Assembly (NCBI GenBank): GCA_022495995.1
Contig: JAFEMH010002575.1
Coordinates: forward strand, 62,001-126,000
DNA length: 64,000 nt
Reading direction: 5' to 3'
Source of the DNA: Adenophora triphylla var. japonica
Lineage: Eukaryota > Streptophyta > Magnoliopsida > Asterales > Campanulaceae
The notes below the pieces were generated by a model. That model had not been told where the DNA came from, ran no database searches, and saw only the letters and a program-made list of their open reading frames with translations. Position 1 is the stretch's first letter, and each line of letters starts with the position of its first letter. Below are positions 1 to 64,000 of the stretch, one piece after another. The position numbers were made by a program, and so were the translations under genes.

Positions 1-10
1 GCAAGATCAC

Positions 11-1573
11 GTGGGCCACCGGGCTTTTATCACCACTTCATCAGGCTCTACCCCGCCCCTCCGGTTGGGAAGTCCGACAAGGTCAAATGCTCCTCATCAA
101 ATTCTCCACCCGGCCGTTACGCAAGCTGCTCCTGCTCATCAAGTACAGTATACACATTTCCCTTGCAGTCATGTTCCTCAGTGTGGTCAAGACACATTCA
201 ATCCTACTGTTATGATGCCTCAAACCTCATGTTTTCAGCAGCCTTCTGGATCCGCACTCACTGCTCCCTGGTATGCACCCATTACGAGCCATATATCTTC
301 ATCTTCGGCAACTGCCAGGCCTTATGAGGAAGGTTACGGTCACACTTTTAATGCTCAGACTGTCATTCCTCCCACCAGAGTACTTCCTACTATGGTTTCG
401 TTTGCTAATGCCAATCTTGTGGCGGGGTCATGCAATGTTCCTATTGACTCGTCCAATGGATTATTGGTAGAATCAATTAAGAAGGTACAAGAAAAGCCTA
501 GCAACGAGAGTATCGACGATCGCTCGACTCGGGACATCTCACCATATCAATCTTGTGTATCTGACACGAATGAAGTTTACAAAAGGTCGAATCTCGACGA
601 TTACATTGATGATTACATCAAAAGGGTTCGTGCACGGGAAAAGACTACGAGTCTGAACATGTCTCGCCGCTATAAACCTTACCCTTCCAACACGGCTCCG
701 ACATCCGGTAAAGGAAAGAAGGCATTGTGTACAATTGACGGCCCCCAAAAGCAACCAAGAAATGGTGGTCCTTTAAGGCAACGAGAACGTTTTGATGATC
801 TTGGGATGCCCATGGGCTTAATTTTCAAGGGCTTAGTAAGGGTAGGCCTTTTGGAGCCTCTCAAGGACTACCATCCAAGGAGCTCAAATGCACCTCTCGA
901 CATGAGTAAGCACTGCGTCTTCCATGATCATTATGGCCACACGACCGACAACTGCATAGTCTTGAAGAGAGCGGTTCAAAGGTTAATCGAAACGGGCAAG
1001 CTTGAGCGCCCCAATGGACCAAAATCGGCAAACCCTGTTCAGAATGGTGACCAAGTCAATGACCAAATCTCGAATCCCGAGGATTTGGGTGTTCCCTTAA
1101 GCAAAGTTTTAAATAGCTTGCTAGAGCAGGGTCTCCTCGAACCCATGAGAAACTATCAGCCCAAGGATCCCAAAATCCCTTTTGACACCACTAAGCATTG
1201 TGCTTTCCACCAGTATCACGGTCATATGACCGACAACTGTACAGCTTTGAGAAAGGCGATTCAGGGATTGATTAAGAAGGGCAAACTCGATCGCCTCAGT
1301 GATCTCAACCCCGCCAATGATCATCTCCCAAACAACGCGAATGTAAACATGATTGAGTTTTATGATTCAAACTCTGTGAATTCAACAGACTCTGACAAGC
1401 CGGATGATTTAGTCGCAACAAATGTTGAGAATGGATGGTTTGACTGCAACAAGCATGTGGCCATGGCAAAGCTGGATTTGGTAAAATGCTTTGAACTCTC
1501 GCCCTCCGATAAGTTCACGACTGACGCCAAGGTTAAATGGGATGATAATGATCCGATGGAAGATTTGGCGTAG
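11..1573 (+). CDS. Gag-like protein with two zinc-knuckle modules (Ogre-like)
   Basis: This is an uninterrupted 520-codon frame; the true start may lie before the window. The N-terminal third is rich in Pro, Gln, Ser and His. A short acidic/basic stretch follows, then two copies of a roughly 75-residue module. Each module has a hydrophobic segment (LIFKGLVRVGLLEPL and LSKVLNSLLEQGLLEPM), then a CX2HX4HX4C-like knuckle (CVFHDHYGHTTDNC and CAFHQYHGHMTDNC), then LK/LR-x-AIQ-x-LIxxGKL. This form of nucleocapsid region is known from Tat/Ogre gag. No capsid core is visible, so it is not a complete gag. The open frame in an otherwise decayed neighbourhood, together with the doubled knuckle, is unusual. 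Its function is inferred to be RNA binding. Confidence 0.7.
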   Translation: MGHRAFITTSSGSTPPLRLGSPTRSNAPHQILHPAVTQAAPAHQVQYTHFPCSHVPQCGQDTFNPTVMMPQTSCFQQPSGSALTAPWYAPITSHISSSSATARPYEEGYGHTFNAQTVIPPTRVLPTMVSFANANLVAGSCNVPIDSSNGLLVESIKKVQEKPSNESIDDRSTRDISPYQSCVSDTNEVYKRSNLDDYIDDYIKRVRAREKTTSLNMSRRYKPYPSNTAPTSGKGKKALCTIDGPQKQPRNGGPLRQRERFDDLGMPMGLIFKGLVRVGLLEPLKDYHPRSSNAPLDMSKHCVFHDHYGHTTDNCIVLKRAVQRLIETGKLERPNGPKSANPVQNGDQVNDQISNPEDLGVPLSKVLNSLLEQGLLEPMRNYQPKDPKIPFDTTKHCAFHQYHGHMTDNCTALRKAIQGLIKKGKLDRLSDLNPANDHLPNNANVNMIEFYDSNSVNSTDSDKPDDLVATNVENGWFDCNKHVAMAKLDLVKCFELSPSDKFTTDAKVKWDDNDPMEDLA

Positions 1574-2737
1574 TGCGTAAGGGTACAAGAAATCCGATGA
1601 TTAGGAAGGAAGAGTTAGTCCTGGCTTTGGAAAGCGCCCATAAGATTCATGAAGAACAGCTAACCCTGCTCATCAATGCTCTCCGCCGCCATGGAGTTCA
1701 GGTAACAGTTGAGGCGAATGGTTCCCTGGTCATGGTCGAAGATGAGACTTCAGAAACAGTGATTTCAGTCCCTTCATCCTATAACTCTCCATCCCACGGC
1801 CAACACCTCCCTCCATCCACATATGATCCCTTGCCAAGGACAATTCCTCTTCAGCCCTTTCCAGCACCTCAGGCCATTAGGGCTCCATCGCCCTCAGCTC
1901 CTCGGAACGAGTTGGGCTCTATCACACTTGTTCCTCAATTTCAGCAATACACCGCCGTTTATGCTCCAGCCTTCACATAATCAGTTTGAGCTATGTGGCT
2001 ATGTTCAAGCTCTACACCCACCTGAATGCGATCATGAGTTGCTAAAAGAAAATCCGGATGCCACAAGTTTTCCGTTGTCATCTACTGGACTTAGTGAATT
2101 CACCCGTCGGTTTCACCGATCTGCGGCCGTGTTTCCCTCTGGCGATAAGAGTCTTGTTGCGAGTTCCAAGAACTCGAATGTTCCCGTTGATCCCCATGTG
2201 GCAATATTGATAGAGCAAGTGAAACAAATGCAGGAGAAGCTTGATCTTATGATAAGTACTAGCACTCCTTTGACCCAAGATGTCGAACCAGGCAAAGAAA
2301 TGATTACGTCGCGCAAAATTCAAGTGCCCGAAGTGAGAGAATCCGATAGGACAACCTGCCCAGAGCACACTTGTCTAATGCCGGTTCCAAGCTTGAGAAA
2401 GGCCCGAAGACACAATCGGCTAGTATCACCCCTTTCACTCAAAACAACCAGCGCATCGCTGAATCCTCCCAAACAGAGCCCAATACCCCTCAAGGTCCTC
2501 TCAGTGTTCACTTCCTTCCATCAATATGCTCGATCGACAAAGTTCGTCCCCGTGACTTTTCCGACCCGTTTCTTTGGACAACTTGTGCTCGCCCCAGCTG
2601 CTCCATGGCCTCAAACGCCTCCACTCCCACCGCATCATGGGCACGTAATCGATCACGCCTCGGTCTGCAGTAATGGAATCGAAGTTAACGTAAAGATGGA
2701 AAGCTCAAGCGTCTTGGCATCCAACAACAAAGAGTAG
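1573..2737 (+). pseudogene. Frameshifted gag N-terminal-like ORF
   Basis: The frame starts right after the stop of the previous ORF and needs one frame change near 1975 to stay open to 2737. The first part reads as an amphipathic helix with a short acidic segment, followed by a Pro/Ser/Gln-rich spacer. After the frame change there is a coiled-coil-like stretch (around LIEQVKQMQEKLDLM, near 2205-2250), which resembles a similar stretch in the preceding ORF. No zinc knuckle, protease or capsid core follows. It is best read as the N-terminal part of an Ogre-type gag whose remainder has been lost. Assignment to gag rests on composition and position, so it is tentative. Confidence 0.45.
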
Positions 2738-3261
2738 CTAGACTAGGGGCTACCCATCCTTTAATATTAAAACAGTCTTTTAGTCAACCTTCGTAGGTTC
2801 TAGTACTTTCTTCGTTCAATCAAGTCCTCCTTGGACATTGTAGTTAATCTTAAGTTTTCTATAAAAGAGTCTTTTTCTTTTCTCGCTAGACTTGAGACAT
2901 TATTTGCACACCTACATTACATTTAATGAAATGGTTTTATTTTAAATGATCACTCGCATCGCTCAACAAATAATCTCTGGAAATGATTAAGATTTTAATT
3001 AATTGGTGCGAGAAAGTCAACTAATGCCCTCCCTATACACTTTCCTCACCTCACAAAGGCCTCCATCAAGCCATACACTTTCCAAAACATATCCCCATCA
3101 TCACCTTGATCAAGTCAACGAAGGCGGCAACATCAAGGGACAACAAAAGGTCACTCAGCATCGGGAGATCGACCCCATATCGAAAAAAACAGGGGCTTGC
3201 CTCCGCCCCCCATGCATCAAGAAAGTTCAAGTAGAAGCTTGCCTTCGTCCTCAGGTGCTCA
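2738..3261. other. Non-coding part of element A
   Basis: AT-rich sequence after the gag-like ORFs. Short open frames occur on both strands but lack domains. I see no structural feature here. Confidence 0.5.
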
Positions 3262-3450
3262 AAAAAAAAAACAAAAGCTTCAAAAAAAAAATAAAACAAA
3301 AGCTTCAAAAAAAAAACAAAAGCTTCAAAAAAGAAAAAAAAAAGCTTCAAAAAAAACAAAAGCTTCAAAAAAAAAAAAAAAAAACAACGGCTTCAAAAAA
3401 AAAAAAGGGGCTTCAAAAAAAAAACAAAACAAAAGCTTCAAAAAAAAAAT
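3262..3450 (+). repeat. A-rich low-complexity block with AAGCTTC spacers
   Basis: Runs of 9-18 A are separated by AGCTTC or CAAAAGCTTC about every 17-30 bases. Open frames through it encode only Lys/Ala/Ser repeats and are not genes. A comparable A-rich block precedes the hairpin motif in element I (63086-63395), so it seems to be a regular part of the 3' region of these elements. Confidence 0.85.
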
Positions 3451-4374
3451 GAGGCCAAGGACCTAGCACCGCCGATCAGAAGGTTTGACATATGGGCAAA
3501 ATTAAAGCCCGAAGAACGGAAGTTGTCGACAACAAGGGAGCAGTTAAAGCAACGGCAAAAACATATCATAAGCCCTTAAGCTGCATCCAAAATCTTTCTC
3601 CCCCGATGAAGGACGACGATCAAGAAGCAACGGAATCGCTCAAAATGACTTGTCAAGGAATCACCTCAAGGCCCGCACCTTATCATCCAAACTTCCTATC
3701 CGAGCCTTTTCACCAAAAGTACCACAAATGTTCATACCCCTTTTCTAAAGCCAAACACAGTTCAGGCCCGAACTACGGCGACCTGAGCTCCTCACAATGA
3801 GGGGAACGTAGGCAACCAGAAATGGTCCGGTCATAAACACATTCAAATCCCAGAAAATTCGGTCTCATCAATGGCCCCTCCTATACACAATCCCTCTTCA
3901 CCATTCGCCAACTTCGACTCTTGGTATCAGTTGACTTTCTCCTCCTAATTAATCTAAATGTTTGTTCATATCGAGATTAGGGGTTGAATAACCCGAACAT
4001 TAATAAAGGGTTTTAAGAATTCTTGTGATCAGTTTGAATAAAACATATTTTCAGATGTCTCGACAAGTCTTCTTTTTCTACATTATAGGAAAAATAGAGC
4101 TAAACACTAATTTTCTGTCAGCAGGGGCTTCCATACACTTTTACAAACCTTTCTAAACTTATGCTCTCTCAAAAGAGTCAAACCCAAAGCGAGTTCTTTT
4201 GTGCCTTCGTCAAATGAGGCCATCAAATAATACAAATCGGGGATTCATCCCCGCTTTTCGAAAAAAAATATATGCCCCTGCAGGTATACATTCCTAAAAT
4301 TGTCTTGCTTTTACATTTTCTTCCGGTTGACTAATTGAATAAAGAAAATAATAAAGTAAATATGGAAGGATGGG
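3451..4374. other. Non-coding 3'-type region of element A
   Basis: No gene is supported. The stretch holds one hairpin motif (listed separately at 3770) and AT-rich sequence, including a GGGGCTTCC-type word (about 4125) that recurs in element H near 38353 and 38412. Confidence 0.5.
3770..3816 (+). other. Recurrent GAACTACG...ACGTAGG hairpin motif, copy 1
   Basis: The copy starts with GAACTACG and ends with AACGTAGGCAACC. Between them CTCCTC and GAGGGG can pair around a four-base loop. It resembles the copy at 63400. Seven other copies lie at the 3' ends of Ogre-like elements in this window. Confidence 0.75.
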
Positions 4375-5925
4375 TTGCCTCTTTTGCTACATGATAATTC
4401 AAGAACGTTGGTTCTTCACTCTGCTACAAGATGGGTTGGGTCTCTGTTCGCATCGGTCTACGGTGCCTACCAGGTTGAAGCCTCTCTAATTGTGTCGATT
4501 CACAATCATGAGACCGAGGCTTTGCCAAGTTACTTCTTCCAAATCAAGACATCGCAAATACATCTCTTCGCACCAAGGCTCTACCAAGCAAGATGAGATT
4601 TGATCGCCATGTTGGTCATGGGCTAGTCAAGTGCGGTTCTTTGATGTCCAAGGACGAGGATGGAATTTTAACCAAGACCAGAAATTCATCATATTTCTAT
4701 GGCTAATATTGGAACCCGAGTCCATAAAACTCCTTGTGCCAATCGGTAATGAGGTTTCGATGTTCATCCTTGGAAGATGTCAGAATTTTGGTTTGACGAT
4801 TGCCCTCAACCCCGATGGAACTTTCACGGTAGAAGAGAAAAAGGATCCCCATCCCTATCTTGGCCGACAGACTATCACCACCTTCCTCACACTCTTCTCA
4901 ACTTGCGAATCGCCCATCCTTTCAGCCTCGGTCTCGATATACATTCACAGTTAGTCTGGGACAGTCGTTTGGGAAACAAATTAACTTCATCCGATTTGGG
5001 CCAAGCATGGTATGCCTCAAAGCGCCGGGTCAGCTCGGTATGTCACAAAGCTTGGTATGCCTCGGCGGTTCGGGTATGCATCGTCCGGAGCTTCTCGGTT
5101 ACATCGGCTTGAAATGCCTTGGCAAAGAACCCGGTTCAAGATGTCCAATCCCCGGCACCGCACAAGCCTCACAAGATTCCTTCATGACCGTCTCAACGGG
5201 ATAGCAAACCCCAAATACAGACTATTGGACCCATGCAGTCTAACGTAACCGATGAGCGGGGGGCAAAATCGGTACGGAATGTCTCCTCATGGTTGGGGAT
5301 ACCTCGGAATGCCACAGCAGATTGGAATCCCACCTCAATTTGGAACCAATCTATTAGGGCCTTCGCAGAATCAGCTTGGAATGCTTCCACAGCCTGGTCC
5401 AGTGGCAACGGCCGAAGCCCTTCCTCGTAATGACGCTAGCTCGGCCGCTCCTCACACAGCTTTCACAAATCCATTCCTCACTCAGCTTCGATGGGTTACC
5501 AAGCCTCCATCCCAGTTTCATCAGAATCACCAGACCGCAGCATCCCCGGTCATGCACCTTCGCCTATGCAATTCAACAATCGTGACAGCAGCCCGCACTT
5601 AAGCCTACTTATGGGCCTCACTCCGGAAATCCGAGTTACCCAGCCTACATCAAGATCGCCTTCGCCCTCTTTGCCGGTTGAAAATCAACAACAAGCCGCA
5701 AGGTTCTATCCCTTTGCCTGTGGTCCTACTCAAGCTCCCAGGGTGATTCGGGCCAAGGACAGGATTTCACCTATGTCCCCATCGGCCGTTCCCTCCACCT
5801 GTCTGCCGCCGCGTGGTAGCTCCTCTCTAGCTCGCCGCCAGTTTGAATGCCATAGTTCCACCACAAGACCCTCATTTGGCTTGGTTCGTGGAACGACACA
5901 AGGAAATGAAAGCACAGATTGCTGA
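4375..5925 (+). pseudogene. Decayed gag N-terminal region (Ogre-like)
   Basis: Overlapping short frames in all three phases together read as a Pro/Gln/Gly/Ser-rich protein. One clear part, near 5252-5450, has repeated GMP, GIPP and QLGMLPQPGP-like words. Such a low-complexity N-terminal spacer is usual before the capsid core of Ogre-like gag, and the core follows directly at 5926. Stops and frameshifts are frequent. The part before 5000 is not recognised and could be 5' untranslated sequence or an additional ORF. Confidence 0.45.
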
Positions 5926-6560
5926 ATTGACTGCTAAGAAGTCTCGCTTTCCGACCAACGAACCCGGACTCCTTTGTTCCCCACAAATTCGTGATGCCTA
6001 ATTTGGATCTCTTTGATGGCACCGCATGCCCGAAAACCCATCTGGACACGTATACCTTGGCAATGAAGGTCAAAAGGGGCGTCAATCGCAGCTTGGCCGA
6101 CTATTTCAGCTCTCTTTGAAGTCCAAAGGTTTCTAAAATGGTTCTTCCGCTTAAAATCCGAGGCCGTGGCTACATGGGACCAGATTACTAGCTAACTTGG
6201 AGTGGGAAGCAAATAGATTTGACTCCGCAGACAACAATGCAGCGCCCCGACGAGAACATCGTGGACTTTTACAAGCAAGATGGCAACTCCTCCTTTCGAA
6301 GAGGAACAACTAGACATCTTTCGCCACGCCCGAAACCACATCTCGAGGGCCTCACTTAGCAATTTCCCTATCCGGATCTACGGGCAATGATCAATTCCGG
6401 GCTAAATTTGAGAGGGCTTACAATCGCTAGCCGAGTTGTCGCACTCCGCTTATGGATACCGGGTTTCTTCCACCTCCAACACGACTCTGGAAAAGGGCAA
6501 GTGTGAGAACTGATCGAAAAGGGGACCCCAAGGACCCAATACAATCAACAATCCATTCCC
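5926..6560 (+). pseudogene. Gag capsid core, decayed
   Basis: Conceptual reading with several frame changes shows a Retrotrans_gag-type core: a start like FxMPNLDLFDGT followed by P-x-THLDTYTLAMK (5990-6070), then a segment with a W-containing helix around RFLKWF and WDQIT (6120-6190), and a PDENIVDFYKQ segment (6247-6280). This matches the order of Ogre/Tat capsid domains, which begin FKMPxFxxFDGTxDPxxHL. At least five stops or indels interrupt it, so it cannot be translated as it stands. It is the only capsid core seen in element A, and no protease or RT follows. Confidence 0.65.
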
Positions 6561-7609
6561 TAAAAAAGTAGGGTGAATATGATTGAAGCCACGAACAAGC
6601 CAAGTGCCACTATGGCTAACAGCTCCCATATGGAAGACACTCTTCGAAGAGAGGATTCTAATTTCATAGTCGGTATCAAAGATGGGTTTCTCCCTTCATG
6701 ACAACTTCACCTTGAAGGCTCTCACGTTGATCGATTGGCTCGGTACTTCATCGCATGTCACCAAACCTTTAACCTGACCTCTGTAGTGACGCTTTGTCAA
6801 ACCCGGGGCTTCATCAAATCATTCAAGAGAAAGATTCCGTGGTTTTCGCCATGTCTTTTCCATGGAATGGGGCTTTATCAAGTCACACCTATCTTCGTAA
6901 GAAAGGTATGGTCACCTCAACAACTGTCTTGGAGTTTCAGCTTTAGAACTTGGCATATGGCAACTCCCCGCATCATCAAAAGTTGAGAATTGGGAATCTC
7001 CTCATATCAACATTTCGTCAAATCACAACTAACCCAAGCGAAAGAGGGTTCATTCATGTCAACATTCTAGAGCCCGCGTCAGCGCCTTCAAATGTCCGAG
7101 ACGAAAAGAAATTTCAATCGAGACCCGGGTTCAAATCCAACTTCATCCCAAGATCAAAATTGACCTCATCAATAACATGCAATTCAGTCCGCGACCAAAG
7201 GATATCACCCCACCACTCAAAGTTTGTCCCAAGCGATCAACAACACATACATCCCCTCTCATCACCATGCATCCCCACAAAAATCTCCCTGTGGCTCATG
7301 TAGCATGCACAAAACTTGAATCAATAGGAAAAATCCTAAGTGATTGAAAATCATAAATCGTAATTTCCCGCCAAAATCTTAGGCCAAGTGCATCTTCGAA
7401 AGCAAATAAACGCATCATCTCATAATCATTTTTGGTTCTATGCATGCATCCGCCATCATGAATGCCATATATGCATCTTCCTCTTCACTAACAAATGCAG
7501 GAATTCAAACGTAATCCCCTTTTCGGCAAGGATGATCTTCACCAAAGACGACCTCAAATGGATGAAAACATTCCCCAACATCCACAAACATATGAAGACC
7601 GCCTCCGGT
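6561..7609. other. Internal region without recognisable genes
   Basis: Only short frames without domains. In an autonomous Ogre, protease and RT would stand here; neither is visible. It may be heavily decayed coding sequence or a non-autonomous filler. Confidence 0.4.
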
Positions 7610-7930
7610 GTCTACAATCGGCCGTGGACGCCAAGCTCTCCAATACAATTCGGCCGGTGGACGCCAAGTGCTCCAATACAAATCGGTCAAGGACGCCAAG
7701 CTCTCCAATACAAATCGGTCCGGACGCCAAGCTCTCCAATACAAGACGGTCGGAGACGCCAAGTTCTCAAAATGCAAATCGGTCAAAGATACCAAGGTCT
7801 CAAATACAGACGGCCGTAGACGCCAAGTTCTCCAATACAAATCGGTCCGAGACGCCAAGTTCTCAAAATACAAATCGATCGTGGACGCCAAGTTCTCAAA
7901 TACAATGCGGTTAGAGACACCAAGTTCTCA
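7610..7930 (+). repeat. Tandem array, about 30-bp unit (GGACGCCAAG type)
   Basis: About ten degenerate copies of a 30-31 bp unit starting GACGCCAAGYTCTCMAATAC and ending in a variable AATCGGTC-like segment. Frames through it on both strands are by-products of the period. It is the first of three different arrays in the 3' region of element A. Confidence 0.9.
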
Positions 7931-8404
7931 AAAGCAAGAAGTCCCAATGTGAAGACAAGCTCAAAACCTCTACAAGTTTGACGATCACCAAAGAAGATGC
8001 GGACTCAACCAAACTCCTCCTTCAGTCAAAATGCCTCCAAAGACAAGAAATCGTCGGCGAAACCGTCCCACGAACGGTAACCTAACAACTCTTCATCAAC
8101 ATCGCCCGTAGCCTCGCCTAAAGGTAAGCACAAAGACAGTATGAAAGCATATCTTAATCAACTACTTTTCTAAAAGAACATTATCATCAAATCTTAGGCG
8201 ACTTCCCAAAAAATAGTCAAACCTCAAATACCGTCAAACCATCAAAGACCATCCCACTATTTTCGAACTACGACCGGCTTGATTTCCTCTTAAGGATACG
8301 TAGGTAGCCTATCATTAGGTCCAGCCACTCGACCAAAGACGGTCATCCTTTCCTTCGGCAGCAGACGTAAAACCGATCCCTTCAAATGAAGTCCACTAGA
8401 GGAC
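7931..8404. other. Spacer between arrays, with hairpin motif copy 2
   Basis: Non-coding. It contains GAACTACG at 8265, TCCT-CTTA-AGGA as a small stem-loop and ATACGTAGGTAGCC ending near 8310, followed by an AGGTYCAGCCACTCGA-type tail shared with the copies at 9549 and 13001. Confidence 0.7.
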
Positions 8405-8940
8405 CATCTATCCTAAAACGCCATCATCGAGGTTCGAGGCACCTAAGATGCCATCATCAAGGTTCGAGGCACCTAAGACGCCATCATCAAGGTTCGAGGC
8501 ACCTAAAACGCCATCATCGAGGTTCGAGGCACCTAAGACGCCATCATCAAGGTTCGAGGCACCTAAGACGCCATCATCAAGGTTCGAGACACCTAAAACG
8601 CCATCATCGAGGTTCGAGGCACCTAAGACGCCATCATCAAGGTTCGAGGCACCTAAAACGCCATCATCGAGGTTCGAGGCACCTAAGACGCCATCATCAA
8701 GGTTCGAGGCACCTAAGACACCATCATCAAGGTTCAAGGCACCTGAGACGCCATCATCAAGGTTCGAGGCACCTGAGACGCCATCATCAAGGTTCGAGGC
8801 ACCTAAGACGCCAACATCAAGGTTCGAGGCACCTAAGACGCCATCATCAAGGTTCGAGGCACCTGAGACGCCATCACCGAGGTTCGAGGCACCTAAGACG
8901 CCATCATCAAGGTTTGAGGCACCTAAAACGCTATCACACA
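8405..8940 (+). repeat. Tandem array, 30-bp unit (GGTTCGAGGCACCTAAGACG type)
   Basis: About 17 highly similar head-to-tail copies of an exact 30-bp unit. Because the period is a multiple of three and the unit lacks stops in several frames, long repetitive frames open on both strands (His/Arg-rich, Ser/Pro-rich, Asn/Asp/Gly-rich). These are not considered genes. The homogeneity suggests recent expansion. Confidence 0.95.
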
Positions 8941-8964
8941 CAACACGAGGAAAGCGATAAATCG

Positions 8965-9260
8965 CAATCATCCCTTAGGGTGACTTCCCAAAATAGTCAA
9001 ACCATAGGGTGACTTCCCAAAACAATAAAACCTTAGGGCGACTTTCCAAAAATAGTCAAACCATAGGGCGACTTCCCAAAAATAGTCAAAACCTTAGGGT
9101 GACTTCCCAAAAACAGTCAGATCATAGGGCGACTTCCCCAAAACAGTCAAAACCTTAGGGTGACTTCCCAAAAAACAGTCAGATCATAGGGCGACTTCCC
9201 AAAAATAGTCGACCATAGGGTGACTTCCCAAAATAGTCAAATCTTAGGATGACTTTCCTA
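8965..9260 (+). repeat. Tandem array, about 31-bp unit (TTAGGGTGACTTCCCAAAA type)
   Basis: About nine copies of a 30-33 bp unit with alternating TTAGGGYGACTTCCC and CATAGGGYGACTTCCC starts, followed by AAAAATAGTCAAACC. It adjoins the 30-bp array and precedes two hairpin motifs. Confidence 0.9.
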
Positions 9261-9299
9261 AAACAAGAGGGTCGACGACTAAAGATAGTCGAAAGACCC

Positions 9300-9343
9300 G
9301 AACTACGGCCGGCTTGATTCCTCTTAAGGATACGTAGGTAGCC
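9300..9343 (+). other. Hairpin motif, copy 3
   Basis: GAACTACG, then TTCCTCTTAAGGATACGTAGGT. TCCT can pair with AGGA. Preceded by GATAGTCGAAAGACCC, which is repeated before copy 4, so copies 3 and 4 form a local duplication. Confidence 0.75.
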
Positions 9344-9548
9344 TATCATTAGGTTCACCACCAGACCAAAATGGTCATTCCTATCCCCAGCCAGAGCGGA
9401 TATACAACCCTAGCCATCGACCGAAGAGGGTCATTTCTTATCCCCAACAGAGTTTCTTTCAAAGAATCGATCGTAGAACTCGCTCGCAAAGTTGACATCC
9501 TAAAACAATCACTCCAGTGGTCGACAACTAAAGATAGTCGAAAGACCC

Positions 9549-9592
9549 GAACTACGATCGGCTTGATTCCTCTTAAGGATACGTAGGTAGCC
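9549..9592 (+). other. Hairpin motif, copy 4
   Basis: Almost identical to copy 3, about 249 bp downstream. It is followed by the AGGTTCAGCCACTCGATCA-type tail and then by the polypurine tract of the 3' LTR. Confidence 0.75.
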
Positions 9593-9684
9593 TATTAAAT
9601 AGGTTCAGCCACTCGATCACTTGATCATCCCGCCAAAATATGGAGCCTTACTCTTATCGACGACCCCGCTTCCTTCGAAAGCGC

Positions 9685-9698
9685 CGTTGCCGAGGGGC
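9685..9698 (+). other. Polypurine tract before LTR A
   Basis: GTTGCCGAGGGGCT lies directly before the LTR start. The same GTTGCCGAGGGGCT precedes LTR B and a close variant, TCACCGAGGGGCT, precedes LTR H. It is the expected primer site for plus-strand DNA synthesis in Ty3/gypsy replication. Confidence 0.8.
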
Positions 9699-9701
9699 TA
9701 C

Positions 9702-11547
9702 CGTAAGTGCTCCAATTTGAGCTTGTTAGCATTTTCGTTAGAAAATTAACGAAAGTTATAACATTACTAACATTCCTAACATTCCTAACTTTTCTAACAA
9801 AGTAAGGGTAAAATGGGCATTGCCATTTAAAGTTAAACCAAGAAAAGAATCTCAAAAAGCAAAAGAAATAAGAAAAATCCGAATTGGGCAAGTTGAAAAA
9901 CATAACCAAGCTTGGATTTTTGAATTTTATTCTTCCCGTCCAAAGCCTGAAGCCGTAATTAATGAACAAGGCACGCCGTCAATCATATCCGCGCAGACAT
10001 GTTTGTCAATTTAGGGCTATAAATTGAACCCTCCTCTCTCGTTTACGTAACACAATTTGATCACAAAGAACGAAACTCGGCGAATATAGGGAGAAAACAG
10101 TGGGAATTCACTTGAATTGCCACCATTTTCTCTTCAATCTTTCCCAAATCTCACTCACTCACAAACACTTCAAATCACTCTCATACATACTCTTATACAT
10201 ACACTAACTCAAGCTCAAATCACCCTTTAGGAGGAGGAATAGAGAGAAAACATAGAGGACTTCATTGTTATCTACTTGTTTTCTCTTTAACCAACTCAAA
10301 TCATCAACCCTAAACACTTTCAAATCCTAAACACATTCAAGCCTTTGAATCCATTCAAACACAAGACACAAGGAAGATAGGTATAACCTCCCTCTCCCTA
10401 CACTAAGTCTCTCATTCATGCATGCATCTTTAAACTACAAAATGTAGTTATTTTATCTTCTTGTCTTAGATCCAAGAAGATCACCATGGAAGTTCATCTC
10501 CATGGATGATCTTCTACAAGGATCAACATTTTCTTCAATGTGTTCTTATTTACTTGCAAAATGCATTTTCAAAACCCTAAATACCATTTTCAAGCACCAA
10601 ATCCCATTTTCAAAGGATAAAATTCCCCTTCCCAAGCAAATGAAGTGCTTAGTCCTAATGTACCCCAAGGATGGTTTGGTATAGTTGATTCACCACTAAA
10701 ATGTCTAGTGATCACTAACCAAAACCTAGGGAAATGGGGACAAGCATGGATGCAAAAACCCCCTTTAAAATCATATTTTCTCTCTTGAGAAGTTGCTGTC
10801 CAGTAGCAATTTTCTCAGACCTCAGTCCATGGTCTAATTTTTTGGACATAGATAAACTTGGAATTTGGTGTTGACTACAAAATACTTTTTGTAGCCAACA
10901 TTCATATCTTTCCATAAATATTTTTACTTTATTTTTTGAGTGAGTAAAACTCAATCTTTCAATTTTTATCTTAGAGGCCAGTTCATTAGCTTCTGGAAAT
11001 CCAGATTTCACATCTGAGATTTCCAGAAGGTTTTGACCCCTCAAATTACTTCAAAAATGGAAAGTTCCTTTGCAGAAACCCTATTTAGGGTGTTTTAAGA
11101 AACTTTCATTCTCGGACATTCCCCAGATTCTGAGGTTTTGAAGCCTTTAAGTCCATTTCAAAGTCAAGGGTCAACTGCCTTTTTCATTCTGGCAGAATTG
11201 CTTTTCAACTCCCAAAAATCTTTTGAGTGCCAAGACTCAACCCAAAAATCATACCAAAAATCTTGGGGATTGTTCAAAGTCTTATAAAGAGTTCCCCATT
11301 TTTGTTTTTCTCAGTTTCAACTCATTTTGGTCAAAACACACACACACACACACACACAAAAGGATTTCAAATGTTTGGAAGACTCGTTTTACGAGGCGCT
11401 CCGGGTGCACACTAACGTCCTTCCCGACGCGTAACATGACCTCCGAACCTAAATCTCTGATCTCGGGCTTTTTTCAAAGTTTTGGCCCTTAAAACAAAAA
11501 CGGCGTGGCGACTCCGTTTGATTTCAAAAAAAATCGGGTACATCACA
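9702..11547 (+). repeat. 3' LTR of element A
   Basis: It starts CGTAAGTGCTCC (a TG start changed to CG) and ends ATCACA. The first 70 bases match the 5' LTR of element I (53885) almost base for base, and the match resumes through the GAAGATCACCATGGA region, the (CA)n tract (11337-11358) and the GGCGTGGCGACTCCG word. A TATA-like TATAAATT sits at 10018. The (CA)n tract and the PBS-like word near the end lie in U5. Short frames inside are not genes. Confidence 0.85.
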
Positions 11548-12007
11548 CTAACTCAGCGTGTTGTGGAGCTCTCTTGGTAGGAGGTAATCTAGGAGGCATT
11601 TCCCCGGCTGAATCGGACTCAAAATGCTTGATTTCTCTTGATTCCTCTCAATTTCCTTCTGATGGCTACTCTCTCTCTCTCTTCACATTTTCGTCTCCCT
11701 CTCAATTTCAATTTTAATTGAGTTTCAAATGACGACTGTGCAAATTTTAAAGAATCTGTCCACATGGCCTCTTATGTCGTGCGACATACTAAGCCCCTGT
11801 GGCTAGTTTTTACAATTTTGCCCCTGAAGGCTCAATTTTACAATATTGTCCCCCATAGGCCTGTTTTACCCTTTGTGCCCCTGGCATTTCCAATCATTTC
11901 CAATCCAGTTTTCCCTCCAGTGCCCCCGTGGCCTATTTTACAAGTTTACCCCTGTGGCTCATTTTATTTGCCCTTGGCATTTTCAATCCTACTTTCAAAT
12001 AATTAAA
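11548..12007. other. Internal non-coding part of element B
   Basis: No gene seen. It contains the palindrome TATGTCGTGCGACATA at 11773, which recurs in LTR B, and repeated GCCCCTGTGGC-like words. Confidence 0.45.
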
Positions 12008-12358
12008 TCATCGGGTACGTCCCGTTGCTTTACAAAAAATTATCGGGTACGTCCCACTTTCTTTACAAAAAATTATCGGGTACGTCCCACTTTCTTTACA
12101 AAAATTATAGGGTACGTCCCACTTTCTTTACAAAAAATATCGGGTACGTCCCACTTTCTTTACAAAAAAATTATCGGGCACGTCCCACTTTCTTTACAAA
12201 AAATTATCGGGTACGTCCCACTTTCTTTCCAAAAAAATTATTGGGTACGTCCCACTTTCTTTACAAAAATTATCGGGTACGTCCCACTTTCTTTAAAAAA
12301 AATTATCGGGTACGTCCCACTTTCTTTACAAAAATTATCGAGTCCTTCCTACTTCTTT
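12008..12358 (+). repeat. Tandem array, about 32-bp unit (TATCGGGTACGTCCCACTT type)
   Basis: About eleven copies of a 30-33 bp unit made of ATTATCGGGTACGTCCCACT and TTCTTTACAAAAA with length changes in the A run. Frames through it encode Tyr/Arg/Phe-rich repeats and are not genes. Confidence 0.95.
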
Positions 12359-12362
12359 ACAA

Positions 12363-12895
12363 AATCCATTCTTTCTCTCGGTCTCCGTTATTCCCAAAAC
12401 AAAGGAATAACATTTCGCTCTCTCGCGATCTCCGTTATTCCAGAATGAAGGAATAACATTTCGCTATCTCTTTCGATCTCCGTTATTCCCAAAACAAAGG
12501 AATAACATTTCGCTCTTTCGCGATCTCCGTTATTCCAGAATGAAGGAATAACATTTCGCTATCTCTTTCGATCTCCGTTATTCCCGAATGAAGGAATAAC
12601 ATTTCGACCTCTCTCGCGATCTCCGTTATTCCAGAATGAAGGGATAACATTTCGCTCTCTCGCGATCTCCGTTATTCCAGGATGAAGGAATAACATTTCG
12701 CTCTCTTTCGATCTCCGTTATTCCAGGATGAAGGAATAACATTTCGACCTCTCTCGCGATCTCCGTTATTCCAGAATGAAGGGATAACATTTCGCTCTCT
12801 CGCGATCTCCGTTATTCCAGGATAAAGGAATAACATTTCGCTCTCTTTCGATCTCCGTTATTCCAAGATGAAGGAATAACATTTCGACTTAGTAA
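12363..12895 (+). repeat. Tandem array, 43-50 bp unit (CTCCGTTATTCC type)
   Basis: Eleven copies of CTCCGTTATTCC, each followed by an ARGAATGAAGG-like segment and GAATAACATTTCG, separated by a variable CTCTCTCGCGAT segment. GGAATAAC and GTTATTCC are inverted, so each unit can fold into a hairpin. Confidence 0.95.
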
Positions 12896-12902
12896 AAGTT
12901 TC

Positions 12903-12945
12903 GAACTACGAACTGGCTTGATTCCTCCGGGATACGTAGGTAGCC
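12903..12945 (+). other. Hairpin motif, copy 5
   Basis: GAACTACG, TGATTCCTCCGGGATACGTA, GGTAGCC. ATTCC can pair with GGGAT across a short loop, a stem different from copies 1-4. Confidence 0.75.
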
Positions 12946-13000
12946 TACTTTAGGTTCAGCCAATTCGTCACATATGACACCCCTTTCCCCAGTGGATTCC

Positions 13001-13044
13001 GAACTACGATTATGGCTTGATTCCTCCGGGATACGTAGGTAGCC
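13001..13044 (+). other. Hairpin motif, copy 6
   Basis: Same form as copy 5, about 98 bp downstream, again followed by AGGTTCAGCCACTC and then the polypurine tract. Confidence 0.75.
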
Positions 13045-13149
13045 TTCCAAAGGTTCAGCCACTCAACCACTTTGGTCACCCAATCCGTCTCGGCATTCGC
13101 CAGATCGGATCCTTTTCTATCGACAACCCCACTCGCCCTGCAAGTGACG

Positions 13150-13164
13150 TTGCCGAGGGGCTTC
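13150..13164 (+). other. Polypurine tract before LTR B
   Basis: TTGCCGAGGGGCTTC directly before the LTR start TGTAAGTACC. Same core as at 9685. Confidence 0.8.
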
Positions 13165-15436
13165 TGTAAGTACCAAAATCTGGCTTATGCCTTCCGATTA
13201 AAATTCCCGGCAATTTCCCAAACTTTTATAAAGTTTGGGGGGCGATTCGGGAACTTTCCCAAGCTTTCCAAGTAAGGAAGGACCTGTTAGGAATCAAAAT
13301 TCCATGCATGACCTCACTGGAAAGGGGCCTTCTAGAATCTGCTACCTTGCATGCTTCTAGAAGGAACTGGATAGGGCTTCTTATGTCGTGCGACATACCC
13401 TGCCAGGAAGACTTCTAGAAGACTGCCACCTTGCATGTTTCTAGAAGGAAAACGGTTATGGCTTATTATTTCGTGCGACATACTAAGCCACTGCCATGCA
13501 GCCTATAAATAGAGGCCTGCACCTCTCATTTTGGGCATTCCTTTTCACTCCCCAGTATCCCTCTGATAAAATACGTCCAGTAGCCTAGTCTCTCTCCTCA
13601 TATACACCCAAAACACACACTAATCCTCTCAAATCACTCACCATTCAACTAATCCAACACACACTTCCCATACACACAAAGAACCAACGGTTCTCACGGA
13701 ACCAAGGCTTGATCTCAGCCCCGGAGGTTGCTGTTTGAAGGCTCCTATATCTAACTTGATATAGGAAGTCGGGGATCTTCAAGGGTAACGATTTTCTATC
13801 TTTTTCTCTCCCTTTATCTTCCTTATACATGAGATCTACGTACTAAATGTGTTGATAATGATGTATCTTGATTAAAATTGCATGCTTTAGTCTCATATTG
13901 CTTAGATCCGTATCTGATTGCATACCATTTCATGTAATAGCTCCGGCTTGACATTGTCTTGGCATGAACACTCGAGATGAGTGTGGATCCCTCATATCCA
14001 CACCCTCTTGAAGTGTTCACTATTGATATACTTACTCTCTGAGACCTATCAGTGAAGTAACTTGGCTATATTAATGTCTTGTTGCCTCTGAAAATCTCAG
14101 TTGTTACAGTCTCTGCAAATGGCTAAGTATGTCACGCGACATACCTTGCCAGGCAACCTATGTCACGCGACAAACTTGGCCAGTTTGCAGAGCCTTCATC
14201 TTTTCAGTTTGTAATCTGATTTCAACCTTTACCATGCTGTAATCTGATGTCAATATGCAATTTAATAGCATCTTTGTACATAAAAATGCCATCTTTTCAT
14301 CAAAATGTCATCTTTATACATAAAAGTGGCTTTCTTCGCATTAAAATAGCATCCTTTGCTATTAAAATAATATTTTTCTACATAAAGCAGCTTCTTTTGC
14401 ACTCAAAATACCATTTTTACATAAAAGTTGTATCCTTTACACTTAAAAATGCTTTCTTTACATTGAAAATGCATCCTTTGCACCTAAAACCCATTTTCAT
14501 GCATAAAAATGCATCTTTTGCATTAAAAATCATTACTTTACTTTAAAGTAGCATCCTTTGCTTTCGAAATAACATCTTTATGCATCATTTGCACCTAAAA
14601 TGCTATTTTTCCACATAAAAATGCATCCTTTGCATAAAAATTATTTCTTTACATTAAAAAGCATCATTTGCAATCAAAAGCATCCTTTGCACCCAAAAAT
14701 GTCATCTTTTCACTAAAAAAATGTCATTTTTAACATGCATCCCCCTAGTCCCCAATTGGTATTTGATGCAACCTTCGGAACGGACCGGTGTAAAGATCCT
14801 ATCTTTACATCATTTCTTCCATTAAAGGTGCCACAATCTCTTTAGAAAGGGATAAACCTTGAACCTATATCTCCGATTATCGCTTGAGACGAGCATGATA
14901 GCTCCCATATAAGATCAATCGTCTCAAGGCGTAGGATTGATGGGCTAAGGTCACTCCTTTCCTAAAGAACCCCATTTTGTACTGTAAAAGAGAGTCCTTC
15001 TCTCGATCACGCAAGACCCAAGGTCAAATAGCGATGATCACAAGTCCAAGATGAGGACGGGATCAAAGTCCCGAACACATAAAAATCCAAGAAATCCCGA
15101 GCGACAACCAACTAAATGGTTTGTACGTCCGGAAGACAACTTGGGACATTCCCCCCCCCCTCTTTTCAACACTTGCACACAAGAAAACACGCAAGCAAGC
15201 ACGAAAAATGGAATCTAGGAAGACTTGCTACGGCAAGGCACCTTGGGTGAACGACGATCCGTTCTTCCCAAGGGGTAACTTAACCTCCGAACCCTAAAAT
15301 CCTTTTTTTCAAAGTTTTGAGGAAATCAAAATGGCGTGGCGACTCCGTTTTTCAAATTAAACCGGATGTTTTCAAACTCGCGTGAATCCAATCTAAAAAA
15401 AAATAACAAAAATTAGAATTTGGGCACACATTCACA
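13165..15436 (+). repeat. 3' LTR of element B
   Basis: It starts TGTAAGTACC and ends ATTCACA (about 2.27 kb). The promoter-like TATAAATAG is at 13504. Upstream of it stand GTCGTGCGAC palindromes (13382, partly at 13471). Downstream, 14128 and 14159 carry the GTCACGCGAC variant. A degenerate 20-bp-scale repeat of AAAATGCATCCTTTGCA words fills 14240-14740. The PBS-like word TGGCGACTCCG is at 15337, 89 bp before the LTR end. It is the same LTR type as solo LTR J (48170-50246), which shares the TGTAAGTACC start. Confidence 0.85.
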
Positions 15437-16198
15437 GGTGGCTCCGGCGAAACCCCTCCGGCGTGAGAGTAAGGTTAGTGGTTCACAAGGATGATAACAA
15501 TGGAAAACCCTAGAGAGAGATAGAGCTTAGAGAGGGGAGAGAGAGACATACCATGCAAATGAACCATTTCTCTATTTTATACTCCTGAGCCCCCATGTGC
15601 CTTGCACATGGGGGACACTTGTCAATCATCTACCAAGGGTCCTCAACCACCTTCAACTTAGTGGGATTTCACTGTTCACCTAGTCACATCAAGCTACAGT
15701 TAGCTATTGGGCACCGACGCGGGATCTCCTTTGGCATAAGCCGCAAGCGACAACAGGCCTCCAAGCGGCCATGCCCATGGTGCGACTAACCTTAGCCATG
15801 TCGCTTCTCGCTCTAGGGTTAGTGCTGTTCATCCCATTTCCCAGGGTATCCATCCCGCCTTACTTACTCTCCTATGTCTCCAGGCGGGGTGAGTTTATCT
15901 TGCCAGAGCATTCCCGCCCCTGGGCCCTCCTCATGGCTAATAGAGGCCTATGGAGCCCTCTTTTCTCTATTTTATTAGGTCCGTTAAAATGATGCTGGGC
16001 CTATTTGCCTGCTTGGGCCCACTTCTATTTTCCAATATCGCATCAGAAGCCCCCAATTTCGAGACCTGGATTATTCATGATCCAGGCGAGAAATTTGCTA
16101 AGTCGCATGGTGTCCAAGCCGCACAGGATCCCTATCTCGCCACCTCACCTCGATTGGCGAGATTAGGATGTTTACTGACACGTACATGACACATGTCA
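15437..16198 (-). repeat. 3' LTR of element C (probable)
   Basis: On the minus strand it would start TGACATGTGTCATG at 16198, preceded by the purine-rich GCCAGGGGT, and run to the border with LTR B. A minus-strand TATAAAATA sits at 15581-15573, followed by CT-rich leader sequence, which fits a promoter and R region. No second copy is in the window, so the boundaries are inferred from these signals only. Confidence 0.5.
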
Positions 16199-16733
16199 AC
16201 CCCTGGCTGATGGTTCAGGATGGTCCGTCAGGGCCTATAATGCCTCGAGTTTCGGGCCCCTCCTTAAATAACCACATTAAAAAGGGGGGAATTTCAAAAT
16301 TCGAACCATCATTTATTTCCTAGGAAAATTCGAACGCCTCTTCGTCTCCACAACGCCTCTTCGTCTTCACAGTGCTAAAATCAGTCCCTAGTCCCTCATT
16401 TTTCACTTTTCAGTTACTCAGGCTTCAAATTTCCTCTGCTTTTCCGGTGAGCCGTTTCTTGACAAAACCCCCTTTTTCTTTCTTATTTAACCATTTCTGT
16501 TGTTTGTTTTTGCTATTTTCTTGATTTACTCACGTTTACGGTGGTAATCCTTCGTTTTGGAGTCCTCAGGTGCGTTTCTGGCAAATTTCTTTGCTTTCTT
16601 TGAAGTTTCCGGCCAAACTCTGGCCAGGTTCATCATTTCCGTTTGTTCCTTCAAACTTTCCCAGGTACTTACTTGATATCTCGCATTTTCTTTATTTCCC
16701 ACTTTTTTATTTCTATTTTTGCTATCTCGCACC

Positions 16734-18106
16734 ATGGCGAGAACCAAGTGTTGTGCTAGGGCCATCAGATTTGGCCAAAGTCTGAACACGGGGGGATACT
16801 ATAGGGTTGAAATGGGGGTATGGGCTAGGATCCCGCGCGAGGACCTTAATTTTATGCTTATGCAACATGACGCGGATACCGCCATTCTTGATGCCTTGGA
16901 GATTAGGGGTCCCCCCTTTTTGCATAAGTCCACTCCTACGCTATCATTCCATAACTCGCACGAGCTGTGCTGGCATATTTGCAGTTTTTATCATTCTCGC
17001 TTTGACTCTAATTTTTCTGACACCGACTATCCCGCAGCCCCCAATTTACGTAGTCGTCGCTTCTATAAACAGGTTATCTCCAGCTCCAGCGACCGGGGCG
17101 AGATGTTTTCTACTAACTCCACCTCCAGCCATGATATTTAAGACACTCTTACCGCGGAAGCATCATCCCAAGCCCAGGTTTCTTCTGAACAACCACATGT
17201 TACCGCCATTGCGACAACCAGTACTTCTTCTTCTAACCTTCAAACCCCTTACATATAAAATTTGGCATTAATCACAACGTTTATCGCATCGAGCCTTACA
17301 ATGATGACCTAAACCTTGCCGTCATGCGACAACGAACAGATGGGGTTGTCGCATATGTCTCACAATTGGAGGCCGGGCTTAGATTCCCCTTAGACCCATT
17401 TATTTCCGCCTTCCTTCACCAAGCTCAAGCCGCCCTTGTAGACCTTCATCCCAATGTTTTCCGAGTTTTGGTCAGTTATATCATCATATGCAGGGCCCTG
17501 AAACACGAGCCTTCTCTCCCTCTTTTTGTTCATTTTTTCGATGGTTATACCTCCGTCTCTCAGCGAGAAGGTATAATTGAGAAGCGTTTGTCTATAAAAT
17601 ATGGAAAAACCAAGATCCTTACTCCCCTTCCTGGCAAGGTGCACAACTGGCAATCCAAGCCGCTTTTAATTACTTCTCGCATTGGTTGGTCACATGATGG
17701 TGGCGACTTAAGAGAGATTAATCCAAAAATTGAAACCAAAAAGGCCTTAATCTCTGGGGATTCTCGCCTTAAGGAACGAATCCTCCAAGTCCTTGCCGAT
17801 GCGTCAGACACCGGCCTCGCCCTATTTTCGTGGCGAGAAATTCTTTCCAGTCCATCTCTTTTGCGGGAATCTGGCTTACCTGATTTCTCTTTCCCGATTG
17901 ATGAATCCCGCGTGACAATCATTCATACTCCTTATCCTTGTTGGGACCTCCATTCTAAAGACTGCTTTGGCTCAGAATGTGAACCTTGTCAGCGAGAAGA
18001 TTACTGCTGTAAAGCTATGTATGAAGTATACAATATGAATTCTCGCCTTGAACTCTATTTTGTTTATTCCCAGCATTTAAATTATATCTTCCCGCCATTT
18101 AAATAA
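16734..18106 (+). pseudogene. Antisense ORF of element C, part 1 (putative gypsy-type transposon domain)
   Basis: The start at 16734 (MARTKCC) gives a frame interrupted by a TAA at 17139 and a one-base frame change near 17260, then open from about 17265. The conserved part, 17340-17600, reads VSQLEAGLRFPLDPF, then a helix with HPNVFRVLVSYIIICRAL and PLFVHFFDGY. This matches the Pfam family called putative gypsy-type transposon (PF04195), typical of extra ORFs in Tat elements. Its function is unknown. A likely intron begins shortly before 18106 and ends at the TTTTCACAG acceptor near 18129; the exact donor is unclear. It lies on the strand opposite to pol and converges on it. Confidence 0.75.
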
Positions 18107-18139
18107 TTTTTTCTTTTTCTTTTCACAGAGTTCAGAAAC

Positions 18140-18843
18140 ATGTCGCTAGCCCAATGCCGCGATGCTCTTTCTAACATGGATGGCCGCCGCAAAAGATTGG
18201 CTGATGCCCGACAAGCAGCCCTCAGCCAAACCAGAGAGAAGGCCATCCCTACCTCAGCTCATGGAGATGATTCAGATGCTATTGCTAAAGAGAAGGTCGC
18301 AGCCGCCGCAGAGAAAGCCGCCGGGAAAGCTATTGCAAGTCATTCCCGCAAACCCCCTAAACCAAAAACCCCTGCAAGAGGAACTGGCCTCCACTTACGA
18401 GATGAAGAGGATATAGAGGGTGAGATTGCCCAAGATCAGGAAATGAATCCCCCAGGGGCTGATGTCGCCGTAACTACAGAATCTCTTGAGCACATCCAAA
18501 GTCCTTCTTCTCGCCCACTGAAGCGATCTCGTCCCGCCGACATTACTCCATCCGAGCATACTGGCCCTATTTACGCTGATACCGGTCCTTCTGATCCCCA
18601 TGTCGCCAGCTGGTTCAAACCCGGCTTTCAAATGCCTACTGACGCGGCTAGCCTGCTAGAATTGAGCCGCGAAATTGGTGATGTTCCCGAGCTTCCTGAC
18701 TTGGATGTTCGTTCTGCTAACCAAGACTACAATATGCTGGGCGGCGGAATCATTCAAAGATCTTGTGTGCCGCAGAGGGTTAGAGAGTATGAAAACCTTA
18801 ACGAAGACTATGCCGCGAATGACACAGGCTTCCATCTCGCTGG
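18140..18843 (+). pseudogene. Antisense ORF of element C, part 2
   Basis: The frame is open from the ATG at 18140 to a GTGAGT donor at 18844. The protein is Ala/Lys/Pro-rich at the start, with a basic KPPKPKTPARG stretch that could be a nuclear localisation signal. It then becomes acidic, with a short conserved-looking block around ASLLELSREIGDVPELPDL. It is preceded by a pyrimidine-rich tract and CACAG, as expected for a 3' splice site. No enzyme domain is recognised. Read with parts 1 and 3 as one spliced antisense gene. Confidence 0.55.
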
Positions 18844-18956
18844 GGTGAGTTGCACTTCACTGCCTTATGTTTATTTCATTTCCCACTTTCTCTTAACTAT
18901 ATTTCTTACTTTCAACAAATTTCGAGCATTATTTATGGTTTAAGAAATCGATGCAG

Positions 18957-19662
18957 CAAAACTTCTATTGAGTTGGAAAAACGCGAGCAGGATCTGAAGC
19001 GGGTTCGTTCTGAGAGGGATAAAATTAAAAAGAAATTCCAGGATCGGGAACAATATATTGTCGCTCTGCAAGAAGAAAAGACTAAGCTCGCGCAAATAGA
19101 GAAAGATCTCCGCCGCGAGATGGAGGCACAAAAGCTCAAATTTGAAGAGCAACACAAGCTTTTAGCGGTGGACTTGGTGGCCACTGTGAAAAATGATCTT
19201 TACAACAAAACGGTGATTGCTCAACTTCAATCTACCATAACCGAGAACAAAAACAAAGCCGAAGCGGAAGTCATGGACCTATATGACAAAGCTCTTATTC
19301 AATGCATGCGTTCTGCGGCGGCGAGCTCTAGCGACATTCCAGCTATAACCCATGACTTAATTGCTAAATGGGGCTCTGAAACCCTTTATAGTGATTTTAG
19401 TCGCTTGGGTCATAGCTTGGTGCCGTACGATATCGATGAGCTCGCAGAGCAAGCCGCCGAAGATCAGCTCCTTGGCAAACCCGTGTGGAAAGTCCCTGCT
19501 CTGGCAAATCCTGATGCATTAACTCTTTGGAATGACTTGATCAGCGAGAAGGCACAAGCTCATAGGCAAGAAAGGGAGGCCGCCCAAGCAGCATTAGATG
19601 CTCAAGCTGCACTAACTTCCCCAGCTATCTCTGGCGACAACCAAGATGGTCCTGCTTCCTGA
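18957..19662 (+). pseudogene. Antisense ORF of element C, part 3 (coiled coil)
   Basis: The frame follows a GATGCAG acceptor at about 18956. The phase agrees with part 2 only if one G of the GGGG run at the donor is discounted, so a one-base change in that run is likely. Residues 1-110 form a strong coiled coil (ELEKREQDLKRVRSERDKIK and similar). The rest is mixed helical with an Ala/Gln-rich end. A C-terminal coiled coil after the PF04195-type domain is also seen in the antisense gene of element D, although the sequences differ widely. Confidence 0.6.
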
Positions 19663-19957
19663 CCGATTTGCTTTCTTTGAACAATATTTTACTCGTATCT
19701 GAATTTGGGTCTGTATTAAACAATTTACTTTTCAGCCTTTACTTCTTTTGCTTTGGATGTCGCGGTTTGCGACTTAACATTAACTGTTCACTTTTTGGGA
19801 AGCCGCCAGATGCGGTATCTAAGCTTGCCCTGACAATCTTTAAGTCTTTAATGTCGCGGTTTGCGACTTTATCTTCATGCTTTATCTCGCTTTGTCGCTA
19901 TTTTGCTATTTTTGCTTTGATAGTTCATCAAAGATTTACTTTGCCTGGCTTATCTAT

Positions 19958-20331
19958 ATGCATACTACTCCCTTCAAAAGAGTGAGGCTTGTCCTTAGGT
20001 AGCCTTACTCTATTATGATTCCTGATTTGTCATACTGCTCTTCATCATACGTGTACTTAACATTTTTGGCGACTTTGAGACCTGTTTGTCGCCGATTGTT
20101 TATCTGAATGGAGGCTATACATATAGCAATTTTGGTTTAATATTCTAACTTTTTCGCTTACCTTTTCACTTCGTTTGCCATAATTTGCCTTTCAAAGTTT
20201 CAACTTCTTAATGTCGCCACCGTTATTTTGCTTCAATAGTTTATTGAAGATTTCTTTATCATAACTTACCTATATACATACTACTCCCTTCAAAAGAGTG
20301 AGGCTTGTCTTTAGGCAGCCTTACTCAATTG
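19958..20331 (+). repeat. Duplicated 50-bp block in the spacer of C
   Basis: CATACTACTCCCTTCAAAAG with the following GTGAGGCTTGTC and an AGGYAGCCTTACTC tail occurs near 19965 and again near 20278, about 315 bp apart. The preceding bases (AGTTYATYRAAGATTTMYTT) are also shared, so a unit of roughly 315 bp has duplicated and diverged. Confidence 0.7.
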
Positions 20332-20624
20332 CTAGGGTAGTATGCGACAATATTAAGAGGCCTAATCTCATGGCGGAAAATATTCCTTTTGACTGAACGA
20401 AGATACATCCATCTTTAGGTGGCGACCACCATTTTTGATAGGCTTCGCGAGAAAAGGAAACCCGCCTTGTTTGCCTTGCGTGCCTGGTGCCTCAATCCAG
20501 GTCTTTGTCACCTGATCATAATCAGAACTTATTATATCCGACTACTGCCAGGGCCTTTCTCGCCTAGCTTCGTTATCGCATGAAATTGTTCAGGCTAGTC
20601 TTATCTATTTTGTCGCGTCAGCAG

Positions 20625-20800
20625 TTCGGGATGCAAGCCCTTCGGACAGTTCGGGATGTAAGCCCTTCGGACAGTTCGGGATGTAAGCCCTTCTTGTCGC
20701 TTCATTCAAGCTTTAGCGGCAACCCTTCTTGTCGCCCCCTTCAATCTTTAGCGGCAACCCTTCTTGTCGCCACCTTCAGGCTTTAGCGACAACGCCTCTC
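20625..20800 (+). repeat. Two short tandem arrays in the spacer of C
   Basis: First come three copies of a 25-bp unit CAGTTCGGGATGYAAGCCCT plus TCGGA (20625-20698). About four copies of a 35-bp unit follow, with CTTGTCGC, YTTTAGCGGCAACCCTT (20690-20800). Confidence 0.85.
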
Positions 20801-21069
20801 GTCACCTATTCATGAAATGGAAATAGAAAATAGCACTTGTTAGAATTTCCAATTTCACAAGTATATCATCACGCTTCAACACAATTTGATAGAACGCCTT
20901 GCTACCATTTCTATCATATATGCAAATTTCATGCCGCCAGATTAGCAAATTTTACATAACTTTTCCCCCAGGCGATAACCAAACAAACAAAATACAAGAA
21001 AAAGTTATGCAACTTTTGTCATCTAGGGAAACAAACCAAAGAAACAGAAAATGGGAAGAAAAGGCGGCT

Positions 21070-22409
21070 TCATTGATAGAACTGTTTGAGGTGGTCAACA
21101 CTCCATGCATTTTTCAATTCTTCTCCATCTTGCTTTCTTAAACGATATGTCCCTTCCCGTACGACATTCGAGATTTGGAAAGGTCACTCCCATTTCTCGT
21201 TCAGCTTAGTATATCCCAGCTTGGCTCCTGTTGCCTCCATACTTCTCAAAACCCAATCTCCGACATTAAAAGACCTCTTGTTAACTCGCCTATCGTGTTG
21301 CGCTTTCATCTTTCGTTTGTAGTTGATCATCCTCATTCTCGCATACATCCTTCTTTCATCAATCAAATCCAGATCATTACATCGGCTTTGCCCATTTCTG
21401 CTTCATCATAGTTAGCCACCCTGTAATTCGGCAAGGCCATCTCTGCAGGTGCCATAGCTTCCGACCCATAAGTAAGGGCAAAGCCGGTTTCTCCAGTTGA
21501 GCCCTTGATTGTTGTTCTTACGTACCACAAAGCTATTGGTAACTCATCCAACCAAGCTCCACCTCTTCCTTCCAGGCTCTTGCGCAAGGCGGCAAGGATT
21601 TGCTTGTTTGCCGCCTCGGCCTGCCCATTACACTGCGGCCTATAAACTGCCGACATCCAGTGCTTAACATTCACCCTCTCACATTCCGCTGAAAACTTCT
21701 TCCCAAATTGCGTACCATGATCTGAAATAATCGCCCTGGGAACCCCATATCTACACCAGATATTCTCATGTACAAACTTGATCACCTGGTCCTCACTGAT
21801 TGTCGCTAAAGCCTTCACCTCAGTCCACTTTGTAAAGTAATCTACGGCGATAACCACGTGCTGACAGCCGCCTTTGGCTTTTGGAAAAGGGCCTATCAAG
21901 TCAATCCCCCACATGTCAAAAGGCCAAGTCGGCACGATGGGAGTTTGCTCAGTTGCGGGCTGGCGGGGAATGTTGCCAAATCTCTGGCACTTTTCGCATT
22001 TCTTTACATATATCTCGGCATCCTTTCTCAAGCTCGGCCAATAGTATCCATGAAACAAAACTTTATCTGCCAGAGTTCTCGCCCCAGGATGACCGCCACA
22101 CACACCCTCATGAATCTCAAACAGTACCTTCTGCACCAAATTCGGTTCAACACATCTCAACAACGGTTTCGAGAAAGATTTTCGGTTTAGCACGCCATCT
22201 TGCACTGTAAAACGCGGGGAAGTTACTTTCACCAATCTCGCTCTTTCTTCGTCCTGCGGTAACTCTTCTTTTTCTAAAAAATCTTTCATCTCGCTCACCC
22301 AATCCTTCTCGATATCGACTATCTCCGAAATAATTGGTCTGTCAATTGCCGACATCTCCACAAATTCGATCAACGGCTCACTAACCGAACTTCGCTCCTC
22401 GGATCCCGC
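21070..22409 (-). pseudogene. Integrase of element C
   Basis: The zinc-binding module is complete: HEGVCGGH followed some 30 residues later by CEKC. In the catalytic core I see WGIDLIG, IISDHGTQF and GQAEAANK, giving the expected D, D, E triad. The chain continues into the C-terminal part (VGDWVLRS) after a frame change near 21363. A TGA at 21184 then interrupts a segment that ends around 21070 with a GTYRL and W-x-x-HL block typical of Tat integrases. It is separated from RNase H only by a TAG at 22412-22410 in the same frame. Catalytic residues are intact, but the polyprotein is broken. Confidence 0.85.
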
Positions 22410-24024
22410 CTATCTGCTCAACTCATCAGCCCGCAAATTCTCAGTTCGGTTGATTTGTACCAAATCCCAAAACTCGAATTCTTTCAATACATTTCTCGCC
22501 AAATTGCAATATTTCATCAAAACTGAGTTAACAACTCCATATTCCCCCTTTATTTGGTTAACAATCAAATGGGAGTCAGAATGGATCACGACCTTAGTTA
22601 GCCCCATGTCTCTTGCTAGCTCAACTCCGGCAATCAATGCCTCATACTCATCCTGATTATTGGAGACATTAAAGTTGAACCGTAACGCCTTTTCGAACTT
22701 AATCTTCTCATCCGGTGAGATGATGGTGATTCCCGCTCCACCTTTATCTTTGGATGACGATCCGTTAACGTGCAAAATCCAACAATTACTGGGCCTTTCC
22801 TTCTCTTCAACAACTTTGGGTGCAACCTTCTTTGCCGCTCTTTTTATAACTGCATCTTCCATCAGCTCTGCTTGGGATCTCGTAAAGGATGTTTCTACAA
22901 TGAAATCAGCCAATGCCTGCGCCTTGATAGCCCGGCGGGATTCATATCTCAGATCAAACTCAGTTAGCTCGATTGACCATTTCAGCAACCTTCCTGCAGC
23001 ATCTGGCTGTTGCAAAATTTTTCTCAATGGGGCATCACTCAATACAACAATGGTGTGCGCGACAAAGTAAGCCCTCAATTTTCGCGCGGCAACCACCAAA
23101 GCGTATGCTAGCTTTTCGGCATTAAAGTATCTTGTTTCAATCTCGCTCAATGCCTTCGACGCATAATATATCGGCCTCTGAGCTCCCCCATCCTCTCTTA
23201 CCAAAACCGCGGCTACAGGAGAGTCTGAAGCCGCCAAATAGATAAACAACTCCTCTCCTTCAACAGGACTACACAACAAAGGTGGTTTTCCCAAATACAC
23301 TTTCATCTGCTCGAAAGCGACATCACATTCGGCATCCCAAACAAAACTCTTCACTCCCTTCAAAACCTTGAAAAATGGCAAACATTTTTCTGCCAACCTC
23401 GAGATGAACCTCCCCAAAACTATGATCCTCCCGTTCAACCTCTGAATCTCGCCAATCGTCTTGGGAGGCGACATATCCAACAATGCCTGAATCTTTTTCG
23501 GGTTAGCCTCAATCCCGCGCCGATTTACCAAGAAACCCAAAAACTTTCCCGCCGTTACACCAAACGTGCATTTACTAGGGTTCAACTTCATCGAATTTCT
23601 TCTCAAGTTTTCAAATGTTTCCGCGAGATCCAAGACATGGTCATTCTCTCTGGTCTTTATTACCATATCATCGATATAAGCCTCCAAATTTCGCCCAATT
23701 TTCGACTTGAAAACCTCATTCACCATTCTTTGATATGTCGCCCCAGCATTCTTTAGCCCAAACGGCATCATCTTATAACAAAAATTTCCTTTCGGCATCC
23801 GGAAAGCTGTTTTCGCCTTGTCCTCCTCGGCCATTTTGATTTGATGGTAGCCGGAATACGCATCAATGAAACTGAAAACTCGGTGGCCGGCAATCAAATC
23901 AACCAATTTATCAATCTAAGGGAGCGGGTAGCAATCTTTAGGGCAGGCGGTATTCAGGTCTGTGAAGTCGATACACATCCTCCATTTCTTATTTGACTTC
24001 AAAACCATAACTGGGCATGCTAAC
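22410..24024 (-). pseudogene. Reverse transcriptase and dual RNase H of element C
   Basis: The frame is open from 23906 to 22410; a TAG at about 23917 breaks it just upstream. RT motifs are [27 protein letters not shown] and the catalytic AYIDDM. An RNase H of the usual gypsy type follows (FIYLAASDSPVAAVLV to QALADFIVE), then a second, archaeal-type RNase H (WILHVNGSSSKDKGGAG to NLRADELSR). The second RNase H is diagnostic of the Tat lineage; here the usual DGA/DGS acid position reads VNGSS, so its first catalytic residue may be lost. The N-terminal third of RT is missing because the element is cut at 24024. Confidence 0.88.
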
Positions 24025-24612
24025 TGTTATGGGTAAAATTCAGGATTGATACATCTTGAGTTTTTGTCAGCATGTCAACATCTTCACACTCGAGGGCAAG
24101 GTAAAAATTATTTATTTAATAATTATTTATGTCTGTTATATTTTATCACAGGGATAAAAAAGGCACGTGAGAAAAGCCATGACCAACAGACTCCTTTCAA
24201 CGGATCGAAGACTAGGTCAAGATGAGGATGACTTATCGAGATTGTAGGAGAGTTAGTTAGGATTTGATTTTTTCTATTTTCTTTTTATTATTTAAAGCTC
24301 ATGGCTGGAAAAAGGAACACACACACATATACGAACACATACACATACGCATTACACTCACACAGCTCAAGAACACGTTGTAATTCGCCATAGCTTTCTA
24401 TCTTGTAATTCATAGATAATACAATTGTTTGGGAAGGTAGGTGCTCATAATCACCTCCCAAGGTTTTGTGCCGGCGAGATAGTTATCTCAAGGGTTTTCC
24501 TCGTTACATGACCGAGCCATCTTGATTACATTATTGCACCAATTTTATTCCATTGCACCCTCCTTCGTTTCATTTCAAATTTCTTCTTTGTTGATTATTT
24601 TTTACCAAAACA
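24025..24612 (+). repeat. 5' LTR of element D
   Basis: TGTTATGGG start and AAAACA end, 588 bp. It contains a short (CA)n-like stretch near 24318-24345 and the words GTGCCGGCGA and CAAGGGTTTTCCTCGTTA near its end, which also occur in the LTR of F in diverged form. Confidence 0.92.
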
Positions 24613-24615
24613 GTT

Positions 24616-24634
24616 TGGCGCCCACCGAGGGGCC
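24616..24634 (+). other. Primer binding site of element D
   Basis: TGGCGCCCACCGAGGGGCC begins four bases after the 5' LTR. F has TGGTGCCCACTGAGGGGCC at the equivalent place. The matching tRNA cannot be named from the window alone. Confidence 0.75.
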
Positions 24635-24675
24635 ATTGGTTTTTTAATTGGTTCAATATTCTTACCTTTTCTACC

Positions 24676-25878
24676 ATGTCTACTCAACCTTTGACTTCCG
24701 CCGTCACCAAAACCCTTCCTAGCAGTATGAATCCTCAAACCAGTAGCCGGTCGACAATCGGAAGCCAAGAAACATTGCCTCCTCCTCCTCCTCCTGTGAA
24801 TTCTGGCAAGAAGCAGATGTCACCATCTCCTGATCTTGAGATCAAGAGCATGCTAATGCAGATGAAGAATCAGCTAGATCGTCAACAGAATAGCACCTCC
24901 GTGATAGCCGAAAGCTTGATCAAGGTGCAAAAGGAGCAGGAGTTACTTTCCAAAAGAATGGATAATGTTTCTCCTTACCGTCCTAGAGTCCTTGATTTCA
25001 ACATTGGGGACAGCCCTCAAACTTTCAATGAATTCCTACCAATGGCTTCATCTATAAGGATGTCAACATCTTCCCCTCCTGTTACTACTTCTGTGGCAAT
25101 GTCAACACCCTTAGATACCGGTGCCTACAGGGTGACCTTTCCAGAAGGGCCCATCTTCACTAATAGCACTGTTCTGACATCCTCTACAGATAATGTTAAT
25201 TCTTTCGTTAATTTCAATAATAATCCTGCTTTAGATAATACTGCTTGTACCACTAACCCTTTTGCAGGAACCTACGTTGCGAATCAGCTTCAGGAATTGA
25301 GAGACATGATCATGAATGTGCCTGGTGTCACTCCGCCTATCCAACAGGTCTCCTCGACATGTTACAATCAATCTTGCTTTACTCCAGCAATCGCACATGT
25401 CGACATCCCGAAAGGATTCAGCGTTCCCGCCATGAAGTTATATGATGGAAGTTCAGATCCTGAGGAGCATGTCGCCCACTACCAAGAAAAGATGGAGATC
25501 ATTCTTATCCCGCTCCCGTTTAGTGAAGCTTGCTTGTGTCGAGGATTCGGTTCAACATTAGTAGGCCCGGCATTGAAGTGGCTGATCCGTCAACCTCCTG
25601 GTTCTATTGGCTCATTCGCTCAACTTGTCAACCTCTTCAACAATCAATTTTCTTGCAGCCGGCAATTTGAAAAGCTCACCAGCGACCTTTATCGTATCAC
25701 TCAGCAACCCACGAAAGCATTAAAAGACTTTGTTAATAGGTTTAACAAAGAAGTCTTGGAGATCCCCAACCTGGACATGGCAACAGCTGCAGAAGCTTTC
25801 AAAATGGGCTTGAAGAAGGATTCTCCTTACTATGAAGACCTGGTGATGAACCCGTGCAAGAAGATGGAAGATATCTGA
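24676..25878 (+). pseudogene. gag: Gag of element D, N-terminal and capsid part (ends at a nonsense codon)
   Basis: The start ATG lies 63 bases after the LTR and the N-terminus (MSTQPLTS) has its counterpart in F (MSTAMSST). The first 230 residues are Pro/Ser/Thr-rich with a coiled-coil segment near residues 55-95. The capsid core follows from about residue 240 (IPKGFSVPAMKLYDGSSDP) through WLIRQPPGSIGSFAQLVNLF to FNKEVLEIPNLDMATAAEAF. The frame stops at a TGA (25876-25878) where F has an arginine codon at the aligned position, which suggests a CGA to TGA transition. Reading continues in the same frame after it. Gag forms the cytoplasmic virus-like particle. Confidence 0.85.
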
Positions 25879-27012
25879 AATCGGGCCGTAAGATTTATCA
25901 GGCTGGAAGAGGGCAAGATGCAACAATCCAAGAATCCTGATAAAGCTTCAACATATGACCATCCTGACAGGAAGATAGAGTCATCTCATCAAAAACAGAA
26001 TAGATCTAGACCCTACCACAGAAATGAACATAACAAAGTCAATTATGTGGAAGATGACGGGGATGATGATATTGAATCTCCTAAAATATCTGATTATTGT
26101 TTTTCTGTGGATGTTTCAGGTATTCTCTATGCTATGAGCAATCTTGGAGATAAAGCAAGGTGGCCCCGAAAGACTGACAAGTCATCCGGCTGGAAGGACA
26201 AATCCAAATGGTGTGCCTATCATGAAGACTTTGGACACCTTACCGAAAATTGCATCGCCCTAAGGAAGGAGATTAGTTACCTATTGTCTAAAGGACATCT
26301 TAAAGAGCTCCTTGGGAACCGCAAGACCAAGATGGAGAACAAAGAGCCCGTTACAACCAGTCCACCATCTCCTCCACCGGTAACAAAGGTAATTAATGTT
26401 ATTAGTGGTGGTTCTGATATTTGTGGTACTTCTTATTCTGCAGCTAAGAGATTCGCTAAGAAAGCTAAGGATGAGAAACCCGAGAGATCCTCCAAGATGT
26501 CACAGCTCACGTCTCAAGATACCATCTCCTTCGAAGAAAGTGACCGGGACAATGTTATGGATCCACATCATGACGCCTTGGTTGTTGCACTTCAGATAGC
26601 CAACTGCAAGGTCAGACGTATCCTAATAGATGGGGGCAGCTCTGTGAATCTCATCATGTTGGATGCTCTGAAGGAAATGAAAATCCCTGAAGACAGCATC
26701 ATAAAGTGGACCTCGGTGCTCGTGGGTTTCAGTGGAGAAACCAAAAGTACAGTGGGTGAGATCACACTTCCAGTCTACGTCGAAGGTATCAATTCCATGG
26801 AGAAATTCTATGTAATCGATAGTACAACTTGTTATAATGTGATCTTGGGAAGACCATGGATCCATGGAATGAAGGCTGTACCATCCACCTATCACCAATG
26901 TGTCAAGATGCCGACACCTTGGGGAGTTTTCAAGGTTTACAGCGATCAACAGTCAGCTAAAGAATGTTACATGACTTCCATGAAGGCGTCAACGACCCCT
27001 AAGATAGCATAG
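25879..27012 (+). CDS. Nucleocapsid and protease part of gag-pro, element D
   Basis: It is in frame with the upstream gag and ends at a UAG (27010-27012). The nucleocapsid knuckle is CAYHEDFGHLTENC (near 26215-26256), followed by IALRKEISYLL. The linker contains a conserved block ISGGSDICGTSYSAAKR, shared with F and G. The aspartic protease shows ILIDGGSSVNLI (active-site D-G-G/S form), GFSGETKSTVGEI and YNVILGRPWIH. The first internal methionine is at 25918, but translation presumably begins in the upstream gag. Protease acts in particle maturation. The terminal UAG seems to be a readthrough site (separate entry). Confidence 0.88.
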   Translation, partial: NRAVRFIRLEEGKMQQSKNPDKASTYDHPDRKIESSHQKQNRSRPYHRNEHNKVNYVEDDGDDDIESPKISDYCFSVDVSGILYAMSNLGDKARWPRKTDKSSGWKDKSKWCAYHEDFGHLTENCIALRKEISYLLSKGHLKELLGNRKTKMENKEPVTTSPPSPPPVTKVINVISGGSDICGTSYSAAKRFAKKAKDEKPERSSKMSQLTSQDTISFEESDRDNVMDPHHDALVVALQIANCKVRRILIDGGSSVNLIMLDALKEMKIPEDSIIKWTSVLVGFSGETKSTVGEITLPVYVEGINSMEKFYVIDSTTCYNVILGRPWIHGMKAVPSTYHQCVKMPTPWGVFKVYSDQQSAKECYMTSMKASTTPKIA

Positions 27013-27018
27013 CAATTA
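27010..27018 (+). promoter_or_regulatory. Candidate leaky stop (UAG CAA UUA) between protease and RT, element D
   Basis: The gag-pro frame ends TAG, followed in the same frame by CAA TTA and the pol frame. UAG-CAR-YYA is the established tobamovirus readthrough context. The same nine bases stand at the same junction in F and G. Confidence 0.75.
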
Positions 27019-30000
27019 CAGAGAAAGGCCCGTGAGGTTCTGGAGGCGAAGGAACATAATTTGAAAGAGATACTCTTAGATCCCTCAAGCCCAGATCTCA
27101 AAGTGCTAGTTAGCCAAGATGTTCCAGCAGAAATAGAAGAAGACCTTATCAAACTATTACAGAGCAGAATTAAAAGCTTCACATGGAAACATGAAGATAT
27201 GACAGGCATCAGTAAGGATGTAATCACCCATAAACTCAACATCGATCCATCTTTCAGACCGATCCACCAAAAGAGAAGAAAGTTCGCACAAGAAAGGAAT
27301 ATTATCATTCAAGAAGAAGTGGATAGACTACTCAAAGCTAAAATGATCAGAGAGATCGAATACCCAAGATGGCTAGCAAATGTGGTGGTAGTAGAAAAGA
27401 GGAACGGAAAATGGAGAGTTTGTGTTGACTTCACAGACTTAAATAAGGCTTGTCCGAAAGATCCTTTCCCCTTGCCACACATTGATACTCTGGTAGATGC
27501 TACTTGCGGGCATGAAGTTTTGACTTTCCTAGATGCGTCTTCAGGATTTCAGCAAATCCAGATGGAGCCATCCGACCAAGAGGATACCGCCTTCATCATC
27601 CCAACAGGTATTTATTGTTACATTGCAATGCCTTTTGGACTAAGAAATGCAGGTGCTACCTACCAGAGGCTAGTCAACATGATGTTCAAAGAGCAGATTG
27701 GGGACACTATGGAAGTATACATCGACGATATGGTGATAAAATCAAAGAAAGCTGAAGATCATGTTCGAGATCTTGCTCAAGCATTCGACATCCTAGACAA
27801 GTTCAACATGAAGCTCAACCCAGCAAAGTACAATTTTGGCACGAAGTCCGGGAAATTCTTGGGCTACATGGTGACACAAAGAGGGATAGAAGCAAGCCCG
27901 GAGCAGATCAGAGCAATCATCAACTTAACGTCACCCAAATCAATAAAAGATGTTCAAAGATTGACAGGGAAGGTGGCAGCATTGAATCGATTCATCTCAA
28001 AATCCTCAGATAGATGCAAACCGTTCTATGACATCTTAAAGAAGAATTCTAGGTTCGAGTGGACTGATAAGCATGAACAAGCCTTTCAAGATTTGAAGCT
28101 GTACCTATCAACACCTCCCCTTCTTTCAAAGCCTCAAGAAGGTGAGCCATTGTGTGTCTACTTAGCTGTCTCTGAAACCGCAGTTAGTGCCGTCCTGGTC
28201 CGTGATCAAGATGGCATCCAGCAGCCAATATACTACGTAAGTAAAACATTGCTCGATGCGGAAACCAGGTATTCACACCTTGAAAAATTAATCTTAGCTT
28301 TAATTTCTGCTTCAATTAAGTTAAGGCATTATTTTGAAACTCATATTATTGTCATTCGTACTAACTATCCAATAAAAAGCGTAATGAGAAAACCAGAAAT
28401 GTCAGGAAGGATGGCCAAGTGGTCCGTTCAGTTAAGCACTTATGACATCAAATATGAGCCTAGAACAACAATAAAATCACAAGCACTTGCAGATTTTGTG
28501 GCAGACTTTAGTCCAAGTATGCAACCAGAAGTAGAACTTGAAGTCCAACAACTCCAAGATGGGGACATCCTGAGGACGTGGACTCTTTACACAGATGGTG
28601 CTTCTAATATGAGGGGCACAGGGCTAGGCGTTGTCCTAAAGTCACCACAAGGGGACATCATACCCCAAGCCATTAGTTGTGATTTTAAAGCCACAAGTAA
28701 TGAGGCAGAGTACGAAGCCTTAATCGTGGGCCTATCCATGGCTCTAGACATGAACATCAAAGCAATACAGGTATATAGTGATTCATTATTACTTGTAAAT
28801 CATTTTAACGGTTCCTATGCAGCAAAAAATGCCAAGATGACAACTTATTTGGGCATAGTAAAAATTCTGGCAAGCAAATTTCAAATATTCTCTTTCGAAC
28901 AAATACCCCGAGAAGATAACTCTCAAGCAGATGCATTGGCTAATCTTGGATCAGCTTTCAAAAGCTTATCTCAGACCAATATCCCAATCATACATGTTGA
29001 CATCCCTGCTGTAGAAAGGTTAGACCTATTCTGTATAGATGATGAGATCCCTGATAGACAGATGGAGATATCTTGGACGACGCCAATAATTAAATATGTC
29101 CAAGATGGCACTATCCCTGATGAAGAAAAGAATGCCAGAGCATTCAGGGTAAGGATCTCAAGATTTATATTAATAGATAATGTGCTATTTAAGAAATCAT
29201 TTGCAGGACCATATTTGAGATGTCTCGAAGCCGACCAAGCTAAAGAAGTCCTAAGAGAACTTCATGAAGGATCATGTGGTAACCATTCTGGGGGCAGAAG
29301 CTTATATACGAAAGCTCTAAGGATGGGTTATTACTGGCCAACAATGCAACAAGATGCTACCATCTTTGCCAAGAAATGTGATTCCTGCCAAAGACACAGT
29401 GACATCTTGCATCAGCCTGCAGAATTGCTTCATCCAATCCTCTCTACTTGGCCGTTCATGAGATGGGGAATGGATATAATGGGTAAATTGCCTAAAGCTC
29501 CTGGGGGAAAAGTTTTCTTGCTTGCTATGACTGATTATTTCTCTAAATGGGTTGAGGCTGAATCCTATGTGCAAGTTCGTGACAAGGAAGTTATATCCTT
29601 CATTAAAAGAAATATATTTAGTAGGTTTGGAATCCCATCTGAAATAATATGTGACAACGGCTCTCAGTTCATCAGCAAGAAGACCCAAGATTTTCTCACT
29701 AGGTGGGGAGTTAAGATGGTGACATCTTCACCTGTCCATCCTCAAGCTAATGGCCAGGCAGAATCAAGCAACAAAATAATCATCAATAATTTAAAGAAAA
29801 GGCTAGATCAAAAGAAAGGAAGATGGGCAGAAGAGCTTCCCTTTGTCCTATGGGCAGATAGAACCACACCAAAGAACGCAACAGGTCAAACCCCCTATTC
29901 TTTAGTGTTTGGAGCGGAAGCGGTCATCCCAGCAGAAGTTGTCGTACCCACTGCCAGATTCAAGATGGTGACACCTGAACAAAATGATGCCAACCTAAGT

Positions 30001-30300
30001 CACGATCTAGACACCATTGACGAACTAAGGGACCTCGCTAAAATCAGGATAGCAGCATATCAGCAGAAGATTGCAAGATCCTACAACAAGAATGTGAGGT
30101 TGCGAAAATTCCAAGTTGGTGATCTAGTCCTGCGTAAGGTGTTTCAGAACACAAGAGAGCCCAATGCTGGAAAGATGGCTCCCAAATGGGAAGGGCCATA
30201 CCTAGTGGATGCTGAAGCAGGTAAAGGTTCTTATTGGCTATCGACTCTAGAAGGAGCAAGGATTCCCAGAAGCTGGAACGCAATCCACCTCAAAGCCTAG
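27013..30300 (+). CDS. pol: Pol polyprotein of element D: RT, two RNase H domains, integrase
   Basis: The frame is open for 1095 codons after the UAG, with no stop or shift. Numbered from 27013: RT spans about residues 80-290 with [11 protein letters not shown] and the catalytic YIDD at 236-239. A gypsy-type RNase H is at about 385-510. An archaeal-type RNase H follows, with YTDGASN (catalytic Asp about 528) to [11 protein letters not shown]. The integrase zinc site is H751, H758, C789, C792. The catalytic core has D821, D881 and E917, that is D-x59-D-x35-E. The C-terminal part has VGDLVLRKV and ends with HLKA. Two RNase H domains place it in the Tat lineage. All catalytic residues seen are intact, so the pol of this copy could be functional if expressed. 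Confidence 0.95.
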
Positions 30301-31293
30301 TTTATGTAAGTTTGCGTAATTACAATTCAAATAAAACCAAGGTACGATCTTTACCATACTAAGTTCAATAAAAGTACTTGTTTCCATTTTATTCTATTCT
30401 TGAGTAATTACTGACTTAAGCATCGGAGGAGCGTTAGCTAAGCTAACGCCCACCTCTAACATGTTTCTGTTTTGTAAGGAAATAAGAAGCATTAGAATAC
30501 AACTCATTGGTTAAGATGTAAGCATCCTCCCAGGAACTTAACATCTTAAATCAGGTACAAACTATCTCTTACTCTATATTTAAAAAGTATTCTTACAGTT
30601 CTTTTATCAAATGAAATGTGACATCAGAAAAGATGTCGAAATCTTTCATTAACTTGTTATTTTGCAAGAAATAGAAGTCTCCAAATTCAATACAAGTCCT
30701 CGTGAATACAACCATTTTGAGACTGGCCATCTCACCTCCGTTTAAGGTACTTAATCCCTTCAAAGGTTTAAAGAAATTACTTTCTTTCACCGCTTTAAGG
30801 TTTAAACACCTCGCCTGGAGCGCACGATGTCAACCTTGATTGAGGTGTGTGGTGGGCCTGTATGTTTAATATATACGAATTACCCATCATCACTCAATCA
30901 ATGGGTTAGACCCTAAGATCTTTACAAATGGTTATGACACTTACGTGTCATCTAAGTACAAACGGTTATTGACTTTTACATGTCAATCTACGTAATTGCA
31001 AAGGATTTCTACATCCACTCGCAAGTTGTTACCATCTACGAAGAAGTTAACATACCAACTTCTTAAAACATTTTTATAAAGATACTTGGGGAAAGTTTTT
31101 CCAAAAACCCAAGTAAAGATTTTCCTACAGAAATCATAAAAAAGTTAGACCAACCCAACCCTTGAAAAACATATTGTCTTGACCCTTATGGGTCCATTAC
31201 AAACCAAAAAAGATTGTCTTGGAGACACAGCCCACTTAAAACCAAAATATTTCAATGTTTTCAAAACCAAAAAAATTTTCTTACCATGTTCCT
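30301..31293. other. Non-coding region between pol and the antisense gene of D
   Basis: No gene supported. It contains a perfect palindrome at 30431-30449 and is where the sense pol transcript and the antisense gene meet tail to tail. Confidence 0.6.
30431..30449. other. Perfect palindrome GCGTTAGCT-A-AGCTAACGC
   Basis: Two 9-bp arms with a single central base, 131 bp after the pol stop. It could mark a termination or processing site between the convergent transcripts; this is inference only. Confidence 0.6.
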
Positions 31294-32926
31294 TCACGGG
31301 GTGGCTACTGCCACTGATGTTGCTCCTTCATCCAAGATCTCATTGCCTTTGGCTGCAGAGGATCCTTCTCCTACATCCTCTCCTTTAGCCTCCAAAGTCT
31401 TCAAGAGGGAATGTTGTTGCTCAACATTCCACTCTGTATGCTTCCCGGCGTAGAACTCTTCCATCATTTGAATTTTGATTGCAATCATGCTCTGAGCAGC
31501 AGAAGCCATCATACTCTTCTTCAAATCCTCAATCTCATGTAGCTGTGTGTCTTGAAGGGAAGACATCCCTTTCATCAAGCTTTCCACTTCCTTCTGCAAA
31601 TCTCCAATCTTCTTTGCCCCAGCTTCACTCTGTTTCTTGATTTGAATATTTTCCAGCACTAGCTTCCTATTTCTTTCCTCCAGACTACTCATTTTCGCCT
31701 TAGCAGTATCAATACCCTATAAAAGCCAAAAAATTCAAATAGTAATCTTAAGATACATTATTCATTTAGGAATATGTTAGAAACTCTGTTTTTTATAGAA
31801 ACCTACCACTGCAACCCTCGCCAAAGCTTCTTCTGCATCTCCTAAGCCCGTTTCATCCAAAACAATTACCTCCTTAGAACCGCTTTTCCTCTTCTTTACC
31901 CTAGCTCCAACAGAAGGTGCCTCCATCTTCCTTTTCGGCACCAGCATCTGTCTACTCGACTGGGTTTGGCCCACAAAGTCCTGAATGTCTTTAAGAGAAA
32001 AAGCAGCGGTTGATTTTGAAACTGTCAAAAGAAGTACACTATCAGAAGAATGCAGAATCAAGAGATATCAAGGAAAGTAACACAAGGATCAAATAAACTT
32101 ACCAGTAGACATTTCAGTGGAGGGTGGTATCTCTTTGTTTTCAGAGACGGTTATGTCTTCACCAGGTTGAAAGGATCTTTCCCCTTCTGAGAACTCTAAC
32201 AGCCTATTCACCTTCCCAATCGTTTCAGTAGATGGAGGGAAAAGCTTCACCCAATCAATGGCTGCAAAATCCAACAGAGAAATTACAACATGTAAGTGCG
32301 GGAAAGAAGAGAAAATTGGAATTTATAAGAGGGATACCTTCCCTATTCCATTCAGTCGCCAAGAAGTCTCCTTCCTCCAAAGAGTCCTTCTCAACAAAAA
32401 AGTACTTCGATTTCCAACCCCTATCACTTACAGTGACTTTCAAAAACAAAGGCTTCATACCAGACCTAGTCTTAAGAAGGTATCTCGTGGAACCAAACGT
32501 TTGAAGCTCATACACAAAGGCTAATTCCTTCAAACCTATATCTAAACCGAGTTCACGGTTCACCCTCAAGACACAAGAAAAGATTCTCCAAACCATGGGC
32601 ATCACTTGTACAAAAGCAAGGTTAGTCTTTCTAAAAAACTCATTTATCATTGCAGGGAAAGGGTAGGAAAAACCTAGAGTAAAGGGATACTCATAAAAAC
32701 AAACCCATTTTGGGGAAACGAAGTCAGACCTAAGAAGAACATCGAACGGCCTAAAGATGGTAGAATCTGGGAAGAAGTGTCGATCTTTGAGAGATTCGAT
32801 TAGTTCGTTATTGAAAACACAGATTTCTTCATCTGGTTTTGTCAACAAACCTTCACACGAAAAACCCCCGTCCTCGTGTAAACTCGGAGGATTTTTTGCG
32901 GCTTTTCCCTTTTTTGATTTCACCAT
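31294..32926 (-). CDS. Four-exon antisense gene of element D (PF04195-like, 461 codons)
   Basis: Exons on the minus strand: 32926-32338, 32261-32103, 32021-31807 and 31716-31294 (stop). Every intron (76, 81 and 90 bases) begins GT and ends AG, and the phases agree (1, 1, 0), giving 461 residues without a stop. Exon 1 resembles the putative gypsy-type transposon domain found in extra ORFs of Tat elements (VCFYEYPFTLGFSYPFPAMI, then a W-containing helix). Exon 3 has two basic clusters, KRK at about 279 and KKRK at about 292, a possible bipartite nuclear signal. Exon 4 is a coiled coil (SSLEERNRKLVLENIQIKKQ). The ATG context (AAACATGG) is favourable. It must be transcribed from its own promoter left of the 3' LTR or from antisense LTR activity. 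Molecular function is unknown. Confidence 0.85.
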
Positions 32927-33200
32927 GTTTGAAAAAAAGAAATAGGAAGAGAAAAGGAGGGAAGGATTTTACCTTCAAAGAAGGAATCACCGCCGTGAAG
33001 AAGAACGGATGAAAATGATTGGAAAAGGTAAAGGAGAAAGTGAAAGGAGATTTTGGTTTTGAGCCCTAAATCTAGGGAAGTGGTTACGGTAATTAATTAA
33101 GAGATTAAGCCCTCAACCGTCATGTCTCTTCTCCATTAATTAAACCGCAGGGCTTCTAGAAGGTTTAAGAAAAAACTGACCTTTTAAATTCATTTAAAAG
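32927..33200 (-). promoter_or_regulatory. Leader and probable promoter region of the antisense gene of D
   Basis: On the minus strand this stretch is CT-rich close to the start codon, as in plant 5' leaders, with AT-rich sequence further up. I see no clear TATA box. The location is inferred from the gene start. Confidence 0.35.
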
Positions 33201-33219
33201 ACAGTTTTTTGGGGACAAT
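33201..33219 (+). other. Polypurine-like tract before the 3' LTR of D
   Basis: ACAGTTTTTTGGGGACAAT directly before the LTR start. A T-run plus GGGGACAATTG is a common form in Tat elements of this type. Confidence 0.7.
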
Positions 33220-33793
33220 TGTTATGGGTAAAATTCAGGATTGATGCATCTTGAGTTTTTGTCAGCATGTCAACATTTTCACACTCGAGGGAAAGGTAAA
33301 AATTATTTATTTAATAATTTTTATTTTGATTTATTTCTGTTATATTTTATCACAGGGATAAAAAAGGCACGTGAGAAAGCCATGACCAACAGACTCCCTT
33401 CAACGGATCAAAGACTAGGTCAAGATGAGGATGACTTGCCGAGATTGTAGGAGAGTTAGTTAGGATTTGATTTTTTCTGTTTTCTTTTTATTATAAAAAG
33501 CTCATGGCTGGAAAAACACACACATATACAAACACATACACATACGCATTACACTCACACAGCTCAAGAACACGTTGTAATCTGCCATATTCATAGATAA
33601 TACAATTGTTTGGAAAGGTAGGTGCTCATAATCACCTCCCGAGGTTTTGTGCCGGCGAGATAGTTATCTCAAGGGTTTTCCTCATTACATGACTGAGCCA
33701 TCTTGATTACATTATTGCACCAATTTTATTCCATTGCACCCTCCTTCGTTTCATTTCAAATTTCTTCTTTGTTGATTGTTTTTTACCAAAACA
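33220..33793 (+). repeat. 3' LTR of element D
   Basis: Homologous over its full length to 24025-24612, with scattered substitutions and several small indels (for example around 33318-33340 and 33585). Ends CCAAAACA. Confidence 0.92.
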
Positions 33794-34869
33794 ACCAGAA
33801 GGAGAATTTGGAAAGCAGAAGGATCAAAGTGAAAATTAGAATTTAAGAAATTGGTTTCATGTGCACAATCCACTGGAAAATAAGGAATAGGAAAGGAAGG
33901 CGCGTGGACCAAGGAAGGAAAAAGGCGTTAACCAGTCCAACCAAGCGAGTTGACCGGCTGAAAGAATTTCATTTTGATTTTTATTTCTTTTTCTTTATTT
34001 CTTTTTATTTTTTTATTAGTATAGGTTTTTAGTTGAAGGGATATAAATACTCCTTTTCAACTTCTGTTTTAGGGGTCATCTTTTTAGTATTTTTCTAAGA
34101 GAGTTTAGCTTTTGATTTCCATGGAAGCTTAATTCCATTGCTTTAGATTTGAATCTTGAACCGTTTATTGAATTCAATTGAGGTATTTATTTCTTTATTT
34201 ATTAATCCCTATTTATAGTTTTACTTGTTTTAAATGCTAGATCCTTTTCTAGGGTTTTGAGATTTGATCACCCTCTTTTCCCTTATAATTGATTTATTGC
34301 TAGTTTAATCTTAAGTCTGTGCCAGATTAGGATTTTTCACAAGTAGTATCTTTGAGATTTATGCATGTACCATGGTAAATTGAGAAGTGGGTAAAACTAG
34401 ATTTTATTCTATTTGCAAAAGAATAGTTAAATTCTTGATCTTAATCTCTTAAAGCTTTATCAATTAATTATCTAAACCTAGATTGTGCCAGTTAGGTTTG
34501 ATTATTGATTAGGGTTATAGGTGAGTGTGCCACTGCTTATAACCATTAATAAGAAAGAGATAGAGATTGAAATACATCTCGGATCAAGTGAATAGGAGGA
34601 AGGGAAAGAAATTATACCGATGATATTGGATTGATAAACGGTGACAGAAACAAATCTGAAGTGCTTTTCTTTTATAATTGTTTACAATCACATTTATTTT
34701 CTTGCTTTAGTTTAATTACAATCAAATCAAGCAAACCCCCAAACTGGTCTGTGACTATTACATAAACAAATAACCGTTCTTCAGTGGATCGACCCTGGAC
34801 TTGTCCTTGTTGCAGTTTTGTAGCCGAGTCTTGGTAATTTATTTGTAGGCGTGCGACTTTAGCCTATCA
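33794..34869 (+). repeat. Truncated LTR L of an unidentified retroelement
   Basis: The sequence has TATAAATAC at 34042, a leader-like stretch, and near the end AGTGGATCGACCCTGGACTT and GTGCGACTTTAGCCTATCA. That last part is the usual form of plant LTR ends that precede a TGGCGCCGTTGCC-type PBS. The right end at 34869 cuts element F in the middle of RT. The left end is lost at the border with D, and no internal region is present, so it is a truncated solo LTR. The family is not identified; Athila-like or a related non-autonomous group is possible. Confidence 0.5.
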
Positions 34870-35744
34870 ATGCCCATCTTAGTCACCATATAGCCAAGGA
34901 ATTTGCCAGCCTTCACTCCGAAGTGACACTTTGATGGGTTGAGCTTCCTGTTGAAAGCTTCTAGGATGTCAAACGCCTCTTTGAGATGTTCAACATGATC
35001 TTCTATGCATTTTAATTTTACTACCATGTCGTCGATATAGACTTCCATAGTTTTCCCAAGCTGATCTTTGAACATCTTGTTTACCAACCTCTGGTAAGTT
35101 GCACCTGCATTTTCCAGTCTGAAAGGCATAGCAATGTAACAATATATACCTTCTGGAGTGATAAAGGTAGTGTCTTCATGATCTGATGGTTCCATCTGGA
35201 TTTGTTGGTAACCTGAGGAGGCATCCATGAAAGTCAGGATGTCGTGACCAGCCGTCGAGTCTACCAAAGAGTCAATATGAGGCAAAGGGAATGGATCCTT
35301 CGGACAGGCTCTGTTGAGGTCTGTGAAATCCACACATACTCGCCATTTGCCATTCTTCTTTTCTACAACCACTACATTGGCCAACCATCTTGGGTAGTCA
35401 ACCTCCCTGATCATTTTGGATTTTAGCAATCGTGCAACCTCCTCCTTTATAATTTGGTTGCGCTCATGTGCGAACTTCCTTCTCTTCTGGTGAACGGGTT
35501 TGATGCTGGGGTCAACGTTCAACTTGTGTGTGATGATATCTTTGCTAATCCCGGTCATGTCTTCATGCTTCCAAGCTAAACAACTGGCTCTGGTTTTCAA
35601 GAACTCTATTATGCTATCTTTAATTTCGTGAGGGATATCGTCTCCCAATAACACCTTAACATCAGGATTGGAGGGATCAAGATGAACTTCTTTAATATCG
35701 TTCTCCGCCATTTCCAAGGCATCTCGTGCTTTTTTCTTTAATTG
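34870..35744 (-). pseudogene. RT part of pol, element F (truncated)
   Basis: It follows the UAG at 35747-35745 in frame and stays open to the break. Conserved motifs: [44 protein letters not shown], a variant [15 protein letters not shown], and VYIDDMV. After GYMVTKMGI the reading runs into LTR L. RNase H and integrase are therefore missing. Up to the break there is no stop, so the copy was probably coding-competent here before it was cut. Confidence 0.88.
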
Positions 35745-35747
35745 CTA
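35739..35747 (-). promoter_or_regulatory. Candidate leaky stop (UAG CAA UUA), element F
   Basis: On the minus strand GCA-TAG-CAA-TTA-AAG joins the gag-pro and RT frames, which are in phase. Identical nine bases to D and G although surrounding codons differ. Confidence 0.75.
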
Positions 35748-37117
35748 TGCCTGTCTGGGGACGCTGGTCGCCTTCATGGATATCTTGTAACATTCTTTTG
35801 TCGTCTGCTGGTCACCCTTCACCTTGACTACTCCCCAAAGAGTGGGCAACTTGATACACTGGTGGTAGGTTGAAGGAATTTCCTTCTTGTTATGAATCCA
35901 GGTCCTTCCTAAAATGATGTTGTAAGATGACTTGCATTCGATAACACAGAATTTCTCCATGGAGTTTGCTCCTTCCACATAAATGGGTAATTTGATTTCT
36001 CCGTAAGTATGCTTAATCTCTCCACTGAACCCAACTAGAACGGAAGAGCTTCTGGTAACATATTCAAGCGGGATGTCCATACTTGCTAAACTGTCAGTGG
36101 TTACTATGTTGACGGAGCTTCCATTATCAATCAAAATGCGCTTCACCAAACAATTGGCCACCTGCAGAGTAACAACAAGTGCATCATGATGTGGGTCCAA
36201 GATGTCACCCTTGTCGTCTTCGTCGAACGTGATTTCCTGGACATTCTCCTTCACTGCCGGCCTAGTTGGTAAATTCAACCTGTCTTCCTTGGATTCCGAA
36301 GCATGGCGCTTGGCAGCGGAGTAGGAAGTACGACATATGTCTGATCCTCCACTGATCATATTGACCACTTTGGTTGGAACTGGAGGATTTGGTCGGTTCT
36401 CTGCCTGTGGCTCCTGATTGTCACCCCGTCCACGTTGTTTGCCCAATAGTTCTTTGAGGAAACCCTTAGACAAGAGGTGGCTAATTTCATTCCTTAGGGC
36501 AATGCAATTCTCAGTGGTATGCCCAAAATCTTCGTGGTAGGCACACCATTTGGATTTGTCTTTCCAACCAGAGAGTTTTTCAGACTTTTTGGGCCATCTT
36601 GCCTTCTCACCCAGGTTGTCCAGGGCGTGTATGAGTCGTCTCCATCTTTTCACCCGAATGTTTGGGAGTAACGGTCCTTTTAGCTGCTTTCTCTTGCATC
36701 AACTTGTCTTCTTCCAGTCTAATGAATTTTATGGCTCTCGTCCTGACTTCTTCGAGTCTCCTGCAAGGTGTCATTACTAATTCCTCATAATAGGGGGAAT
36801 CTTTCTTGAGTCCCATCCTGAAGGCTTCTGTCGCGGTAGACATATCGATGTTGGGGATGTCGACAGCTTCTTTGTTAAACCTGCTCAGGTAGTCATTCAA
36901 GGATTCATCAGGCTGTTGGACTATCCTGATGCCTCAGTTTGGCCATTGTATCTATTAAGCTGGACAGGACATCCGATGGAATCACTTGCGTAGGTGCCCT
37001 AGAGGATCCTTCCTGACCTTGACCTATACTGGTAGAGGCACCAATATATTGGCCTGAGGTAGCTATCCCGGCGGTGGCTCCTACTGAGGTTACTGTCGAT
37101 GACATTGCGGTAGACAT
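35745..37117 (-). pseudogene. Gag-protease of element F with internal deletion
   Basis: The start ATG at 37117 matches that of D. Only about 70 residues of the N-terminal region remain before the reading jumps (frame change near 36905) to the end of the capsid (NDYLSRFNKEAVDIPNIDMS). Most of the capsid core is therefore deleted. A second frame change near 36640 precedes the nucleocapsid (CAYHEDFGHTTENC) and the protease (ILIDNGSSVNIV, GFSGEIKHTYGEIKLPIYVE, YNIILGRTWIH). The reading ends at the UAG at 35747-35745. Confidence 0.85.
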
Positions 37118-37150
37118 CTTGAGTATCTTTAATCAATCAAAAGACCAATG

Positions 37151-37169
37151 GGCCCCTCAGTGGGCACCA
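37151..37169 (-). other. Primer binding site of element F
   Basis: On the minus strand TGGTGCCCACTGAGGGGCC, three bases after the LTR end. Counterpart of the PBS of D, with two substitutions. Confidence 0.7.
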
Positions 37170-37172
37170 AAT

Positions 37173-37739
37173 TGTTTAGGTCAAATTCAAGCAATTCAAC
37201 TTTCAAAGGAGAAAAATGGGGCACAATGGAATATGACAATGTAAATTCAAGATGTCGACAAGAGATTTAACGAGGAAAGCCCTTGAACAACTTGTTCGCC
37301 GGCATAAAACCTCGGAAAGATGGAATATTATTAGTCTTGTGATGGTAGAGAGTGAATAGAAAGTACAAAGTATGTTGCTAAAGAACCCGTGTGTGTGTGT
37401 ATACATGTGTTCGTTTATTTTTAAATACAAATTATGATAACGGTATCAACTAAGTAAATGCAATCCCTCCTCATGTGCCTAGAATCTCGCAGGAGGTTAC
37501 TGATGCCGTCTACATATCCGTTGCTGAGTAAATGTTGTTGAAGACGTTGCTTGACTTAGTCTTCCAAGCTTGCAAAAACGGTTCCTACAATGTCGCCTTC
37601 CAGTCATCCTGGACGAAGCGTATAGTCCATCAAGCTGTACTGCTAAGTTATTACCACAAGATGATGTCTCAGGATGTAACATGCTGCTGTAGTTTTTTAA
37701 CTCCGAACAAGGACGCAATTCAATATAATAAGCATGACA
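37173..37739 (-). repeat. 5' LTR of element F
   Basis: The minus-strand end CCTAAACA at 37173 is certain from the adjacent PBS. The start is placed at TGTCATGC (37739) by analogy with TGTTATGG in D and is uncertain. The LTR shares with D a (CA)n stretch, an AGGTTTTRTGCCGGCGA block and a CTTTCCTCGTTA block. Confidence 0.6.
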
Positions 37740-38785
37740 CTTTCTTAAAAAAATATTAAAATTCGCTTCTATACCTAAAAGAGTATAAACTATAATACTC
37801 TTTGTTTTGGACAAATTTCAACAAGCAAATTCATACAGAATAATGGACCCTCTATTACCTTAATCATCGCAAAAAATAGAGACTTCTAAGCGAGTTTAAG
37901 AAGAAATTTATCCTTAGGAAGCTTAAGGGCTAAACATTACCCCTACTGAAAGTCAAAAGTCAACAAACGAAGAAGGCCAAGGTGCTGCTATCAACCTTCA
38001 TTTCAAGAAGAGTGGGGCTACTCAATTCAAAGCTTTGAGAGTAAAAAAAAACTCTCAAGCTTTCATCACCCCCACAATAAAGGTGAAAATTCAAATGCAT
38101 GAAGGACTCTCCTGCAAAAAAAAAAAAAGAGGAGTCAAGTAATACCAACAAAAGAAATGAAGATTACTCAACATCCTCTTACATCAAGTGAAGAAGACTA
38201 TCACTATCAAGAAAAATGTTTACCCTTAAGTCATACTAATGATTGCCTTTCTCCTCAAACTTATTTAGAAACTTCTAGATGATGCACGGTTCATTAAAAG
38301 GTAGAACAACTTTTCTAGATCATAGAGCCAAGTAGCGTTTCTTGTTGAGTCTAGGGGCTTCCTGTTAGCCGCTCTCATACACACTCTTGAAATCCAAGCA
38401 TCAAAATTGGGGCTTCCTAATCTTTCCTCCCCCAGTCAATCTCTACTTCAACTCCTCAAAACAATCGAATCTGCATTAGGAGCTTTCCTCTCTACTTCTC
38501 ACTCTCATCATTAGAGAATACACTTCCCCAAAAAGTCAATGCTTGGATCACCTTCCAAAGAATAGAGTCCGTCTCTCCTCAACTAAATTGATATCTCATC
38601 TCTCTCTCCCTAAAAATATTCTTTCCTCTGAGTTCTCTTCGAGTTAACATACTATTTTTTTTAAAAAAAAAGAAGAGAAAAGACGCAAAAGAGATGCCCG
38701 CTAGATTGAAAACCCGAAAGGACGGTCTAGGCAAAAACCAGGGTGCGTCACTAAGAAAAAAAATCATGTCAAATGATAAAGGGAG
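37740..38785. other. 3' untranslated region of H, left of the CACTA element
   Basis: No genes. It contains two GGGGCTTCCT words (38353 and 38412) and the conserved AAAACCCGAAAGGACGG block just before the CACTA insertion. Confidence 0.5.
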
Positions 38786-38788
38786 ACT

Positions 38789-39285
38789 CACTACAACAAA
38801 AAAGGGCTTTGACAACGTTTTTTAAACGTTGTTAAAGACCTTTGGCAACGTTTATCAAAACGTTGTGTCATCCACCGTTGTCTTAGGTCCCTGTTTAAGA
38901 CAATGTTTTTTGAATGTTGTAAAAAAGGTCATTAAACGTTGTAACCAGGCTAATGACAACGTTTATAAAAACGTTGTAGTAAGTATATTGACAACGTTTT
39001 AATAAAACGTTGTAATAAGAAAATGACAACGTTTATAAAACGTTGTAAAACATAATAAGACAACGTTTATAAAACGTTGTCTAAATTCTTAAGACAACGT
39101 TTCTTTAAACGTTGTCTAAATATGTTTTACAACGTTTTATAAACGTTGTCATTTTCTTATTACAACGTTTTATTAAAACGTTGTCAATATGAATAATTAA
39201 AAAAAAATTCCCTCCATGTTTGACAACGTATTGTAAACGTTGTCTTAATGCTTTATACAACGTTTTAAAAACGTTGTTAAAGTGA
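38789..39285. repeat. Left end of CACTA: TIR and subterminal palindromes
   Basis: After the TIR there are about 15 GACAACGTTT or AAACGTTGTC words, mostly paired as GACAACGTTTTATAAAACG-type palindromes with 2-8 bp centres. Such subterminal arrays are the known binding sites of CACTA accessory proteins (TNPA in En/Spm). Confidence 0.9.
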
Positions 39286-40138
39286 AAAAAAATTATTTCC
39301 CCCCCCCCCAAATTCACATATGCCCCCTGCAATTTAGACACCTATAGTCATTTCATTAAAAGCACCCATTCAAGCACTGTTGAACTATAAAAATATGATA
39401 CAATTGCAAACACGAACAAAGTTTAAGCACAATATACATTTATTACAAGAGATATAGCTAGACAACAAAAAAAAAAGTGTATCAGCACCATTCAAGCACT
39501 ACTGCTGAACTAAAGTGAGTTTTCTATTCACAGTGGTAGCCAATGAGGGCCGAGGCTTCTTTATTAAAGGAGATGGCAGCCACAACTAAATTGTGCAATA
39601 AGTCTGAATATGCACAAAAAAAAGTGCATATTTGTACAAGAAACTTAGTCTTACTACATTTTCAACCAACTCACCATAATGCCCGGTCTCGATCCTAAGC
39701 AAGATAACGATGTAATATGCTAAGTTAAGTTGTTCTTTGTGCTTGACCATATCGTCCCTTGACTTTGAGAAGTTAAATCCAAAACCCGCAGATACATTTC
39801 CTTCAAACTTCAAAGAGATTGTATTTAAATGGAAAATGCAATATTTATTATGGGACGAGAGGAGTATGATGTAACTCATGTACTATAAAACTCGGGACTT
39901 GCACACGCCCCGGACTCCGTCATTTAGGTGATAAAGTCACACTTTTACGCTTTTTATAAATAATCGTAGGAGCGAACATTGCACCATGTCTTTACAAGAA
40001 GAACAATTGCAAGCGCAATGTTCCTTGACATACACACCGGCTTTATATACGTTGAACATAAATTACAGTCAAACCATGACAAACATACACATATAAAAAA
40101 GAATACGAGTCAACGACGAGGAAAGTTCATATGTCACC
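39286..40138. other. CACTA internal sequence left of the SMC4 fragment
   Basis: No recognisable gene. It lies directly downstream of the SMC4 stop, so part of it may be captured 3' untranslated or flanking sequence. A word CATTCAAGCACTRYTGAACTA occurs twice (39367 and 39492). Confidence 0.45.
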
Positions 40139-41174
40139 TTAAGCAACTTTTGCACCAACAACAAAGCTAGATGGGTTGATGGTAATGCTCTTAGTGCAAT
40201 TATCAGTCTTGTAAATTCCCACTAGTCGATCCGCCAACTCGAACATGTTGTTTCTCAGCCGCAATTCATATGCAAAAGATCAAGCCGCTTATGCAATTAA
40301 TTGAAGAATGTTGATATTTTATATTATTCTAAAATACAAAGAAAATTACCTAATTATTATGAATTGGGCATCCTTTGTACGATCTTTTACGTAATGCAAT
40401 AGACACATTTTTAAAATCTACAAGTAAAAAAAAACAGAATTATGAATTAAACAAGAATGCAAAGTTTAAGAAATAAGAATTGGTCGAAGGACAAAAAGTT
40501 TATAAACTCAGAATAATCTACCTAGAGCAGCATCGATCTCATCCATGACATAGAGTGGCGTGGGTTTGTAGTGGTGGAGTGCGAAAACAAGAGCTAATGA
40601 GCTGAGAGTCCTGGGAAACAAAGTCATTGTAATATACAACAAGACTCAGCGGGGGTTGGTTGGGGAAGAAGCAGAACAAAAAGAAAATCAGCAGTGCATT
40701 TCAGAAGGTACCTTTTCACCTCCTGACAAATTAGCAATATTCTTCCAACTCATCTTTGGAGGTATGTACATTGTAACCAAATAAGTTCATGAAAACAATA
40801 CTTGTAAACCAATTTCATAGAAATATTATCAGAAAGAAGCTATTTGCCTTTTCTTTCTCCATTCATCGTATTGCTTCTTTGTATCATCGCGTTCTTGAGT
40901 TACCATATTAAGCTCTTCTACTCGTTCATTATACAGGGATACTTTCTTTCGGTATCTGTCATTGATACAAATAAGAAAAAAGAATAGAAAACCCATAAAA
41001 ATGAATGACCTTCAAATGAAAGGAAATGCATACTCTGCAATTGAATCAAGATTTGGATTCATCTCCTTCAACTGTGCTTCAAGCAGTGCCACACTTTCAA
41101 GGGACCTCTTAAGGTCGGACTCTTTTGCAAGAGACTCGTCTCCAAGTGTAGCATATGTATTCACAATGCATAAC
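40139..41174 (-). pseudogene. SMC4: Captured 3' exons of SMC4 (condensin ATPase subunit)
   Basis: Six exon pieces with introns kept: 41174-41034 (DLKRSLESVALLEAQLKEMN), 40955-40861 (YRKKVSLYNERVEELNMVTQ), about 40766-40713 (SWKNIANLSGGEK, the ABC signature), 40610-40522 ([20 protein letters not shown], then VMDEIDAAL, the Walker B region), 40417-40350 and 40258-40139 (NNMFELADRLVGIYKTDN, to a stop). These match the C-terminal head of plant SMC4, which hydrolyses ATP in condensin during chromosome compaction. The first splice junction keeps phase. Defects are loss of the segment between pieces 2 and 3, a small deletion after DFKNVSI and a changed acceptor before piece 6. Retained introns show capture at DNA level. 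This is a fragment, not a working gene. Confidence 0.9.
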
Positions 41175-41199
41175 CTAATAAAGTCCAAATAATATGTTA

Positions 41200-44100
41200 G
41201 AAACCTTTTTCGTAAACCAACTAGAGAAAGTGTCTGAATGCATCTTTGAAAGTTGTTCATCGAATATACCAGTATGTATTATCTTCAACTCTTCCATATG
41301 CATCCTAAAAATAAAGAAAGAGTGAAAAATATTCCTAAGAAATAAACTAGTCAAATTGGCATTTAACTTAAACTTACACTTCATATGGTTCCACTTCTGC
41401 CGTATTAAACAACACATATCGATGACCATTTTGCATGTCTTCATTAGACAATGTAATATGCTCTCCTTTAGAAATTGGTCGTCCCTCAAATGTTTTCTCA
41501 TCTTGATAATCCTCATTGTGTTTATGTGTTTCAAATAGTGCACAACTTTCCTTAATGTACTCACAACAAAATCCTATGGATTCTTCGGCAAGATAGCCTT
41601 CACATATGCATCCTTCGGGTCGTGCCGGATTTCTAACATATTCCTTGCCAGTCTTCATAAATCTGAATGGATTGGATATAAATTAGGGAGGAAAATATCA
41701 TTAAAGCCTATTATCAGATAATAAATGGATATGGAATACCTTTCAAACGGATACATCCAATGAAATTGATTTGATCCACAAAGACGAGTTTCTCGACCTA
41801 AATGTATTGTCAAGTGAATCATAATATCGAAGAATGAAGGAGGTAAATATCTTTCAAGCATGCACAATGTCTCAATTATCTCCTGTTCTGCAGCTTCAAT
41901 TTTTTCGACATCAACCACTCTTTGGCTTATATCATAGAAAAATGAACAGAAACGAAGTAATGCATTTCTTGGCCCTTTGGGTAAAAGTCCTCTCAATGCG
42001 ACCGGTAATAACTGTTGCATCAATACATGGTAATCATGGGATTTGAGTCCAAGTATCTTGTCGATGCAGGCAAACTGTTTCGCAATATTAGAGCTATACC
42101 CGTCGGGAACTTTCAAATTTCTTAGTCGCCAATAAAATGTCTCTATCTCATAACTTGTTAAAGTACATTGGCCTGGTGGAAGGAGTATCTTATCATTCTC
42201 ATCGAGCCTTGGGTGCAACTCTGGCCGAATTCCCATACTTTCTAAGTCTTTACGAGCAGCATGACCATCTTTTGATCTTCTTTTTATATCAAGCAAAGTG
42301 CAAAGTAAACTCTCACCACAATTTTTTTCAATGTGCATTAAATCCAAACAGTGACGTACCAACAAATCCTAAAAATAACATATATTATAAGTTATCAGCT
42401 AGCTATTAACTACTCCCTCCGTCCCATTCAAAAAGGCACTTTTGGTCAATAACATATTTATAATTAGATTTGCATTAATGCTTGAGTCAAACAAAACTTG
42501 AATTGACCAAAAGTGACTTTTCGAGTTGGACGGAGGGAGTATATCATTATATTGAATTAACAGTAAAGCACAAAATTTGATTTTACCTCGTAGTAGGGCA
42601 ACTCAAAAAAAATTATTTTTTTTCTTCCAATTCAGGACCTTAACTTTCATCTTTTTAATCTTCCTCTTCCTTTTCTTGTTTCTCTTACCTTTTGCCCTTC
42701 CTTGTCTCGGTTCTTCATCATTGCTCGTTTCATCCCATTTTCCAAAATCATTTTCAATCCCATTAACAACTTCTAAAATTTCAGAACCGGACAATATATG
42801 AGGTTTCCCCCTCTTCTCATGGGTTCCATCAAACCATTTCTTCTTCTTTCGGTAAGAATGATTGGATATAAGAAACCGTCGATGACCCATATACACACAC
42901 TTGTGACTATGAGGTAGATATATTGAACAAGTATCAGCACCACAAATAGGACATGCCATCTTACCCTTAGTCATACACCCAGCTAGATTGCCATAAGCCG
43001 GAAAATCATTAATCGTCCACATGAGAATAACCCTCAGATTGAACATGCTCTTCTTAAATGCATCGTACACCTCAACCCCACTTATCCATAATTCTTTCAA
43101 ATCTTCAATCAATGGCCTTAAATATACATCAATATCATTTCCTGGTTGCCTTGGACCAGGGATTACTAAAGTTAACATCATATTTTCTCTTTTCATGCAA
43201 AGCCAAGGGGGGAGGTTGTAATTAACAAGCATCACAGGCCAACAACTATGTGTAGAACTTAGATTACTGTAAGGATTAAATCCATCTGTGGCAAGTCCAA
43301 GTCTTAAATTCCGAGGATCAGATGAAAAAAAAGGCCATTTACTATCAATAGACTGCCACTGTGGCGAGTCAACAGGATGTCGCATTTTGTTATCATTGCT
43401 ATGATGACTGCTATGCCACAATAATTGTTCAGAACTCTCCAATGATCTGAACATCCTTCTAAATTTGGGAATAATAGGAAAGTATCTCAACACCTTAGTT
43501 TGGTACTCCCTTTTTAATTTTACGCTCATCTCCTTTTCCTACCACTTTCCACCTAGATTTCCCACACCTCGGGCAATCGTCTAGATCTGCCAGCTCTTTT
43601 CTAAATAGACAACAATCTTTAGGACATGCATGTATTTTTTCGTAACCCAAGTCAAAGGTCTTAAGTAATTTTTTTGCAGCATACGTGGAACTAGGAAGAA
43701 CATTCTTTTGTGGCAACATGTGACCTAAGATTTTGAGAAGATCGGTAAATGCTTTGTCAGAAATACCGTTGACCGCTTTATGTTTGAAAAGCATAACTCA
43801 GAATCGTTAGCTTTGTATAGTCACTGCCCATATACAAGGGAGTTTCTGCCTCTTCTAATAATTTTGAAAACCCCTCGTCTTCCATTGCTTCAGTATAATT
43901 TGGAATAGTTTCCTCGTTAACACGTGCATCTACGAACATCCTATATGTATCTGGTATATCATCGAGATCATGTGTCATTTTGGAGGAAGTGCTAGGACGT
44001 TCTTCCCCGTGAAAAATCCAAACATCGTATGTCTTATCCATGCCATGCATAACCAAGTGTGAGATTACATCATCACTAGTCTGGTAATCCAAATTTCTAC

Positions 44101-44312
44101 AACGAGTACAAGGACATCGAATTTTAGAGGGATTTCCTAGACTCTCCAAACATACTGCTACAAAATTTCTTACTCCTTCCCTGTAAGCATCACTTGGCCT
44201 ACAAACAAAATTATACATATTACATAGATAGCACAAGAAAGCTTGCAACTATCAAAACTACTATTTTAGCTTAGAGTGAAAACCTTGGTAGATTCACCCA
44301 CGCTTTATCCAT
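41200..44312 (-). pseudogene. TNP2-type CACTA transposase, frameshifted and C-terminally truncated
   Basis: Exons: 44312-44284 (MDKAWVNLPR), 44198-42587, 42368-41740, 41662-41378 and 41304 to about 41200; junctions 1, 3 and 4 have GT-AG ends and consistent phase. Domains in order: transposase-associated N-terminal domain with a Cys-rich cluster (IRCPCTRC and later HACPKDCCLF, CPRCG), the Transposase_21 (TNP2) core (DGFNPYSNLSSTHSCWPVML, DFPAYGNLAGC), then the DUF4218-type region (LDLMHIEKNCGESLL, CSFFYDI, VRNPARPEGCICEGYLAEE). Frame changes near 43785, 43515 and 42610 all fall at short runs. The usual C-terminal parts after SWFTKKV are missing; the SMC4 fragment starts there. It recognises the TIRs in an active element but is probably inactive here. 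Confidence 0.9.
42413..42539. mobile_element. Stowaway MITE in a TNP2 intron
   Basis: It starts CTCCCTCCGTCCCATTC and ends TTGGACGGAGGGAG, with TA on both sides (42411-42412, 42540-42541). The inverted repeats extend inwards (CACTTTTGGTCAA and TTGACCAAAAGTG). Length is 127 bp. It sits between exons ending at 42587 and starting at 42368, so it may be spliced out. Confidence 0.95.
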
Positions 44313-46372
44313 CAAATATGAATTATGAGTTCACCGAGAACACTACAAGAGTTAATGATATTAGAGCAACTTGAAGAGTTAATAATTCAGTACATCTCAT
44401 TTTTACCCTCATTCATTAAAGAAACAAGATTAAACCTCAATCTAAACGTATGGTGCATATCTTATTTTTAATTAGATTGGTTAATGTTCAATCAAATAAT
44501 AATTGTTATGCTATTTCAAGAAATGTCAAGTGGCCAAATCATCATTAATTAGTAGTATGACTTGTCAAATGATACTATTTTTTTCCGGGGGGAGAGAGTA
44601 TGCCTTTACCAATGACATATACATAAGTCCTAATAATCTACTTAACAATTTGATTGATACAATAACAACAACAACATCAACAACCAGAAAATTACATGGA
44701 CAACTCTACTCATATCATCTTCTACTTGTTTGAGAATCCTCTAAAAAGCACAAAAACTTCATGAAGACTCTCCTTTTAATCGAAGACATGCGGTGATTTG
44801 ATTAGAGGGAGTTGAGGGACACACAAATCTAGTTCACCATTGAAGTGAAAAGTCAGTGGTACAGAAACTGAAATACCCTTTCATTAGATATAATTAATGG
44901 GACTGTGAGGAATTTAGAATTCTTTAACCTTTCAATTGGGAATTATAACTGTTCCCAGGACATATTGAAATTTCCATTCCGTCCGTCCCAAAATGAATTC
45001 ATTTTGGGGATCAAGAACAAAAACTGACATTCATTTTGAGACAGAGGTAGAATTAAAATAGAAAAATTATTTAGTTAGATTAATTCTTTTCAAAAAATGA
45101 ATAAATTAGTGAGATAAACTAGTACTAGTTCAGCTCGATTTAGCTCAAACTTGTGTTGGGCTCATTAATTCGAGCTCAAAAAAGTATAGCGCTGAGCATG
45201 AATGCCCATGACTTCAGATTTTAGGAAAAGAATGTCATTAGGTATAGTTTATCAGCTAATATTCAATGGACTATAGGCATTTTCATTGAGTCGTTCTTTG
45301 TTTTACGCAAATTAGCAGTCAAGTCCACTAAAGGCAGTGTCCTATATTCTACTAATGTGGTACTCCCTCCATCCCAAATTAAATTGAGATAATACAACTT
45401 AATCAAACAAATCACATATAAGAACAAATTGGGAACAAAATTCATTCATAGAATAGACGAAATGAAACTCTAATTTTGAGCATGAGTAACAAATTGGGAA
45501 CAAAATGGGAACAAATTGAGAATACAACAATGGCATGCAGATTAGTACTTATATACATGAGTTCATAACTGCAAAATGGACCATTGGTCCCAACTATGCA
45601 AGTAATGTATTTTCACTCGGGATGTCATATGGGGCTAATAATGAACTACTGGATGAACAAGTATTGATTTTTCCTGAAAATCCTTTCGAATCAGGTCGAT
45701 AACAAAGAAACAAACATTTCAACAAGGTGTAGTATAACAACAGCTAAGCATCAGTGCATGTCAAAACAAAATTGTTAGTCAGAAGAACCTCATGCAATTG
45801 AAATTGGTAATGAGCTACATAGACATATCAATCGCAGAAAAATTAAAGGTAATCGCATTACTCCCGAATCGGCATGATATCTTCGACTAATTAATGTTCT
45901 TACCTCAAAAATAACCTCTCTCCAATATTAGGGCAAACTGAAACTTCTTCATCGGAAAAATGGTTTCCCCGCACCCATTCCAGTTAATGTCGATCCTTGA
46001 AAAATAGAAATTGATTTACAAGAAGCAAATATTAGAAATTGGCACTGATATTAAGAATAGTTGAAGGAGGAGAAGATGAATGGAACCTTGTATTATTGGA
46101 CTGACGCTGTGTGGCCGGAAAGCGATTTTGCCCCGCCGTCGATTGTAGAGATCCGCCGCCGATTATCACCAGGTCCGTCGAAGATTTTTCCTTGGCGCCG
46201 TTGCCGTCGATCGATGCCTAGGAAGTAGGAAGAAAGCGATTTGGGGTACAGGTGATTTTGGGGGAAAAAATGGCTCAATTGAATTTCGCGGTATTGGGCA
46301 AAAAATGCCCGCTCTTTTACTGGTTTTATTTTCTTTTTCTTTTTTTTTATTTATTTTTTTTTCCGGAATATG
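44313..46372. other. CACTA 5' region without recognisable genes
   Basis: It is upstream of TNP2 on the minus strand. The stretch around 46240-46085 is GC-richer than its surroundings and could be an untranslated first exon. A decayed Stowaway-like piece lies at about 44978-45050 (CCGTCCGTCCCAAAATGAA with an inverted TTCATTTTGAGACAGAGG), and a lone Stowaway-like end at 45362 (CTCCCTCCATCCCAAATT). Confidence 0.5.
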
Positions 46373-46626
46373 ACAACGTTTATAAAAAAAACGTTGTCAA
46401 AATACGGATATTTCACAACGTTTATTAAAAAACGTTGTCTTATGTGCAACGTTTTTTAAATAAACGTTGTAGAAATACCATTAAGACAACGTTTATTAAA
46501 TAAACGTTTTTATATTATATATACTACAACGTTTTTGAAAAAACGTTGTTAAATCCAGTCAATGACAACGTTTTTTTTAAAACGTTGTTAACTAAAACGT
46601 TGTCAAAATTCAATTTTCTTGTAGTG
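46373..46626. repeat. Right end of CACTA: subterminal palindromes and TIR
   Basis: About 12 CAACGTTT or AAACGTTG words in palindromic pairs, then TTTTCTTGTAGTG. Mirror image of the left end. Confidence 0.9.
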
Positions 46627-47004
46627 ACTTTTTCTCAACCTTCTTCATCAAAAATCATTCGATCCTCTTCAAATCAAATCAACAAGGAGAGACTTCTTCA
46701 ATCATCTTCAAATCAAGGGAGAAGACTCACAAGCCTGTTCACAAAGTCATCTATCACTTGCAAGCAACTTGGAGCATGATAAAGCAAAGAGCCTTGGACA
46801 TAAAACCATTACGACAGTCGACAGATTTGTAGTCGTTTGCCTCCTAGAGACACAATTCAAATGAGAAGTAAGAATAAAGATTCTCAACAGGCCTAGATGT
46901 GTTCACACATAATTACTCATCGAAATTCTACAACAATGAAGAAACAATACAGACTCGCTGACTAGCAACAGATTCTGCATTACAGGGGCCGACAGAACCT
47001 TCAC
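46627..47004. other. 3' untranslated region of H, right of the CACTA element
   Basis: Starts with the second copy of the ACT duplication. AT-rich, no gene. Confidence 0.5.
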
Positions 47005-47338
47005 CTTAACCGACAACTTCAAAGTCTGTGACGGCAGCAAACTTCAAGTCCGTGACCTCGGTAACATCAACAAAGTCTGTGACGACAGCAAACTTCAAGT
47101 CTATGACCTCGGCAACACCAGCAAAATCTGTAACGGCAGCAAAATTAGAGTCCGTGACCTCGACAACAACTTCAAAGTCTGTGACGGCAGCAAACTTCAA
47201 GTCCGTGACCTCGACAACAACTTCAAAGTCTGTGACGGCAGCAAACTTCAAGTCTGTGACCTCAGCATTAGCAAAGTCTACGACGGCAGCAGCGACAACC
47301 AAGTCCGTGACCTCGACAATAATGGCAACGTAAGTAAC
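47005..47338 (+). repeat. Tandem array, about 60-bp unit (GTCTGTGACGGCAGCAAACTT type)
   Basis: About five and a half units, each combining CAAAGTCTGTGACGGCAGCA and AACTTCAAGTCCGTGACCTC with a variable GRCAACA segment. Open frames on both strands (Ala/Val/Thr/Asp or Thr/Ser/Lys repeats) are by-products. Confidence 0.9.
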
Positions 47339-47512
47339 CTCGGGCTGCACACTTCAATAACTTCATCAACAAACAGGTATCTTCAGAATTGGGTCAAGTC
47401 TTTGATTCCTCAGTATGATTTTACCTTTTCAAAAAAAATAAAAAAATCCCTCTTCGATTTTCAAAAATGCTTTTCAAAATATCTAAAATAGCCTTTTTAG
47501 TGTTTTGGAGTC

Positions 47513-47557
47513 GAACTACGTTTGGTCTGATTCTCTCTTAGAGATACGTAGGCAGCC
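47513..47557 (+). other. Hairpin motif, copy 7
   Basis: GAACTACG, TTCTCTCTTAGAGATACGTA, GGCAGCC. TCTC pairs with GAGA, a stem unlike the other copies but of the same shape. Confidence 0.75.
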
Positions 47558-47631
47558 ATACGACACAACCATCCCAATGTTCAGAATGATGTCTTTTCTA
47601 TCGACGACATGACTTCTTCCATAAGTCTTGT

Positions 47632-47644
47632 CACCGAGGGGCTC
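47632..47644 (+). other. Polypurine tract before LTR H
   Basis: TCACCGAGGGGCTC region directly before TGTAGACACC. Same core as in A and B. Confidence 0.75.
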
Positions 47645-48599
47645 TGTAGACACCCCATTCTGAACCAATAATTCATGATTACACTACTCTTCATCTCGCT
47701 TTTATGTTTTGATGAAAGCATATCAGTTTCGTCATGTTTCTTTAAGTTTCTAACTAACCTCGTTAGTTTTGGACCTAACTGACTAACGGAATAACTGAAG
47801 AGGACAAAATAGTCAACCGACTAGTTGTCCTGCACGGGACATACATGTCTCGTGCGAGACAACCCCTCTGCAGAATATGCAGAATCACTTTCCTTCTCCG
47901 TTTCAAACTCTTTTCTGGATAAAACCTTATCAATCCGGTCATCCAATCACAGTTGATTTCTGGAACCTTCCTTGAGTCTCCTAATCTTGGTGACCAAGTC
48001 ATCCATCCACCTCTTAAACCCCTATAAATACCTGATAGTTTTCAATATTTCAGAGGTCCTCGATCCCCGATCAAAAACACACAACACACACACAATTTGT
48101 TGGTTTCTCTCCACGAAAGATTCCTTCAAATCACTCACAAACAACTCCTAAATTCGTCCATCAACCACGTGAAATTACCCGATCTTTTTCGCGCGCGGGC
48201 GGGGGGCGCGGAAAAGGCGGTTGTCTTTCGCGGAGGGGTTGGTGTCTGAGACCTCGCTTCATGGGAAGGAACAAAATGAGGAGTCACCACGCGGTTTTTG
48301 TATTTTGAGCCCAAACGTTGAGAAACGGCTATTGTGAAAAGGTGTCGTTTTTATTGGTAGCAAAAACTTAGGAAAAGGCTTTTTTGAAAAAGGGGAATCA
48401 TTTTTATTGGCAGCAAAAACGAGTAAAAAGCTTTTTTGTACCAGAGATTGTTAGGTTCGGAGGTCAGGTTACGTTTCGGGTAGAGTATGACAAGATCGCC
48501 CGAAACGCCTCGCATGACGAGTCTTTCTACCTTTCTCGAAATCGTGTGTGTGTGTGTGTGTCTTTTGAAATGGGGGGCTTGAATGACAAGCTTAATCTT

Positions 48600-48835
48600 G
48601 GTTTGAATGACAAACGTTTGATTAGGTGACTTTTGAAAAGACGAGCGTTTGAATGACAAACGTCGGTTTGAGTTTGAAAAGAGCGTTTGCGTGGCAAACG
48701 TCGATTTTGAGTTGAAATGAGCATTTGCGTGGCAAACGTCGACTTTGAGTTGAAATGAGCGTTTGCGTGGCAAACGTCGATTTTGAGTTGAAATGAGCGT
48801 TTGCGTGGCAAACGTCGATTTTGAACCGTACGAGT
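48600..48835 (-). repeat. Tandem repeats in LTR J, about 38-bp unit
   Basis: Five copies around GCGTTTGCGTGGCAAACGTC followed by GATTTTGAGTTGAAATGA. GTTTGC and GCAAAC are inverted within each unit. Confidence 0.9.
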
Positions 48836-49149
48836 CATTGTTAACGATTTTTACGGGAAAAATGCGTATTAAATGATTTTAAGTGTCAAATGGCGGCTTT
48901 GAGTTTGAAGATGAGCGTTCGGAGGCCGAACGTCATTTCGCGCGTTTTGAAAGAGAGTTCGACGGACGAACTCCGATTTTGAACCGGGCATTACATTGTT
49001 AACGATTTTTCCAGGAAAAATGTGTATTAAATGATATGCGATCAACGAATCGGGTTGCGACTCGGACTTTGAAAAGTAAATACTATCACAATCCAAACGG
49101 ATCGGACTTGTAAATGACAGTATTTAAAGCGTTGTCAACGGAATCAAAC

Positions 49150-49285
49150 GATCCGGATTCGTAAATGACGATCAACGAGGCCAAACGGCTCGGAATTGTA
49201 AATGACGATCAACGAGGCCAAACGGCTCGGAATTGTAAATGACGATCAACGAGGCCAAACGGCTCAGAATTGTAAATGACATAAA
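49150..49285 (-). repeat. Tandem repeats in LTR J, about 36-bp unit
   Basis: Three to four copies of GATCAACGAGGCCAAACGG with CTCGGAATTGTAAATGAC. Confidence 0.9.
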
Positions 49286-50735
49286 AGTAAACGGAACGGG
49301 GTCGGAACGCCGTTTTAACCCGTGATTACTTCTCTTACGGAAAGAGAAGAGGATCGAGGGGCTAAAACGTATCGGACCCCGTTAGACGGAGGCGTCTACA
49401 TTTTGATAACGACGTTCGAAACAGTTATAGCGACTGGCGCGTAAACCGAGACGGAACGGGAGATTTAGAGAGAGGGAGTTATACCTATGGCTAGGGTCGA
49501 CTCCTTTGGCTCGGGAGGTGTGTACGGGACACGAAAAGTGATTCGAAAGGTTGTTTCGAAGTTGTAGGGTGCGTATTTGATCGAAATACGAAGGTTTCAC
49601 GCGAATCGAGACAGAACGGGAGCTCGGGAGGGGTGAAAACCAGTTTGGACCGTGGGGTATGTGAATTTTTGGTGTAAAAATCCTCTCTATTTGGCTTTGA
49701 CAGCCATTTCTATTTATAGGTGAAATTTGCAGTAGGAGTCCGGACGGACTTGGCCTGAATCCAGGGGGTTTTGTGGTATTTTGAGAATTTGAAGGACTTG
49801 CTGGCAATTTCAGAAAATGTGCACAGTGAGTCCGGCCGGACTAGGCTTGCAAACCAGGGGTATTTTGGTCTTTTGGCCTTGATTTGTGATTGACGAGTGA
49901 CTAGAGGGAGGTGGCATGCAGGACACGTGTCCTGTGACTCACCAGAAGTGTGGGAGTTCGTTCCCCGGTCCCGATTTTGTCCGTTTTTTAAATAACAGTC
50001 CGGAAAATGTCCGAAACGCCCCCTAAAAGTGCCGGAAAATGCGTTTTTCAGGGAAAGCCATACTTTTACGTGAGATGACACGTGCTAAGTATGGTTCGAC
50101 GTCGGGATGCACGGGGCAGTCCCGGGATGTCTCGTTGGCACAGCAACGGGGAGTTGAACGAGTTCCGGTTAACCTGGAGCGGGTCAGTTAACGGATTTCG
50201 ATTAACTTTCTGACGGATTTGGACGATCCGGATTTGGGTACTTACACCACGTTTATTGACGAACATCAAAATTAAATCCTAGAATCAAGGCGAAGCTCTG
50301 CCCGTATCACTTCTCGACCGAGAAGGCACCTTAGAACCACGTTCTAAACCAATCTCCCTAAAACAAGGTAAACTCCTACATTTTTATTCTTCTTCTCAAC
50401 CTCTCTATTGGCTTTTTGAGTAGTGTAACCCTATCAAAAGGATTAGCCTAGAGTCCCTTCAATCCATGGAGGTGATCTCGAAGCATATAATCCGACATTC
50501 CTAACTAAGAAATTAATTAGGGTTTTCTCTTATTTAAATTAATTAGATTGATAATACTTAATTGGCAAGACCGATCTTGGGATTGGGTGGAATGGGTGCT
50601 CCTCGACCTTCCCATTCCATAACTTAACCCCCGAACCCTCAAATCTCTTTAAAATCAAAAAAAGTTTTTCTTATTGTTTTCCTAAATAAATGATTAGTGG
50701 CAACTCTGTTATTCAATAAAAAATTGAGCGCTACA

Positions 50736-52040
50736 AGTAGATGCAGTGATTAAAGCGAGAATAAGTTTTTCTAGATGGGAGTACCTGGTTTCCGCATCTA
50801 GAAGAGATTTACTTACATAGTAAATGGGACGTTGACTGCCTTGATCTTTCTTCACCAGGACAGCACTTACGGCGCTCTCAGATACAGCTAAATATATATA
50901 GAGGGATTCCCTAGGTTCTGGCTTAGCGGGCAGGGGTGAAGATGTGAGATACTTTTTGAGGTTCAGGAAGGTTTCTTCGTGTTGATCGGTCCACTGGAAC
51001 AGCTTGTTCTTCCTCAAGACATCATAAAACAACTAGCATTTTTCGGAGGATTTAGAGATAAACCAATTTAAGGCCGCTACATGCCCTGTCAATCTTTGTA
51101 CATCTTTTATGTTTTTAGGGGACTGCAGGTTGAGGATAGCTTTGATCTGTTCTGGACTGGCCTCGATTCCTCTCTTAGTCACCATGTACCCCAAAAACTT
51201 CCCAGCTCTAACCCCAAAATTGCACTTGGAAGGGTTCATCTTCATATTGAAGGCTTCTAAGATGTCAAAGGCCTCTGCCAAGTGTTGCACGTGATCTTCC
51301 ATATTCTTGGACTTTACCACCATGTCATCTATGTATACTTCCATTGTTTTGTCGAGATGGTCCTTGAACATCTTGTTTACCAGTCTTTGATAGGTTGCCC
51401 CAGTGTTTTTTAACCCAAATGGCATGGCAATATAATAATATATACCTTCAGGAGTTATGAAGGCGATATCTTCTTGATCAGAGGGCTCCATTTGGATTTG
51501 CTGATAACCTGAAGAAGCATCCATGAAGGTCAGCACGTCGTGGCCAGCTGTTTCGTCTACCAAGGAATCAATATGGGGTCACGGGAATGGATCCTTGGGA
51601 CACGCTCTGTTCAAGTCCGTGAAGTCTACGCATACACTTCATTTCCCATTTTTCTTCTCGACAACCACCACATTGGCGAGCCACCTAGGATATTGCACCT
51701 CTCTGATCATCTTCGATTTGAGCAGTCTCTCTACTTCCTCCTTAATGATTTGATTCCATTCTTGGGCAAATTTCCTCCTCTTCTGATGGACCGGCTTGAT
51801 GGTAGGGTCGATATTTAACTTGTGAGTTATGATGCTTTTATCTATCCCGGTCATATCTTCATGTTTCCAAGCGAAACACAACTTTCTACTCTTTAGAAAG
51901 TCGATCAACTCTTTCTCAATTTCAGGGGGTAAGTCAGCTCCAACTAGCACATGGGCATCAAGGTTAGAGGCGTCTACGGGCACTTTTCTTACGTCATACT
52001 CAGCAGCCTCCAAGATATCCTTGATGCCTTTCTGTAATTG
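50736..52040 (-). pseudogene. RT and first RNase H of element G
   Basis: It is read from the UAG at 52043-52041. RT begins with [12 protein letters not shown] and [14 protein letters not shown]. Two nonsense codons near 51637 and 51577 precede [27 protein letters not shown] and VYIDDMVVKSK. A TAG at about 51034 separates RT from RNase H, which starts FQWTDQHEETF and contains YIYLAVSESAVSAVLV and [20 protein letters not shown]. The reading is cut at LILALITAST by LTR H. All parts are in one frame, so only point nonsense changes disable it up to the break. Confidence 0.88.
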
Positions 52041-52043
52041 CTA
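52035..52043 (-). promoter_or_regulatory. Candidate leaky stop (UAG CAA UUA), element G
   Basis: On the minus strand CCA-GCA-TAG-CAA-TTA-CAG connects gag-pro and RT in phase. Same nine bases as in D and F, conserved although G has several other nonsense codons in different contexts. Confidence 0.75.
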
Positions 52044-52920
52044 TGCTGGATGGGAAGTAGAACATGCTTTCATATCTGTTTTATAACATTCCTTAGCAGC
52101 TTGTTGGTCTCCTTTTATCTTAATTACCCCCCCAAGGTGTTGGCATCTTGAGGCATTGGTGGTACGTGGATGGAATTGCTTTCATACTATGGATCCATGG
52201 TCTTCCCAAGATGAAATTATAGGCTGATGGACAATCAATCACACAAAACCTTTCCATGGAGTTCAATCCTTCCACATAGACTGGCAATTTGATTTCTCCA
52301 ATTGTTTGCTTGGTCTCTCCACTGAACCCTACTAGAATGGAGGAATTCTTCACAACTTTAGTTAAGGGAATTGACATTTCTTCTAATGTGCTCTTCATGA
52401 CCAAGTTTACTGAACTCCTGTTATCGACCAAGAGACGCTTGACCTTACAATTGGCAATTTGCAAGGTGATGACTAACCCATCATGATGAGGATCCAAGAT
52501 ATTTTCCTTATCATCTTGATAAAAAATGATCTGCTGGACCAGGGTAGCATCAGGACGTCGTGCCGGTAACTCCATCTTGTCTTCCTTGGAATCTTTGGCA
52601 TGATGTTTTGCTGCAGAGTACGTGGTGCCACAAATGTCTGACCCTCCTGTAATAAAGTTGATCACCTTAGTTGCAGGAGGAGGTGAAGATGGATTATCAG
52701 TGACGGCTTCTTTTGCCTCAGCCCGTCCTTTCCTTTTTCCGAGTAGATCTTTGAGGAGGCCTTTAGAGAGTAAGTGGCTGATTTCCTTCCTTAAGGCAAT
52801 GCAATTTTCCGTAGTATGGCCAAAGTCTTCATGGTAAGCGCACCATTTAGATTTGTCCTTCCAGGGTGCTGTTCTGTCAGCCGCCTTCAGCCACCTCGCC
52901 TTGCTTCCTAAGTTGTCCAT
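52041..52920 (-). pseudogene. Nucleocapsid and protease of element G
   Basis: It begins inside gag (DNLGSKARW) at the border with K. The knuckle is CAYHEDFGHTTENC. The ITGGSDICGTTYSAAKH block and protease (LLVDNRSSVNLV, GFSGETKQTIGEIKLPVYVE, YNFILGRPWIH) follow; the active-site loop reads DNRSS, so catalytic function is doubtful. A frame change at the run of seven G (52127-52133 region) follows PTPWG; after it the frame leads to the UAG. Confidence 0.85.
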
Positions 52921-53884
52921 TGTTGGGTTTCGAGGGTCCATGCGCAGCGGAATAATTCAAATTAACTCGAAAAACCGGAGCCCTAGGATCCGTTCTAGAT
53001 GATTAATTAAGAGGAATGATTTAGAATTGCTAACCTTATGTGCTTTTGTCGTTGATAAACGCGTTCCAACTCCAGATTGAAGAACTAGCGAATCTTCGAT
53101 GAACGATTCTTGAATCACGAACGAAAGATCTTGAATAGCGAAGATCCTCTATGTGTATCCACGCGTTGAACGAACCCTAGAACAATTCTAGGTGGATTGC
53201 TAGATCCTTGATTGAAACTCTTTTCAATCGATGAAGAATTATGGAATTGAATGGTGTTTTTATTCTCAGTTCACAATTGGAATCACTCTCTTTTGTGTTT
53301 CTCTAAACCCAAAACGTGAGTATGACTGCTAGGGCAACTAGGGGTTTGTATTTATACGTTATAAAACTTTTCCCCTCGCGAAAACCCTAATTTTGAGTCA
53401 ATTACATATCAGTCCAGCGCCGACGGGACGACCCGTCCCCCAGGGCACGAGTCGTCCCCTCATCACAATGTTCTGATACAGGCGTCCCCTTTAAGGGGAA
53501 TAGTTGGTTCTGGCCCAGGGCACGAGTTGTCCCTATGGGCACGACTCGTCCCCCTGGGCACGAGTCGTCCCTCAGGACTCTCTCACTGATTCTCTCGTCC
53601 CAGGCCAAGGGAATAGTTGGTTCTGGCCTGGGGACGAGTCATCCCCTGAGAACAAAAACTCCATATTCTTCATTTTTGACAATTCGTTCGATGCGTATGA
53701 CCCATAGGACTATATTATGTTAGCAATGAGTTCGATCACATCGATCCTCATAAGACATGAGCGGACTCTAGCAAGCCATCATGCCTACCCAAATAATATA
53801 ATATCAAGTTTGATTTCCTACATAGAACATATCACAATCCCTTTGTCACACGATGTTATATTGAACATGAGTCATGGTCCAAGT
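52921..53884 (-). repeat. Copia-like LTR K, truncated
   Basis: On the minus strand it ends CTCGAAACCCAACA at 52921. A minus-strand TATAAATA lies at 53356-53349, with a leader region (53340-52921) containing splice-like and CT-rich stretches. Upstream of the TATA box (53400-53650) there are six GACGAGTC or GGCACGAGTCGTCCC words in both directions. The LTR start lies beyond the insertion of I at 53885. The superfamily is inferred from the TGTTGG end and general layout only. Confidence 0.55.
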
Positions 53885-55628
53885 TGTAAGTGCTCCAATT
53901 TGAGCTTGTTAGAATTTTCGTTAGAAAATTAACGAAAGTTATAACATTTCTAACAATTCCTAACAATCCTAACCTTTCTAACAAAGTGAGGGTAAAATGG
54001 GCATTGTTATTTAAGGTTAAACCTTAAAAAGAATCTTAAAAAAGAAAAACAAAAGAATAAAACCACAAATAGAAATGCTGGAAACATAATCTGGCTGGTC
54101 AATTTGAATTTTGAAAAAGATTATTCCTTGTGTCCAAAGCCTCGAAGCAAAGAATTAATGAACAAAGGCACGCGACTGGATCCATCCGCGCGGACATGTT
54201 TGCATTTTCAGGAGGGCTATAAATTGAGCCCTCCAGTCACAAAAATAAGAAAAAGAAGAACACATTTTGCACCGAACCTCTGGCGAAATATAGAGAGAAA
54301 ACAGTGAGAATTCACTTGAATTGTCACCATTTTCTCTCCAATCTTTCCCAACTCATACTCATCCACTCACTCTCATATTAAAGCCCTAAACACTCATACA
54401 CTCAAGCCAAACACTCAAGAACACAAGGAAGATTGGTAAACCCTCCTCTTCCTAACCCTAAATCTCAACCATGCATGCATCTTCAAACTACAAAATGTAG
54501 TTCCTTCATCTTCTTGCTTTAGATCTAAGAAGATCACCATGGAAGACCATCTCCATGGATGATCTTCTACAAAGATCAACATTATTTTTAAGCTTTCTTA
54601 CTTTCTTGCAAAGAAAACTCATTTTCAAAACCCTAAAAAACCATTTTCAAGCATAAAATCTTGATTTCAAAGGATAAAATTCCCCTTCCCAAGCAAATGA
54701 AATGCTTAGTCCTAATGTACCCCAAGGATGGTTTGGTATAGTTGATTCACCACTAAAATGTCTAGTGATCACTAACCAAAACCTAGGGAAATGGGGACAA
54801 GCATGGATGCAAAACCCCCCTTAAAATCATATTCTCCTTCTTGAGAAGTTGCTGTCCAGTAGCAATTTTCTCAGACCTCAGTCCATGGTCTTAATTTTTG
54901 GACACAGATGAACTTGGAATTTGGTGTTGACTACAAAACACTTTTTGTATCCAACATCCAGAGATTTCCAGACATATTTTTATTTTATTTTTTGGGTGAG
55001 TAAAACTCCTCTTTTCAAATTTTCTTTCAGAGGCTAGTTCATCAGCTTCTGGGAATCCAGATCTCATATCTGAGGTTTCCAGAAGGTTTTGACCCCTCAA
55101 ATCTTCTCCAAAATGGAAAATTCCTTCGCAAAAACCTTATTTAAGGTGTCTAGAACAACTTTCATTCTCTGAGTTTATCCAGATTATGAATTTTTAAGAC
55201 TCTTGAATCCATTTCAAAATCAAAGGTCCACTGCCTTTTTCATTCTGGCAGAAATGGCTCTAAACTTCAAAAGGTCTTTTGAGTATCAAATCTCAACCCA
55301 AAAATCTTTCAAAAAATCATGGGATCAGTTTAAAGTCTTAAAAAGATATCCCAATTTTTACTTTTCTGAGTTTCAACTTATTTTGGCCAAAACACACACA
55401 CACACACACACACAAATGATTTTCAGCTTGGAAGACTCGTTTTACGAGGCGCGTCGGGTGCACACTAACGTCCTTCCCGACGCGTAACATGACCTCCGAA
55501 CCTAAATCTCTGATCTCGGGCTTTTTTCAAAGTTTTGGCCCTCAAAATTAAAATGGCGTGGCGACTCCGTTCTCGTTGATTTTTTCAAACATAAAAATGG
55601 GAAAATTTTCGGATACACATTCATCACA
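53885..55628 (+). repeat. 5' LTR of element I
   Basis: It starts TGTAAGTGCTCC and ends CATCACA, directly before the PBS. TATAAATT is at 54218 and a (CA)n tract at 55391-55413. The PBS-like TGGCGACTCCG is at 55559, 59 bp before the LTR end. Homologous to LTR A with many substitutions and indels. Confidence 0.92.
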
Positions 55629-55629
55629 G

Positions 55630-55649
55630 TGGCGACTCTGCTGGGGACT
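55630..55649 (+). other. Primer binding site of element I (tRNA-Arg type)
   Basis: TGGCGACTCTGCTGGGGACT one base after the LTR. Ogre elements are known to use a tRNA-Arg primer with a TGGCGACTC-type site. Confidence 0.88.
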
Positions 55650-57174
55650 AAGCTTTTTTTTAAAAAAAAAAATGGTATTTGGTATATTGGTGGAAACCAC
55701 TAAATTTCCCGTTATCGCCTTCTAACACGAGTCGGGGATAAATTGTGGTCTAACAATCCCACGTACCGGTATCATCGTTTTCAAAAAAAGCTTTTGAGGG
55801 TCAAGCTTCCGTCCCGGCTTTGAAAATCATTTTTGCGTGTGTGCTGATTTTTTGCACAGTTTTCATGTTGTTTTGGCCGCCTCGGAGAAAGTCAAAGTTT
55901 TGACTGTCGGAATAATGTCCCTAACTGTCGGAATTTTCGTGCTTACGTGCTTATGTGCTCATAAAAAAAAATCAAAAAAAAAAAGAAGGATTTTCAAAAA
56001 AAAAAGAAAATTTCCAAAAAAAAAATCATGCATCATATATTTAAGACACATAAAAAAATCTCTATTTTACTCGTAAAAAGAATATAGACTCGCTTGCACA
56101 CTACGCGCACGTGACCGTACACCGCACACTACGTCCTTAACCCGGGAAATCCTTGTCGCGGTCCGTTTGGTCTTATTACGCCTCTCGGATGAGCACAGGA
56201 CTACCCAAACATCCCATGGCGCCTCGTGTCGACCATGCACTTGTCCGTGACACACTTTGTCCGAGACCCGGTTGGTTTTTAGTCCGGGTCTGTGTCATGC
56301 CCCGTCCGTGTATAGACCTTTCCTTTCAAGCCTTTGTCGGCATACCGACTCAATATCTTTCGGGTCCCTAATCGCCCGAAGTTCGCCGGTTTTCCGCCGC
56401 AGACTTTGACCAAGATATTGACCTGGCGCCTTGACTTCGGCTCGACCGGCACAAATTATACACCGACTCCCAAAGATTGACACTGAGTCATCAAGGAGGA
56501 ATGACTAGTCCATGCCTAATTACGGCTTAACCGACGACAAGTCAAGATCAATCGTGGACGCTTATCGCTCCAAATCATGCCGACTTTTTGTCGAGCCCTC
56601 GGACATGATCTTGACTTTCGACGTCGCCTTTGTCCGTAATTTACATCGAATGCTCGTTAAGACTCGATTACCCGCCGACTTTTAGGATCGTTTTCTTTCG
56701 GTCGGTGGGACCCGCTTGCCCTATAGGACCCTCGCCCGGGCCGTCCACCCCGGGAGGTCGAAATACAGTGGAATACGAGGGGCTTATAGACGTAGTGACG
56801 GGGCCCACCGATCCAGAATCGAGTAGTTTGCGAAAAGAAGAGCAATCTTTTCCAACCGATTAGGTTAATAAAACATGTTTTAAGTAAACGTGAACAAATA
56901 ATCGCATGTTGCATGAGCCAAAAGCCCAAACACCTACCCCCTTCCATTCCTGCACATCCGAACCTTCATGTCCTTTCCGCAGCCTCCGCACAAAGCTTGG
57001 TTTCGGCACCGGTCACCGTTTGATCGCTGGGAAGAGTCAAGCGCGTCATCGCCTTCGCCATTTGTTCCGACTCCGGTCTCGTAATGTCCGCATCACCGGT
57101 AATGATGGGGATAACGTTGCTCCGTCCTCCAAAATCCCTCGCATGCACTGCATTGGATCCAGCTGGTAGAACAA
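55650..57174. other. Leader region of element I
   Basis: No supported gene. It starts with an A/T run and is partly GC-rich later (56100-57100). Ogre elements often carry an additional ORF before gag; if present here, it is too decayed to recognise. Confidence 0.5.
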
Positions 57175-57843
57175 ATGAGACTTCGACATGAGGCTCAAAT
57201 TGATGACCTACCGGGGGTAGTCGCAAGTCATGGTTTGACTATCGCCTCAATTCCGATGGCACTTTTACCGCAAAGACGTAAGAGGGTTCTCCTCCTCTTC
57301 TTAATAGTCCCGGATACATCAAGATGCTACCCCAAGATTCCTATGTTTCCACCGCCGGACTCCCGCCCGCCGACTTACAGGCAACCGGCCCCCAAACAGC
57401 TAGCCGTGGACGAAAGAGTTCGGTATACCGTCGCTGTCTCCTCTCAAAGTGATGATCCCACAAGTGTCGCCCGAGTGATGAAAATCGTGGAACAGCTTGA
57501 AGAAATATGGTCACCATCAAAGCCCCGGAAGAACGCTGCAATGCACAAAGCAGCTTGGATTGAAGAGGCCACACGCCACTTCGGCACCTTAACAATATCC
57601 CAACCGACCGGGGTTACCCGAAGGACAAACATGTGCCCGTTCCCCGGACCTCAATATCTCTCATTATCCGCGGAGTCCAATCACTCGCTACCGACAAGCC
57701 CAGCAGCATCCCCTGACCGGCCCACTCAAAGTCATTCCAAAGACCGCTCAACCCGAGGTCCCAAGTCCGCCACCACCGTAGAACACATTCGGTGGGATAT
57801 TTGTGATCGTCCCGATTGCCTTGAAAGGGACTATCAGGACTAG
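57175..57843 (+). pseudogene. Open frame in the gag region of element I, not recognised
   Basis: A frame of 222 codons, Pro/Arg/Ser-rich, with a segment around VARVMKIVEQLEEIWSPSKP that reads as an amphipathic helix. No capsid core or zinc knuckle is visible. By position it should be part of gag or the spacer to protease. Reading may change frame within it. Confidence 0.4.
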
Positions 57844-58329
57844 ATACACGAGGACCGTCCTCCTAAGAAAAAGAAAATTTCCTCCCAAAGAAAATTGAAG
57901 GAGAGATTCGAGGCCGGTGATAACGGCGTGGGAACGCTCGGAGCTATCTGGGGATTTGATTATTATGTACTCTACTCCGCCGCCTTTTCCCCAAAGCAAA
58001 AAGGGGTAAAAGAGCGTAAAACCCTTGCCAACGACAGAGTTGAGACTTTCGAATACTGTAATACCGCAGCAACGTAAGTCCAACCCCCTCGTGGTCGCCC
58101 AAGGTTCGCCTTGTCCAGCTCCCGAATATACACCGATGAAGAAAAACCGACGCTGGCAGCGCTCCCACTCAATCAACATGTTGACTAGAGATGGCAACCG
58201 CAACAAAAGGCATCGCATAACCTGTGGGCTTCGGCAAAGACTCTACCTCGCAAGAAAAAGGCACGAAGTGACCGGCTTGATGACTCTCCATCCCGAGACA
58301 AGGACCAAATCTATGATCCTCACCTATAT
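57844..58329. other. Decayed gag to protease spacer of element I
   Basis: Short frames in all phases, no domain recognised. Confidence 0.4.
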
Positions 58330-58930
58330 GGGAGTATGATCACCTTCGCGATGAAGATTTGCCAAGAGATGTCTCCCAACACAATGAAGCCTTGTACATC
58401 ACTATTCGGCTCAACACCATGTCACTCCCCGGGGTATTAGTGGACAATGGATCATCGGTAAATGTCCTTCCCCTCAGCATGATGAGGGCCCTCCGCATAA
58501 ATGAAAGGCGCGTGATCCCATCTACCCGGACCGTCAAAGCCTACGACGGTTCGTCTCGTCCCATTCTGGGACAGTGACTCGAACTCGGTACGAAACCCAA
58601 ATGGTGCCCGCAAAGTTCCATGTAATGGATATCCTCCGAGTTCACACTCTACTAGGGCGCCTTGGTTGCATCACATGAAAGCCATAGCCTCCACTCTCCA
58701 CCAATGCGTCAAATTCATCAACCGGCAGGGAGACCTTGAAGTCATAAGGGGTGACAGCTTCCTCATAGGGAACGAAGCCGAAACAATAGCCAAGAACACC
58801 CACGCCAAACACCGGCTACATCCTTCAAGAGGCAAGTCTCGCCAAAGATCCTTTGGAATCCGGCGATGCCAACTATGTCGACACACTCAAGCGAGCGTAC
58901 TCCGAAGAAGTTCGATTCATCAAATTTAAT
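58330..58930 (+). pseudogene. Aspartic protease of element I, broken
   Basis: The reading contains HNEALYITIRLN, then the active-site loop VLVDNGSSVNVLPLSMM, typical of Tat/Ogre proteases, and VKAYDGSSRPILGQ followed by a stop at 58575. After frame changes, HMKAIASTLHQCVKF (58670-58715) corresponds to the WIHxxxAVPSTLHQxVKF block that ends these proteases. D, F and G have the same block in the form STYHQC. Confidence 0.75.
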
Positions 58931-59747
58931 TGCTATTTCCAACACTCGAGGCGTACCGGAAGGAAACGCCGAACACCGCCATGATACAGTGCACACAAGT
59001 CCCCGGTCCTCAATCACAGATTTGTCGCATTCTCGCAAACCCATTCTTTGGCCTCGCCAGCGAGGAGATTTTCATGATAAAAGTAGACAAACACCGACGT
59101 ACTCGGCCGAATCTATGAACGTCGTGTGGGACGTCCTCCTTGCCGAACTACCCGCCAAGCCTTTCCGCTCGAGTATGGGACATGAGATTTTTCTAGCAAA
59201 GACACCGAGACGCAATACGTCCTTACATCCGGATTGAGCGGTCGGATTGTGACGAAACGAAATCCCTGTGATTGAGGAAGATCCCTACATCCACATGCTC
59301 GCCTTCCTGACGCCAAACACAATTGATTCTCGGTTCGTACAAAGAGATGATAGCAACGATCGAAGAGGGAGCACAGAGACCATGCCTTTCCCGGTTGTGA
59401 AGCCACCGACAAAGAATGCCGCTAAAGAATTGGGAAACTCTCTCGTGCCCGTCCGCGACCAAAGAGGAAATGATCACCAAGCTTGGATTGGTCCCCCGTC
59501 CTTTCGTGTCAACCTTTGTAAAGTCCTCCGAGTCTCTCATTGTTGAAGTTCGAGTCTCTCGAGTCGTCCGATGGCCTCACGCCCGAAGACCACGAAATTC
59601 TAGCCAACGTTGTATTCCCTCTTATTCTCAATGAAATGACGAACCTTTCGAGTATCCCTTAATTGCCACTTTAACTAATGATGAATTAACTAATAATCTA
59701 AAAACAAGTTAATAACGATTCACTAGATGAAGAGGCGTACACATTAA
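58931..59747. other. Protease to RT spacer of element I
   Basis: No domain recognised; the frames are short. Corresponds in position to the linker between protease and RT. Confidence 0.4.
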
Positions 59748-61860
59748 ATGAACAATATATCAAAGAAATCTTTAAGCGTGTTGTCCTGGAAAGAGGAAAA
59801 TCGAGCCCAAGCCGCCGAAGAGATTTTGACAAGTGTGAATCTGGGAACCGCGGAAGAGCCTAAAGAGACGCAGATTGGTAGTTTCTTCGAAGGGACCGAA
59901 AGGGAGGCCCTAATCGAGCCGCTAAAAGAATTCGTGGATGTGTTCGCATGGTCCTATAAAGATATGCCGGGCCTCGATCCTTCCATAGTAGAGCACCGAA
60001 TACCGCTCGACCCGTAAGTCAAGCCGCAGCGTAAGCTAAGAAGAATTAAGCCCGAATGGTCCTTACAAGTGAAAGAGGAAATAGAAAAGATGCTCGGGCG
60101 GGGTTCATCGTGGTCATTGAATACCCAACATGGCCGTCCAACATAGCGACGGTGACCAAGGCCAACGGAAAGATCCGATGCCGCGTAGACTTCAGAGACT
60201 TGAACAAAGCCACCCAAAAGACGATTTCCCTCGCCAAACATCGACATTTTGGTAGATTCCACGGCCAACCATGAATTCAAATCCTTCGTCGACGGTTTTG
60301 CCGGCTACAACCAAATCAAAATGGCGTAAGAAGATCAAGCCAAAACAGCCTTCACAACCCCTTGGGGCACATATCGCTATACGGTCATGCCATTCGGACT
60401 AAAGAATGCCGGGGCTACGTACTGCAGGGCGCCTACAGCTCTGTTCCATGACATGATCCACAAAGAAATTGAGGTCTATGTGGACGACATGATAATACAT
60501 TCCAGAGGATCGATGGCCAAGCACTTTGTTGATTTGAGAAAATTCTTCGGCCGCCTCCGAGACCACAAGATGAGACCGAATCCACCCAAGTGCACTTTCG
60601 GTGTAAGACGAGGCAAGGTACTAGGATATATGGTGACGTAACGGGGAATCGAAGTAGATCCCCGTAAAATCAAGGCGATAGTCGAAATGAAGCCACCACG
60701 GACACCGACGTAAGTGAAATCCTTCATGGGAAGACCGCAATACATAAGCCGCTTTGTAAATCACCGACCTCGATCCGCGAGCCAATCTTCAAGTTGATGA
60801 AGAAGAATGCCTACACGTAATGGACCCCTGAATGTCGCCTTGCCTTTGAACGTATTAAGGCATACCTTGTGAATCCCCGATTCTCTCGCCCACCACATCG
60901 GCAAAAGCCACTCTTGCTATATCTAACCGTCACGGATACAAAGAATTGGGGCTATGCTGCTCAAGAGAAGAAAGATTCCAAAGTCGAAAACGCCATCTAT
61001 TTCGTAGCGTAAAGCTCCAAGGAAGCGAACTCAATTACTCGTCTTGCGAGAAGACTTGCGCAGTTTGGTCCGGGTAGTGGGAAAGTTGAAACACTACATG
61101 CGCCTCACCCGATACATCTTGTTTCAAGGATAGACCCCATCAAATATCTCGTTTCGACAAGCCTTCCATCTCCATGAGATTGGCAAAATGGTCGTTCTTT
61201 TTGGCCGAATATGACATCACTTATGTTTCAAGGAAATCCGTAAAAGGACGCATAATGGCGTAACATCCGCCGATTTCCCAAGTGATGAGTCTCGAGGACT
61301 CGAACCTCAATTTCCCGATGATGGAATCTTCGCCCTAGAAGGAGAAAATCACCGGCAACTCTTCTTCGACGGAGCGTCAAACAAAAGGGGGAACGGGATA
61401 GGAATGCTTCGGTCGATCCTACCGACGAACACACCCCCATAGCGCAAGGCCGAACTTCGAAGTCACCAACAACGCCGCCGAATATGAAGCTTGCATAGCC
61501 GGGTTGGAAGCCGCCCTTGAAAGAAATATCAAGGAATTGGAGGTGTATGGTGACTCGCCCTCATCATCAATCGTGTCTCTAACAAATGGAAGACCGTGGA
61601 TCCGGGTTTGCGTAAGTATCATGCTTACATGGAAGAACTAGTGGCTCAATTCAAAGAAATCGCTTTCATTACCTCGCCAAGAGACCGAAACAGTTCGCAG
61701 ATGCTCGGCTACACTAGCCTCTCTTGTCGAAATACCCGAAGGAAAGTCTCGTTAAACCATTCGTAGTCTGGGAGAAGAGAAAACCCCGCCTATTGCTTCG
61801 AAATTGAAGCGGAAGCCGAACCGATCAATGATCCCCGGTACACTCGTATTTACCAAGATC
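59748..61860 (+). pseudogene. Reverse transcriptase and RNase H of element I, multiply interrupted
   Basis: Motifs in order: FAWSYKDMPGLDPSIVEHRI (59945-60005), an RT start with KLRRIKPEW, WPSNIATVTKANGKIRCRVD, MPFGLKNAGATY (60388-60423) and the catalytic VYVDDMIIHS (60476-60505). Then come VDPRKIKAIVEMKPP, an RNase H region and an archaeal-type RNase H (FFDGASNKRGNGIGML, 61365-61410). At least seven TAA stops (60015, 60327, 60639, 60711, 60818, 61009, 61261) interrupt the reading, each directly after a codon ending in CG. Several one-base frame changes also occur. Not functional. Confidence 0.85.
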
Positions 61861-61879
61861 TAAGGATGGCGAGGCCTCT

Positions 61880-62995
61880 TTCAAAATGAAGATGGGGAAT
61901 ATAAAGAAGGAATCAAAGCAAAAGTCTCTCACTCGAAGCGGCTCGCCTCCCATTATGTTCTTTTGGGAAATATGCTATACAAGAAGCGTTATCAAGGCCC
62001 CTCCCGCGATGTATCAAAGCAAACAAGAGGCTACCGAACTCATGAAAGAAATACATGGTGGTACTCGCGGCCCTCACATGAATGCTCGAGCTCGATGCAA
62101 ATCATACCGAGAATGGGGTACTTTTGGATCTCCATGGAAACCGATCGCATCCAGCTTTGTCAAAAGCCGCGACAAATGTCGCCGATACTCAAATCTTAAT
62201 CACTTGCCTCCTCACGAGTTATACCGCATGACAACCCTCGTCTTTCGTCACTTGGGGGAATTGATGTCATAGGCAAAATCACACCATCAGCAAGAACGGC
62301 CACGAGTTCGTCCCGATAGCCGTGGATTATTTCACCAAGTGGGTTGAAGCAAAGTCCTACAAAATCCTCAATTCAAAGAAAGTTGCCCTCTTCATCAAAG
62401 AAAACATCATGTGCGTATACGGGTTGCCACCGAAATCATCTCGTATAATGGATCCCACTTCGAAGGGGAATGTGAAAACCGCCGGCGGAATTCCGAATAA
62501 CCCGTCACAAGTCATCTCCCTACGCCCCAAACCAACGGAGCCGTCGAAGCAAAGAAACAAGACTCGAAAATATCATCCGGAAAATGGCCGTCCAAGGCGT
62601 AGATTGGCCCGAGAAGTTACACTTGGCACTCGGGGCTGCGTAACACGCCGAACGGCAACCGGGAAACACCTTTTGCCCTCACATACGGAATGGAAGCCGT
62701 ACTCCCAATCGAGCCGGAAATCCCCTCGCTCCGTATACCGCCGGGAAAGCCGTATCAACGAGGTCGAATGGCTCCAGTCGCCATGATTGAATTGGCCCTA
62801 CTAGACGAACGCCGACCGAAGGCCATGGAACACATCCGAGCCTACCAAGGAAGAATGGCTAGAGCCTTCGACAAGAAAGTAAAGCATCGGGAAATCCGAG
62901 AAGGTGATCTCGTTCTAAAAGAAAAGCCCCCAACCGTATCAACCCCTCGGCAAATGGGAGCCCGTATGGGTCGGGCCATATGTAGTCCGTAAGAT
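61880..62995 (+). pseudogene. Integrase of element I, frameshifted
   Basis: The zinc module reads EIHGGTRGPHMNAR with the first Cys changed to Arg-type context, then DKC and the HLPPHELY segment. In the core, VDYFTKWVEAKSY (62322-62360) and NIMCVYGLP are recognisable; the stretch with the second Asp and the Glu is shifted and garbled. GMEAVLPIEPEIPSLRI (62685-62735) and REGDLVLKEKP (62900-62930) are the C-terminal blocks typical of Ogre integrases. Confidence 0.8.
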
Positions 62996-63085
62996 CTTCT
63001 CCTGAGGAGCCATGCAACTTGCGCACTCGACGGAATCCCTTTGTACACCCAAAGGAATGGTGACAAGCCGCGCAGATACTACGCG

Positions 63086-63395
63086 TAAAAAAACCAAAAA
63101 AAAAGAGTGCTAAAAGAGTAATACCCAACTAGGTTAGAAACCCGAGAAGGGCGGCCTAGGTAAAAAACGAGGGTTGCACCAAAAAAAAAAACAAAAAAAA
63201 ACAAACAAAAAAAAAACAAAAAAAACAACAAAAAAAAAGAGTGCTAAAAGAGTAATACCCAACTAGGTTAGAAACCCGAGAAGGGCGGCCTAGGTAAAAA
63301 CAAAAAGGTTGCACCAAAAAAAAAAAAAACAAAAAAAAAAAAACAAAAAAAAAACAACAAAAAAACAAAAAAACAACAACAAAAAAGAGTTCACC
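63086..63395 (+). repeat. A-rich block with a duplicated conserved segment
   Basis: AGAGTGCTAAAAGAGTAATA, CCCAACTAGGTTAGAAACCC and GAGAAGGGCGGCCTAGGTAA stand in that order at 63106 and again at 63238, each followed by GGTTGCACC and a run of A with scattered C. A diverged single copy is in H at 38702. Confidence 0.85.
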
Positions 63396-63399
63396 GGTT

Positions 63400-63447
63400 G
63401 AACTACGAAGACCCGAGCTCCTCAAAATGAGGGGAACGTAGGCAAAT
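63400..63447 (+). other. Hairpin motif, copy 8
   Basis: GAACTACG, then CTCCTCAAAATGAGGGG and AACGTAGGCAAATGG. The stem CTCCTC with GAGGGG is the same as in copy 1. Confidence 0.75.
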
Positions 63448-64000
63448 GGAAACGGTTCGGTCTAAAGCACAAATAAAAGCCATACTTTGGCATCAATACA
63501 ATTGATCGACCATGAAAGCGTCTCGAAAACTCTAAAGCAATTCAAATATTCATTACAAGTTAAAAGCTCTTTGATGAGTCTAAGCCCGATTCATTCCTAC
63601 AACCGGCAACCCGCTAAAAGAAACTAAGATACATAATCAAACTAATGTGTCCGCCATGACAAGAAAAGGGATACTCGGAAACCTCGTAGTCACTCCAAGC
63701 CACTCGCACGGCCTCTCCCTTCTTCTTCCCCTCCGAGTCTTTCTCTTCCGAACCGGAAAAATGTCGGTATTCCTCCTACCAAGCTCTGGTATAGGGACAG
63801 GTCTATCAAACCAGCCTCCGTCGTGGCCTTAGTAGCCCTAGCGTCATCCCTCATCTCCTCGTAACCTAGCCGGTAGCATAGGAGCCCTCCTCTCCTCGTC
63901 TCTTGACGTAAGCCTCATAATCGCCGCGCCGTCTCCGCTCCCGTCATGAGGGTTGGCCCTCGCCTCGGCCCTCCTCCTCTCGTAAATGCCCGGTCCTCCG
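63448..64000 (-). pseudogene. Possible antisense ORF at the right edge (element I)
   Basis: On the minus strand, with one frame change near 63870, a reading continues from the window edge to about 63690: a charged, Glu/Arg-rich segment, then EAGLIDLSLYQSLVGGIPTF, and a basic end. The position after pol and the opposite strand would fit an antisense ORF as in C and D, but no similarity to those is seen. Could equally be chance. Confidence 0.25.

What the first reader, a model, noticed from the sequence alone, without database searches (positions are those of the whole stretch)
27010..27018. Conserved UAG-CAA-UUA at the protease/RT junction: likely stop-codon readthrough in Tat retrotransposons
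Elements D (27010-27018, plus), F (35739-35747, minus) and G (52035-52043, minus) are diverged relatives. In each, gag-pro ends with TAG exactly where the in-phase pol frame begins, and the six bases after the stop are CAATTA in all three. UAG-CAR-YYA is the established tobamovirus-type leaky stop, and SIRE1 uses the same context for its env-like ORF. Three independent copies keeping stop plus context, while neighbouring codons differ, argues for selection rather than decay. In D the pol frame after it is intact over 1095 codons. A readthrough stop placed between protease and RT, rather than between gag and protease, would set the ratio of gag-pro to pol.
Basis: partly seen in the sequence, partly recalled or inferred. 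Interest (0 to 1): 0.88.

Follow-up and report, generated by a model that had tools for sequence, protein, structure and literature searches.

The report
Leaky stop inside plant retrotransposon polyprotein
In three diverged mobile elements of this plant genome the capsid-protease reading frame meets the same UAG stop, followed by the six bases CAAUUA that plant RNA viruses use to let some ribosomes pass, so the polymerase is likely made by occasional read-through of that stop.

Summary
TAG-CAA-TTA lies at the protease/RT junction of elements D, F and G, as reported. Synonymous sites between the three are saturated while protein on both sides is conserved, and GCATAGCAATTA is the longest identical run in 849 aligned nt. 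On three elements alone this is moderate evidence (462 of 20,000 shuffles). The stop position is far more widespread: 100 of 120 listed relatives (504 found) end within -2..+1 residues of it, from eight eudicot families. Some relatives with a sense codon there (Silene Lys, Microthlaspi Tyr, Arctium Tyr) go on with Gln-Leu, as CAR-YYA can encode. Against universality, Fagus, Daucus and other Brassicaceae types run through without a stop, and a survey counts one gag-pol ORF in 37 of 63 Retand clusters (PMC11963269). The hexamer could not be read outside the window: the host-genome search answered 1 of 50 requests. Best reading: type I UAG readthrough between Gag-protease and RT in a clade of Tat-type, Retand-like elements; untested by experiment. 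Ten searches of an open-access library showed me no report of it.

The parts
27010..27018 (+). Element D: UAG stop of gag-pro plus CAAUUA, the proposed leaky stop
   Evidence: sequence
35739..35747 (-). Element F: the same nine bases
   Evidence: sequence
52035..52043 (-). Element G: the same nine bases
   Evidence: sequence
24676..25878 (+). D gag (PF03732), from the first ATG of the ORF to a TGA at 25876-25878 that F lacks
25879..27012 (+). D gag C-terminal part and protease, to the TAG
27013..30300 (+). D pol: RT, RNase H-like and integrase domains, 1095 codons, in phase with gag-pro, no AUG start
35745..36698 (-). F gag-pro ORF to the TAG
34839..35744 (-). F pol remnant, in phase, broken at its far end
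52120..52956 (-). G gag-pro ORF, cut off by a frameshift just before the junction
50718..52040 (-). G pol similarity (RT part), with private stops
24025..24612 (+). D 5' LTR (588 bp)
33220..33793 (+). D 3' LTR (574 bp); 600-column alignment with the 5' LTR 91.3% identical, 20 mismatches and 32 gap positions
32258..32968 (-). Antisense ORF (237 aa) between D pol and 3' LTR, no Pfam match

Best explanation
Three diverged Ty3/gypsy-type elements carry an in-frame UAG-CAA-UUA between protease and reverse transcriptase that likely works as a type I leaky stop codon, so that most ribosomes would release Gag-protease and a few would read on to make a Gag-protease-Pol fusion. Shown here: stop and hexamer in D, F and G; saturated synonymous sites with conserved protein on both sides; no early in-frame AUG in D and G; the same stop position in relatives from eight eudicot families; Gln-Leu straight after the stop position in some relatives that have a sense codon there. 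Inferred: that ribosomes read the UAG (probably as Tyr, as in the tobacco mosaic virus context), how often (some 5-20% by analogy), and that this sets the Gag-protease to Pol ratio. With the stop after protease, protease would be made at Gag level and only RT, RNase H and integrase at the reduced level. In the clade the stop state and the single-ORF state have changed into each other several times; which came first is not shown.
For: Nine identical bases at the homologous place in three elements; longest identical run of an 849-nt alignment (12 nt, next 9), fourfold sites identical at 20 of 58, 15 of 60 and 20 of 62, the Leu after the stop the only one of 14 shared Leu with one codon in all three. 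pS 0.84-0.88 against pN 0.13-0.16 for 260 pol codons in the three pairs, and 0.79 against 0.20 for the last 86 gag-pro codons of D and F. 100 of 120 listed gag-pro relatives end within -2..+1 aa of D's stop. Silene P0280 ..KATTKLPS-K-QLQD beside Silene proteins ending ..KATTKLPS; Microthlaspi P0164 ..SHQL-Y-QLESK; Arctium P0215 ..QSI-Y-QLQNQ; two Tagetes gene models resume at QLKKD. The TMV context CAA UYA after UAG is read as Tyr in plants, with 6-10% readthrough in stable lines (PMC2754532, passages). Stops that look like decay are private to one copy (D gag TGA, two in G's RT).
Against: No readthrough was measured. Outside the window no junction nucleotide was seen, so neither UAG nor the hexamer is shown there. 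Fagus, Daucus and other Brassicaceae types are open across the junction without Gln-Leu, and P0204 (Gln-Ile), P0247 and P0253 inside stop-bearing clades do not show X-Gln-Leu. PMC11963269 counts one gag-pol ORF in 37 of 63 Retand clusters. The nucleotide test on three elements is only moderate (462 of 20,000). D, F and G are each damaged.
Confidence: 0.7

Rival explanations
1. The stop is bypassed by splicing, as in Ogre elements: a facultative intron ends at or near the TAG (used as 3' splice site) and Pol comes from the spliced RNA.
For: Ogre has an intron between GAG-PROT and RT that is spliced from part of the transcripts (PMC6317226, passages). Gene models in Tagetes and many Centaurea proteins skip the junction (61 of 236 placed proteins have a shortened junction); two Tagetes models resume exactly at CAA-TTA's Gln-Leu.
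Against: Those introns are annotation guesses. The 30 nt before the TAG are not pyrimidine-rich (C+T 0.40, 0.40, 0.57). The stretch that would be cut out codes for protease sequence kept between D and F (pN 0.20, pS 0.79 over the last 86 codons). There is no spacer between the ORFs, and a splice site would not need the six bases after it. Silene P0280 is collinear with one residue in place of the stop.
Confidence: 0.15
2. The shared stop is neutral inheritance or decay: one ancestral copy with a stop was amplified, and stop and context are there by descent.
For: All three copies are broken somewhere, and an identical run of 12 or more nt arises somewhere in 5,190 of 20,000 shuffles.
Against: Fourfold sites are saturated, pol behind the stop stayed under purifying selection in every pair, and the stop position recurs in eight plant families. 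Stops that look like decay are private to one copy.
Confidence: 0.06
3. Pol is made separately, by reinitiation or an internal start after the stop, or is supplied by other, single-ORF copies.
For: F has an in-frame AUG at codon 12 of pol. Single-ORF relatives exist.
Against: D and G have no in-frame AUG before codon 63, inside the region matched by the RT relatives. Conserved Pol in all three lineages argues against reliance on other copies alone.
Confidence: 0.07

Closest known systems
[quoted passage not shown]
   Same: UAG followed by CAA-UYA, in a plant host, giving a minor C-terminally extended polymerase product (PMC2754532, passages)
   Different: Here in a genome-resident LTR retrotransposon, between protease and RT; readthrough not measured
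SIRE1 (soybean Ty1/copia-type element), stop codon suppression
   Same: Plant retroelement with an in-frame stop thought to be read through (PMC2194720 and PMC7385966, passages)
   Different: SIRE1 uses it for the envelope-like ORF after pol; here it separates Gag-protease from Pol in a Ty3/gypsy-type element
Murine leukaemia virus gag UAG
   Same: UAG readthrough rations Pol (about 5%; PMC2194720, passages)
   Different: There the stop precedes protease and needs a 3' pseudoknot; here it follows protease, and no shared fold was found
Ogre (Tat clade), intron between GAG-PROT and RT
   Same: Control point at the same place in the polyprotein (PMC6317226, passages)
   Different: Ogre has a spacer of 274 bp on average and splicing; D, F and G have no spacer, only a stop codon
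Retand elements with two gag-pol ORFs
   Same: PMC11963269 counts one ORF in 37 of 63 clusters and two in the rest; D resembles Retand in LTR length and a long region with an antisense ORF after pol
   Different: No junction sequence or mechanism is given in the text that I read; D shows no detectable TRP28 domain

Membership tests
Type I leaky stop | UAG followed directly by CAR-YYA | tested here: met
   D, F and G; consensus from PMC2754532, passages
Type I leaky stop | Measurable readthrough into an in-phase frame | not testable with these tools
   The in-phase frame is present; no reporter or ribosome data
Retand (Tat clade) | RT phylogeny within Retand | not tested
   No reference set of lineage RTs was placed in a tree
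Retand (Tat clade) | Additional RNase H (aRH) between RH and integrase | tested here: inconclusive
   RNase H-like matches (PF13456, PF00075) just before the integrase domains of D; the preceding stretch 27793-28512 was not scanned for a first RNase H
Retand (Tat clade) | LTR 315-1,194 bp and pol to 3' LTR 2,933-6,566 bp (ranges of PMC11963269) | tested here: inconclusive
   D LTRs 588 and 574 bp fit; pol to 3' LTR is 2,919 bp, just below the range
Retand (Tat clade) | Antisense ORF with TRP28 (PF04195) between pol and 3' LTR | tested here: not met
   Antisense ORF 32258-32968 has no Pfam match, also at E up to 10; PMC11963269 says that two clusters lack it. D is therefore called Retand-like, not filed as Retand
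Ogre (Tat clade) | Spacer or intron between GAG-PROT and RT ORFs | tested here: not met
   Pol follows the stop without a spacer in D, F and G

The most novel reading that the evidence does not exclude
A large eudicot clade of Tat-type retrotransposons rations its polymerase by tobamovirus-type UAG readthrough placed after, not before, protease: a further control device at the very position where Ogre uses an intron, switched on and off repeatedly in evolution, and the first Gag-to-Pol stop readthrough in a plant LTR retrotransposon.
Probability: 0.6. Interest if true: 0.78.

Novelty: new variant of a known kind. Interest (0 to 1): 0.64.

Why it matters
How plant LTR retrotransposons make more Gag than Pol is open for many lineages; a 2025 review names frameshifting and alternative splicing (PMC12786077, passages). 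A readthrough site in a widespread clade can be tested with a short reporter. It would tie a plant-virus recoding signal to genome-resident elements, and would explain why gene annotation cuts these elements in two or draws introns across the junction.

Tried and rejected
Conserved stem-loop after the stop: over 120 nt the folding z-scores are 0.80 (D), 0.28 (F) and -3.44 (G), so no shared fold. Frameshifting: pol is in phase. Element H (58380-62923) as a fourth junction: decayed, about 1 kb between protease and RT matches. Element C (21085-24035, minus): its match begins inside RT, so the junction is missing. IMG/VR, bacterial and archaeal genomes and plasmids gave no relative. Pattern TAGCAATTAAC was my error: D, F and G do not read so; the eight loci that it gave show no junction. 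200 kb of host genome held no D/F/G-type junction; only weaker RT and protease matches, RT at 46% identity or less.

Left open: PMC11963269 (section 11 part 1 and passages seen) counts one gag-pol ORF in 37 of 63 clusters; its '29%' and '83%' fit single ORFs in most eudicot clusters, against the many eudicot proteins here that end at the stop. Its supplements could not be read (no such look-ups allowed).

Full report
What is there. Elements D (plus), F and G (minus) each read GCA TAG CAA TTA where protease ends and pol begins in the same frame. D's pol is open for 1095 codons and matches RT, RNase H-like and integrase families. D lies between LTRs at 24025-24612 and 33220-33793. The copies carry private damage: a TGA in D's gag where F has AGG, a broken pol in F, a frameshift and two RT stops in G. 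Of the stops seen in the compared stretches, only the junction TAG is shared by all three.

Is it more than chance? In a gapless 849-nt alignment 58.7% of columns are identical in all three, and the longest identical run is GCATAGCAATTA (12 nt, next 9). Fourfold sites are identical at 20 of 58, 15 of 60 and 20 of 62, near what unrelated bases would give. Of 14 Leu shared by all three, only the one after the stop has one codon in all; of 6 Gln, two do. From the elements' own codon use, three TTA by chance have probability 0.009 and three YYA 0.038. Shuffling codon columns with the TAG held in place gives a run of 12 or more nt containing the stop in 462 of 20,000 cases and such a run anywhere in 5,190; two random codon columns are both fully identical in 3.3%. 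Suggestive, not overwhelming.

Relatives. A search with D's gag-protease ORF (candidates of 0.55 to 1.75 times its 377 aa) found 504 proteins; 120 were listed and all 120 measured. 100 end within -2..+1 residues of D's stop; 20 end or run elsewhere. By source names the 100 include Asteraceae, Amaranthaceae, Caryophyllaceae, Lamiaceae, Brassicaceae, Cannabaceae, Ulmaceae and Sapindaceae (families assigned by me from the genera), besides unnamed metagenome proteins. The length limit keeps full polyproteins out of this search, so 100 of 120 is no frequency of the stop. Of the 307 proteins listed in three searches, 236 could be placed at the junction: 101 end there, 45 run through at about the expected spacing, 61 have a junction shortened or off in length (mostly gene models that skip it), 29 are other. 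A protease tree of 151 rows (101 stop; 50 open, five of them Daucus proteins that I added from 'other') needs at least 8 changes of state, 5 of them forced by well-supported branches, against a shuffled mean of 41.

The residues after the stop. Silene gag-protease proteins end ..KATTKLPS; the Silene polyprotein P0280, nested among them in the tree, reads ..KATTKLPS-K-QLQD. Microthlaspi P0164 reads ..GKSHQL-Y-QLESK where Brassica and Camelina proteins end ..KGKTKVL or ..KGKGQQL. Arctium P0215 reads ..QSI-Y-QLQNQ. Two Tagetes gene models resume exactly at QLKKD. Lys and Tyr codons are one base from UAG or UAA, not from UGA; Gln-Leu is what CAR-YYA can encode. Against this, P0204 (Gln-Ile), P0247, P0253, the Daucus proteins and the Fagus and other Brassicaceae types do not show it. 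These are annotated proteins, and outside the window I have no junction nucleotide.

Mechanism. Both sides of the stop are under protein-level selection in one frame (pS 0.79-0.88, pN 0.13-0.20), so Pol must be reached. There is no spacer, no shared fold, no pyrimidine tract and, in D and G, no in-frame AUG before codon 63; F has one at codon 12. The hexamer fits type I leaky stops, which in plants gave 6-10% readthrough in stable lines, more in transient assays, and Tyr at the stop (PMC2754532, passages). The likely result is Gag-protease in excess and a minor Gag-protease-Pol. Efficiency and decoding are by analogy.

What is known. PMC6317226 (passages): some plant groups have GAG or GAG-PROT in one ORF and the rest in a second, and Ogre has an intron between them. 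PMC11963269 (section 11 part 1, passages): one gag-pol ORF in 37 of 63 Retand clusters, two in the rest. PMC12786077 (passages): frameshifting and splicing. PMC7385966 (passages): fusion or frameshift. PMC5009743 (passages of the held part): plant retroelement recoding without this case. PMC3441728 (passages): a fungal copia element with a UGA and no CARYYA. None of the titles, abstract starts and passages that I saw from ten paper searches (lists capped at 20) reports readthrough at this junction. Subscription papers and preprints are not held, and Gao 2003 and Steinbauerova 2008 were not available.

Limits. The host genome (2.48 Gb) answered one of 50 requests, with a pattern of mine that is not the junction. 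D is called Retand-like because its antisense ORF shows no TRP28 domain.

Noticed in passing
24020-24024 and 33794-33798: The five bases flanking element D's LTRs differ (CTAAC and ACCAG): no target-site duplication, so D may be a recombinant rather than a simple insertion.
   Followed up: partly
25876-25878: Element D's gag has a TGA where F has AGG: a private stop, useful as a contrast to the shared junction TAG.
   Followed up: yes
58380-62923: A fourth, decayed Ty3/gypsy-type element with about 1 kb between its protease and RT matches, somewhat like the spacer of Ogre elements.
   Followed up: partly
17237-18103: ORF with a Transposase_28 (PF04195) match, on the strand opposite to the pol remnants of element C (21085-24035), as in Retand-type elements.
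   Followed up: partly
51921-52040: The 120 nt after G's stop fold far better than shuffles (z -3.44); D and F do not.
   Followed up: no
8292-9026: Tandem array of a 30-bp unit with long open frames on both strands.
   Followed up: no
P0168: A public protein named as from Escherichia coli is 70% identical to element D's RT region and sits on a 1,860-bp contig: probably plant contamination.
   Followed up: no
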